DNA of 48,171 nucleotides, taken from positions 1-48,171 of IMG/VR virus record IMGVR_UViG_3300034418_008669; one strand, written 5' to 3'. This stretch comes from a virus. A program made the translations under genes and the position numbers. Shown here piece after piece: positions 1 through 48,171 of this stretch. The notes under the pieces were generated by a model that worked only from the letters and a program-made list of their open reading frames with translations, was not told the origin of the DNA and made no database searches. Position 1 is the first letter of the stretch. Every line of letters starts with the position of its first letter.

Positions 1-1008
1 GCTTTAGCTATTGCAACTGATGGTACTGCTTCTGGTACTATAACTGTAAATATTGCAGCTGATGTAGATACTGTTACTGTTAACGGTGTAACTTTTACAG
101 AAGGGGTAGATTATGATACTACTGGAATAGATGCATTAGCAGCAAGTACAATTGCTGATGCTATTACAGGAAATGCTACTTTAGCTGCTGCTGGAATTAG
201 TGCAACTGCTGCAGGTGCTGTAGTAACTGTTACTGCTCCTGGTGATGCAGGTAACTCTGTTACTTTAGCAACTACTGGTGGTGGTGCTTCTCTTTCAGGT
301 GCTACTTTAACAGGTGGTGTTGGTGTAGGTATTTCTACTTTAGTTGCAGGTGTAGCTGTTCCAGTATTTGCTTATACAGGTCCTAATGGTACTGTAACTA
401 AGTTTTATACTTTTAATGCAGAGCAAGTTGCTTCTTTACAAGCTGCTTATTCTGCAGGTACTGAAGCAATTATTTTAGCTGATACTACTTCTATTGCAGA
501 TGTAGCTGATGCAGATAAAATTGCTCTTATTGGATTAGACAGACCTGAATTCCAAGCTGAAGACAGACTTAAAGGTTTTAAAGTAAGAATTGAAGTAGGA
601 TTAACTTCTGGCTTCACTACTGCTACAACTGCTAAGTTATCTAATGCTTTTGAAGGTAGAGGTACTGCAAAACAAATCCAAGATTGGTACATAGAGACAC
701 AACAAAGAAGAGATAATGATATTCAATTTAGAGGTGTAGGTGTTCAAAAAATTGAATACCCTCACGATCTATTATCTCTTGGTGGTGGCTATTATGATGT
801 AGTAATTATTACTCATTCTACTACTAAGCAAGGTGCAATTGGAACTAGAGATGTAAATCTACAAAGTACAGTAATTGTTACTCCAGCTGACCTTTCAGGA
901 GGTTTGCCTACTGGTACAGTTGATGCTGAAACTTTGAAAGTACCAACTGCTATTGAAACTTGGGCAGAAATTAATGATGTTCACATCCAAGTTACTTATG
1001 ACGCTTAA
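1..1008 (+). CDS. Probable major capsid protein, C-terminal 335 residues (5' end outside window)
   Basis: The frame is open from base 1 and stops with TAA at 1006-1008; the start lies upstream of the window. The first ~110 visible residues are a Thr/Val/Ala/Gly-rich beta domain (DTVTVNGVTF ... GNSVTLATT ... LSGATLTGG), a repeat-like Ig/bacterial adhesin-type pattern often inserted in phage structural proteins. The C-terminal part (EGRGTAKQIQDWY, RGVGVQKIEYP, GGYYDVVIITH) resembles, from memory, the C-terminal region of crAss-like capsid proteins. A position ahead of fibre and tail genes fits a capsid gene, and a hairpin follows the stop, as expected for a highly expressed gene. The alternative is another abundant virion protein such as a head auxiliary protein. 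The family assignment is an inference; that the frame is coding is certain. Confidence 0.6.
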   Translation, partial: ALAIATDGTASGTITVNIAADVDTVTVNGVTFTEGVDYDTTGIDALAASTIADAITGNATLAAAGISATAAGAVVTVTAPGDAGNSVTLATTGGGASLSGATLTGGVGVGISTLVAGVAVPVFAYTGPNGTVTKFYTFNAEQVASLQAAYSAGTEAIILADTTSIADVADADKIALIGLDRPEFQAEDRLKGFKVRIEVGLTSGFTTATTAKLSNAFEGRGTAKQIQDWYIETQQRRDNDIQFRGVGVQKIEYPHDLLSLGGGYYDVVIITHSTTKQGAIGTRDVNLQSTVIVTPADLSGGLPTGTVDAETLKVPTAIETWAEINDVHIQVTYDA

Positions 1009-1029
1009 TTGAAAAATAAGCTTTAATCT

Positions 1030-1053
1030 GAAAGGAGTCTTAGGGCTCCTTTT
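1030..1053 (+). terminator. Hairpin after the capsid gene (possible partial terminator)
   Basis: AAAGGAGTC at 1031-1039 pairs with GGCTCCTTT at 1044-1052 around the loop TTAG (one G-T pair), and an outer G1030-T1053 wobble can extend it. It lies 22 nt after the capsid stop and ahead of the fibre gene at 1092. There is no separate T run after the stem, so it may be a leaky terminator or an mRNA-stabilising 3' end that lets capsid message exceed downstream message. Confidence 0.5.
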
Positions 1054-1091
1054 GGAGTCATTAATTTAAAAACTAATAAATACATATATAA

Positions 1092-2078
1092 ATGGCAAAT
1101 AATAAAATTAACATTAGTAAAAAAGTACAAGTTAATTCTTTGAGTAATTCTTCAGCTACTTATTCTCATCCTAACGACTCTTTAGATTTACAAAAAATAA
1201 TTAAAGAGGTTATGCCAGCAGGAATTCCTGGCCCTCAAGGTCCTGTTGGAGCACAAGGTCCTACTGGACCTCAAGGTGTAGCTGGACCAGTAGGTCCTGC
1301 TGGACTAACATGGAGAGGTGAATGGGACCCAACAACTTCTTATGTAGAAGATGATGCTGTAGGTTATAGTGGAGCATCTTGGTTTTGTATAGCTGATATA
1401 GCAGGAGATCCAGGAAATGATGACCCACAAGGAGATACAGTAAGTTGGGCTTTATTAGCTGCTCAAGGAGCTCAAGGCCCTCAAGGACCTCAAGGTATTC
1501 AGGGAGAAGAGCCTGTTAAAACCAGTGGATCATTAGGTGGAACTTCGTCTGATAGTGATCCAAATAATGTAATCCTTTTTGACATTGTTACTATTATTGT
1601 TTCTGGCGGTACAAATGTTAGATTACCAGAAAATGCTCCAGTAGGTAAAGAAATTATAGTTAGACATAGTGCTGCTGGTAATAATGCAGTTATGTATATA
1701 AGACCTTTTGATTTAGGACCAACTATATCTATAAACAATGCCAATAGTGGCACATCTAATTACCAAATAAAAGCATGGGAAACTGTTAGATTCATATCTA
1801 GAGGTAATGATTACTGGATTGCTGAGCACATGTCTGGTACAAATATTTCATTCAATAATACTCCAACATTAACTGCTGTTGGGTATAATAATATAAGTGA
1901 AACTCTTTACAGTCCCACTACTACTACTCCTAAATCTCTTGCTGTCTTAAATACATCTTATGCTGGATTAATAGTTGGAGCTAAACTTTATTGTCCAAAT
2001 ATTGTAGGAGGAGGTTTAGTTTATATAAAAGTAGCAAGTAATGTTTGGGTATCTATGCCTATTACAACAGTAGTATAA
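1092..2078 (+). CDS. Collagen-like fibre protein with embedded carbohydrate-binding-like module
   Basis: 328 residues. After an N-terminal ~45-residue segment comes a collagen Gly-X-Y tract (about residues 46-72; GIPGPQGPVGAQGPTGPQG). Next is a ~50-residue module of the pattern W-x-G-x-W ... TSYxxDDAVxYxGASWFC ... WALLAAQG, typical of CBM5/12-like chitin-binding folds found in phage fibres, and then a second short collagen tract ([13 protein letters not shown]). The C-terminal ~190 residues are beta-rich and unassigned, probably the trimeric tip. Collagen tracts imply a trimer projecting from the virion; position right after the capsid gene suggests a head fibre, but a tail fibre is also possible. 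It starts MANN after an A-rich leader that is shared with the gene at 2106. Confidence 0.8.
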   Translation: MANNKINISKKVQVNSLSNSSATYSHPNDSLDLQKIIKEVMPAGIPGPQGPVGAQGPTGPQGVAGPVGPAGLTWRGEWDPTTSYVEDDAVGYSGASWFCIADIAGDPGNDDPQGDTVSWALLAAQGAQGPQGPQGIQGEEPVKTSGSLGGTSSDSDPNNVILFDIVTIIVSGGTNVRLPENAPVGKEIIVRHSAAGNNAVMYIRPFDLGPTISINNANSGTSNYQIKAWETVRFISRGNDYWIAEHMSGTNISFNNTPTLTAVGYNNISETLYSPTTTTPKSLAVLNTSYAGLIVGAKLYCPNIVGGGLVYIKVASNVWVSMPITTVV

Positions 2079-2105
2079 TTTAAAAACTAATAAAAAATAA
2101 TAAAA

Positions 2106-3338
2106 ATGGCTAATAATCCTAAAGATTTATATTTACCACCTAATATAGTTAAAACTAAAAAAGGTAATGTGACTGCAGTAACAGGCAGTACTACTCCATC
2201 TTTTTCTTTAAAAAGTTGGTTAGGTGAAAATAATTTTCAACCTTCTCCTCGGAATACAGCAGGAGAAGCTATGTTTTATACAGATGAACCTATTCTTTTA
2301 TCAGAAACTGAGCAAGTATTACAATCATTTAGAATAAATGCTAATACATATAAACAAGGTGATTCTTTTACATTTGGACCAGCTATATATTTATCTGGAA
2401 ATACTAAAGATGACCTTTCTGGCTGGAGTAATTTGTCTAATGTTCTTACAAGAAATTATTCTAATTTTTATAGTGCAAATGCAGGGAGTATTGGTAATAA
2501 TGTTGTAGGAACTGAATTTGTTATGTCTGAGACAACTTCTGGTAGATATTGGAGAATAAAATTTAGTTCTTGGACTCAAGGAGGAAATGGTGGAGGGTTT
2601 TCATACCAAAGAACTGAAATAGATCCTAATACAGGAGAAGATTTAGAAGCAACTGTTACTTTTACCAAAGAGGATAATGTTCCTAATACAGATGTTATAA
2701 TTCCTCAAGTTCTAGAAATAACTAGAGGTGATCAACAAGGGATCTACAATGCAGCATTAGAACAAAGTTATGATAACATGTCTTATGTATCACCAGCAAA
2801 TACTCTCTGGAATAGTGTTTACAATCTTTCTAAAGGAGAGCCAATTGTAGTAAAATGTTATTGGTCATATAATAAAAATGGCAAAGATAATCTTGTACAA
2901 GAAACTATAGTAGGAGGACCTTCTTTTGCTTCTATTTTTAGTCCTTCTATTGGCCCTGATTTTTTTGGAATGAATCAACCTAGTTTAGAACTATTTACAA
3001 AAATAGAAACTCCTACTATCTTAAGAAGTCTAACGTCAGAAGGATTTTCAGATGTTTCAATACCAAATGTTGAAAGAGATATTTATTTTACAATAACTTG
3101 TAATAAATCATCAGAGTTAATTTCAAGTAGAGATGGTGAAGAACCATTTTCTGAAGAAAGAGAACAAGTAGCAGTAGAAACATTTATAAATATTAATTTT
3201 ATATCTTTAATTAAGAAAACATCTGATATATTTTTCTTTGCTGAGTCTGGTCAAGTTTTTGGTAGAAGGGAGTCAGCTATCGCATATCCAGGGGGGATTC
3301 AGGTAGTACTTCCTGATGCAGAAGCTCCTCTGCCATAA
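2106..3338 (+). CDS. Virion structural protein, paralogue A (shared N-terminal module)
   Basis: 410 residues, no recognised enzymatic domain. The N-terminus (PKDLYLPPNIVKTKKG ... PSFSLKSWLGENN, residues ~5-43) matches the N-terminus of the next gene (PKDIFFPLNTSKTKRG ... PSFSLQDWLKDNK), so the two share an attachment module of about 40 residues. The remainder is beta-rich, with many Ser/Thr/Asn and no membrane segment, and includes Gly-rich stretches, as in fibre or decoration proteins. It lies in the fibre cluster of the late module. Function inferred: an appendage or decoration protein anchored to the same virion site as its paralogue. Confidence 0.7.
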   Translation: MANNPKDLYLPPNIVKTKKGNVTAVTGSTTPSFSLKSWLGENNFQPSPRNTAGEAMFYTDEPILLSETEQVLQSFRINANTYKQGDSFTFGPAIYLSGNTKDDLSGWSNLSNVLTRNYSNFYSANAGSIGNNVVGTEFVMSETTSGRYWRIKFSSWTQGGNGGGFSYQRTEIDPNTGEDLEATVTFTKEDNVPNTDVIIPQVLEITRGDQQGIYNAALEQSYDNMSYVSPANTLWNSVYNLSKGEPIVVKCYWSYNKNGKDNLVQETIVGGPSFASIFSPSIGPDFFGMNQPSLELFTKIETPTILRSLTSEGFSDVSIPNVERDIYFTITCNKSSELISSRDGEEPFSEEREQVAVETFININFISLIKKTSDIFFFAESGQVFGRRESAIAYPGGIQVVLPDAEAPLP

Positions 3339-3411
3339 AAGTAAGTCTTTTATCAAAGTTCCTAAATTACATGAGTTAGTAGATTACTACAATAGCCTTA
3401 AAATGAAATAA
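3316..3411 (+). CDS. Possible mini-ORF (31 aa) overlapping the end of paralogue A
   Basis: An ATG at 3316 opens a +1 frame across the end of the preceding gene, continues through the otherwise empty gap and stops at 3409-3411. Its tail reads KVPKLHELVDYYNSLKMK. A comparable lysine-rich mini-ORF follows the paralogous gene (4918-4998), which is the only reason to list it. It has no known domain, and chance occurrence is quite possible. Confidence 0.25.
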   Translation: MQKLLCHKSKSFIKVPKLHELVDYYNSLKMK

Positions 3412-3433
3412 CAACTTTTAAATTTTAATAAAA

Positions 3434-4915
3434 ATGAAAATACCTAAAGATATATTTTTTCCTTTAAATACAAGTAAAACTAAAAGAGGTTTAGGATCTA
3501 GTATTCCTAGCCCTTCCTTTTCTCTGCAAGACTGGTTAAAGGATAACAAGATAGAAAGACAGGAGTTTTATATAGAAGATGAAATATCAGCTCCTGTATT
3601 TTTACCTGAAGACCCTTTAACTACAGACCCTAATGTTGATTATACAAAACCTTTAATAGGTGAGTCATTTGAAGCATTCGGAGTTAAATTGCCATTTAAA
3701 GGTAATTATACTAAAATAGAAGAACTAGTAAGTAGTGCAATTTTTGGTAACCCAGGCGGAGCTCCAAATGATGTAATCTTAAGAGCAGTTTCTATTGTTG
3801 GTACAGCAAATATTGCTTTATTACAAGGACTTGGAGAGGGTGTAGAGATTTGGGCTCCTGTATCTATTTATTATTTTGAAGCTTATTATATTCCTTTTGA
3901 TATAATAATAACAGCTGAATGGGCTATACAGTCTGGTTCTAATCAGATAGATTCTTATATATTTGACGCATCTGGGAATCCAAGTGAAAGACATTACTAT
4001 GCTCAAGGTAGTTTACTTAGACCTGATGGAAGTTCAAACCAATATTATGTAATTGATGAAGCAGGAAATGGTACAGAAGTTTCATCTCCTGGAGGTGGAA
4101 CAGGTTCTTCTCAGATTACTCATCTTTTAGCTGGATATAATATGAGTATAGATATAGGAACCGTAGCATATACAGTAGGTTCAGAAGTAAGGATAAATAT
4201 AAGTTGTTGGCAAAATCAATTTCAATCAGGAGATATTAGTGTAGAAGTATTCCCACAATCAGGACTTTCTTTTCCAGGTAATCATAATTTAGATCCTGCA
4301 GGTGGTGTAAATAGTGGACAAGCTTCAATTCCTTTTACATCTTTAGTAGCAGATAGTTGGTATATGGTTGAAATTAAATTATCAAACTTAGCTGCTAGAA
4401 ATAATATAAATTCTCCAGATTTAAATACTGATTTTATAACATCTAAAGTTGCATTTAAAACAAACCCAACTAACGATGGAGTAGCTGTTACTTTTGCTGC
4501 AGGGGCTGATTTTCCTTTTGGTAATGGTCCAGGTATAAATACTTATATTCCTTATTTTAAGACTTATTTTGGATCAGAAACAGGTGTAGATATGTCTACT
4601 TTTAATAATAAATTGGGAGTAGATATATTTTCAATGGGTAGTTACTTAAGTGTAGCAGGCCAATCAGATATATTTATGTATTATGTTTCAACAGATCAAA
4701 GTGGTACAGATAGATCTTATTATGGAAACCAATTAATAATTAATCCTGTAAATGTAGGAGGTCCAGTTAGCCTACAAAGAGTCATTCAAATGAGACTTGC
4801 TGGAATAAATAATATTAATGGCTTTGAAGGATGCCCATATTCTAGTAGTGATGTTTACAGCGAAGTTTATTTTAACTTTACCTCGTCTCAATTAACTCAA
4901 CCTATAAATCTATAA
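3434..4915 (+). CDS. Virion structural protein, paralogue B (shared N-terminal module)
   Basis: 493 residues, paralogous over its first ~40 residues to the preceding protein (PKD-[LI]-[YF]-x-P, K-T-K-[KR]-G, PSFSL-x-x-WL). The remainder is an unrecognised beta-rich sequence without catalytic motifs, signal peptide or membrane segment. The shared N-terminus with divergent C-terminal parts is the usual arrangement of receptor-binding or decoration proteins that dock on one virion site. The start is preceded by an A-rich leader (AATAAAAATG). Confidence 0.7.
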   Translation: MKIPKDIFFPLNTSKTKRGLGSSIPSPSFSLQDWLKDNKIERQEFYIEDEISAPVFLPEDPLTTDPNVDYTKPLIGESFEAFGVKLPFKGNYTKIEELVSSAIFGNPGGAPNDVILRAVSIVGTANIALLQGLGEGVEIWAPVSIYYFEAYYIPFDIIITAEWAIQSGSNQIDSYIFDASGNPSERHYYAQGSLLRPDGSSNQYYVIDEAGNGTEVSSPGGGTGSSQITHLLAGYNMSIDIGTVAYTVGSEVRINISCWQNQFQSGDISVEVFPQSGLSFPGNHNLDPAGGVNSGQASIPFTSLVADSWYMVEIKLSNLAARNNINSPDLNTDFITSKVAFKTNPTNDGVAVTFAAGADFPFGNGPGINTYIPYFKTYFGSETGVDMSTFNNKLGVDIFSMGSYLSVAGQSDIFMYYVSTDQSGTDRSYYGNQLIINPVNVGGPVSLQRVIQMRLAGINNINGFEGCPYSSSDVYSEVYFNFTSSQLTQPINL

Positions 4916-4917
4916 TT

Positions 4918-4998
4918 ATGAAAAATAATAAACCAATTGTAAAGATTGACTACTTTGAAAAACTTAAAGAGTTTTTTAAAAATAAAGACAAAAAATAA
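4918..4998 (+). CDS. Mini-ORF, 26-residue lysine-rich peptide
   Basis: ATG at 4918, two bases after the TAA of the previous gene, and TAA at 4996-4998, seven bases before the amidase start. It fills an otherwise empty 90-bp gap. The peptide is amphipathic and Lys/Phe-rich (IDYFEKLKEFFKNKDKK), predicted to form a helix. The tight spacing on both sides argues for a real gene, but no homologue is recognised. It could be a small regulator of lysis timing or simply an expressed leader; neither can be shown from sequence. Confidence 0.4.
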   Translation: MKNNKPIVKIDYFEKLKEFFKNKDKK

Positions 4999-5005
4999 GG
5001 CTTAA

Positions 5006-5506
5006 ATGAAAAAAGCTTTTATAATAGGTCATAATGAAAAAGCCCAGGGTGCTTACTCTGAGATTTTAAAAGTAACGGAGTGGGGACTGTATAAGTCCCT
5101 TACTCCTGAACTTTCAGAATTAGGAGATGTTTATATACATGATGCTTCAATAGGAAGCTATACTGCAAGAATGAAAGACACAGCTAGTAAAATTAATACA
5201 CAAGATTATGATTTAGTTGTGGCTTTGCATTTTAATATGTTTAACAGAAAAGCTTCAGGATGTGAAGCATTATTTGTTTCTGAAAAAGGTAGAGTTTTCG
5301 GAAGTAATTTTTGTCACTATTATACAGAATCCACTGGTGCTAAAAACAGGGGAGCTAAAAAGGTAGAAAAAGGTGGCAGAGGTTTTGAGGAAATATTTAA
5401 CCCAAAAGCTCCTGCTATTTTAGTAGAACCTTTTTTTGGAGATAGTGAAAGTGATTGCAAACTATTTAACAAGGAAAAATTAATAGAATCATTGAACTGT
5501 TTATGA
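5006..5506 (+). CDS. N-acetylmuramoyl-L-alanine amidase (endolysin, Amidase_3-like)
   Basis: 166 residues, the size of a single catalytic domain. It would hydrolyse the bond between N-acetylmuramic acid and the stem peptide at the end of infection. The Amidase_3 zinc and catalytic pattern is visible: IIGHN with H9, a candidate glutamate ligand at E25, H75 in VVALHFN, G85-C-E87, and the catalytic-type glutamate E141 in ILVEPFF. There is no signal peptide or cell-wall binding domain, so export needs the holin encoded immediately downstream. The stop overlaps the next start as ATGA (translational coupling). Confidence 0.85.
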   Translation: MKKAFIIGHNEKAQGAYSEILKVTEWGLYKSLTPELSELGDVYIHDASIGSYTARMKDTASKINTQDYDLVVALHFNMFNRKASGCEALFVSEKGRVFGSNFCHYYTESTGAKNRGAKKVEKGGRGFEEIFNPKAPAILVEPFFGDSESDCKLFNKEKLIESLNCL

Positions 5507-5967
5507 AAACTGAATTAACTATATCATCTTCTTCAACCTTTTTATCAAAAACTATGGCATATATACCAGTAGCTGTTTTAGCATTTATATCACCCGTTAT
5601 ACCAATTATTATCGCAGTAGGAATAGCTATTTTTACAGATACAGTATTTGGTATATGGGCTGTAAGAAAAACAAATCCAAAACAATTTAAAAGTACAATA
5701 CTTAGAAAAGGCTTAGTTACTAAATTGTTTTTTTACCAAACTAGTGTGTTTACAATATATCTTATAGATAAATTAATACTTGGAGAAGTATTGGCTTTAT
5801 TTAATAGTATACCTTTTATAGCTACTAAGGTAGTAGCACTTGCTTTAATTTCTATTGAACTTGTCTCTATTAATGAGAAATTTGAAATAGTACATAGTAA
5901 GAGTATCATAAGAGGAATAAAAGATTTTATCAATTCTTATAACACAATCAAAAAAGACTTAAATTAA
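5503..5967 (+). CDS. Holin (phage_holin_4-like membrane protein)
   Basis: 154 residues. Hydrophobic segments at about residues 17-50 (AVLAFISPVIPIIIAVGIAIF) and 75-125 suggest three or four membrane helices. Between them lies the charged segment AVRKTNPKQFKS, and after the last helix ELVSINEKFE, a layout matching the Bacteroidetes phage holin family from memory. It would form the inner-membrane lesion that lets the amidase reach the wall. It overlaps the amidase by 4 nt (ATGA) and the next gene by 1 nt (TAATG), so the lysis pair is translationally coupled inside a structural operon. Confidence 0.8.
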   Translation: MKTELTISSSSTFLSKTMAYIPVAVLAFISPVIPIIIAVGIAIFTDTVFGIWAVRKTNPKQFKSTILRKGLVTKLFFYQTSVFTIYLIDKLILGEVLALFNSIPFIATKVVALALISIELVSINEKFEIVHSKSIIRGIKDFINSYNTIKKDLN

Positions 5968-6548
5968 TGGTACAAACTTCTTTTATAGTAACTTCACAAG
6001 ATTGTGAAAAGTTTATTTTTACAGAGACAACTGGAGCCTATGCTCTAGATAATTTAGGTGGATGGGGTTCACCCAATTCAGGAGTAGGTGATACATCAGA
6101 TAGCTATGTCACTATTTCTAATACTACAACTGGTATAGACTACCAAAATATTGAGATAACTCCTTCTGAAAATGATAGCACTGATATTATATTTGCTGAT
6201 TTAATCCTGTCTACGGGAACAGAAAATATTGGTACTTTAAAAATTATAGATGGTGTTTATAATTTTAAATATACTGTGCTTTTAAAAGCTGGGGAAATTG
6301 TCACTTCATCTTTCTACTTTTTATCTCTATGTGAGCTAGAGTGTCAGATGAAAGCTTTAACTTTTGCTTATATAGATGCAGACTGTAGAGACTGCAATAA
6401 AAATGAATTAAAACTTCTTTTCTTAGAAGTAATGGCTTTATACAAAGCTTTGGTATTTAGTTACCAATGTTTAGACCTTTGTTCTTTCAACAAAATCTAC
6501 ACTAACATAACTAAACTTTTAAAAAATTATAACTGTAAAACTTGTTAA
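5967..6548 (+). CDS. Unknown virion-cluster protein with cysteine-rich C-terminus
   Basis: 193 residues. The N-terminal ~110 residues are beta-rich and Thr/Asn/Gly-rich, resembling a structural domain. The C-terminal ~80 residues are helical and cysteine-rich (CELEC, DCRDC, CLDLC and a terminal NCKTC), eight or more cysteines in pairs, which suggests metal binding or disulphide cross-linking. No family recognised. It starts in a TAATG overlap with the holin stop and is followed after 4 nt by a fibre protein that also has a Cys-rich end. Confidence 0.6.
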
Positions 6549-6552
6549 AAAT

Positions 6553-7656
6553 ATGTGTAATTGTAACTCAAATAATAGCTCAACTTCTTGTTATGCTTGT
6601 TCTGTAATTCCTCCATCTATCCAAAATGGTGCACAAGGTCCACAAGGACCTAAAGGTGACACAGGACCTGAAGGCCCACAGGGGCCACAAGGAATCCAAG
6701 GTATTCAAGGTCCTGCAGGAGCAAATGGACAAACAGGAGGCTTCACAATACAATATCTAAGTACAACTTTTAATGCTACGCCTTATGACAATGTAAACAG
6801 AATCATACAAACAACTGCATCTGCATATAATTCAGCAGGTTCGAATGAATGGTGGTTTAGTGACTATGATTTCAATAGTAATGATATAAGTTATACTAAT
6901 AACTTTTATGATACTATAGTGGATGAAAATTTTGATACTATTTATATTCAAATATTTGACACTGCAGACTCTTCGAATATGCAAATCTATGTAGCTAATA
7001 ATCCTACCATAGAAAATACAGGAGATTTAAGAGTGGATATGACAAGAATAGGTGGAAATAATTCTTGGGCTACATCAGCAAATATTATAGGAGTAAGTTT
7101 TATCTTTGTAAAGAACAGTGCTGGTGGAGAGGATAATATGTCTATTATTCATTCTAATCATAATACTCTTTCCACAGAGCTATTAAATGAATATTTTCCA
7201 GCAGATAGCGTTACTATACTTGCAAATACATTAGACTCCGATGGTGAGTATTTAGATATTACAGTAAAACTATCTTCAGAAAGTCCTTATGATCCTAGTA
7301 ATATAAATTCGGATGATTTTATGTTGACTGTAAATTCTAATAATATAACTAATAACTATACTGCAAACTTTTTTAATCCTACTTTAACTTTATATAAAAC
7401 AGATTTTGTTGACTTTCATGGTGGATACTACGTTGTTAATATTAAGATATTTAGAACATCATCTACTTCTATGAATATTATTGGAACAGTTTTTACTACT
7501 AATAATCCTCATACGTTTGGTGGTAATGGCATGATGGATTTACAACCAGTAGCAATAGATTTTACTTCTGATTTTGATATAGATTTTAAAATAGGAAACT
7601 CTACTGCATACAGTATTAAAATACATGATATAAAAATTCTACATATTAAAAATTAA
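6553..7656 (+). CDS. Collagen-like fibre protein with cysteine-rich N-terminus
   Basis: 367 residues. The first ~20 residues contain four cysteines (MCNCNSNN ... SCYACS), followed by a Gly-X-Y tract at about residues 27-61 ([19 protein letters not shown]), and then ~300 residues of Asn/Ser/Thr-rich beta sequence. Collagen tracts build trimeric phage fibre shafts; the C-terminal part would be the receptor-contacting tip. The N-terminal cysteines may anchor it to the Cys-rich partner encoded just upstream (inference). No chaperone or self-cleaving domain is recognised. Confidence 0.8.
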
Positions 7657-7661
7657 TAATA

Positions 7662-8393
7662 ATGCCTAATATAAATACTATACAAGAAATACTTTTAACA
7701 TCTGGTGGTGGTACAGTAAATTTACCTATTATATCTCCTGTAACATTGTATATAGTTAAAGGTTTATCAAATTTGACATCTAGCTGGACTATTCAATCAT
7801 CTGGTACTCCTGTAAAAGGAACAGAATATAGATTTAGATATGAAGCAGATATAAACCTTAACGGAAATACTATTACTGTTTTTGGCACTGCTATTCCTGA
7901 AACTTTAGTAGATAAAACTCATCAAATAAATGCATATTATGATGGTTCAAATTGGGAAGTTAACTTTTCAGCAGATGTAGATGAGAATGGATCTTTACCT
8001 AAAGAAATAATATCTGAATATAATGTTGCAGATAAACAGGAAATGATAACTATTCCAATTTCTTTTGAGACTGGTTATTTGGTAAAGCATAAAGTATTCT
8101 TTCCTTTTACAGGTAAATACTCTATTGATAGTTTTACAGTATCTGTTGTAAAGACTATTGAGGCTTCAGATGATGCTGAACTAATATTTTACGAAAATGA
8201 TGCTACAACAGTTATGACAATTGCCACAGGTACTTATAATATTGCAGCAGGTGCAACTTCTACTACAGATGTGGGGGGAGGTGTTTTTACTAGTAATACA
8301 GATCAAGGAGAGCCTGCTTATATTTATGTAGAAACTAGAAAAAGTACCCCAGGCGGAACTGCATTATTATACTTAAAAATTACAAAAGGTTGA
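7662..8393 (+). CDS. Probable virion/fibre-associated protein, unknown
   Basis: 243 residues, beta-rich, Thr/Gly/Ser-rich, no cysteines and no membrane segment. The N-terminal half (LTSGGGTVNLP ... YRFRYEADINLNGNTITVFG) resembles the short beta-repeats of phage fibre and needle proteins; the second half (from about residue 115) may form a separate jelly-roll-like tip. It lies between a collagen-like fibre and a small Cys-rich protein. The stop overlaps the TTG start of the next gene by 4 nt. Its role in the appendage is inferred from context only. Confidence 0.6.
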   Translation: MPNINTIQEILLTSGGGTVNLPIISPVTLYIVKGLSNLTSSWTIQSSGTPVKGTEYRFRYEADINLNGNTITVFGTAIPETLVDKTHQINAYYDGSNWEVNFSADVDENGSLPKEIISEYNVADKQEMITIPISFETGYLVKHKVFFPFTGKYSIDSFTVSVVKTIEASDDAELIFYENDATTVMTIATGTYNIAAGATSTTDVGGGVFTSNTDQGEPAYIYVETRKSTPGGTALLYLKITKG

Positions 8394-8671
8394 TAACTCC
8401 AGAATACATAGAATGTGCTAAGACAGAACTTAGCTGTAAACTTGCTACATTAGGTAATAAATACACTAATGATATGTTTTTAGGCAAAGGAGATTGCAGA
8501 CTAGAAGATTTAATTATGGCTGCTAATCTCTTTGAGATTTTGTGTCTGATAAGATTTGATAGTGGAGAGGAAGAAGGAGAGGTTGAGCTAAGATGTAGTG
8601 ATGATACAAGCATTGGCAACTTAGTAAGAGAACTTGAAAAATACTTAGGAAGAATTACTTGTACTTGTTAA
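8390..8671 (+). CDS. Small cysteine-containing protein, TTG start
   Basis: 93 residues. The only start that keeps the N-terminal ITPEYIECAKTELSCKLATLG segment is TTG at 8390, in a TTGA overlap with the preceding stop; the first in-frame ATG would remove about 28 residues. It is largely helical, with cysteines at C9, near residue 16, mid-protein and at the end (ITCTC). No domain recognised. Position in the fibre cluster suggests a virion accessory protein or chaperone. Confidence 0.6.
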   Translation: MITPEYIECAKTELSCKLATLGNKYTNDMFLGKGDCRLEDLIMAANLFEILCLIRFDSGEEEGEVELRCSDDTSIGNLVRELEKYLGRITCTC

Positions 8672-8680
8672 AAAGATAAA

Positions 8681-9619
8681 ATGAATAAGAGTATTAAAAA
8701 CTCAAGTTGGAATACCAACAGTGAAAGTTTACAACAAAAAATCTGGTATAAAATAGATGAAATTCTTAAAGTTGTAAGAGAAGAAAAGACAGCTACATCT
8801 TTAGAAGAAGTAATTAGTCCTATTGAAGACCCTTTAAGAAAAGATAACAAAGCTTTATCAACTAGGCCTACTTCATTTGACCATGAGGTAGCCATAGGTA
8901 AAAGATCAGGTGTCACTACTTGGAATAAATGGGGATACAACTCAGATATAGATACAGCAGCAGAAGAAGTTATTGCTTCCTTTGGTGGCACTTATACTCC
9001 CCCTACAACTCCTACTACCTTAATTATAACTTCTTCTAGTGGTAATGACACTAGTTTAGCAGGAGGTGGTACTGGGGCAAGAAGTATACAGATAACAGGT
9101 ATAGACGAAAATAGAAATACTAAAACACAGACTATACTTTTAGAAGGTACATCTTCTATAGTAACTACAACTACTTGGTTAGGAATAAATAGAGTAGAAG
9201 TAGTATCATCAGGTTCTGGACAGGTTAATGAAGGAAACATAGTTATTCTAGCTACTTTAGGAGGAACTGCATTAGCACAAATACCTGCAGGAGTAGGTGT
9301 TACTCAACAAGGTATTTTTCATGTACCTGCTAATCATACTTTTGTAGCATCTTGGTTGGTTATAAATGCTTCTAGAGCAACTGGACAAGGTTCTAGTCCT
9401 CTTGTTACTGTAAGAGGATATGTATTTAATCCTTCTACAAATACTAAATATCTTGTAGTAAGAAAAAACCTAGATACATCTGTTGCAATTAATGTTGAAT
9501 TAACTCCTGGCGAACCTTTTATTGTACCAGAGGGTAGTGTTCTTTATTTTACTGCAACAACTGATAAAAATGACACAGTAGTAGATATAAGATTTTCTGG
9601 AAAGTTACAAGTTAACTAA
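8681..9619 (+). CDS. Probable fibre or receptor-associated structural protein
   Basis: 312 residues. The N-terminal ~60 residues are helical and charged (LQQKIWYKIDEILKVVREE), resembling the coiled attachment segments of the 10345 and 10477 products. The central part is Thr/Ser/Gly-rich beta sequence. The C-terminal ~110 residues (GIFHVPANHTFVASWLVINASRATGQG ... PFIVPEGSVLYFTATT, runs shortened) read like a beta-sandwich found in phage tail proteins. It stops in a TAATG overlap with the following membrane protein. No enzymatic motif seen. Confidence 0.65.
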   Translation: MNKSIKNSSWNTNSESLQQKIWYKIDEILKVVREEKTATSLEEVISPIEDPLRKDNKALSTRPTSFDHEVAIGKRSGVTTWNKWGYNSDIDTAAEEVIASFGGTYTPPTTPTTLIITSSSGNDTSLAGGGTGARSIQITGIDENRNTKTQTILLEGTSSIVTTTTWLGINRVEVVSSGSGQVNEGNIVILATLGGTALAQIPAGVGVTQQGIFHVPANHTFVASWLVINASRATGQGSSPLVTVRGYVFNPSTNTKYLVVRKNLDTSVAINVELTPGEPFIVPEGSVLYFTATTDKNDTVVDIRFSGKLQVN

Positions 9620-9978
9620 TGAAAAAAGTTTTTGATTTTTTAAGCAAACATTATCACATTATACTATTCTTTGGAGTAGTATTTGTTTTGATGTATTTGG
9701 CAGATAAGATGACTGATACTTTAGATAGAAAAATCTTTGAAAAAGAACAGGAGATAAAAAGCTTAGAAAAACAAATAGAGGAATTAGAGTTACAGAATAG
9801 TATTTATTTAGACTCTATAAAAGTATTACAGTACTTAGAAGATTCCTTAATAGTTTATAAAGACGGAGTAATAGTTGAAAAGATAAAGATACAAACAGTA
9901 TATGAAAATAAAATTAGTGATATTAATAATTACACTATTGGTCAAATTGACAGTGTACTCACAGACAGATATAACTAA
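9619..9978 (+). CDS. Membrane-anchored coiled-coil protein, i-spanin-like
   Basis: 119 residues: a short N-terminus, one transmembrane helix at about residues 12-30 (HIILFFGVVFVLMYLADKM), then a long heptad-rich region (EKEQEIKSLEKQIEELELQ). This is the architecture of inner-membrane spanins (Rz type), which bridge to the outer membrane and complete lysis of Gram-negative hosts. Its 3' end overlaps the next gene by 77 nt in the +1 frame, an arrangement common for spanin pairs. Sequence alone cannot exclude a tail-fibre or anchoring role. Confidence 0.5.
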   Translation: MKKVFDFLSKHYHIILFFGVVFVLMYLADKMTDTLDRKIFEKEQEIKSLEKQIEELELQNSIYLDSIKVLQYLEDSLIVYKDGVIVEKIKIQTVYENKISDINNYTIGQIDSVLTDRYN

Positions 9979-10339
9979 CTATCCTAAAACTAAAGTTGTA
10001 AATGGTGACACTGTTACTCTTTTTCATATTAGCCAAACTAAAAAGATTATTAAAGAAGGTTATCAACTGGATTTTTTACAAGAAAAATCTACACTAGACT
10101 CTTTAATAATTTATAACCAAGAATTAAGAATAGGAGTTCTAAATAAGAAATTAGAAGTAATAAATTCTTATAATGATAATCTAAAAAGTCAAATAGTTTT
10201 AAAAGATGATATTATAGGAACTAAGGAAGAAATTATAATCTCTTATAGAAGAAAGGATAAATTTAATAAATTAAAAAATGGATTAATTATAGGAGGACTT
10301 TCAATAAGCATTCCTATTATCATTATTTTACTAAAATAA
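9902..10339 (+). CDS. Secreted/membrane coiled-coil protein, spanin-like partner
   Basis: 145 residues. An N-terminal hydrophobic signal (residues 2-20) ends in VYSQ, a typical Bacteroidota type I signal end; a coiled-coil-prone middle follows, then a C-terminal hydrophobic segment (LIIGGLSISIPIIIILL, residues ~127-144). A classical o-spanin or u-spanin would carry a lipobox cysteine, and none is present here. The 77-nt out-of-frame overlap with the preceding TM/coiled-coil gene still suggests a spanin-type pair. The domain order (export signal, periplasmic coil, C-terminal TM) is like a unimolecular spanin without the lipid anchor. Confidence 0.5.
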   Translation: MKIKLVILIITLLVKLTVYSQTDITNYPKTKVVNGDTVTLFHISQTKKIIKEGYQLDFLQEKSTLDSLIIYNQELRIGVLNKKLEVINSYNDNLKSQIVLKDDIIGTKEEIIISYRRKDKFNKLKNGLIIGGLSISIPIIIILLK

Positions 10340-10344
10340 ACTCA

Positions 10345-10467
10345 ATGGCAAAGAAAGTACAAGTAACTCCTACTATTGGAAAAGCTGGAGAAAAACAAGA
10401 AATAATTCTTCTTTATAAAATATTGGAGGAGCTTAAAAAATTAAACAAAGTATTATCTAGTAGTTAA
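10345..10467 (+). CDS. Mini-ORF (40 aa) resembling a fibre N-terminal attachment segment
   Basis: ATG at 10345, five bases after the preceding stop, and TAA at 10465-10467, nine bases before the next start. Its C-terminal half, QEIILLYKILEELKKLNK, aligns without gaps to QDIILLNKIKDELVELNK at the N-terminus of the next protein, with 12 of 18 positions identical. It is a lysine-rich amphipathic helix. It may be a remnant of a displaced fibre gene or a separately encoded attachment peptide. The conserved helix and tight spacing support it as genuine. Confidence 0.55.
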   Translation: MAKKVQVTPTIGKAGEKQEIILLYKILEELKKLNKVLSSS

Positions 10468-10476
10468 TATATACCT

Positions 10477-11163
10477 ATGGCAGATTATTCTACACATAAC
10501 CCCCAAGACATAATATTACTAAACAAAATTAAAGATGAACTAGTAGAATTAAATAAGTTAGCTCCTTCTTTATTAGACTCTGGAAGTGAACCTAAAGGTG
10601 CAATGCCTTTAAAAACTGGTCAAACTACAAGCTATGCTACTGGGGATGATGGTAATTTGAAAAGAGGGAGATTAGTAGATTATACTACATTGCCATATAA
10701 TAACGGATTTGGCACTACTGATAGATTTACTGATATATTAGGTGGTCAAACATTTACAAGTAATATAGTAATTGATTGGTCTACTTGGGATGGTGGCACA
10801 GATGTACTTGGATACATTTTAAGTAATAGGTCGGATATTGGCAATATTACTCAAGATTGGGCAACTTGGATGGCTGGGCAGCCTTACACAACTGATGGGT
10901 TTGGAGATTGGTATATTACAAATGCTCGTGAAATGTTAAGTATTTTTGATTATGGTGGGCAACACGGATTAGGAGATTATCCATTCTATCAAGGTTTTAC
11001 TGGTAGTGATTCTTTTTGGACATCAACAACTTACCACATGAATACTTTACACGGATTTTACAAAGACAGATATAGAACTAATTTATCAAGTGGGCAGAAA
11101 ATAACCGCCAGAAAAACTATATTTATTCGCCAGTTTACTTGGGATGGCGCATCACTAACATAA
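10477..11163 (+). CDS. DUF1566 / C-type-lectin-fold receptor-binding candidate
   Basis: 228 residues. Residues ~10-28 form the attachment helix shared with the mini-ORF upstream. From ~44 on it follows the DUF1566 (Lcl C-terminal) pattern: KTGQTTSYATGDDGNLKRG, RFTD, a Trp-rich centre (TWDGG, DWATWMAG), DWYITNAREMLSIFDY, FWTSTTYH, and a terminal ARKTIFIRQF. DUF1566 is related to the formylglycine-enzyme/C-type-lectin fold used by phage receptor-binding proteins. The 3' half uses CGT and CGC arginine codons where neighbouring genes use AGA almost exclusively, hinting at recent acquisition. No reverse transcriptase lies in the window, so there is no evidence that it is a DGR target. Confidence 0.7.
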   Translation: MADYSTHNPQDIILLNKIKDELVELNKLAPSLLDSGSEPKGAMPLKTGQTTSYATGDDGNLKRGRLVDYTTLPYNNGFGTTDRFTDILGGQTFTSNIVIDWSTWDGGTDVLGYILSNRSDIGNITQDWATWMAGQPYTTDGFGDWYITNAREMLSIFDYGGQHGLGDYPFYQGFTGSDSFWTSTTYHMNTLHGFYKDRYRTNLSSGQKITARKTIFIRQFTWDGASLT

Positions 11164-11172
11164 AATAAAAAT

Positions 11173-11403
11173 ATGGCAACTTATAAATTTGAACAATTCA
11201 AAGTAGAAATAACAAACCCAACAACAGAAGTAAAGTTGGTAAATGATAACATCATAGACAAGGTATGTTCAGTTGAAGTATTACTTACAACAGATAGTGC
11301 TAAATTTGGTGTAATACTAGATGGCTTTACTTATGTTGATACTTGGGAAGATGCAGATGTAATAAGCTGGGTAAATCTTGAGTTAGTAAAATACGAAGTA
11401 TAG
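11173..11403 (+). CDS. Small conserved-looking protein after the lectin-fold gene
   Basis: 76 residues, ending with TAG. Alternating beta pattern (YKFEQFKVEIT ... CSVEVLLTTDSAKFGVILDGFTYVDTWED), no cysteine cluster, no membrane segment. It is the last gene before a 161-bp non-coding gap with a terminator-like inverted repeat, so it closes the fibre operon. Similar small beta proteins sit near phage tail-tip genes, and a chaperone or tip-associated role is a guess. Confidence 0.6.
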   Translation: MATYKFEQFKVEITNPTTEVKLVNDNIIDKVCSVEVLLTTDSAKFGVILDGFTYVDTWEDADVISWVNLELVKYEV

Positions 11404-11474
11404 TAGATTATATTAAATACACTTAAAATAAAGACTAGATATTTAGAGATAATTTTATCATATAATGTTCTATA

Positions 11475-11532
11475 AAAAAAGAATTACTATAATATAAATA
11501 AAATTAGTTAAATATTATAATAGTTCTTTTTT
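11475..11532 (+). terminator. Long AT-rich inverted repeat, probable terminator (or operator)
   Basis: The 21-nt arm at 11475-11495 pairs with the arm at 11512-11532 at 19 of 21 positions by Watson-Crick rules, plus one U-G wobble and one C-A mismatch, around a 16-nt loop. The right arm ends in TTCTTTTTT and is followed by ATTTTG, giving a U-rich tail. It sits 71 bp after the last fibre gene. The right arm is also the upstream half of the 50-bp promoter-like element, so a dual role (terminator plus operator) is possible. Confidence 0.55.
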
Positions 11533-11557
11533 ATTTTGTACCTTTGGCTATTATATC
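11508..11557 (+). promoter_or_regulatory. 50-bp promoter-like element, copy 1
   Basis: This aligns gap-free with 19851-19900, 40 of 50 positions identical, with conserved blocks ATTATAATAG and TACCTTT-n3-TATTATATC. TACCTTTG at 11539-11546 fits the Bacteroidota -7 consensus TAnnTTTG; no clear -33 TTG is visible. It ends 7 nt before the ATG at 11565, so the transcript would have a very short leader. Confidence 0.65.
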
Positions 11558-11564
11558 TTAAAAT

Positions 11565-12770
11565 ATGAGTAAATTAAGTAAGAATAAACAAGCATTAATT
11601 GAATACCTCGTAGAGAATTCAGGAAAACCAGGTAAATACACCTGGACAGATTTAGCAGAAACCTTTGATGTAAAAGATACAAAAGGAAATTACTCAGGTG
11701 AAAATGCTAGACAACTCTGGAAGAACTACAGAAAAACAAGTAGAAAAAATATGCAAGAAGCAGAAAAAACAGAGTACAGTGACTACAAACAAATTGTAGA
11801 AGACTTAGACAAAGACAACCTGAAGGTTAAGAGTATCTGGACTAATGGAGACAGAGTAAACATTAGTGTAGTTCCAGATTACCAGAAAGAAGAAGAGGAT
11901 TTTTCCTCTGTATTGAAAGAAACTTTATTAGAGCACATTAAGAACTCTAAGACAAAGTTTAAAGCAGCTAAGAAGTCTTACCCTAGAAGTAAGATAGGAG
12001 TTGCAGTAACAGCAGACTACCACATAGGAGCTTATATAGAAGGTCTTATTAAAACTAAAGATTTTAGTGTAGAGGTAGTAACTGATTATCTAGACCAAGT
12101 AGCTGAGGATATTAATAGTTTTAGATACTCAGAAGTTCACTTAGTAATACTAGGTGACCTTATTGAGTCTTTTACTGGATTAAACCACATCAACTCTTGG
12201 AAAGGAATGCAATCAGGTATGTATGGTGGTAATGTAGTAATTATGGCCTATGAGATAATTAGAAAGTTTTTATCTCAAATTAATAACCTTAAAGAGGTTT
12301 ATATGGTTAGTGGTAACCACGACAGAGTTACCTCTAGTAACAAAGAAGATGTTGAAGGAGATGTATGTAAGTTATTAGCATACTTTCTAGAAGACAACTG
12401 TAAAGGAGTACAATTCTCTTTTAGTCCTATGGTGTTAACTAAAGTAATAGATAATATCTGTTACATTATGACACATGGACATTTAGGATTTAGCTCTAAA
12501 GATATGGGTAAGATTTTATTCCAGTATGGTAAACAAGGATATTTCAATGTTTTATTATCTGGACATTACCACACAAGAAGAAGTTCTCAAAATGTAGTGC
12601 ACACTCAAACTATTGGAGAAGATAATGCAGACTACAGAAGTATTATATGTCCTTCTTTATTTACTGGTAACTTTTACTCTGAATCAAATGGGTGGACTTC
12701 TACAGCAGGTTATCTAATCATAGAGAATAGATTTGATAAACCTTTAGTAGTGGATATACCACTATCTTAA
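11565..12770 (+). CDS. Calcineurin-like metallophosphoesterase with N-terminal helical/HTH-like segment
   Basis: 401 residues. The phosphoesterase motifs occur in order: D151-Y-H153, G-D198-L-I-E, G-N251-H252-D253-R, H304-G-H306 and G-H334-Y-H336, which together form the two-metal site of the calcineurin/Mre11-SbcD superfamily. Likely substrates are DNA ends or another phosphodiester. Residues ~5-60 (NKQALIEYLVENSG ... TWTDLAETF ... ENARQLWKNYRK) look like a winged-helix or HTH module, suggesting DNA targeting. First gene after the promoter-like element and ahead of the tail block. Nuclease activity cannot be told from phosphatase activity by motifs alone. Confidence 0.85.
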   Translation: MSKLSKNKQALIEYLVENSGKPGKYTWTDLAETFDVKDTKGNYSGENARQLWKNYRKTSRKNMQEAEKTEYSDYKQIVEDLDKDNLKVKSIWTNGDRVNISVVPDYQKEEEDFSSVLKETLLEHIKNSKTKFKAAKKSYPRSKIGVAVTADYHIGAYIEGLIKTKDFSVEVVTDYLDQVAEDINSFRYSEVHLVILGDLIESFTGLNHINSWKGMQSGMYGGNVVIMAYEIIRKFLSQINNLKEVYMVSGNHDRVTSSNKEDVEGDVCKLLAYFLEDNCKGVQFSFSPMVLTKVIDNICYIMTHGHLGFSSKDMGKILFQYGKQGYFNVLLSGHYHTRRSSQNVVHTQTIGEDNADYRSIICPSLFTGNFYSESNGWTSTAGYLIIENRFDKPLVVDIPLS

Positions 12771-12782
12771 TATTTTAAATTA

Positions 12783-12804
12783 ACCCCTCAGGGAACTGGG
12801 GGGT
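12783..12804 (+). promoter_or_regulatory. GC-rich hairpin with GNRA tetraloop in an AT-rich leader
   Basis: ACCCCTCAG (12783-12791) pairs fully with CTGGGGGGT (12796-12804; one T-G wobble) around the loop GGAA, a GNRA tetraloop. It stands 15 nt before the ATG at 12819 and has no T run after it, so a classic intrinsic terminator is unlikely. Possible roles are mRNA processing or stabilisation, or partial attenuation between the phosphoesterase and tail genes. Confidence 0.6.
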
Positions 12805-12818
12805 AAAATCTTATAAAG

Positions 12819-13511
12819 ATGACTATAAATGAACACATAGCACATATCCAAACTTTGTTTAACTCTGGACTTGCTTCAGATGATAAGAAGTTATCTGATA
12901 TGCACATTTACCATTTACTGAAACTAGTTAGATCTAGACTATTGTATGAGAAGCAGAATAAAATGTATAAAATATCTGACTTCTCATTTCAATATATACC
13001 TTGTCTTAAGTTAGAAGAAGGTTTTGTAAATGACTGTCCTTGTGTACCACAAGACTGTCCTGTATTAGTGTCTAAGCCACTTCCTAAGCTTCTAAACTGG
13101 AGAAATGGGTATATGCTTAAGGTAACTACTTTAGATGGTGTTACAATCCCTGAAATAAGCTTAGCTAAATATAAATACCAAAAGTACAGAAAGACTCAGC
13201 TTTCTAAGTATGGGTGGTTTATTCATGACGATAGATTAATTGTAGTAGGAGACTTGAGATTGTGTTTAGTATCTTTAAAAGGATTATTTGAAGACCCTAC
13301 TGAACTAGAGGGTATTAGTATATGTGATTCTGAGGGTAATGAAACTCCTGCTAAATGCTATGATGTAACTAGTGATGAGTTTCCAATAGATACAGAGCTA
13401 GTAGATACAATGTATAAACTAGTTACAGACCAGTTAGCTGCAACATATCAATTACCTCAAGATAATGAAAACAATGCAAAGTCTGTTGAAACAGTACAAG
13501 GGAAAGAATAA
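12819..13511 (+). CDS. crAss-like structural (ring-type) protein
   Basis: 230 residues. The sequence pattern (LSDMHIYHLLKLVRSRLLYEKQNK-type helix, a cysteine knuckle D72-C-P-C-V-P-Q-D-C80, YKYQKYRKTQ, WFIHDDRLIVVGDLR, GLFEDPTELE) matches from memory the structural protein that precedes the IHF-like gene in crAss-like phages (the gp77 position of p-crAssphage). These proteins are thought to form part of the portal/tail ring assembly. Four closely spaced residues of the knuckle could bind zinc. TAATG overlap with the next gene. Confidence 0.7.
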   Translation: MTINEHIAHIQTLFNSGLASDDKKLSDMHIYHLLKLVRSRLLYEKQNKMYKISDFSFQYIPCLKLEEGFVNDCPCVPQDCPVLVSKPLPKLLNWRNGYMLKVTTLDGVTIPEISLAKYKYQKYRKTQLSKYGWFIHDDRLIVVGDLRLCLVSLKGLFEDPTELEGISICDSEGNETPAKCYDVTSDEFPIDTELVDTMYKLVTDQLAATYQLPQDNENNAKSVETVQGKE

Positions 13512-13981
13512 TGGCAAAAAAGACTTATACATTAGTAGATATTTTTAAGAACTATGAAAGAGACCATTTATCTACTCACAAACATCATTTAGAAAAAGAT
13601 TTATTTTTAGATATAGCTAAAACATTTTTTAAAGAACTGAGTAAACTAATTATAGAAGAAGGATATGAATATGAGCTCCCTAGCAGAATGGGAAGAGTTT
13701 ATATTAAAAAGTTTAAACCTTCTAACCCTAAAAAGAATATAGACTTTAATTTAACTAGAGAGTTATATGGGGAATGGAATAAAAACAACCCTAATGATAA
13801 AAAGAAAGTATACCATAAAAACTTACATTCATCTGGATGGTCTAGTAGATGGTATTGGAATAAAAAATCCTGCGTAGTAACTAATAAGTCTTTTTACAGA
13901 TTTAAAGCTGTTAGAAGTAATACTAGGGCTACAAGCAGTGCAATTAAATACAAAAATACAATAGAGAATTATGCAAGTTGA
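13511..13981 (+). CDS. IHF-subunit-like virion protein (crAss-like gp76 family)
   Basis: 156 residues. Helical N-terminus, then IIEEGYEYELPSRMGRVYI (residues ~47-65), which corresponds to the helix-to-beta-arm transition of HU/IHF folds, and a basic C-terminal half (YHKNLHSSGWSSRWYWNKK ... YRFKAVRSNTRA, runs shortened) that is diagnostic for the crAss-like 'IHF subunit' family. In these phages the protein is part of the tail/portal block rather than a free nucleoid protein. It overlaps the next gene by 11 nt. Confidence 0.8.
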   Translation: MAKKTYTLVDIFKNYERDHLSTHKHHLEKDLFLDIAKTFFKELSKLIIEEGYEYELPSRMGRVYIKKFKPSNPKKNIDFNLTRELYGEWNKNNPNDKKKVYHKNLHSSGWSSRWYWNKKSCVVTNKSFYRFKAVRSNTRATSSAIKYKNTIENYAS

Positions 13982-14810
13982 TAAATGGATAGATTTAAAA
14001 GCAGTTATCCCTCAAGTACTAGATGTAATTGATGACAATATAGTAGATGAAGGTCTGATATATGAATTAGCTTACAGAGCATTAAAGAAGCTTCAGACAA
14101 ATGAGCAGTTAGTTCCTAAGGTTAAATTTTTAATGTTAGAGAACTATAAAGTTTGTCTACCTAAAGATTTAGTTAGACTGGATATGGTTATTCATAAAGA
14201 GTATGTAGACATTTCTCAGTCTACTACAGACCTAGAAGAATTTTACACAAGCTATAATAATATGCCTGGGTTACTAAACCCTGACAACTTAGCTACTCAT
14301 TTAGTTAATAGAAATTGGAAGGTAATGCTAAGACCTACTAATAAGTTTAGTTCTATTTATTTTTGTAATAAAGAATATGATTTAGACTATACTTGCAAAT
14401 ATGACTACACAGTAGTACCAGGAGATACATTGGTTAGTTCTTTAAAAGAAGGATTAATTGCAATAGCTTATATGGCAGACCCTACCTTAGATGGTGAATT
14501 TTTAATTCCAGATGATGAGGATGTAAAATCTGCTATTAAGTCTTATGTACTTATGAATATATGGGAGTCTAGGTTTAATATAATGGAAGCTGGTTCAGAC
14601 TCTAGATTTCAATACTATGCATCAGACTGGGCTATAAAGAAAGCAGTTGTAAAAGGCAAACTTAAAATGCCTACTTTAGAAGAAATGGAACAAATAATGT
14701 GGCATAGACTTAACCTTGCCCCAGCTACCCAGCAGATAGATACTTTCTATCAGTTTTTAGGAGTTCCTACTGGATGGGATTTAAATGGTAAAAGCCACCC
14801 TTCATACTAA
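13971..14810 (+). CDS. Tail tubular / tail accessory protein (P22 gp4-like, crAss-like gp75 family)
   Basis: 279 residues, mostly helical with a central beta region. An N-terminal helix pair (LIYELAYRALKKLQ), a conserved mid-section (NYKVCLPKDLVRLDMV) and a C-terminal helical part (KSYVLMNIWESRFN ... RFQYYASDWAIKKAV, runs shortened) fit the adaptor proteins that sit under the portal in podoviruses. Gene order (IHF-like, this protein, giant stabilization protein) is the crAss-like signature. It would form the dodecameric ring joining portal and tail. Confidence 0.75.
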   Translation: MQVDKWIDLKAVIPQVLDVIDDNIVDEGLIYELAYRALKKLQTNEQLVPKVKFLMLENYKVCLPKDLVRLDMVIHKEYVDISQSTTDLEEFYTSYNNMPGLLNPDNLATHLVNRNWKVMLRPTNKFSSIYFCNKEYDLDYTCKYDYTVVPGDTLVSSLKEGLIAIAYMADPTLDGEFLIPDDEDVKSAIKSYVLMNIWESRFNIMEAGSDSRFQYYASDWAIKKAVVKGKLKMPTLEEMEQIMWHRLNLAPATQQIDTFYQFLGVPTGWDLNGKSHPSY

Positions 14811-14824
14811 CAAATATAAAGTGA

Positions 14825-17800
14825 ATGAGTAAAAGAGGACAAAATAAAGATATGGATCAAGACTACCAAGATTATTTGAATTACAAAAAAAGTAGTAATA
14901 AATTATCTACTAGGTCTGCTAATCCTAATAGTGCAAGTCAAGCTGTAGGAAGTATTATGACAGATACATCTCCTAACAATCAGCCAGATAATACTACTAG
15001 ATTTGTTTTAAATGGTGTATACAATTCAGACGAAGGAGACATTGGATTTATATCCAATGAAGTAGGATACAGCAAATTAGAAGACATTCCTGAAGGTTAT
15101 AACCTTGTAGGAAATATACCTCTTTTAGACGGAGAGGTTATTTTATTTTTAGCACCTATAAATCCTACTTCTCCTTCTAGAATTGTAAGACATAATAAGA
15201 ATGGTAACCTAGAAGATATTATAGTATCTACTGGATTAAACTTTACTACTCATAAATATATCAAAGGTAAATGGAGACTTCTCAATCTTTGTGAGACAGT
15301 TATCTATTTTGTAGATGGTACTAATCCAGATAAAGCTATTAACTTAGCTAGACTTTCAGATTATACAATTAATAATGTAGATGCTGCTATTGCCAATGCT
15401 ACAGATGCTTGGAATATGCAGTTAATGGAATTAGAGCAAGGATATACACACCCTGTAATAAACTTAAACAGAGTTATACCTTCAGGAGGTAGATGTCAGT
15501 TAGGGGCTTACCATTTTGCTATTAGATATAAAAATGAAGCTAATGATGTATCTAACTACATTGCTTTTTCTAATCCTGTACTTGTAAGTCAGTTTAATAG
15601 TAGCTACCAACAGAGACAAGGTGGAGACCCTTTGTTTACAGAGTTAAACTATTCTATAGAATTAAATATTTCAGGACTAGATACTAGTTATCCTAACTTT
15701 GAAATTATAGCAATAGAGACTGTAGAAGGGATTTCTCAACCTTATATTGTAGCTACTTTGACTACACAAAGTGAAGTTACTTATGTATTTAGAGGAGTAA
15801 GAGATAACTCTATTTCTATTTCATTGGTAGACCTTACAGTAGATAGAGCTTCTTATGAAAGTTCTGAGACTATAGAAATATTTGATAATAGATTATTTAG
15901 AGCAAATCTAAAAGATAAAGATATTGCTTGGGGAAAGTTCCAACAAGCTGCTAATAGAATTCAAACTAAATACTTTACAAGAGCTATCCTTCACGAAGAG
16001 GTACAAAACAGATACTCAGGTTCTGCAGATGCTAGAACTACTTTTGATAACAGAAGTTATATGAGGGATGAGGTCTATGCCTTAGGTATTGTATGGGTAT
16101 TTAAAGATGGAACTACTTCTCCAGCATTTCATATCCCTGGTAGACCTAAAAATGAAGCTGCTTGGAATACTCCTATTAGTACTAACTTATTAAACAAAAA
16201 CAGAACTAATGGATCTGGAAATAATGCAGACATATCTTTTGTAGGACAAAGAGTAAATAGATTTCCTACTGTAGCTATTCCTGGTGGTTCCTATCCACCA
16301 TTGAGTGATAGTAACTGGGATGATTATAGTCTCAGTGATATAAGACATACAAATACTGATATTGGTTATAAGAATGACGCAGATTCCATGCCTGGAGCAG
16401 AAGAAAGATGGGAAGTTTACAATACAGCTTTACAAGAGTGGTGTATAGTAGATCCAGATGCTACAGGAGGACCTTATCCACCATATATGAATTCTGCTTT
16501 AATAGATACTTTTGGCAATAGTATAAAAAATGAAGACTGGCTTACTGAAGATTCTTCTCCAGGTAGTTTATTTGGTTTACCTTTTAGTACAGGTTATTTA
16601 GCATATTGGGAAAGTGAATTTGATTATCCAGATTTTGAATGTGATGGAGAAAGAATATTTCCAGAGGGGAAGATAAGACATCACAAGATGCCTGACAATG
16701 CTCTAGAACCTCACTTTTGGAATTTATGGGATAAGGAATACATTTTACCTTTAGGAGTAGACTTTTATAATATAGTAGCTCCTGCAGAATATGCAGACCA
16801 AGTACAAGGTTATTACATAGTAAGAGCTGAAAGAACTGTAGATAATAAAACAGTATTAGACAAAGGTATTGTCTATCATAACGTAGCTCATTTCCTTCCA
16901 TTGCAATCTGGGGATCTTCCAGAGAGCCCTCTTAAGATATTAACAAACACTTACTCAGAAGGTGTTGGGATGACTTTTGATTGGTCTTTCCCTTTTAATT
17001 CAGATTATTATGCATTCCATACTCAAACTTGTCTGGGTAATAGACATTGGTTTGACGCTGGATTTGCAGGTGGTCTTAGGATAAATAGTTCTGATTATAA
17101 CCCTTCTTCTAATGGTTTCCAAAGTGGAATGCTTTTTGGGAGGAATGATGGCAGCACACTCTGTATGAATTTTTCAGATAGTGACGCAGGAATAGAAGGT
17201 GCAGAACAAGCTATAGATGTATTTAACGTAAGTTTTCACTCTCCTAAAGCTAAGTTTAATGTCCAAGAGTTAAATATGGACTACCTTAAAGCTGAAGGAA
17301 TTTTACAAGGTCAATGGAGAGGTGGAGGAGGAAATAGAGGTATATGGGTAGCTAGAGAAGAAAAAGTTATGTCTCATCATGTTATAGATTACAATAATTG
17401 GCTACCTTTAAGACTATATAATACAAACTTTTTAAATCAAGATTACTTTTCGTTAAATACCAACTACAAGGTTATAGATGAAAAGATAATAGAACCTCAT
17501 GGTACTTATCCTATTTCTTCTAAGAATCTCTACAGAAGAGATTACTTTAACACTGGAAATTTTGAACCAGAAGAAAATTTTATCAATTTTGTAAATGTAC
17601 AACAACAAGATACTTTATTTCTAAATCTTGATAAAAGAACCCCTTTACCTTATTTAGACCAATGGATGCAGTGGGCTGCTCATCTTATAGTAGATAATGA
17701 TGATTATAGAGATGGTTCTTCTGCTGCGTGGTCTTCTATAAACTATGTTGCTGTAAATAAATATGAACCCCCAACTGCTGAGCAGTTAAATTGTAGTTAT

Positions 17801-19837
17801 TGTATATACGCAGCTGCTAAAATAAATAATAGACAAATCTATGGCTCTTTATTAGATATGCAGTATATTATAGCTACTAGTTACTTTGATTATTCTCCTT
17901 TGTATAGTATTCAGACAGCTACTCCACAAGTAGACCAAGGATTTGTTCTCAGTAGAGTTAAGGCTTATGGCGGAGATACTTTTATCTCTAAGTTTGCATT
18001 CTTAAGAAATTATGTTACTAGAAATTGGAGTAACAAAGATTATGAACAATTATGGAAAGATATTCCATATTACTTTGTAGAGTCTGAGATTAATGCAGAG
18101 TTAAGACATGAGCAAATAGATGAAACAGTGGGAGACTTAGCAGATTTTGCACCTCAAAATACTTTCTTTCCACTAAGAGGAGAAAGTGAGTTTCTTAGAA
18201 ACTGGGATTTTGTAAGATGGCGTGGTACAACTTGGGGTGAAGCAGATAAGGATGATCTAAACGAGGTAATTGAAAGGTATATAGATAATGAATATGTCAA
18301 AAACTTTTATGCTTATAATACTGATTATTCTATTCAGAATGTTTTTAAATTCTTTTTTCCTATTACTAATAGTAAATTATATTGTGGAGGTTGTTTAAAT
18401 CAATACCCACACAGAATAGTTTATTCTCAACAAGGTGAACAAGACAAGAGTATAGATAGAATGAGAATTTTCTTAGCAGAGGATAAGAAGGATATAACAA
18501 CTAATCATGGCCCTATAACTAATTTATTTACTTATTCAGATAACTTATTTGCACATACTACACAAGCTTTGTTTATACAACAAGTTAAACCATTCCAATT
18601 AAATACTGATGCATTAGATACTGTATTTGTAGGAGTAGGAGATGTATTAGATGTTCCAGAAAAAGGTTTAAATGTTACTGAGACAGGTTATGCAGGTAGT
18701 CAATTTAAAGAAGCTACTAAAGTTACAGAGCATGGTGTATTCTTTCCATCTACAGACAAAGGAAGTTTATTCTGTTTAACTGGAGAAGGATTAAGTGAAA
18801 TTACTTTAGATGGTAATTTTAACTGGGGTAAGAGAGAAATACCTTTAAATTTACTAAACCAGTTTAACAAACTTACAAATACAGACTATCCTTACTTAGG
18901 AATACTAGATAATAAATCTGTAGGTATGATGTCTACTTATGACGAAAGAAATAAGAGATGGATATTGACTAAAAAGGATTTTAAAATTATAGATGAAAAT
19001 AATTTCTATTACTTTGAAATAGAGGACTTACAAGATATACTTCAAGGAGAGTTAGTTCCAGAAGGAAGCCTGTTTTTTACAAGTAGAGATAATACTTTTG
19101 GAACAGTGATTAATTCTAATTATGAATATAAAGAAGTTACTTTTCAAGATGAAGAGTTTTTTGAAAACTTATCTTGGACTATCTCTGTAAATGCTATGGA
19201 CAAAGGTATTAAATCTTTCCATAGTTATATTCCTAACTTCTTATACAATAATACTAACCAATGGTTTAGTCATTACTACGAAGACTACAGTATATATGAG
19301 CACAATAAAGGTAAATACTTATCTCCTTTTATAGTAGAGAAAGTAAATATCTTTAATATGCTATCTACTTTTAGTTCAGCTTCTCTAAGTTTAATTACAG
19401 ATGCTTATGACTATAACAGCCAGTATGGAGAGTATGTAATAGATAATGATACTACTTTTAACAAGGCAGTTATTTATAATAATTTCCAAAGTACAGGTCT
19501 AATCAATTTAGAACCTAAGGTATCTCCTTTCCAAAAGCCTAGTAATAATCAAAGTATACTAATTAATAAATATGAAAGAACTTGGAATTTAAATGGCTTT
19601 AGAAATAATGTAGTAGATGAGACTCTGCCTATGTTTACACAGAGATGGCAAGATATACAGTCTGATTACTATATAGATAAATTACCTAACCAAAATGTAA
19701 TAGATTACAACAAATCACTATTCAGAAAAGAAAAGCTAAGAGACAAGTTTTTAATTACAAGACTTATCTATCAAACTGCTAATCCTAAGAAATTAGTGTA
19801 CAAATTTAATATAGATAAATCTAAAATTAGTTTTTAA
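14825..19837 (+). CDS. Giant tail stabilization / muzzle protein (P22 gp10-like)
   Basis: 1670 residues, unusually large. The N-terminal ~300 residues carry the hallmark of crAss-like stabilization proteins: NQPDNTTRFVLNGV ... EGDIGFISNE ... LPEGY-type (IPEGYNLVGNIPLLDGE), FLAPIN, HNKNGNLEDI, LNF, then LCETVIYFVDGTNPDKAINL. This resembles the propeller-like hub of P22 gp10 relatives. The rest is a long beta-rich region with many aromatic residues and no catalytic motif. It would form the distal tail hub or muzzle through which DNA and cargo proteins leave. It is the last gene of the unit begun at 11565. Confidence 0.75.
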   Translation: MSKRGQNKDMDQDYQDYLNYKKSSNKLSTRSANPNSASQAVGSIMTDTSPNNQPDNTTRFVLNGVYNSDEGDIGFISNEVGYSKLEDIPEGYNLVGNIPLLDGEVILFLAPINPTSPSRIVRHNKNGNLEDIIVSTGLNFTTHKYIKGKWRLLNLCETVIYFVDGTNPDKAINLARLSDYTINNVDAAIANATDAWNMQLMELEQGYTHPVINLNRVIPSGGRCQLGAYHFAIRYKNEANDVSNYIAFSNPVLVSQFNSSYQQRQGGDPLFTELNYSIELNISGLDTSYPNFEIIAIETVEGISQPYIVATLTTQSEVTYVFRGVRDNSISISLVDLTVDRASYESSETIEIFDNRLFRANLKDKDIAWGKFQQAANRIQTKYFTRAILHEEVQNRYSGSADARTTFDNRSYMRDEVYALGIVWVFKDGTTSPAFHIPGRPKNEAAWNTPISTNLLNKNRTNGSGNNADISFVGQRVNRFPTVAIPGGSYPPLSDSNWDDYSLSDIRHTNTDIGYKNDADSMPGAEERWEVYNTALQEWCIVDPDATGGPYPPYMNSALIDTFGNSIKNEDWLTEDSSPGSLFGLPFSTGYLAYWESEFDYPDFECDGERIFPEGKIRHHKMPDNALEPHFWNLWDKEYILPLGVDFYNIVAPAEYADQVQGYYIVRAERTVDNKTVLDKGIVYHNVAHFLPLQSGDLPESPLKILTNTYSEGVGMTFDWSFPFNSDYYAFHTQTCLGNRHWFDAGFAGGLRINSSDYNPSSNGFQSGMLFGRNDGSTLCMNFSDSDAGIEGAEQAIDVFNVSFHSPKAKFNVQELNMDYLKAEGILQGQWRGGGGNRGIWVAREEKVMSHHVIDYNNWLPLRLYNTNFLNQDYFSLNTNYKVIDEKIIEPHGTYPISSKNLYRRDYFNTGNFEPEENFINFVNVQQQDTLFLNLDKRTPLPYLDQWMQWAAHLIVDNDDYRDGSSAAWSSINYVAVNKYEPPTAEQLNCSYCIYAAAKINNRQIYGSLLDMQYIIATSYFDYSPLYSIQTATPQVDQGFVLSRVKAYGGDTFISKFAFLRNYVTRNWSNKDYEQLWKDIPYYFVESEINAELRHEQIDETVGDLADFAPQNTFFPLRGESEFLRNWDFVRWRGTTWGEADKDDLNEVIERYIDNEYVKNFYAYNTDYSIQNVFKFFFPITNSKLYCGGCLNQYPHRIVYSQQGEQDKSIDRMRIFLAEDKKDITTNHGPITNLFTYSDNLFAHTTQALFIQQVKPFQLNTDALDTVFVGVGDVLDVPEKGLNVTETGYAGSQFKEATKVTEHGVFFPSTDKGSLFCLTGEGLSEITLDGNFNWGKREIPLNLLNQFNKLTNTDYPYLGILDNKSVGMMSTYDERNKRWILTKKDFKIIDENNFYYFEIEDLQDILQGELVPEGSLFFTSRDNTFGTVINSNYEYKEVTFQDEEFFENLSWTISVNAMDKGIKSFHSYIPNFLYNNTNQWFSHYYEDYSIYEHNKGKYLSPFIVEKVNIFNMLSTFSSASLSLITDAYDYNSQYGEYVIDNDTTFNKAVIYNNFQSTGLINLEPKVSPFQKPSNNQSILINKYERTWNLNGFRNNVVDETLPMFTQRWQDIQSDYYIDKLPNQNVIDYNKSLFRKEKLRDKFLITRLIYQTANPKKLVYKFNIDKSKISF

Positions 19838-19850
19838 TAAACAATATTAA

Positions 19851-19900
19851 TTAAAAATTATAATAGATTTATTTAATTTACTACCTTTATATATTATATC
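19851..19900 (+). promoter_or_regulatory. 50-bp promoter-like element, copy 2
   Basis: Gap-free match to 11508-11557 (40/50 identical). TACCTTTA at 19882-19889 departs by one base from the Bacteroidota -7 consensus TAnnTTTG, while the downstream TATTATATC block is fully conserved. It ends 3 nt before the ATG at 19904. It occupies nearly all of the 66-bp gap between tail and cargo genes, so it probably starts the 26-kb cargo transcript. Confidence 0.65.
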
Positions 19901-19903
19901 GAA

Positions 19904-22405
19904 ATGATGAGAAAAGTAAAAGCGAAAGCAAAGGCAAAAGTGAAAAGTCCTAAAAAGAGTTCTTTAGAGAGAATGGGCATAAATCTTTACGGAGATAATG
20001 TGGCAGCTCCTAAGTTAGAATTACCTACTGCCCAATTTGGAAAAGGGGTATTAGGCAGGAGTACTCAGCCTGACCCAGGAAGTATTCGCAGTACTACTAA
20101 AACTTCTGCAATAGAGGAAGCTAAAAGGAGGCAAGAGGCTAAAGACCAGGGTATAGGTAAAACTATTGGACTTGGTGCTGCAGGATTTCTTACAGGAGCA
20201 TTATCATCAATTCCTATAATAGGAGGAGCTTTTGAAGGTTTAAATGAAAAAGTTCAAGAAAAAGATAAGTCAGGTGCAGCTGGTATTGCATCAGGTATTG
20301 GTAAAGCAGCTGTAGGAACAACCTCTGCAGTTCTTTCTGGAGGTACTATGGGTACTGGAGATATTGCAGAAGGAGTAGGTGATGTAATGGGAGGTTCTTC
20401 TGAGATAGCTTATAATAAAGGTAATGATAAAAAGAGTGAAAGACTAGGTAAAGCTGAACAAGCTTTTGATACTATAGCTCCTATAGCAGATATGGCTAGT
20501 GGATTTGCAGGAGGAATTAAAGGAGCTGAAGGAGCTGAAGGAATGTTTAAAGGCCCAGAAGGATTTAAAGGTGGTATGAAATCTTTATTAGGAGGTACGC
20601 CTTCTGCTGAAGGTGGAATGAAAGGTGTAATGAAAGGTTTTGATACTCTTGATAGTTTTGATACTTTTGATATGAATACAACTTCAGAAGTTAATTCCTT
20701 ACCATTTGGTAAATTTGGAACTAAACTACCTTTAGAAATGGAATTGATGCCTGAAGGTGGTAAGATGGTAGATGGATATTTACATGAAGAAGGTGGAGTA
20801 ATTACTAAACATAGAGGAAGAGCTGTTGCTGAAATAGAAGGAGGAGAAGGAATTACAAAAGGAGGAATAGTGTTTAGTGATACAACTATTAACCCTGAAA
20901 CAGGTAAACCATTTAGTAAAGATGCTAAAAAGTTAATTAAATCAAAAGATAATTCTAAAGAAGGTGAAACTACTAGAAGACTAGCAGAAGAAGAATTATA
21001 TATTAAACAAGAGAAAGCCAAAGAAATGCAAGGCTTAGTAAATAGAGGAGAGAACATGAAAAAATATAAAAAAGGTGGTTCATTAAAAGCTACACCACTT
21101 GACAATAAAGGGTTACCACAATTACCTGAGTCTGTACTCAATCAAATGAATTACATGAAAAAAGATGGAGGACTTCGTGCTAAAATTAATGTGAAAAATA
21201 AGACCCGTGTAAAGGAAAAACTCAGAGAAAAACCTGCTAAACTTAAAAAAAATGGTTACACTATGGGTGAATATAACTCTTTTAAAAATTATGCAGGGAA
21301 TGCAGGACAAACTCTAAGTACTAATGATGTTGCTAGATTAAATGAATTGGGTTTTACAAAAACTTATAATTTAAATGACTTCTCTAGAGGTTTTAATAAA
21401 TTACAACAGCCAGGAGGGACTTTAGATCAAAACTTTTTACCTAACTTTAAAGATGGAGGGAAAGCTTCTAAAAGTGGTAAAAACTCAAAGTCACCTAAAA
21501 ACAGTTTTACAGACCTAGAATTAAGATCTCTAAAAGTATTACCAAAAAGTGGCAGTTTAAAATTAGATAAGTTCAAGCAAAACAAGTTTGATTACGAGAT
21601 GGGAACTCCAAGTATTCAAGGAGATATATACAGTTCTACAGAAGAAACAGCTGCAGGAAAGCCTAAAATTAAAAGTCTTTCAGAAAGATTTTTGAGTAAT
21701 CCAGATTACTCTTCAAAGTATAATAAAATAAAGTCTCTTTACGAGAAAAAAAAGAAAGAAAAAGATGGAGAAGATGGAGAAAGTAATCTAACTCCTGGAG
21801 ATATAACTCAGTTAGCTGGAAATGCAGTTGCTCCTTTAGCTAACTTAGCAGCTATGAGAAGTATCAGAGAAAATACAGTAGATCTTGGTAGAGATAGAAG
21901 TATTATAGAAGAGAAGAAAGTGAGTACTGCTGATTTAGAAAGAGCTGCTAGACAAGAAGCTGCAGCCACAAGAGCAGGTTTAACTCAGTTAGGTAGTGAT
22001 GCTATGAAATCTGCTGTAGCAGCTGGTGCTACTAAAGCTATTCAAGATGCTCAACTAGAAGCTGGCAGATTAAACACTCAGTTAGCTATGTCAAAAGACC
22101 AGTTAGATATGCAAAGGTCTCAGTTTAATGTTGGACAAGCAGATAAGGAAGCAATAGATAAACAAACTAGAAAAGATTTAGCCACTACTACTGGACTTAC
22201 ATCTGCAGAGCAAACAGGTAAACTTTTGGTAGATTTAGGTTTAACTAAGAACCAAGGTCTTACTAATGCTGCACAGTTAAAAGTATTGAGAGAAGCTTTC
22301 CCTGAGTTTACTATAACTCAAGATAATATGAAAAGTGTCATAAGAGCTTTAGCTACTGGGAAAGAAGAAGATATTATGAAATTTAGAAAACCAGAGGGAG
22401 AATAA
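19904..22405 (+). CDS. Virion cargo / ejected structural protein with Gly-zipper and GG-rich modules
   Basis: 833 residues. The basic start (residues 2-22, KAKAKAKVK) is followed by a glycine-rich hydrophobic stretch at ~85-115 (GLGAAGFLTGALSSIPIIGG), resembling membrane-inserting segments of ejection proteins. Residues ~285-340 carry the phage module GYLHEEGGVITKHRGRAVAEIEGGEGI ... FSD ... (run split: GYLHEEGG, AVAEIEGGE). KKGG-type repeats and Lys-rich linkers follow, and the C-terminal ~200 residues are helical. In crAss-like phages such proteins lie between the tail and RNAP genes and are thought to be packaged and ejected. A second ATG at 19907 is an equally good start. No enzyme motif. 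Confidence 0.6.
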   Translation: MMRKVKAKAKAKVKSPKKSSLERMGINLYGDNVAAPKLELPTAQFGKGVLGRSTQPDPGSIRSTTKTSAIEEAKRRQEAKDQGIGKTIGLGAAGFLTGALSSIPIIGGAFEGLNEKVQEKDKSGAAGIASGIGKAAVGTTSAVLSGGTMGTGDIAEGVGDVMGGSSEIAYNKGNDKKSERLGKAEQAFDTIAPIADMASGFAGGIKGAEGAEGMFKGPEGFKGGMKSLLGGTPSAEGGMKGVMKGFDTLDSFDTFDMNTTSEVNSLPFGKFGTKLPLEMELMPEGGKMVDGYLHEEGGVITKHRGRAVAEIEGGEGITKGGIVFSDTTINPETGKPFSKDAKKLIKSKDNSKEGETTRRLAEEELYIKQEKAKEMQGLVNRGENMKKYKKGGSLKATPLDNKGLPQLPESVLNQMNYMKKDGGLRAKINVKNKTRVKEKLREKPAKLKKNGYTMGEYNSFKNYAGNAGQTLSTNDVARLNELGFTKTYNLNDFSRGFNKLQQPGGTLDQNFLPNFKDGGKASKSGKNSKSPKNSFTDLELRSLKVLPKSGSLKLDKFKQNKFDYEMGTPSIQGDIYSSTEETAAGKPKIKSLSERFLSNPDYSSKYNKIKSLYEKKKKEKDGEDGESNLTPGDITQLAGNAVAPLANLAAMRSIRENTVDLGRDRSIIEEKKVSTADLERAARQEAAATRAGLTQLGSDAMKSAVAAGATKAIQDAQLEAGRLNTQLAMSKDQLDMQRSQFNVGQADKEAIDKQTRKDLATTTGLTSAEQTGKLLVDLGLTKNQGLTNAAQLKVLREAFPEFTITQDNMKSVIRALATGKEEDIMKFRKPEGE

Positions 22406-22407
22406 TT

Positions 22408-25400
22408 ATGCCAATTCCAATAAGTCAAACTTTACAATTAGCAGGACAACAAGAAGTTACTCCTTGGCAGCTTCCTTTTGAAGAACTTGCTTATGGTTTA
22501 TCAAAGAAACAAGAAAACTTTGATACTAAATCTGAACAAATAGAGTTGTTAAATACTCTTATTCCAGATGCAGGGGTATTTAGTCAAGAAGCCAGACAAG
22601 GGTTATTAGATGATTATAATTACCAGATAGAATCATTATCTGAAGAATTATACACTAATGGTAATATTAGCAAAGGTAAAATTACAGCTTTAGCTAAAGC
22701 AATTGCAGAAGATGAAAGGCTAGGTGTTATAAAAGATGACGTAACTAACTGGACTCCTTTATTTGTCGAGTTAAAAGCTAAAGGGGCTTTAGAAAATGGA
22801 GTTCACGATGTTTATGATGAAACAGGTAGGCCTAAACAAGCTTTAACTAAAGAACAGTTACCTTTCTTTTATCTAAAAAACCAAGATTATTTAGGTATAA
22901 CTGCAGAATGGTTAGATAAAACAATTAAACCTCTTATATCTGAAGAAATTAGTGCTAATAATTTAGCTTTTAAAAAAGACCCTATTACAGGTAATGTATT
23001 ATTATATGACGAGTCTACAGGTACTTATTCTAAAGATAGAACTACTGAAAGAATATATGGTCTACTTACAAACCCTAGTATATCTGGAGGTATGGCTCCT
23101 GCTTTGTCGAAATGGGAAAGTAACACAGATGAAGTAGCTTACTTTAAAGCTTTGTTTAAACAAAATACTGGCAGGGATGCTACTTATGAAGATTATTTAA
23201 ACGAAGTTATAGAACCTGCTGCAGAATTAATAGGTTACAAAGAAACCAAAGAGTCTGAAGAAATAAAAATAGTAGACACTGGTGGAGGAGGAGGAGGTAC
23301 TGGAGATACAGAACCTGATGCAGATTTATGGAATACTATTACTGTTAAAGAAGGTGTTTTTGAACAAGAAAAAGAAATAGTAAATGTAATAGAAGAAAAA
23401 GTAGGTAAAGATTTTGAAGATTTAAAATTAGAAGACCTCTACGTTATTACTAACAAAGTAAAAGATTCCTATGATGAACATATATTTGAAGTAGGTGAAA
23501 TGGCTGGAAAAGAGACTGAAAATTATATTAAAAATATGCCTGCAGAGTTAGCTCCTATTGCAAATGAAATGCAGTTAGGAATAGAAGTAGATGATCTAGG
23601 CATTGCTCAAGCTTCTTTCTTACCTTTTGAAGATACAGGATTAGATGAGCAGTATAGGGATAATTATAATAAAGTTGCAGCTGGATATAGAAATATGGTT
23701 AATGAAAGTACTGTGTTTAACAATTTAAATAAAATAAGTTTAGATTATAAAAATAGTTATGACTTATTATATAACTTTCAAAATGCAATGTTTGAAAGAT
23801 TTGGGTTAGATATGGAAGAAGTAGAGAGACAAAAGGCTAATACTACCTATGAAATGAGATATGACAAGGTAAAAAAAGAAAGAGGTCTCTTTGAAAAAAT
23901 AGGGTCGTGGGGGGCTGTTCCTGACTTTTGGGAAGCTTTTATAGATGCTAAGTCTAAAACTTCTAATTTTGATTCAAATCTTATTTATGATTACTACGCA
24001 GATTATATAGCAGAGGAATATTTACAAAAAGACCCTGAAATTACAAAAGAATATAATGATTTTGTACAAAATTATGTAGAAAGAGAATATATAGAGTTAA
24101 GTTATAACTCAGAAGAGTGGCAAAGTTTTAAAGAGGAAATGTTGAATCCTAGAACTTATAATAATGATGCTTTTGTGTTTAACTCTTTATTGTTAACTGA
24201 TAATGCTACTAACACTTCTATAAAGAACTTAAATAATAATATAATTACACAAATCAATACAGAGTTAAATAGATTAGTAGACTTTAGTGCAATAAAGTTG
24301 GTATCTACAGACATGCCTTTAACTTCTAATCAAAATGAATATTTAGCAGACATAATTAGTAATGTTTCTGCTACTATGCAAACTGAAGGGAAAGATGTTA
24401 CTCTTAAAACAAATATTAATGGAGTAGATCAACCTTTAATGTGGAATATAAGAAAAGATTTAACAAGAGGTTGGATGTTAGATTTAAAGATACCAAACTT
24501 ACCATTAAGTACTGATGACTTTTCAAATGAGTATAAAATGTTAAAAGGGGGAGTAGGTAAAGAGAGTCCTTCTTTAAATTGGATAGAAATTCCTATGTCA
24601 GAAGAAATGGTTAACAAAATTATATACAATCCTGACTATGGGCTGACTACTCAAGTAAAAGCAAATGAGATAGAAAGATTTAGACAGGTGTCTAGTGATT
24701 TATCTCAAAAGGGATATGCTACTACTTCTCTCTTCAAGGAAGATAATAGATATAATCCTGATAATTCTAAAAATGATATTAATATAATTTGGAGCAGAGA
24801 TAAAGAAAACTCTTTAGTGGGCACTTTTAAAATAGGTGAAGGTCAGCCTATAAAAGTATCTTTAGCATCAGAAAAGGATGTAGCTTTACTAGAAAGTTCT
24901 TTGCAGACTATAGTAAGAAATCCTGTTGCACTACATCAAAATAAAGATTTAATCATAGAAACTTTAAGACAAGATTTAAATGGTAAGTTAAGTACTCAGG
25001 GAGTAGATACTAATATATTTCTAAGTGATTTAGTTTCAAATTTAATTAGTTATACTCCTATAGATATGAATACAGATCAAACTAAAACATATCTACAAGG
25101 TATGTTTTCTAATAGTGTTCCTATAACTGAAGTAATTTCTAATCCAAATTTAAGATTAAAAAATGATGCTGATTTAAGAATAGATCCTAAAGTTGCTCCT
25201 CAATTTAATAGTATAATGGGCCAGGTTCTCTTTAATTTAGAAGGAATGGGAGCTTTAAAAAATGGGAATTACATAGAAATAACTGACGCGTTAAGAAGTT
25301 TAGAAGAATTAGAAAGTCTTTCAAATAATCCTAATACTGAGGCTAGCCCTAACTCTTCTCATTTATATGGAAGAGGAGTAGATTTTGTTATCAGAGACAG

Positions 25401-25503
25401 TCAAGGTAATAAAAATGTAACCTTGATGAAAAAAATTGCAGAAGAATTAGGTTTATATGACCATGGTCAAGGTGATATGTACCACATCCATTTAAATTTA
25501 TAA
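22408..25503 (+). CDS. Virion cargo protein with C-terminal M15-type peptidase domain
   Basis: 1031 residues. Most of it is a helical, acidic, unrecognised sequence with a Gly-rich linker near residue 291 (TGGGGGGTGD). The last ~80 residues read as a peptidase M15/VanY-like domain: ITDALRS, then S984-H985-L-Y-G-R-G-V-D992, then Y-H1026-I-H1028-L-N-L. The SxHxxGxxxD-type ligands and the C-terminal H-x-H are the usual zinc site for cleaving peptidoglycan peptide bonds. A virion-borne M15 domain would help local wall penetration during entry. It starts 2 nt after the previous stop. Confidence 0.75.
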   Translation: MPIPISQTLQLAGQQEVTPWQLPFEELAYGLSKKQENFDTKSEQIELLNTLIPDAGVFSQEARQGLLDDYNYQIESLSEELYTNGNISKGKITALAKAIAEDERLGVIKDDVTNWTPLFVELKAKGALENGVHDVYDETGRPKQALTKEQLPFFYLKNQDYLGITAEWLDKTIKPLISEEISANNLAFKKDPITGNVLLYDESTGTYSKDRTTERIYGLLTNPSISGGMAPALSKWESNTDEVAYFKALFKQNTGRDATYEDYLNEVIEPAAELIGYKETKESEEIKIVDTGGGGGGTGDTEPDADLWNTITVKEGVFEQEKEIVNVIEEKVGKDFEDLKLEDLYVITNKVKDSYDEHIFEVGEMAGKETENYIKNMPAELAPIANEMQLGIEVDDLGIAQASFLPFEDTGLDEQYRDNYNKVAAGYRNMVNESTVFNNLNKISLDYKNSYDLLYNFQNAMFERFGLDMEEVERQKANTTYEMRYDKVKKERGLFEKIGSWGAVPDFWEAFIDAKSKTSNFDSNLIYDYYADYIAEEYLQKDPEITKEYNDFVQNYVEREYIELSYNSEEWQSFKEEMLNPRTYNNDAFVFNSLLLTDNATNTSIKNLNNNIITQINTELNRLVDFSAIKLVSTDMPLTSNQNEYLADIISNVSATMQTEGKDVTLKTNINGVDQPLMWNIRKDLTRGWMLDLKIPNLPLSTDDFSNEYKMLKGGVGKESPSLNWIEIPMSEEMVNKIIYNPDYGLTTQVKANEIERFRQVSSDLSQKGYATTSLFKEDNRYNPDNSKNDINIIWSRDKENSLVGTFKIGEGQPIKVSLASEKDVALLESSLQTIVRNPVALHQNKDLIIETLRQDLNGKLSTQGVDTNIFLSDLVSNLISYTPIDMNTDQTKTYLQGMFSNSVPITEVISNPNLRLKNDADLRIDPKVAPQFNSIMGQVLFNLEGMGALKNGNYIEITDALRSLEELESLSNNPNTEASPNSSHLYGRGVDFVIRDSQGNKNVTLMKKIAEELGLYDHGQGDMYHIHLNL

Positions 25504-25510
25504 GATAAAC

Positions 25511-28500
25511 ATGAGTAAATTATTTGATTTATTAAAAAATACAAAAGGATACGAAGGACTTATTTTAAATCCTTCTTCTAAATTTGAAAAAAGTTGGTTT
25601 GAAGGTAGTGCAGGTCAGTACACAGGTTCTATGTCTATAGATGAACAAAACACTTTTTTACAAAAAGGGATAGACTGGAATCCTAGTAATTTAGGTTATT
25701 CTCAAGACCAGAGAGCTTTAGCTCAGACAGCAGCAGAAAAATGGGGAAGAGCTACTTTACAAATGGGTACTTTAGCTGCTTCTACTTTTTTTGATTCTAC
25801 TATTGGAACAGCCTTTGCCATTGGGGAAAGTTTAATTAATTGGGATGCTAATAAAATAGTAGATAATAGTTTTTCTACCTTAATGTCTAAATGGCAAAAA
25901 TCAGTAGAAAAAAATAATCCTCTATATTATACTAGAGAAGAGAGAGACACTCCTTGGTATCAAAGGTTAGGTACTGCTAACTTTTGGGCAGATACTATTT
26001 ATAAAAATATGGGTTTTACCATTGGAGCAGGTTTATCTATGGTAGCTACTTCTGGAGCTGCCTATGCAGGTTTAACAAAAGCATTTAGTAAAAGATTAGC
26101 AGGCCAGCTCGGGAAAGCTCTAGCTAAGAATGGAGGTAAAGTAACAGATGACTTAGTTAAAAAATATGCTGAGTATGGTGTAAAAAATGGAGATGATTTA
26201 TTTAAATTAGGACAACAGCAACCTAAAATAGCTGCTGATATTTTAAAGGAATTAGAAACTACTAGTAAAACATTAAGTGGAATCAACTTAGCTTCTCAAG
26301 GAGCTGGTCTTGTGGGTTCTGCAGTAGGTGAAGGTAGAATAGAAGCCATCCATGGAAAAGAAGAATTTTACAATGAATTAATATCTCAAGGGTATACTGC
26401 AGAAGATGCTGAAAGACTGTCTACTCAAAAAGCTAATGTTCAGTTTGGTATGAATGTAGGCTTACTTAGTATTTCTAATTTTGTACAATTTAAAACATTA
26501 TTAAAACCTTTAACTAAAGGTACTAGTATAGATAAAATTTTAGGACCTAATTCTGTAGTTGGAGGTTTAAAGAATCAAGCAAAAGATAAATTAGGACTAG
26601 GACTAATAAAAGGTTCTACTAAAACAGGTTATGAATTAGCAGAAAATAATTTAAAAAGAAAAACTGTAACTGCTTTAAGAGTTCTTGGTAATCCTTTAAT
26701 GGAATTTAACGAAGAAATGCAACAAGGAGTCATTGATAACTATTCTTCAGAAATTCTTTTAAGAGCTAATGACGGAGAAGGTTTATCTTTTACAAATGAT
26801 ATTATAGGTCAGTACTTACAATCTGCTGTAGATACTTATACAGACTTTGACCATGCTTGGGAAGAGGGTATAGCTGGTTTATTTACAGGTATGGTAGGTA
26901 GCCCTAACGTATCAAAAGTTTTCGGAGCTAGTGGTCCTTTATGGGCTGGTGGTGTAATGGAAACTGTTTCTGAAATTAAACAAGAAAGAGCACAAGCTGG
27001 AGAACAAGTTACTGCTTTAAATAAAATAATTGAAAGCTCTAGTTTTAAAAATTTATATAAAGGAGCTGTTATCCACTCTTCTTATGAGAATGACATAGAA
27101 AGAAATGAAGCTAATCAAGAAGATGTATCTTTAGCTGTAAATACAACAGCACAACTAGTAAATGATATTATTACTTTTGCAGAAGCTGGAAAATTAGATG
27201 ACTTTAAAGAAACTATAGCAGTATTTGAAAATAGTACAGGTGCAGAGATAAGAGAGTCTTTGTTAATTAATCCTAAAGCTTTAGATGCTAAGGCAGAATC
27301 TTCTGAGTTAATAGACCCTAATAAGAATAAAACAGATGCACAGCTTGAAAAAGAAGCTAAAGAAAGAGCTAGGTATGTTAGTAATAAAATAGATCAAATA
27401 TCTGAATTAAAAACTCAACTAGAGAATAAACTTGGATATTTAAAAAATGCAGATACTATTAGTAGAGAACTTATTACAAATGCTATTGTAGTAGAAGAAC
27501 TTAATAAGAAAGCTATTGATATTACAAATGACTTAATTAAAAATACATTAGCTCCTATTTATAGAGATGTATTTAACAGTGAGTATCAAGGAGAAACTAA
27601 TAGAGAAATAAATAACTCTGCATTAAAATTAAAAGTAAATGATGCTTATGTTTCTATTATGCCTCAAGATATAGTAGATGTATTAGTGGACAACATAGAT
27701 ACAAACACAGCAGAGCTTACAGATGAGCAATATAAAAATAATGTAGAAGAAAATGTAAAACAAAAAGTAGCAGACCTATTCTTGATGGAGAAAAAGGATT
27801 TAGAAAAGTTACTTAAAAAAGAAGACACTAAAGATCTAGATAACTCTGAAAAAGCAGCTATTAAAGCCTATAGAGCTATGTCTAAAGCTATAGAAGCTAT
27901 TGAAAAATCTAAAGAAGGTAAAAAGGAATTAAATAATCTACTCACTATTAGAAATGTAAATGTAGATTTAATGCTAGAGTACCAAGAGATTTCTAAAGAT
28001 TTAGAAGCTCATGATAAAAAGATAGATCAACAGCAAGAAAACATCAACAATGCTAAAGAAGCAATGGAACAAAATCCAGAAGCTTCTTCTTTAGATGAGG
28101 CAGGAGTTTTAAATTGGTTTAAAGAACGTAGACAAAAAGTAGAAAATAATACTTCTCTAGCTAAAGCTGCCAAGTTATTACTACTAAAGAATATCTACGA
28201 AAAAGCTATTGAACTTTTAAATAATTTAAATACTGCTACTTCTAAAGCTAATGCAAAAAAATTATCTGAAGAATTAAAAAGGATTAAAGAAGAGTTAAGT
28301 AAATTAAGAAAAGAAGAAAAAGATAATAAAAATAAATTCTACATAGGTAACTCTAAACTAGCTGAGATATATGATAAATATCTCACAGAAGAGCAAAAAG
28401 CTGCTGCTCAAAAAGCTATTCATGCTTTCTTATATGAATTAACAGATAGTGAAAGAAGTAATGTTGTATCTATAAAATTAGGGGAAGAAGTAGAGTTAAC

Positions 28501-31500
28501 AGATTCTGAGTGGGAACACCCTAAATTTAAAATTAAAGCAGGAAATAGACTTGGTAGAAGAGTAGAAGTATACATTGATTTTTCTAAAATACTAGGAGAT
28601 AACCCTGCCAAAGCTCAAGGTCAAGTTCTTATAGGAGGATTATTAGACCCTAATAGATTTGAACATAAAAAAGGTGGGACATTAGACCTTACAGATAAAA
28701 ATTTATTAGCTTTAATTCAAAATGAAAAAAACCCATTAGTTGATCCAGAAACTTTTGAGTTTACACCAGAAGGAGAAGCTTTCGTAGCTAATTACTTAGC
28801 TCTTAATGATATTTGGGAAACTTCTAAAAAAGAATTAGAAAAGACAGGTGATGTTTCTAGGGTAGAAAAATACTTAACAAAAGTTTTAAACTTACAACAC
28901 TCTGGCTTTAGTACTATTTATGACAAATCAGAACAACCTCTACTAAGAGATAAATACGAACCAACTACTCATGGTATAGATTTAGGATTTGGACAAACTA
29001 TATATGTTACAAACAAATCAGAAACTGTTGTATATGCCTGGAGAGAAGGAAGTGATACACCTCAGAAACTAGACAAAAAAGCTGATGCTGAAGAGTTAAA
29101 CAAATTAAGTATCTTTTTATCTACTACTAGTATTAAAGGTAATAAAGTAAAAACAAGAAAATCTTCATTAATAGGTAGTATGACTAACAAGTCAGATTCT
29201 AACCAACTTAGAGGTGTTATTAAATTAGGAAATTCTTACCATATACCATTTTTACAAGTACCTTATGTAGCTAAAACAGAAGAAGAAACAGTAGAAGCTA
29301 TTTATAATGGTATATTAGAAAAAATAACAGACTTATTTAGTAGGAAAGGAGATGAGCTTGTTTCTTTATCTGATACAGAAGTTACAGTGAATGGTGCTCC
29401 TGTAGGAGTAGTTGTGTCTGGAAAAGATGAAAGACTTAGTTTTGTTAAAATAAGATTAGCAGTTGATAACAAAAATTGGAAGGATAATGTTGCAAGTAAA
29501 AGATTAGCTAACATCCAGTTTAGAGCTTCCTATAAGGAAAAAAACTCATCTACTTATCAAAACAAAACAGCCACAAATGTTTTTGTAAATGGTAAGTCAT
29601 CTAAGCTTATGGCTGTTAACACTCCAAGTGGTGTTAAAATAATGTATGTTGCAAATGAGCTATTAGGTGAAAAAGTAAATGGTAAAGTAACATCATTTGA
29701 TGAAGAAGTACAGTATAACAATATTCTTAATGAACTATCTAAAGAAAGTTCTTCCTTAATTATAGACTTAGGAGATATAAATAATTTAGAAGATTATAAT
29801 ACAGTTTTTAAACAACACTTAAAAGTTCTTCAATCTCTTATTGCAGGTAATAAAGAAAATCCTGGATATGAAGTAGAGCTTACAGATTTTGAAAGAGTTA
29901 CAGAAGAAACTTACGAAGTGGACAAGATGTCTATATCTTCAGATTTAAGAAATGAATTACAGATTAAACCTACCTCTACTCAGTATAAAAAGGGTAAGAA
30001 AAAGCATTCAGAGTTACAAAAACAAGCTGCTAAACCTGCAGCTAAGCCACAGCCTGAAGTAAAATCTGAACCTCCAGTTAAAAAAGGAGATGATGGGCCT
30101 GTAGCTAGTATACAAAAAATATTAGATACAGTAATGGCTAACCTTGATGCTGATAACAATGAAAATGTTATAAAAGGACTAGAGCTATTAAGTAGCTTTA
30201 CTGAGTTTTTAGATAGGACAGGTTTTATAGTTAATAATACACAAAGTAGTGAAACTTTAGATGAAATAATTGATACAGTTGGTGAGCTTGTAGATTTTAA
30301 AAGAACTAAACCAGCAGAAGCTTCTGAAGAAGAGTCTAAAAAAGATGAGGATAAACAATCAGATACTACTTCAGAAGAAATAGAAGTAGCTGACGATGAT
30401 GAGCCTCCATTTACTACAGAAGGATTTGGAGAGTTTGAAACTAGGGAAGAAGCTGCACAAAGACTTAGTGAGATACTAGGTATACCTGTAAGAAGACTAG
30501 AAAATGTTCTTAAAGGTGGTAATGCCTTAGGTATGTTTTTTAATAGTGTTATTTATCTAAAAGATAAAATAAATAGCTCTGTTAAATACCACGAAGCTTT
30601 TCACGCAGTATTTAGAATGTATTTATCTGAAGAAGAGCAAGCTTATTATTATAAAGAAGCAGCTAAAAAATTTGGTAAACCTACAGCTCAACAATTAAAA
30701 GATCTTAAAGATATTATTAGTGGCGAGCTAGGTAGACCTGCTAAAATTTCTAACAAAGAATTATCTTTGTTATGGCTAGAAGAGCAAATGTCAGATGACT
30801 TTGCAAAAGAAGCTATTAAAAAAGATGTTAAAAAACAAAAATTAGCAGAGGCAAAAGGTCTTAAAAGATTATATTTGTTATTCTTAGACCTTATAGACAA
30901 GGTGATGTCTTCTGGTTTATCTACACTTTACAATGATATTTACAATGGAGATTTTAAAAATGCTCAACCTAAGGCTAATTCTGTTATTAGAAAAAATCCT
31001 GCTTTCAAAGTATATGGAAGTAATGTAAAAAGAAAAGGTACAGATGGAGTAGTTAGACCTGATTACATATTTTTAAATAATAGAATGAGTAATATAGTAG
31101 TAAGTGGTATTGCTCAAATGTTATATGAATCAGCTAAAACAAATTCTACTAATAAACTATCTGTTAAGTCTTTTGACGAAGCTTATGATGAGATGGTAAA
31201 AAAATTAGACCCATCATCTTATGATATAAATGATGTAACTAATAAGGTAGCTTACATAGAATCAAAAGGAAAATTTAAAGATTATCAATTTTTATTATCT
31301 TTGGATACAATAAAAGAAGAGATAAGAAAAGATGTATCTATGAAATTAAAACTTTATGATACACAAATAGAAGATGACATAGATGAAGATGATGGAGATT
31401 TTGTAAGATTCCAAAAAAGTATTTGGGAGACTGGTGGTTTTGGTACTTTGTCTAAAAGAATGAAAACTTATTTAGGATTTACACAAGCTTATGCAGATAT

Positions 31501-34500
31501 TTATGGTTTAGGTTTACCTGAAAAAGATATTTATAAATTTAGTATAGACCCTTTCCAAACTTACCAGTATCTTGAAAGAAATTTAGTAGGCACTCCTAAA
31601 CCTCAGTTGTTAGACAAGTTTAGAATATTAGCTACTGCAGATAATGTTTCTAAAGATGTATATAACAATTTAGTAAAAGATATAGCTGATGAGTTAAATA
31701 TGACTGTTGCTTTAGTAGAAGATTTGATTGAAGCTAGAAATATAAGTGAGTTAGAAAACTCTCCTTTATTTAATGACTTTATTTCTACCTTTTATAAGAT
31801 AAAAGGAAATATGTATATGGTAGAGATGGATCCTAAGACAAGGACTACTTCTATGTACCATTCTAATTCTAAGGGAGTAGATGACACACAAGTACAAGAG
31901 TGGAGTAATGAGCATACTAATATACTAGAAGGGCAAAGTGACAGAAAAGAATACGTATTATCTAAGGTATTAGAAATAAAACAAATACTAGAAAAACCTG
32001 TTAATACATCAAAAGAGCTTTCTAAAAAGGCTTTAGATATTAAAAAAGTCTACAAAGACTTGGGCATAAATTTAGAACTTAATTATATTAAATGGAGTCT
32101 TTTAAACAGAGATGGTTCAAAATTAATAAAAGAAGATGCTTTCTTAAATAATTTTTACAATACCTACAAAGGAAGTATAGAGTCTATATTTGCAGTAGAA
32201 GGAAAAGAAAGTGTAACTCCATTCCATGATTTAATTAACACTGTCGCAAGTTCTGGTAATACTATAAATAGTGTAGCTGGTTTATTTACTAAATCAGAAA
32301 AAGACCAAAATGTTAAAGATGTTAACATTATAGGTATGTCTAAAAGGGTTGCTAGATATAATGCTGTATTTAACCCTCATTTAACAGAATCTACTTTCTT
32401 GAATGCAGAAGGTAAGCAGATTTATGATAAAATATATCCTTCTTATATTTACGAACAATTAATGAAGCTTAATAAAATATTAAGTGAAGAAGATAATTAT
32501 GTACAACTTCTTGAATTATTAGATAACAATGACTTAGAAGGAATACAGACATTCTATACTGACACTATGGATAGTTATATGGATATGTATGAAATTCAGA
32601 TGCTTTCTGAAATGCTTCGATACAATCCTATGTTTAGTAGTGAGCAGTACAGAGAGAATCCAGAATTTGCAAAGTATGTATTTAGTAAATTAGATTTTGC
32701 AGTTCACGATGGTTTAGTACAAAGAGATACCAAAGCTTTATTTAAGAGAAAAGACTCAGCTAATTCTTTTAAAAGATTAGATGATACTGCAGCTGAGTTA
32801 TTTTCAATGGCTTTATTTTCTGATACTGAAAGCAAAACAATAGAGTATAAAAACCCAACTACAGGAGAAGTTATAAAACAAAAACTTAGATGGGTACATT
32901 TAGGTCAAAATGAAGGTAAGTCTACTGTATTGTCTGTGTTAATGCCAGCAGATATTTATATTACTGAAAGTAAGAAAAGCCCTATCTTTTTAAATGAAAC
33001 TGGTGCTCAAGAGATGTTTTCTTTATTGTCTCACGAGATAGCTTCTATTAAAAGAGTAAGAAAAGAAGTTGAAATACTAAATGGAGATGACGAAGTTAAA
33101 AAGTCTAAAATAAAATACTCTCCAGATTATCATGGAAAGATAGATGAAACAACTGGGTTAATAGATATTAATACTGCAAGAGGTAACAAGTTTTTTAATT
33201 TTCCTGCTGAGTTTGAAGATTTATTATCAAAAGATACATTTGATTTAGATACTAAATTAGATAATGAAAACACAGTAAAAGAACAACTAGACCAATACTT
33301 ATCACAAGAATATTCTCAATATGAGAAAGACCTTATAGATAGTGGTCTAATGAATAGTGAGTACAAGTCTGATACTATTCCTATGTCTTATATTGGAAAT
33401 GGACAAGTAAATCTCTCTAAGTTAAGAGAATATTTTGTTACAGACTTTTTAAATAGTTTCAAATTTAATTTATATATTCATGGTAACTATGCAGCTAAAT
33501 TTAAAAACCATGAAAATGTTATTAAAAGAAATGCTGAATTAATTGCTAATGGACCTTCTATGCATGTCGGCAATGTTAAATATGCCATAGTAGAATCTCA
33601 AGAAGAGTTAATTTCTGCTTTTGAAGCTATAAGACATGGAGTAGATAAAGAGTTAATAGACTCTGATAAACAAAAGCCTGTAGATAGTACAGATGCACAA
33701 AGTATAGGTACGGTAAGTTTTCTAAAAAAATATTTAAGAGCTTTAGGAAAAGTAACTAATACAGTAGAAAAAGTTTTAACTAAAATAGATAAAGGATTAG
33801 ATTTAGTGACTCCTCTTTCTAGTCAAGAGTTAAAAACATTAGAAACTAACAATGCTACTTTACAACCTAAAAAGATTGTACAAGGAGATATGTTTAGTTA
33901 TATTAAAACATCTTTACATACTCTTACCATATCTCAGGTTGCTAAATTAAAACAAACTGATATTACAGAAGAAGAGTTACTAGAAGCTTGGAAAAATAAA
34001 AAGTATGATGTAATCTTTAATAATATTTTTGAACCTTTACCTGGTAAAGAAGTATTATATGATTTATTACAAAAACAGTACAGACAGGAGCTAGATTTTA
34101 TTACTTTTGATTCTGCAGTAAAAACTTTTAAATCTAATATTAATAAAGTTGATAATGGAAGAGTAGACCTTTCTCTAGTCCAGGAATTATCTTCTTCTAC
34201 TATTAGAGAGCAAGTTAATACAGATGGTTTTAAAGTAGAAGTTGTAGATAGTTCACAAAAATCTCAGTTGATTTGGACAGAGCAAGATCAAATGATGACT
34301 GCTTATTTTATGGACCAAGAGACTAATCCTACTGAGCTACAAAAAGCTTTTCTTCAAATACAACAAGAAAGAATAAAACAAGGATTAGAAGAGATTAAAA
34401 TACCTTCTTTATTTAATATAGATATAGATGGTAATTTGGTAGACCCTAATTGGGAACAGTTAATGTCTTCTATGAGAGCTTCTATGGAGCAATCTACAGA

Positions 34501-37500
34501 GGACCCTTTGATGTCTATTCTATTCCAAGGTTTACAAGGAGAAACTCCTAAGTATAGTATGGACCTACCTGTAATACAGAAGAAATACCAGGCTATGTAC
34601 CTGTCATTTTTATCTAAGAAGGTATTAGCTCATAAAAAAGCAGGTAACAAATATACATTAGTTTCTGATTTTGGAATTAAAGTACAACACAATTCTAAAG
34701 TAATAACTGAAGAAGAGTTTAACAAACTATCTGAAAAAGATAAATCTAAAGTAATATTTGTAAATGGTGAGTATCATCTTGTAACTAAAACTTTAGGAAA
34801 CAAAACAAGGGGAAATGTAGAACACAGATTAAGACACAGAGTATGGGATGATACTTTGAATGCTTATGTTTCTGAAGTTATTGTGTCTGAAAAAGTTTTA
34901 AATAAATTTGGACTTAAAAAGGGAGATGTAATTAGACCAGAAATATTACTACAGTTGGGTGTAAGAATTCCTACACAAGATAAGCACTCAATGGTAGTAA
35001 TGAAAATAGTAGATACTGTACCTTCTTACATGGGTAATATGATACACTTACCTTTTGAGGTTGTTAAGTTATCAGGTGCTGACTTTGATATTGACTCCTT
35101 ATTTGCTACAGCATTCGAGTGGTATGTCAATGACTTACAAGAACAAGTTATCTATGGAGACTATCTAAAAGAAAAAACTATAGACAAAGCTTTAGAAAAA
35201 GCTCATTCAGAATACCTACAATATTTGCATGAAAAAAATGTTAAGGATAACGATAGATACAAAGAATTATTTGAAAGTATCAGAAACAATCTTGCAAATG
35301 AATACAAAAAAGAATTAGAGTACTTAAGTGTAAGTAAAACATTTAAAGCTCTTATGGAAGGTAATGAGACAATGTTTGATACTTTGTCTGAATTCTTTTT
35401 ACAAAACGCTGAAAAAGCTCAAAGTGTAGGACTTAGAAAATTATTAAAACTAAATGAAAGAGCTAAGGAACTAGCTTTACAACAAAATGAGTTGTATATT
35501 TCTCCTGCTCAGTTTAGTAAAAAATATAAAGGTCAAGTTAGAGACAACTTGAAGAATTATAAAGGCAAAAACTTTTCTGAGATAAAAGGTTTAAACCAAA
35601 AAGAAACTAACAACTTATTACATAGATTAGAGACTCAACTTGCCAGTAACGAAGGTAATAAGAAAATTGCAGCTACACCTGCTAGTATGACTATTATTAA
35701 AGACCTTAGAACTAGGCTTGAAAATGAAGGGAAAGTTTCAGTTGAGTCAGGAAAGAATTCTTTTTCTAGAAATTTTAAAAGAAGGTCAAGAAGAAATATT
35801 TTAGTAGGTGCTGAAAACATTGGACCAGCAGCTTTATTTAATATTTTATTTCAAAAATTAAGACAAGCTAATTTTTCTGGAGGTAGTTATTTCAAAGGAA
35901 ATGGTTTTAGAAGTGATACAGTATTATCTTTAGAAACTAAAAAAGAAGTAAGAATTAATGATGTTATTTCAGCTCTTCTTTCTAATATGACAGATAATGC
36001 TAATGAGCAAGATGCTGCTGTATTTAATCTTACTCCTAGTATATTGAATATAGTATTATCAGAAATTGGACAAGGAGTTAGTCCAGAAATAATGTTAACA
36101 GCTGCAGCACAAGAAATGGTAGCTGAGTTAAATAATATTAAAAGTATTCTAGACTCTAATATTAAGACTAAAAAAGCTGAAGAGTATTCTAAAATAATTA
36201 AAGATAGTAAGGATAAGAAAGTAGCTATGAGAAGTATTATTATAAACTCTTTCTTATCTAAAAAAGGATTTAGTAAAAATGAAATTGGAGCTTTTGAAAG
36301 TAAAGGATTTGATTCTAAAGTAATAGAAAATACTAATGAATTTTATGAAAAATTAATCTCTATCTTAAATGTAGAAGAAGGAAGTATTTCTAAGGAAGAA
36401 ATGTTAGAAAACTATTCAATACAATTAGCAGTTGTAGATGCTTTTTTAAATGCTCAAGATTTTTCTACTGACTTCGTAACACCTATGGCTCAACTGTCTT
36501 CCTTAATAAAAGGGTTTAAATCCAGCTTTGAGGAAATACAATTAGAAGAGCCTTTAAAAACATTAGGTTTAGAAGTTGTGAAAAAAGATCCTGAGAAGAA
36601 CACTAATGATATAAATAATTTTGTAATTAAAGAAATAAAAGAATCAGAAGAGTCAGGCCCTAGTGAAATATTAAATTTATTTACAAATACCCTTTTAGGT
36701 CAAGAAGTAAAAGCTGCAGCAGCTTTGTTAGAAAATTCTGACTCATTCTTTATTTCAAAGTCTAGATTTTTTAAATCCATAGTAAATACTGTTACACAAG
36801 GATTTAAAGAAAACTATATGAGATTTGCAGATAATGCTTTTAAAGTAAATGAGGCTGTGGTTTCTAGATTAATGGGTAGCCATTTAAATTTAAACCCTGA
36901 AGTATTATTTGACAAATCTATCAAAGTAACAATAGACAAACTTAGAGAAGAATATCCTAATAACAAATTCTTAAAATACCTATTAGTTAAACCTATTAAG
37001 TTTGAGACTTCTAATAGAACTATGTATGATGTAGAGATTGACTCTTGGACTAGTAGCAACCCTAGTTTTGTAGCAGAGTTAATGGCTGAGTTAAGTATCA
37101 TAGGTAGAAATAAAAAGGGAGATAAAGACATTGATAGTTTATTCCCTAAACTTATCAGTTATTTAATGGTTAAGAATGGACTAACTTTCCAAAATGGTTC
37201 TTATGTAAGATACATTGACCCTTACTTCTTAACTAAAACTAATGATAGACTTATAAAATTAAAAGATTATCTTAGTACTTTAAATCCTTACGGAGTAGGT
37301 AAAGCAGAAATAGAAACATTACTAGGAATGCCTATGCAACAATTTGAGTATGAAACTTCTTTGATGTTCTCCTTAATGAAAAGTAATGAGTTTAATTTAA
37401 ATTTTATAGATAACGCTACAGCTTTTAAAATTATAAAAGAAGCTACTGATAGAATTGAAGAATTAAGCACTGACATTTCAGAAGATAACAAAAAGAATTC

Positions 37501-38356
37501 TAGAGTTTTCTTTAAAGATATAGACTCTGGAGTAGTGGAGTTTCACTCTGTTACTAATATGAAAAATATAGAAGACGAGGATAAAAAAGAATACAAGAAT
37601 CTTATCTCTACTATTTTAAAGTCTCACGGTATAAAGTTTAATTTTGGAGCTCATACAATTACTAACCCAACTGTACTTAAAATTAATGGTGGAAAAGGTG
37701 CTGGAACATATAGAATAAGTAAAACTATTTCTTTCCACCCTACTCTAAAAGGTCATTTTGTAGTAAGAGATTTTATTAATAACACTCAGCTTACTTACAA
37801 AGGTTATTTTACAAATAATATAGATGAAAGTATAGAAAATGCAAAATTAGTTGAAGATTCTACTAAAGATGTTTTGGATTTCGAGTTAGATTCTGTATCT
37901 TCGCAGTATGTTAGGACTAGACAATTTGGTTACAACGAGAAAGTGTTGCCTTATATGTGGTCTATTGATAATGTGTTAAAGTATTCTGAACCTGCAGTGA
38001 CAGAAGAGACTTCTACAACTGAAGGAGGAAGTGCTTCAGGAACTGATTATGCATCTTTAGCAGACCAATTCTTAAAAGAAAATGAAGTGAAAAAATCTGA
38101 AGAAAAACCAGCACAACAAGATAGTGAGGTTGAGACATCTTCTACACCTGCTACTAAAATAGATAGAAATTCTCCTGAGGCTAGAAATTTATTTAGTAAA
38201 TTGTCAGGTAAATATTCTAAAGTATTAGTTGAGAATAATATTTTTGAATCAACAAATAATCCTATGCAAAAACAACGAAAATTAATGGACTGGGCAGATA
38301 GTTTAGGGCTGTCTCCTCGAGAAGTTGAAGAAGAAATAACAAAATGTTTTAAATAA
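25511..38356 (+). CDS. Giant virion RNA polymerase fusion (4281 aa) with zincin-like domain
   Basis: The catalytic signature is GADFDID with D3191, D3193 and D3195, preceded at ~40 residues by V-R3152-I-P3154-T, equivalent to the RxPTLHR ... NADFDGD arrangement of multisubunit RNA polymerases. This is the double-psi-barrel site shown for the phi14:2 virion polymerase. Upstream: hydrophobic segments near residues 80-110 and 160-185 (GFTIGAGLSMVATSGAAYAG), a long coiled-coil region (~600-970), a Pro/Ala/Lys linker at ~1505-1525, an acidic linker at ~1600-1637 and a zincin motif H1694-E-A-F-H1698. A Ser/Thr/Glu-rich linker at ~4160-4217 precedes a small C-terminal helical domain. It would be packaged, injected and used to transcribe early genes. 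The N-terminal ~1700 residues look like a separate cargo protein fused to the polymerase. Confidence 0.85.
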   Translation: MSKLFDLLKNTKGYEGLILNPSSKFEKSWFEGSAGQYTGSMSIDEQNTFLQKGIDWNPSNLGYSQDQRALAQTAAEKWGRATLQMGTLAASTFFDSTIGTAFAIGESLINWDANKIVDNSFSTLMSKWQKSVEKNNPLYYTREERDTPWYQRLGTANFWADTIYKNMGFTIGAGLSMVATSGAAYAGLTKAFSKRLAGQLGKALAKNGGKVTDDLVKKYAEYGVKNGDDLFKLGQQQPKIAADILKELETTSKTLSGINLASQGAGLVGSAVGEGRIEAIHGKEEFYNELISQGYTAEDAERLSTQKANVQFGMNVGLLSISNFVQFKTLLKPLTKGTSIDKILGPNSVVGGLKNQAKDKLGLGLIKGSTKTGYELAENNLKRKTVTALRVLGNPLMEFNEEMQQGVIDNYSSEILLRANDGEGLSFTNDIIGQYLQSAVDTYTDFDHAWEEGIAGLFTGMVGSPNVSKVFGASGPLWAGGVMETVSEIKQERAQAGEQVTALNKIIESSSFKNLYKGAVIHSSYENDIERNEANQEDVSLAVNTTAQLVNDIITFAEAGKLDDFKETIAVFENSTGAEIRESLLINPKALDAKAESSELIDPNKNKTDAQLEKEAKERARYVSNKIDQISELKTQLENKLGYLKNADTISRELITNAIVVEELNKKAIDITNDLIKNTLAPIYRDVFNSEYQGETNREINNSALKLKVNDAYVSIMPQDIVDVLVDNIDTNTAELTDEQYKNNVEENVKQKVADLFLMEKKDLEKLLKKEDTKDLDNSEKAAIKAYRAMSKAIEAIEKSKEGKKELNNLLTIRNVNVDLMLEYQEISKDLEAHDKKIDQQQENINNAKEAMEQNPEASSLDEAGVLNWFKERRQKVENNTSLAKAAKLLLLKNIYEKAIELLNNLNTATSKANAKKLSEELKRIKEELSKLRKEEKDNKNKFYIGNSKLAEIYDKYLTEEQKAAAQKAIHAFLYELTDSERSNVVSIKLGEEVELTDSEWEHPKFKIKAGNRLGRRVEVYIDFSKILGDNPAKAQGQVLIGGLLDPNRFEHKKGGTLDLTDKNLLALIQNEKNPLVDPETFEFTPEGEAFVANYLALNDIWETSKKELEKTGDVSRVEKYLTKVLNLQHSGFSTIYDKSEQPLLRDKYEPTTHGIDLGFGQTIYVTNKSETVVYAWREGSDTPQKLDKKADAEELNKLSIFLSTTSIKGNKVKTRKSSLIGSMTNKSDSNQLRGVIKLGNSYHIPFLQVPYVAKTEEETVEAIYNGILEKITDLFSRKGDELVSLSDTEVTVNGAPVGVVVSGKDERLSFVKIRLAVDNKNWKDNVASKRLANIQFRASYKEKNSSTYQNKTATNVFVNGKSSKLMAVNTPSGVKIMYVANELLGEKVNGKVTSFDEEVQYNNILNELSKESSSLIIDLGDINNLEDYNTVFKQHLKVLQSLIAGNKENPGYEVELTDFERVTEETYEVDKMSISSDLRNELQIKPTSTQYKKGKKKHSELQKQAAKPAAKPQPEVKSEPPVKKGDDGPVASIQKILDTVMANLDADNNENVIKGLELLSSFTEFLDRTGFIVNNTQSSETLDEIIDTVGELVDFKRTKPAEASEEESKKDEDKQSDTTSEEIEVADDDEPPFTTEGFGEFETREEAAQRLSEILGIPVRRLENVLKGGNALGMFFNSVIYLKDKINSSVKYHEAFHAVFRMYLSEEEQAYYYKEAAKKFGKPTAQQLKDLKDIISGELGRPAKISNKELSLLWLEEQMSDDFAKEAIKKDVKKQKLAEAKGLKRLYLLFLDLIDKVMSSGLSTLYNDIYNGDFKNAQPKANSVIRKNPAFKVYGSNVKRKGTDGVVRPDYIFLNNRMSNIVVSGIAQMLYESAKTNSTNKLSVKSFDEAYDEMVKKLDPSSYDINDVTNKVAYIESKGKFKDYQFLLSLDTIKEEIRKDVSMKLKLYDTQIEDDIDEDDGDFVRFQKSIWETGGFGTLSKRMKTYLGFTQAYADIYGLGLPEKDIYKFSIDPFQTYQYLERNLVGTPKPQLLDKFRILATADNVSKDVYNNLVKDIADELNMTVALVEDLIEARNISELENSPLFNDFISTFYKIKGNMYMVEMDPKTRTTSMYHSNSKGVDDTQVQEWSNEHTNILEGQSDRKEYVLSKVLEIKQILEKPVNTSKELSKKALDIKKVYKDLGINLELNYIKWSLLNRDGSKLIKEDAFLNNFYNTYKGSIESIFAVEGKESVTPFHDLINTVASSGNTINSVAGLFTKSEKDQNVKDVNIIGMSKRVARYNAVFNPHLTESTFLNAEGKQIYDKIYPSYIYEQLMKLNKILSEEDNYVQLLELLDNNDLEGIQTFYTDTMDSYMDMYEIQMLSEMLRYNPMFSSEQYRENPEFAKYVFSKLDFAVHDGLVQRDTKALFKRKDSANSFKRLDDTAAELFSMALFSDTESKTIEYKNPTTGEVIKQKLRWVHLGQNEGKSTVLSVLMPADIYITESKKSPIFLNETGAQEMFSLLSHEIASIKRVRKEVEILNGDDEVKKSKIKYSPDYHGKIDETTGLIDINTARGNKFFNFPAEFEDLLSKDTFDLDTKLDNENTVKEQLDQYLSQEYSQYEKDLIDSGLMNSEYKSDTIPMSYIGNGQVNLSKLREYFVTDFLNSFKFNLYIHGNYAAKFKNHENVIKRNAELIANGPSMHVGNVKYAIVESQEELISAFEAIRHGVDKELIDSDKQKPVDSTDAQSIGTVSFLKKYLRALGKVTNTVEKVLTKIDKGLDLVTPLSSQELKTLETNNATLQPKKIVQGDMFSYIKTSLHTLTISQVAKLKQTDITEEELLEAWKNKKYDVIFNNIFEPLPGKEVLYDLLQKQYRQELDFITFDSAVKTFKSNINKVDNGRVDLSLVQELSSSTIREQVNTDGFKVEVVDSSQKSQLIWTEQDQMMTAYFMDQETNPTELQKAFLQIQQERIKQGLEEIKIPSLFNIDIDGNLVDPNWEQLMSSMRASMEQSTEDPLMSILFQGLQGETPKYSMDLPVIQKKYQAMYLSFLSKKVLAHKKAGNKYTLVSDFGIKVQHNSKVITEEEFNKLSEKDKSKVIFVNGEYHLVTKTLGNKTRGNVEHRLRHRVWDDTLNAYVSEVIVSEKVLNKFGLKKGDVIRPEILLQLGVRIPTQDKHSMVVMKIVDTVPSYMGNMIHLPFEVVKLSGADFDIDSLFATAFEWYVNDLQEQVIYGDYLKEKTIDKALEKAHSEYLQYLHEKNVKDNDRYKELFESIRNNLANEYKKELEYLSVSKTFKALMEGNETMFDTLSEFFLQNAEKAQSVGLRKLLKLNERAKELALQQNELYISPAQFSKKYKGQVRDNLKNYKGKNFSEIKGLNQKETNNLLHRLETQLASNEGNKKIAATPASMTIIKDLRTRLENEGKVSVESGKNSFSRNFKRRSRRNILVGAENIGPAALFNILFQKLRQANFSGGSYFKGNGFRSDTVLSLETKKEVRINDVISALLSNMTDNANEQDAAVFNLTPSILNIVLSEIGQGVSPEIMLTAAAQEMVAELNNIKSILDSNIKTKKAEEYSKIIKDSKDKKVAMRSIIINSFLSKKGFSKNEIGAFESKGFDSKVIENTNEFYEKLISILNVEEGSISKEEMLENYSIQLAVVDAFLNAQDFSTDFVTPMAQLSSLIKGFKSSFEEIQLEEPLKTLGLEVVKKDPEKNTNDINNFVIKEIKESEESGPSEILNLFTNTLLGQEVKAAAALLENSDSFFISKSRFFKSIVNTVTQGFKENYMRFADNAFKVNEAVVSRLMGSHLNLNPEVLFDKSIKVTIDKLREEYPNNKFLKYLLVKPIKFETSNRTMYDVEIDSWTSSNPSFVAELMAELSIIGRNKKGDKDIDSLFPKLISYLMVKNGLTFQNGSYVRYIDPYFLTKTNDRLIKLKDYLSTLNPYGVGKAEIETLLGMPMQQFEYETSLMFSLMKSNEFNLNFIDNATAFKIIKEATDRIEELSTDISEDNKKNSRVFFKDIDSGVVEFHSVTNMKNIEDEDKKEYKNLISTILKSHGIKFNFGAHTITNPTVLKINGGKGAGTYRISKTISFHPTLKGHFVVRDFINNTQLTYKGYFTNNIDESIENAKLVEDSTKDVLDFELDSVSSQYVRTRQFGYNEKVLPYMWSIDNVLKYSEPAVTEETSTTEGGSASGTDYASLADQFLKENEVKKSEEKPAQQDSEVETSSTPATKIDRNSPEARNLFSKLSGKYSKVLVENNIFESTNNPMQKQRKLMDWADSLGLSPREVEEEITKCFK

Positions 38357-38362
38357 AATAAA

Positions 38363-38851
38363 ATGGAAAATAAATTATTAAACGAAAAAATAATAGATGT
38401 AGTAAATCATCGCATAAATCAAGAAGAGTATAGTTCTAGATTGTATAAATATATGTCTCTATGGTTAAAGACTAAAGGATATGCTAATACATCTGATTTA
38501 TATAATAAATATGCAAAAGAAGAAAGAGCACATGCAGAATGGGCAATAGATTATTTGACTAACTATAACATTACTCCTAATTTAAAACCTATTCAATCTC
38601 CTGTAATGGAATTTACTTGCTGTGGAGATGTATTAGAAAAAACTTTAGAGCATGAATTAGAAATTACTAGACAATGTGAAAAGTTGTATGAATTAGCTAC
38701 AGTACTTAAGAAACCTTCTTTGCAAGAACTAGCATTAAGATTCTGTAAAGAACAAGATGAAGAAATTGGTAAAGCCCTAGATTTATTAGACCAATATAAA
38801 CTAACTTCTGATATGTTAGTTTTCGACCACTATGTAGAAAAATACTTATAA
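38363..38851 (+). CDS. Ferritin (bacterial FtnA-type, complete ferroxidase centre)
   Basis: 162 residues, the size of a ferritin subunit. By residue matching to E. coli FtnA (recalled): E21 (E17), Y28 (Y24), E53 and E54 (E49, E50), H57 (H53), E98 (E94), E130 (E126), Q131 (Q127) and E134 (E130), so A, B and C iron-site ligands are all kept. Family landmarks: QEEYSSRLYKYMSLW, KEERAHAEWAIDYL and KEQDEEIGK. Extra cysteines (C86, C87, C105, C128) are unusual. Ferritins oxidise Fe(II) and store it in a 24-mer shell. The gene is 6 nt after the RNA polymerase gene and 3 nt before the polyvalent giant, so it is translated with late cargo genes. Whether the product is packaged or acts in the infected cell is unknown. 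Confidence 0.9.
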   Translation: MENKLLNEKIIDVVNHRINQEEYSSRLYKYMSLWLKTKGYANTSDLYNKYAKEERAHAEWAIDYLTNYNITPNLKPIQSPVMEFTCCGDVLEKTLEHELEITRQCEKLYELATVLKKPSLQELALRFCKEQDEEIGKALDLLDQYKLTSDMLVFDHYVEKYL

Positions 38852-38854
38852 AAA

Positions 38855-41800
38855 ATGAGTTGTATAAACAGAAATTTACAGGAATACAAGGATTTAAAAA
38901 ATTCTTTAGGTTCTAATGATTTAGAGCTTAACTTAATTATTAAGAAGTTTAATAAAGTAACAGGTAATGAAGAAACCTACTTACCTAAAGCTTCTGAACT
39001 TAAAGAATTTAAAGATAGTCAAAAGTTTAAATCCCAGACTTTTTCAGAGGTTAGGTCTAGAAATATTAATGAACAAATTAATACGCAATATCAAAAAGGA
39101 TACATCAATGATAATTTAAAAGAATCTGAATTTGGTATTAGAGATTTAGCTGCAAGAATGGCTGCTAGAATTGGTGGAGAAGTTAGATTTGAATCTGATT
39201 TAACTAAAGATTATGCAGGATATAATGAAGGTAAAACTTCTGTAATCAATTTAGCTAAAGCTACTTTAGATACTCCTATACATGAAATAGTGGGACACCC
39301 TACTATTAGAGCTATTAAAAAGGATTCTTCTGAATTATACCAAAACTTATTAAAAGAACTTGAAATAGGTTATGGTAAAGAAGTATTAGATAGAGTTAAG
39401 GAAACTTACACTATTAAAGAAAATACAAAACGTGTAGGTAAAAGATATGGATCTTACACTATTATTTCGGAGGATAGTGATGGTTTTCAGTTATTTTCAG
39501 GGTTTTTTGATACTAAAGAAGAAGCTGAAAAAGAGTTAGCTAAATATAGCAATGATGAATATACATTAGAAGAGCAGCAAGAAGAAGCATTAGTACAATT
39601 ATTAGGTGAATTAACAGCAGGTAAAATAAAAGAAACTAAAGAAAATAAAAATCTTATTAGCTTACTTAGACAGTTGTTGAAACAAATGACTGAATATATG
39701 AGAAGTTTATTTAGCTCTAAAGAAATAGAAATAGATAAATTATCTGCTGATATGACATTAAATGATTTAGCTAATTTACTTGCTTATACCGATAGTAAGA
39801 TTATACTTCCTGGAAGCAGAGTTGAATATACTACACCTGATGGAATTAAACATGCTACATATCAAGAAGCTAGTAATCATATTAGTAAGCTGTTTAAAGA
39901 AAGTAAAGATGTTGATCTAAGTGATGTTAAGATTAATAGTAAAGCACCATTAGACCCTATTACAAATAAACCTATAAAACATATTAGTAGTCAATGGGAT
40001 ACTGAAGTAAAAGGTATAATTTTAACTGTTACTTTTATAGATAATACTAAAAGTCAAAAAATATACGAACAATTAACAAGCGACCAAATTGATTTTTATA
40101 ATTCTTTAATGTCTGATGCTGGCATTAATAGTATTGATAATTTCATAGAAAAAAATAAACCTTTTGAACAATCTAAAGAAATAATAGAAACTTGGAAAAA
40201 AGAGAACAATATTGTTTATAATCCTGAAGAAGTTTATTCAAGAGGACAAGGGTTTTATTCTGCTATTGGTGCTTTTAGTGCTTTAGAATTAGATTTATTA
40301 TTACAAAACTTATTACAACATATTGAAGATAATAAAAAAGCTGGAGGTAAATTTTCTATATCAGCCTTTACTAAACCTATTGATGAAAGAGTAGCACACT
40401 TAGAGAAAGAAGCTTCTGTAAGATTTGCAATATATCCTAAGTCAGAAGATATATTATGGGCTGCAACTGGTGATGTCTATAGTGGAAGTGTTTGGGATGC
40501 TGGTGAAAAAGTGTCTAAAGATAAAAAATCTGAGTTACTTGGAGTATCTCATACTAAAGCACCTGCTCTTCATAATATCTCTAAAGTAAGTCCTAATCTG
40601 ACTGATATTATAAACGAAAAAAGTCATGGGCATAATGAATTAGGTATTGAATTAACTAATACTAATTTTAGACTAGAGTATGATGTAGATGTACCTTATG
40701 AAATTAAAAAACTTGTTAATTCTATTAATAGCATATTAGATACAAAATATGGTAAGCTAGTTAAACCTGAGATTAGTAAAAATACTGGAATACGTAAAAA
40801 AACATTTACTGTTATCTTGAATGATAACGAGTTAAGGACAACAAATACTTTAGAAGAAGCTGAAGTTTACATTGATTTTATGGCGACGGCTTATGGAATA
40901 AGTAAAGATTCCTATACTATTCAAGAGAGTTATGTTATAGAAAGCTATGAAGGTGTTGAACCAACTAAAACTAAAGAAAATACTACAAGTATTGAGAGTG
41001 TTAAGAGTGAACTACTAAATAAACCAAATAAAGAAAATTTAATTTTACCTGAAGAAGGATTTAAAGTTAAAAATGGTTTTGTTACTAAATTGGAAGATAA
41101 GTGGCTATGGGAAGAAGAGTCTGGAAATCCTCATATACTGTCTCGTAATGAAGCATTAGATATGTATTATGAAAGTATAGATGATAGTAAAAAAGAATAC
41201 ACAGAACAAGCATTAATTAATACTAAAATAGCAAGACTTAAAGAAGTAGCTAAAAAATACCCTAGAAGTTTAATTAGTAGTAAAGTAATTAGCGAAGGAA
41301 GAAGTAGTGAAAGACAATTTCAGAAACCTGCTCAAACAAAAAAGAGATCAGATGCTAGAGTTAATCTAAAATCTTTTAATAGTGATACTGAAGTACTTAA
41401 AGGAGAGAGTGAGAAGATAGGGCAGGAACCTACAGAGCTTACTCTTAGACAAGTACTAGACCAAGTTAATAAAGGAGCTAGTCCAATAGTTAAGTATGTT
41501 TTAAAGCTTATTCAAAAACATATTCCAGAAGGTCTTACTATAGTAGTACAAGATGATGTTGTAGAAAATGACGAAGATGGTAATCCTATTTCTGTAAATG
41601 GAGTTTATGATGGAGCTAGAAATGTAATTAGAGTTTCTAGGCAAGCAACAAACTTAGAAAGTACTTTACTACATGAATTAATTCACGCAGGAACTGTCAG
41701 AATATTCAAAGCATACAGAGAAAACCCTTCAATGTTTAAAGGAAAAGAGTATGCAAATATAATGAGATTTATGTCTCTTTGGGAGAGGGTTAGAAAACAA

Positions 41801-44800
41801 GCAATTAAAGATGGTGTAGAGTTAGGACAAGCTGCAGAGAGCGTAGAAGAATTTGTCACTGCTTTATATACAAACAAAGAAGTACAAGAGTATTTAGCTG
41901 GTATTAAACCTGAGATAGAAAATAACAATAATGAGAGCTGGTTAACAAAACTTATAAATAGTTTATTAGATATATTAGGGTTTTCAAATGAGTCTTCAGC
42001 TCTAAGAGAAGCTGTAAAGCTAAGTGGTTTGATGTTAGGTACTATGGTTACTGACACTAGACAAGTAGTAATTTCTGAAAGATATAATGAACTTTCTCAA
42101 GAGGATTATAATATATTAACTTCTCAATTTACAGGAGAAAACATAACTAAAGAACAAAAAGAAGTAGCTAGTAAATTAATGCTAGAAAGTAAATCTTTTT
42201 CTTTGACAGATGATGGCGTTAATTATTCTGATAAATCTGGGAATTTGTACAAAAGAGTATCCAACTGGATACAAGAGACTTTTCCAGATTATGCTTTTGA
42301 AGATACCAACAATGACTACACTAAAAATAGAAGTTGGGGTAATCAAATAGATGAGATTTTAACTGCTGTTATTTTAGAGAAAGAACTAGATGAAGATTTA
42401 AAAAATATTATTAGAAGTAAAGCAGAGACTTATGAAGATGGTGCTCTAATCAAAGATGAAGTAATAGAGAAAGTATATGATTACTTTAATGGCTGGGTTC
42501 AGGAGAAAAAAGAGCAAGGATATATTGTATTACCTCAAATGACTATTGGTAACCCAGATGTAGAGGGGGGAGGAGTAGCAGGTACTTTAGATGTTGCTTT
42601 AGTAGATGAAAAAGGAGTTTTACATATAGTAGATTTAAAGAGCTCTATAAACTCAGTGCATGGAGATAAATATACTTCTTATAAGATTAGTAAGAAGAAG
42701 AGACATACTGCTTCTATGAGTTCTTATAAAGGATTAGCTCACTCTTTAGGAATTCAAGTATCTCCTAAGCTTGATATTTTACCAGTAAAATTAGATAACT
42801 TAGATGAACAAGGAGAAGACTTGGGAGAAGTTCAAGATGTGGAATTTGAAGATATAGTACAACTTACTCCTAACTTAAACTTTGTAAGACCTTTAGCTGT
42901 ACAAACTTCTGAGAAAAGTACTTTTAGAGAAGATGCTAGATACAACTCTTTAATGGAGAAAATCCTAGTGACTTTAAAGAATAAAGCTATAGAGCTTAAG
43001 AACTCAGGAAAGACTGATTTCTTTGTAGAAGAGTTAATAGATAGACTACAGACTATGGAACCTTTATTAGCTGTAGAGGCATTTGTTGATGATGCCTTTA
43101 CTCAATTTGAGGGGGAAGAAGGTAAATTTTATGGATATTCTGATAGCATCAAATTTTTGATTAAAAGTAAAGATTCTATAGAAGAAAAGTTAAAAAGAGC
43201 AGAAGAGTTGCAGTCTACTATGTATCTTTATGATAAAGTATTTGACGAAATAAAAGAGATATATGATAGATTAGTAATGGAAGAAGCAATTGAAGTATTT
43301 GAAGGAAGTACTTTGGATAAGCTTAACCAGTTAATTATTAAGTCTACTACTGAAAAGAATAACATAAACAATTTATTAGTAGATTTACAAGCTCAAGTAC
43401 TAGCTGATGCTAGTCCTCAATCTGCTGAACTTTCTGCAGCAGTAAAAGAGCAGATAAAAAAACTAAAGAAACAATTAGAAGCTGCTCAAGGAGTATATGA
43501 ACAAAGTAAAAAAGATGGTAAACCTCAAAGAGTATTAGTTCGTCAAAAAAATAAGATAACTAATTTGAAAAATCTAATAGAAAAATTAGGTGATCAAAGT
43601 GGTTTAGATGCTAAAGATTTCAAAAAAGAATTATTATACGGAGCAGAGCAAGATATTGATTTTGTGGATTTATGGGTTAGACCTTTTATACAATCTCCTA
43701 GCAAAGTACTAGCCAATTTTACTAGAAAAATAAAGCAGGCATTTGAAAGAGCTAGGATAACTAGCTGGGAAGCAAGTATGGATTTTACAAAAGGATTTGA
43801 AAAGTTCAGAGACTACCAGAAATCTTTAGGTATTAGTCAAGGTAATGTGGCTGAGTTTAATAAAAAGTTCTACAAAGTAGTAGGAAAACATTATAGCTAT
43901 GTATCAAATATTGATTTTGAAAAATATAGATTAGCTAGAAATGAACTCTATGAAACTCTAAAACAAATGGAAGAGATTGGGGCTACTCAAGATGAGATTT
44001 CTTCTGTAAGAAAGTCTTGGTATAAAAATAATACTACTAACCTTCCTATGCAAGATGTAACTGTAACTAATCCTATTACTAAAGAAACAGTAGTAATGAT
44101 AAAAGGTTTAGAAACAATCAGAGCAGAAAGACTTGAAATATTTAGAGGTAATGAGCAAAAGACTGATAGATGGATGAGAGCAGCTGCAGCTAAAGGTGAG
44201 TTGTCTATGCCTAATGCAAATTTTAAAGATAACACTATAGATAATTTTACTGCTCAAGAAAAAGAGTATTATGATTTATTAATGTATTACCATTTTTCTG
44301 CTTTACAAAATTATCCAGAAGTAAATCTATCTACTTCTTTTAAAGTACCTTCAATTGCTAAGGTATCTAATGACAGAGTTAGGGAGAATGGAATAGTAAA
44401 TTATCTTAAATATAAATTTAGTAGTTCTTATCAAGAAGTTTCAGAAGATATAGAAATGTATGGTGCAAAGAATAAAGTTATACCTTTGACCTATATGCAA
44501 CCTATGGATATAGAAGATGTATCTTTAGATTTAGGAGCTTCTACTATGAGATTTTATGATGCTTCTTTACAATATAAAGCTAGAGTAGAATTAAAATCTT
44601 TAGGAGATTCTTTACTTAGAACTGTGCAGAAAACAAAACCAAATGAAACTGGTACTGCAGGAAAAGTATTAAGTAGAGCAGCTAAAGCATTAGGAATGGA
44701 AATACCTGATAAAAAAGAAGGCCAAAGTAATATAGAATTTGCTTTAACAGAATTAATAGCTCACCATATATACGGCAAGAACAGCAAAAGAGAAATAATT

Positions 44801-46042
44801 TATGGAAAAGATGCTAACAAAATAGTAGGCTCTTTGATGGGGTTTGCATCTGTTACTCAAATAGGTGGTAGTCCTTTATTATCTGCAGCTAACGTGGTAG
44901 TTGGTAACTTGTCTAATCTAATTGAGTCTGCAGCAGGTAAGCACTTTAATACTAAAAACTGGGCTAAAGCTTTATTAGAGTATCAGCTGAATGAGGTAAG
45001 TTTTATTAAAGATTTTACAAACCCTGTTAATAAGTCTAAGTTAGGACAGCTAATAGATATTTATGATGCTTTACAGGGAGAGTATAAAGACAAGTTTGGT
45101 AGAAAACTTACTATGGGTGCTATGAAAAAAGCCTGGAGTAAAGACACTTGGTTTTATTTACAACATAAAGGAGAGCATCAAGTTCAAGTAACAGCTATGA
45201 TAGCTAAAATGTTATCTACTCCTGCTACTTTAAATGGTAAGCAAATAAACTTATTAGAAGCTTATTCCATTGGAAAAGATGGTAAATTAACTATAGACCC
45301 AAATACTATAGTTAATGGTAAAAAAGTAGGTAATCAGTTAGTAATACCTGAAGTACAAAGTTCTTTGCATAGAATTAATAAAGATATGCATGGTGTATAC
45401 AATTCATTTGATTCTCCTTTATTAGAAAGATACTCTGTAGGAAAATTATTAATGATGTATAGAAAATTTGTTGTACCTGGATTTATGAGAAGATTTTCTG
45501 GTATGAGAGTAGAACAAGAGTCAGGTGAATTGTTAGAAGGTTACTGGAGAACTTTTGCTAATTTAATGCTGAATGATTTTACAGAATTAAGAAAGTTTTT
45601 GACTCCTGGAACAGAATCTCAGTTAACATCTTTAGAAAAAGAAAATGTTAAAAGGACTCTAACAGAAATGGGTATTATAGTTGCTTTAATGATTTTAAGC
45701 TTTGCCTTTGGAAAAATGACTGATGATGAAGATGACGATAGTCTATTATATTATCCTTACTATTTAGTTTACAGAGTAAGAGCAGAAATGATGTTCTACT
45801 TTAATCCTCTAGACACTCTTAGAATGTTTAGAACACCTACAATTGCTTATAGTGTTGTAGAAAAACTTATGAGACTTCTTATACAGTTAACAGATCCTTT
45901 TGAAACTTATGAGAGAAGGTCTGGGATGGCTAAAAAGGGAGATAATAAATTGAAAATAAAAGGTTTAAAACTATTAGGTATTAATGGGTATACTCTTAAT
46001 CCTAAAGAAGCATTAGATATGATGAAAATGTTTACTAATTAA
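38855..46042 (+). CDS. Giant polyvalent virion protein: two zincin domains, PD-(D/E)XK nuclease, C-terminal membrane segment
   Basis: 2395 residues. Visible modules in order: zincin-like H143-E-I-V-G-H148 within a polyvalent-protein-type region; a module with VEYTTPDGIKHATYQEASNH (~residues 325-345); a second zincin motif H940-E-L-I-H944 in TLLHELIHAG; and a RecB/Cas4-like nuclease core, G-T-L-D1246 ... I-V-D1260-L-K1262 followed by SMSSYKGLAHSLG. A long charged helical region (~1400-1560) and a basic, helical C-terminal third follow, with one hydrophobic helix at ~2270-2290 followed by an acidic DDEDDD stretch. This matches the 'large polyvalent proteins' injected by phages and plasmids. Likely roles: cutting host proteins or DNA, or processing cargo. 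Last gene before the terminator. Confidence 0.75.
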   Translation: MSCINRNLQEYKDLKNSLGSNDLELNLIIKKFNKVTGNEETYLPKASELKEFKDSQKFKSQTFSEVRSRNINEQINTQYQKGYINDNLKESEFGIRDLAARMAARIGGEVRFESDLTKDYAGYNEGKTSVINLAKATLDTPIHEIVGHPTIRAIKKDSSELYQNLLKELEIGYGKEVLDRVKETYTIKENTKRVGKRYGSYTIISEDSDGFQLFSGFFDTKEEAEKELAKYSNDEYTLEEQQEEALVQLLGELTAGKIKETKENKNLISLLRQLLKQMTEYMRSLFSSKEIEIDKLSADMTLNDLANLLAYTDSKIILPGSRVEYTTPDGIKHATYQEASNHISKLFKESKDVDLSDVKINSKAPLDPITNKPIKHISSQWDTEVKGIILTVTFIDNTKSQKIYEQLTSDQIDFYNSLMSDAGINSIDNFIEKNKPFEQSKEIIETWKKENNIVYNPEEVYSRGQGFYSAIGAFSALELDLLLQNLLQHIEDNKKAGGKFSISAFTKPIDERVAHLEKEASVRFAIYPKSEDILWAATGDVYSGSVWDAGEKVSKDKKSELLGVSHTKAPALHNISKVSPNLTDIINEKSHGHNELGIELTNTNFRLEYDVDVPYEIKKLVNSINSILDTKYGKLVKPEISKNTGIRKKTFTVILNDNELRTTNTLEEAEVYIDFMATAYGISKDSYTIQESYVIESYEGVEPTKTKENTTSIESVKSELLNKPNKENLILPEEGFKVKNGFVTKLEDKWLWEEESGNPHILSRNEALDMYYESIDDSKKEYTEQALINTKIARLKEVAKKYPRSLISSKVISEGRSSERQFQKPAQTKKRSDARVNLKSFNSDTEVLKGESEKIGQEPTELTLRQVLDQVNKGASPIVKYVLKLIQKHIPEGLTIVVQDDVVENDEDGNPISVNGVYDGARNVIRVSRQATNLESTLLHELIHAGTVRIFKAYRENPSMFKGKEYANIMRFMSLWERVRKQAIKDGVELGQAAESVEEFVTALYTNKEVQEYLAGIKPEIENNNNESWLTKLINSLLDILGFSNESSALREAVKLSGLMLGTMVTDTRQVVISERYNELSQEDYNILTSQFTGENITKEQKEVASKLMLESKSFSLTDDGVNYSDKSGNLYKRVSNWIQETFPDYAFEDTNNDYTKNRSWGNQIDEILTAVILEKELDEDLKNIIRSKAETYEDGALIKDEVIEKVYDYFNGWVQEKKEQGYIVLPQMTIGNPDVEGGGVAGTLDVALVDEKGVLHIVDLKSSINSVHGDKYTSYKISKKKRHTASMSSYKGLAHSLGIQVSPKLDILPVKLDNLDEQGEDLGEVQDVEFEDIVQLTPNLNFVRPLAVQTSEKSTFREDARYNSLMEKILVTLKNKAIELKNSGKTDFFVEELIDRLQTMEPLLAVEAFVDDAFTQFEGEEGKFYGYSDSIKFLIKSKDSIEEKLKRAEELQSTMYLYDKVFDEIKEIYDRLVMEEAIEVFEGSTLDKLNQLIIKSTTEKNNINNLLVDLQAQVLADASPQSAELSAAVKEQIKKLKKQLEAAQGVYEQSKKDGKPQRVLVRQKNKITNLKNLIEKLGDQSGLDAKDFKKELLYGAEQDIDFVDLWVRPFIQSPSKVLANFTRKIKQAFERARITSWEASMDFTKGFEKFRDYQKSLGISQGNVAEFNKKFYKVVGKHYSYVSNIDFEKYRLARNELYETLKQMEEIGATQDEISSVRKSWYKNNTTNLPMQDVTVTNPITKETVVMIKGLETIRAERLEIFRGNEQKTDRWMRAAAAKGELSMPNANFKDNTIDNFTAQEKEYYDLLMYYHFSALQNYPEVNLSTSFKVPSIAKVSNDRVRENGIVNYLKYKFSSSYQEVSEDIEMYGAKNKVIPLTYMQPMDIEDVSLDLGASTMRFYDASLQYKARVELKSLGDSLLRTVQKTKPNETGTAGKVLSRAAKALGMEIPDKKEGQSNIEFALTELIAHHIYGKNSKREIIYGKDANKIVGSLMGFASVTQIGGSPLLSAANVVVGNLSNLIESAAGKHFNTKNWAKALLEYQLNEVSFIKDFTNPVNKSKLGQLIDIYDALQGEYKDKFGRKLTMGAMKKAWSKDTWFYLQHKGEHQVQVTAMIAKMLSTPATLNGKQINLLEAYSIGKDGKLTIDPNTIVNGKKVGNQLVIPEVQSSLHRINKDMHGVYNSFDSPLLERYSVGKLLMMYRKFVVPGFMRRFSGMRVEQESGELLEGYWRTFANLMLNDFTELRKFLTPGTESQLTSLEKENVKRTLTEMGIIVALMILSFAFGKMTDDEDDDSLLYYPYYLVYRVRAEMMFYFNPLDTLRMFRTPTIAYSVVEKLMRLLIQLTDPFETYERRSGMAKKGDNKLKIKGLKLLGINGYTLNPKEALDMMKMFTN

Positions 46043-46117
46043 AAGGCCAGAGCAACGCAAATTTTTTTTGGTGCTTGTAAAAAGGGGAGATGTCAAAGTC
46101 TCCCCTTTCTTTTTACC
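46043..46117. other. Convergent intergenic region between late and minus-strand operons
   Basis: 75 bp between the last plus-strand stop and the last minus-strand stop. It contains an 8-T run at 46062-46069 and the bidirectional terminator at 46081-46108. No ORF or promoter-like sequence seen. Confidence 0.7.
46081..46108. terminator. Bidirectional intrinsic terminator
   Basis: AAAGGGGAGA (46081-46090) pairs perfectly with TCTCCCCTTT (46099-46108) around the 8-nt loop TGTCAAAG. It is followed on the plus strand by CTTTTT and, read on the minus strand, by TTTTTAC. The 10-bp perfect stem with T runs on both sides sits between converging operons, 39 nt after the plus-strand stop and 10 nt after the minus-strand stop. 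Confidence 0.9.
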
Positions 46118-46315
46118 CTAAAATGCCGACACTCTTTTGAATGTCTTAGTTTTAGGGTCAGACTTTTGTATAGACACAGATCTGTAGTCTATGTTTAAAA
46201 AGTCTTCTTTTTCTATTTTCTTAATAGCTTCTTCTAATGAGTTTGCTTCTACTTGATAAGTAGTAGTACGAATACCACTTACTTCTTCTTGTTCATTTAC
46301 ATAAAATTTTTCCAT
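46118..46315 (-). CDS. Small unknown protein, last gene of minus-strand operon
   Basis: 65 residues, stop TAG. Predicted beta-beta-alpha-beta (FYVNEQEEVSGIRTTTYQVE, then SLEEAIKKIEKEDF, then DYRSVSIQKS; runs shortened), resembling small DpnD/PcfM-like or phage 'xYxVxAxxxEEAxxxV' domains that often occur as stand-alone small proteins. No catalytic residues. It lies 3 nt after the upstream gene and directly before the terminator. Confidence 0.6.
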   Translation of the reverse strand: MEKFYVNEQEEVSGIRTTTYQVEANSLEEAIKKIEKEDFLNIDYRSVSIQKSDPKTKTFKRVSAF

Positions 46316-46318
46316 ATC

Positions 46319-46666
46319 TTATAACTCTGCTGTAAAAGAGCAACTACCTTGTTCTTCTATACAGTCTTTAATTTGTTTTCCAAGTCTATAGTCTGCATAA
46401 TCACTTAATTCTTTAGTACTTATGTTTGCTTCTTCTAGCATTTTATTTGAATAAGTCTTGTGTTTTTCCATGAATTTAGATACCTTATCAAATGCTGCTT
46501 GTAAACTATTTAACTCTGCATTTATAGTAGGTAACTGGTCTTCGTCAAAGTAGTAGTCTACATAGCTTGGTTCTGAATAAGGACTACCAAATCTATCTGC
46601 TGCAGTACTTGATTGTACCCCAAACATAAATTTTCCATTTATATCTCCGTCATAATATCTTCCCAT
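46319..46666 (-). CDS. Conserved phage small protein (MGRYYDGDI type), unknown function
   Basis: 115 residues. The N-terminus MGRYYDGDINGKFMFGVQSS with AADRFG is a pattern I recall from uncharacterised proteins of phages and bacteria. The middle is acidic (VDYYFDEDQLP), then a helical region, and the C-terminus has two cysteines in EQGSCSF. No enzymatic motif. Its start overlaps the end of the dNMP kinase gene by 28 nt, so translation is likely coupled. Confidence 0.65.
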   Translation of the reverse strand: MGRYYDGDINGKFMFGVQSSTAADRFGSPYSEPSYVDYYFDEDQLPTINAELNSLQAAFDKVSKFMEKHKTYSNKMLEEANISTKELSDYADYRLGKQIKDCIEEQGSCSFTAEL

Positions 46667-47430
46667 ATTTTTAAATTTTTTATCTTTTCAATTAATTCTT
46701 CAATAGTTCCATTGTTGTCAATGGTGTAATCAAATTCTGCTGAGTTAAGACTTATCTCACTTAGGTGAGTAAACTGTGGTAAATTTGGTCTGTTAACTCT
46801 TATAGTAATACCACCTTTTTCTTTTATAGCTCTTAACTCGTTAGGAAATCTGACATCTGTAATTACCCAGTTAGGGTATACTGTGTTAGAATTTTCTATT
46901 GGTTTGTATTCACTCATTAAAGAGTTTACCCAAATATTAGGATGTATAATTTTTCTACCACATTCTGTACCTAATAATTGAAGTAGTAGTCTAGGAGTTA
47001 ATCTTTGCTCTACTTTTTCAATATAGGGGGGATGGGCAATGTTAATGTTTTCATCCCAGAAAGATAAATCATTTTCTGCATCTTCTTCTGATAGATGATT
47101 ATCTAACATACCTCCTTCATTATCTCTAATGTTGTAAAAGGTGTAGTTCCATTCTTCTCCTAATTCTTTTTCTTTAAACTCTCTATCTTCTAGTTGCTCT
47201 TTTGTACAACCTAATAGTACACAAGTCATATCCTTTAGCTTGTCTGCAAACTTTCTGATTTCAAAGGAACCAGGTCCCTTTACTACATCCCATAAGTTAT
47301 TTCTTTCAAAGTGTTCGTATTCTATTAGCAACTCTTTAGTATCAGCTCTGTTTAGTAGTCTTATTAGTTTTATAATCTTACCTACAGTATCTTTACCTGA
47401 GTTTATTCTTCCTGATATTCCTATAATCAT
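46639..47430 (-). CDS. Deoxynucleoside monophosphate kinase (dNMP kinase)
   Basis: 263 residues. The Walker A loop is G7-R-I-N-S-G12-K13-D14-T15 at the extreme N-terminus, the usual place in phage dNMP kinases. Further landmarks are CTKEQLEDREFKEKELGE, PRLLLQLLGTECGRKIIHPN with a W soon after, and VITDVRFPNELRAIKEKGG, all typical of this family. It phosphorylates dNMPs to dNDPs to feed phage DNA synthesis, which fits a minus-strand metabolic module. It overlaps the upstream gene by 4 nt and the downstream gene by 28 nt. Confidence 0.9.
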   Translation of the reverse strand: MIIGISGRINSGKDTVGKIIKLIRLLNRADTKELLIEYEHFERNNLWDVVKGPGSFEIRKFADKLKDMTCVLLGCTKEQLEDREFKEKELGEEWNYTFYNIRDNEGGMLDNHLSEEDAENDLSFWDENINIAHPPYIEKVEQRLTPRLLLQLLGTECGRKIIHPNIWVNSLMSEYKPIENSNTVYPNWVITDVRFPNELRAIKEKGGITIRVNRPNLPQFTHLSEISLNSAEFDYTIDNNGTIEELIEKIKNLKIWEDIMTEI

Positions 47431-47615
47431 TTCATAAATATTTTTAATGTTTTACCTTCGTCTTGTACTGAAAATTCTAAAGTCTTTACTTGACTAAATC
47501 TTGAGACAGACTTGGTGTGTATAGAAAGAAAATTACCATAGGGATATTTATTATCCCCATGGTTTATAATTTCTACTCTATTTACATCTGAAAGGTTTAC
47601 TTCTTTATTCTCCAT
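47427..47615 (-). CDS. Small unknown protein, minus-strand operon
   Basis: 62 residues, predicted mostly beta (VNRVEIINHG, FLSIHTKSVS, VKTLEFSVQDEGKTLKIFM). No known domain. It overlaps the dNMP kinase start by 4 nt and the upstream gene's end by 11 nt; this chain of overlaps is the main evidence that it is expressed. Confidence 0.55.
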   Translation of the reverse strand: MENKEVNLSDVNRVEIINHGDNKYPYGNFLSIHTKSVSRFSQVKTLEFSVQDEGKTLKIFMK

Positions 47616-47880
47616 CTGTTAAATATTTTAAACAGTGTTGTATTTGCTGTTCTAGAAGTGTATGATAATTTATTTCCTCAAGGTCTACAGTCTTAATATA
47701 TTCAAATTTATCATCTACCCATTGTACAGAGTAGTGTTTATAGTGACCTTTTTGTTTATAAGGTTCTATAACTATGTATACATTATGAGTTTCCCTTAGC
47801 CAATCTTGTAAGTTTGGTAAAGTAAATACATCATCATATCCTAGTTTTTTAGCTAATACAACTGTTTCGTATTTTATCAT
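47605..47880 (-). CDS. Small conserved phage protein, unknown function
   Basis: 91 residues. The pattern YETVVLAKKLGYDD ... PNLQDWLRETHNVYIVIEP ... LEQQIQHCLKYL is one I recall from small phage and bacterial hypothetical proteins (helix, LRExHxIxVxV strand, strand, final helix of 'xLxxGLxxALxxL' type). No catalytic residues are apparent. It lies in the same overlapping minus-strand operon and starts 11 nt after the stop of the partial gene upstream. Confidence 0.65.
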   Translation of the reverse strand: MIKYETVVLAKKLGYDDVFTLPNLQDWLRETHNVYIVIEPYKQKGHYKHYSVQWVDDKFEYIKTVDLEEINYHTLLEQQIQHCLKYLTDGE

Positions 47881-47891
47881 TGTATTAATTT

Positions 47892-48171
47892 TTATTTTTC
47901 GCTGTAATCAAATCTGTCTGTGTCTCCTAGGAACTGATCTTCTTCGTGACTCATAACTTCTGGAGTTTCTCTATATACTCTTAGCCAACTTCCACTGTCT
48001 CTGTCTTTAGGAGTAAGACTACTATTCCATATCCTCATCTTATTATTAGGAGTACAGCATAGTACACCAGTATCATAATCAAAGAAAAAAGTTTTAGTCT
48101 TATGCTCGTGCCAAATTTGAGATTCACCATAGTCATTTCCATACTGAGGCTCTTGTGGGTCACAAGTAAAA
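47892..48171 (-). CDS. Partial unknown protein (C-terminal 92 residues; start beyond window)
   Basis: The minus strand is open from the window edge to a TAA at 47894-47892. The visible part reads TCDPQEPQYGNDYGE ... WHEHKTKTFFFDYDTGVLCC ... RIWNSSLTPKDRDSGSWLRVYRE and ends acidic (FLGDTDRFDYSEK); residue runs are shortened. Aromatic-rich, three cysteines. No family recognised. It is in line with the downstream minus-strand genes (11-nt gap), so it belongs to the same operon. Confidence 0.55.
   Translation of the reverse strand, partial: FTCDPQEPQYGNDYGESQIWHEHKTKTFFFDYDTGVLCCTPNNKMRIWNSSLTPKDRDSGSWLRVYRETPEVMSHEEDQFLGDTDRFDYSEK

Follow-up and report, generated by a model that had tools for sequence, protein, structure and literature searches.

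Twin leaders with AT-only hairpins at two late operon heads of a crAss-like phage: a probable host-read promoter cassette

Introduction

The late genes of crAss-like phages are probably transcribed by the host RNA polymerase (PMC10136315; PMC8375218). More precisely, the structural (late) genes of phi14:2 and crAss001 have been ascribed to this enzyme, and rifampicin-sensitive late transcription is reported as expected for crAss-like phages (PMC10136315). The literature proposing this role gives no promoter sequences (PMC10136315, PMC8375218). In Flavobacterium johnsoniae, promoters read by sigma-ABfr have a -7 element, TAHHTTTG, and transcription starts 4-5 nt further on; a -33 TTTG is much less evident than the AT-rich motifs at -18 and -28, and is not required (PMC6847099).

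Here, we analyze a 50-nt element that occurs twice in a stretch of viral DNA of 48,171 nt, which we call the window. The original prediction, made from the letters of the window, was that this element may mark a phage-specific late promoter or activator site. We compare both copies with the promoters of F. johnsoniae and with the operon heads of cultured crAss-like phages.

Results

The window and its genes

The window is the IMG/VR record IMGVR_UViG_3300034418_008669 and represents about half of a crAss-like phage genome. Its 4281-aa ORF, in which the motif ADFDID lies near residue 3190, has matches among crAss-like proteins named "putative RNA polymerase", and its tail block (12819-19837) matches gp25-gp29 of FpV4 and, more weakly, g074-g071 of phi14:2 and gp40/gp44 of crAss001. 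With a giant DxDxD RNA polymerase and a tail block of the gp25/gp29 type, the window belongs to a Crassvirales-like phage, i.e. a crAss-like virus of Bacteroidota whose kin are FpV4, phi14:2 and crAss001. The structural genes occupy the + strand up to a GC-rich hairpin near 46081, and the genes beyond it are on the - strand; this is the usual two-armed crAss-like layout.

The gene of the 401-aa phosphoesterase is the first after copy 1 of the element and opens the tail block, the 1670-aa structural gene is the last before copy 2, and the 833-aa gene opens a block that runs through the gene of the probable virion RNA polymerase (vRNAP) (Table 1). The 833-aa protein has no detectable sequence similarity to crAss001 gp45. 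We considered the 401-aa gene as a homologue of FpV4 gp24 and rejected this, having found no homology.

A ferritin-like gene (38363-38851) stands between the vRNAP gene and a 2395-aa gene. A sister contig (L006, IMGVR_UViG_3300005747_000802) is 95-98% identical to the window over most of the overlap; it lacks about 2.2 kb inside the 2395-aa gene (window 39098-41307, with about 19 bp shared at the junction), and near window 38107-38131 it is about 0.4 kb longer.

Table 1. Coordinates of the two copies, their parts and the neighbouring genes in the window.
Feature	Coordinates	Strand	Remarks
Copy 1 of the 50-nt element	11508..11557	+	40/50 identities with copy 2
Copy 2 of the 50-nt element	19851..19900	+	40/50 identities with copy 1
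Copy 1 hairpin (predicted)	11475..11532	+	outer helix 11475-11486/11521-11532 (12 bp), inner helix 11488-11495/11512-11519
Copy 2 hairpin (predicted)	19812..19875	+	outer helix 19812-19823/19864-19875 (12 bp), inner helix 11 bp
Copy 1 -7 box TACCTTTG	11539..11546	+	full TAHHTTTG match, 26 nt before ATG
Copy 2 -7 box TACCTTTA	19882..19889	+	5/6 fixed positions of TAHHTTTG, 22 nt before ATG
TATTATATC, copy 1	11549..11557	+	covers predicted start 11551-11552; predicted leader 13-14 nt
TATTATATC, copy 2	19892..19900	+	covers predicted start 19894-19895; predicted leader 9-10 nt
401-aa calcineurin-like phosphoesterase	11565..12770	+	PF00149, 24.4 bits (cut-off 21.5); phrog_284 "exonuclease"
Virion structural protein	12819..13511	+	phrog_9863; homologue of FpV4 gp25, phi14:2 g074, crAss001 gp40
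1670-aa virion structural protein	14825..19837	+	homologue of FpV4 gp29, crAss001 gp44, phi14:2 g071
833-aa protein	19904..22405	+	first after copy 2; place of crAss001 gp45, phi14:2 g070
4281-aa probable vRNAP	25511..38356	+	ADFDID

Two copies of one leader

The ungapped match of the two copies at 40 of 50 positions, and their ends 7 and 3 nt before start codons (ATG at 11565 and 19904), are exactly as first described. In an all-against-all comparison of the + strand, this pair is the top ungapped 50-mer match of the 48-kb window, and at least 38/50 is reached by two offsets only. Random AT-rich 50-mer pairs of the window match on average at 17.9 positions (sd 3.3, maximum 36 in 50,000 draws). 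Upstream of copy 1 (11471-11507), 24 of 37 positions (65%) match those upstream of copy 2 (P ~6e-4 relative to AT-rich windows), and past the end of the element, at the start codon, the similarity drops to 12/43 (28%). Since the similarity extends upstream and falls after the end of the element, the repeat is one of leader DNA, about 87 nt long, and does not extend into the genes.

Both ATTATAATAG and TACCTTT-n3-TATTATA are confined to the two copies. The three blocks initially singled out as conserved (ATTATAATAG, TACCTTT and TATTATATC) are indeed present in both, but they are not statistically distinct: the 10 mismatches are no more clustered than at random (P 0.48), and the blocks should therefore not be taken as separate sites on that ground alone.

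The runner-up pair of the window is a second repeated leader (1062-1111 and 2076-2125, 38/50 ungapped, TAATTTAAAAACTAATAAA...). It immediately precedes, and runs into, the ATGGC starts of two + strand genes, and has no TAnnTTTG box.

A host-type -7 box in the copies

The identification of TAnnTTTG as the Bacteroidota -7 box is exact for copy 1, which fits the sigma-ABfr element TAHHTTTG throughout, and partial for copy 2, whose box ends in A and lacks the nearly invariant final G. The latter box is also 25 nt before a second in-frame ATG. If the box-to-start spacing of 4-5 nt in F. johnsoniae (PMC6847099) applies here, the predicted starts fall inside TATTATATC in both copies, so that the DNA would melt and transcription begin in the sequence beyond the box, and the upstream block would lie at about -37 to -28. 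Neither copy has a TTTG element at the -33 spacing. The locus thus resembles the F. johnsoniae sigma-ABfr promoter in the copy 1 box, with no G at the two H positions, in its AT-rich upstream DNA and in the distance of 22-26 nt between box and ATG. It differs in the final A of the copy 2 box, in the missing -33 TTTG, and in the likeness of its two copies, which is far greater than that between two ordinary promoters. The further contention that these sequences are not explained by a host promoter is mostly unsupported, as TATTATATC lies over the expected start and the upstream block belongs to a hairpin, as its 3' arm (see below). In the window itself the box is found in one of 11 upstream regions, and is not enriched.

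Boxes at the operon heads of cultured relatives

We searched for the box upstream of the annotated genes of FpV4 (NC_041872), phi14:2 (NC_021806) and crAss001 (NC_049977). Taken together, 14 of their 32 late operon heads have TAHHTTTG, where about 1.1 are expected, versus four of 42 early/middle heads. In FpV4, the box is found at 5/7 late heads (0.41 expected, 0/500 shuffles) and at 2/20 early/middle heads (Fisher 0.005). The corresponding values are 4/14 (0.33 expected, 0/1000 shuffles) and 0/15 (Fisher 0.04) in phi14:2, and 5/11 (0.39 expected, 0/1000 shuffles) and 2/7 in crAss001. Since early/middle heads of crAss001 also carry it, the box is not strictly late.

Host-type boxes are present at the very junctions that match ours. 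At the junction of copy 2, phi14:2 g070 carries TATATTTG and crAss001 gp45 carries TACATTTG, the latter after a GC-containing hairpin and a T-run; at the block head matching copy 1, phi14:2 g075 carries TACTTTTG and crAss001 gp40 carries TATATTTG. FpV4 gp30 is the exception, with no TAHHTTTG box in its upstream region. FpV4 gp24, an unrelated exonuclease gene at the place matching copy 1, has TATCTTTG 12 nt before its ATG. These matches are by gene position, and the first genes themselves have no detectable similarity. Copy 2 thus shares with crAss001 gp44/gp45 (NC_049977, 41880-41986) and phi14:2 g071/g070 the gene junction, a host-type -7 box near the ATG and, in crAss001, an upstream hairpin. 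Apart from the box the sequences are unlike, and in crAss001 the hairpin has the GC pairs and the T-run of a classical terminator, whereas the stem of copy 2 is AT-only and has no clear T-run. The late promoters of FpV4 (Fipvunavirus) have TAHHTTTG 15-41 nt before the ATG at the five late heads mentioned above, but they lack the hairpin, ATTATAATAG and TATTATATC.

Among 45 pairs of host-type promoters of the relatives, identity is at most 31/50. The 40/50 of the twin copies exceeds this maximum, which makes a duplication or a shared regulator likely. The duplication of a working cassette accounts for it most simply, and a shared regulator is possible.

The boxes of FpV4 gp24 and phi14:2 g070 are merely 12-13 nt before the ATG, hence the late mRNAs predicted from them would be leaderless or nearly so. 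Another observation concerns Leptolyngbya phage Lbo-JY46 (PP438436.1), which is recorded as a cyanobacterial phage although its tail genes are crAss-like and TAnnTTTG boxes of the Bacteroidota type occur more often than expected (8/29 and 2/5 upstream regions). Its real host may be a Bacteroidota companion.

Searches for further copies

With gapped three-block scoring of both strands, no third copy was identified in the window or in the sister contig, which adds 22 kb beyond the window and includes the replication half. The two copies score 37.4 and the next best site 21.7, the level of non-promoter sites. In 20 related records, the motif with up to 3 mismatches gave no excess over controls that survived a check of position, and no long repeated upstream elements were found in relatives. 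The exact composite pattern at strict spacing had no match in IMG/VR. At relaxed spacing it matched one unrelated IMG/VR contig, with clamp-loader and sliding-clamp-like genes. The GTDB genomes gave two unrelated hits, in a Clostridia MAG and a Halanaerobium, which is roughly what chance predicts. The proteins of the genes adjoining each copy retrieved no close relatives from IMG/VR, and the only close relative in the collections starts at window position 21910 and so covers neither copy. The TACCTTT-n3 composite of the original prediction is limited to the two copies in the window, and its matches in relatives do not go beyond chance.

These results bear on the best surviving alternative, which we nevertheless find unlikely: a phage activator or sigma-like factor would bind ATTATAATAG, at the -33 place, and/or TATTATATC, and direct the host RNA polymerase to a phage-specific late promoter. 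Such a factor would suit an identity between copies above that of the relatives' promoters, an upstream block lying where TTTG is absent, and the mutually complementary TATAATAG and CTATTATA that flank the box in copy 1 (copy 2 has a similar 10-nt match, at 90%). However, a motif of this type is expected in several copies at the late operon heads of the phage and its close relatives. The lack of a third copy, the absence of the sequence from relatives above controls and the unclustered mismatches do not make the case for it, and the -7 box, the position of the start and the hairpin account for the blocks. What stands of the original prediction is the late promoter, because of the -7 box, the operon-head positions and the host-type boxes at the matching junctions of phi14:2 and crAss001; its phage-specific or activator part is less likely.

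AT-only hairpins upstream of the boxes

The upstream block of each copy forms the 3' arm of a long inverted repeat in which nearly every base is A or T; the stems, of 20-23 bp, consist of A-T pairs apart from a few G-C or G-T pairs at most. The left arm of the copy 2 hairpin overlaps the final codons and the stop of the upstream gene. The predicted folds have energies of -13.4 kcal/mol (z -3.76) in copy 1 and -15.2 kcal/mol (z -4.57) in copy 2, and 0 of 200 shuffles fold as well as either. In a GC-corrected scan of the whole + strand, copy 2 ranks first and copy 1 fifth among distinct places. The 12-bp outer helix uses identical right-arm columns in both copies, ending 6 nt before TACCTTT. Four right-side columns of the helix differ between the copies (11524, 11526, 11528, 11532), and the partner fits in each. 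A contiguous 12-bp outer helix with the same register and 6-nt spacing is formed by 0.1% and 1% of left-arm shuffles and by none of 105 natural AT-rich left arms, and swapping the left arms between the copies destroys the fold. The left arms are offset by 6 nt in the ungapped alignment, so each copy pairs independently, which does not prove covariation; from these two sequences we make no claim of strict covariation.

The hairpins do not have the GC-containing stem and T-run of intrinsic terminators: their stems are followed by ATTTTG and ATTTAC, with no clear T-run, and a terminator scan called neither. No tRNA or Rfam RNA family matched at the element. As a general architecture of the phage group, hairpin plus box was not above control boxes in the relatives.

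The hairpins suggest a second alternative, slightly less probable than the phage-specific promoter and in our opinion doubtful, in which the element acts in RNA. In read-through mRNA, the hairpin would be cut by RNase III-like enzymes, much as the intergenic hairpins of T7 are cut by RNase III, or would switch between the pairings left arm/block 1 and block 1/block 3, and so set the 5' end or the translation of both genes. The AT-only stems with a shared right-arm register and spacing favor it, as does the alternative pairing of TATAATAG with CTATTATA and its counterpart in copy 2. But alternative pairing is cheap in AT-rich DNA, the offset left arms give no strict covariation, no Rfam family matches, and the -7 box and its match to the boxes at the same junctions of relatives are left unexplained. 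To a similarly tentative extent, the inverted repeat and a phage protein binding ATTATAATAG might jointly time the start of the host RNA polymerase at both late operons, with the AT-only repeat acting either as a DNA cruciform or in the RNA of read-through transcripts.

Two other hairpins were observed. A GC-rich one (ACCCCTCAG-GGAA-CTGGGGGGT, about 12780-12805), without T-run, is among the strongest folds of the window; the structural gene at 12819 has its ATG about 14 nt downstream of it. In four relatives (L022, L023, L024 and L033), an AT-rich 13-bp hairpin followed by TTTTT precedes a 238-aa gene and touches its ATG, hence there is no room for a promoter between them.

Discussion

We judge, with a probability of about 0.68, that the phage uses a single late promoter cassette in two places and that the host sigma-ABfr polymerase reads it. 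Most likely, the element is a late promoter of the ordinary host type that carries an unusual AT hairpin, and not a new promoter type. Against this reading we count the copy 2 box without its G, the missing -33 TTTG, the lack of a box before FpV4 gp30, a box that is not enriched in the window, a hairpin-plus-box combination that is not enriched in relatives, the 2/7 early/middle boxes of crAss001, and an identity of 40/50 that needs duplication, a shared regulator or the hairpin.

A promoter for the phage's own vRNAP is very improbable. The phage encodes a probable vRNAP, and the hairpin ahead of the start recalls the promoters of the N4 vRNAP, which have a hairpin before the start site, but the stem, loop and spacing of the N4 hairpins differ from those of the twin copies. 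Moreover, no copy lies in the replication half of the sister contig, and the elements head structural (late) genes of the kind ascribed to the host polymerase in phi14:2 and crAss001 (PMC10136315). Least probable of all is a neutral recent duplication of a leader without function of its own, which fits one ungapped block of about 87 nt with mismatches spread as by chance, but not two copies placed precisely at those operon heads where relatives have promoters, a similarity that stops at the start codon, and diverged arms that still pair in each copy.

With a host-read cassette, the host RNA polymerase and its housekeeping sigma factor, of the sigma-ABfr type, would recognize TACCTTTG or TACCTTTA as the -7 element, assisted by the AT-rich upstream DNA. 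The polymerase would melt the DNA across TATTATATC and initiate 4-5 nt past the box, giving very short leaders of about 13-14 nt for copy 1 and 9-10 nt for copy 2. Copy 1 would drive the phosphoesterase and tail block (11565-19837), and copy 2 the block that starts with the 833-aa gene and runs through the vRNAP gene (19904-46042). In read-through transcripts, the hairpin would terminate the previous operon, weaken it or mark it for processing, a role that we liken to that of the terminator before crAss001 gp45, which probably acts in this way.

The element is a real and useful landmark. Together, the window, FpV4, phi14:2 and crAss001 provide exact predicted late starts at matching gene junctions, for which RNA-seq of infections with cultured crAss-like phages offers an immediate test, and the twin hairpin cassette offers two well-defined places for seeking late control.
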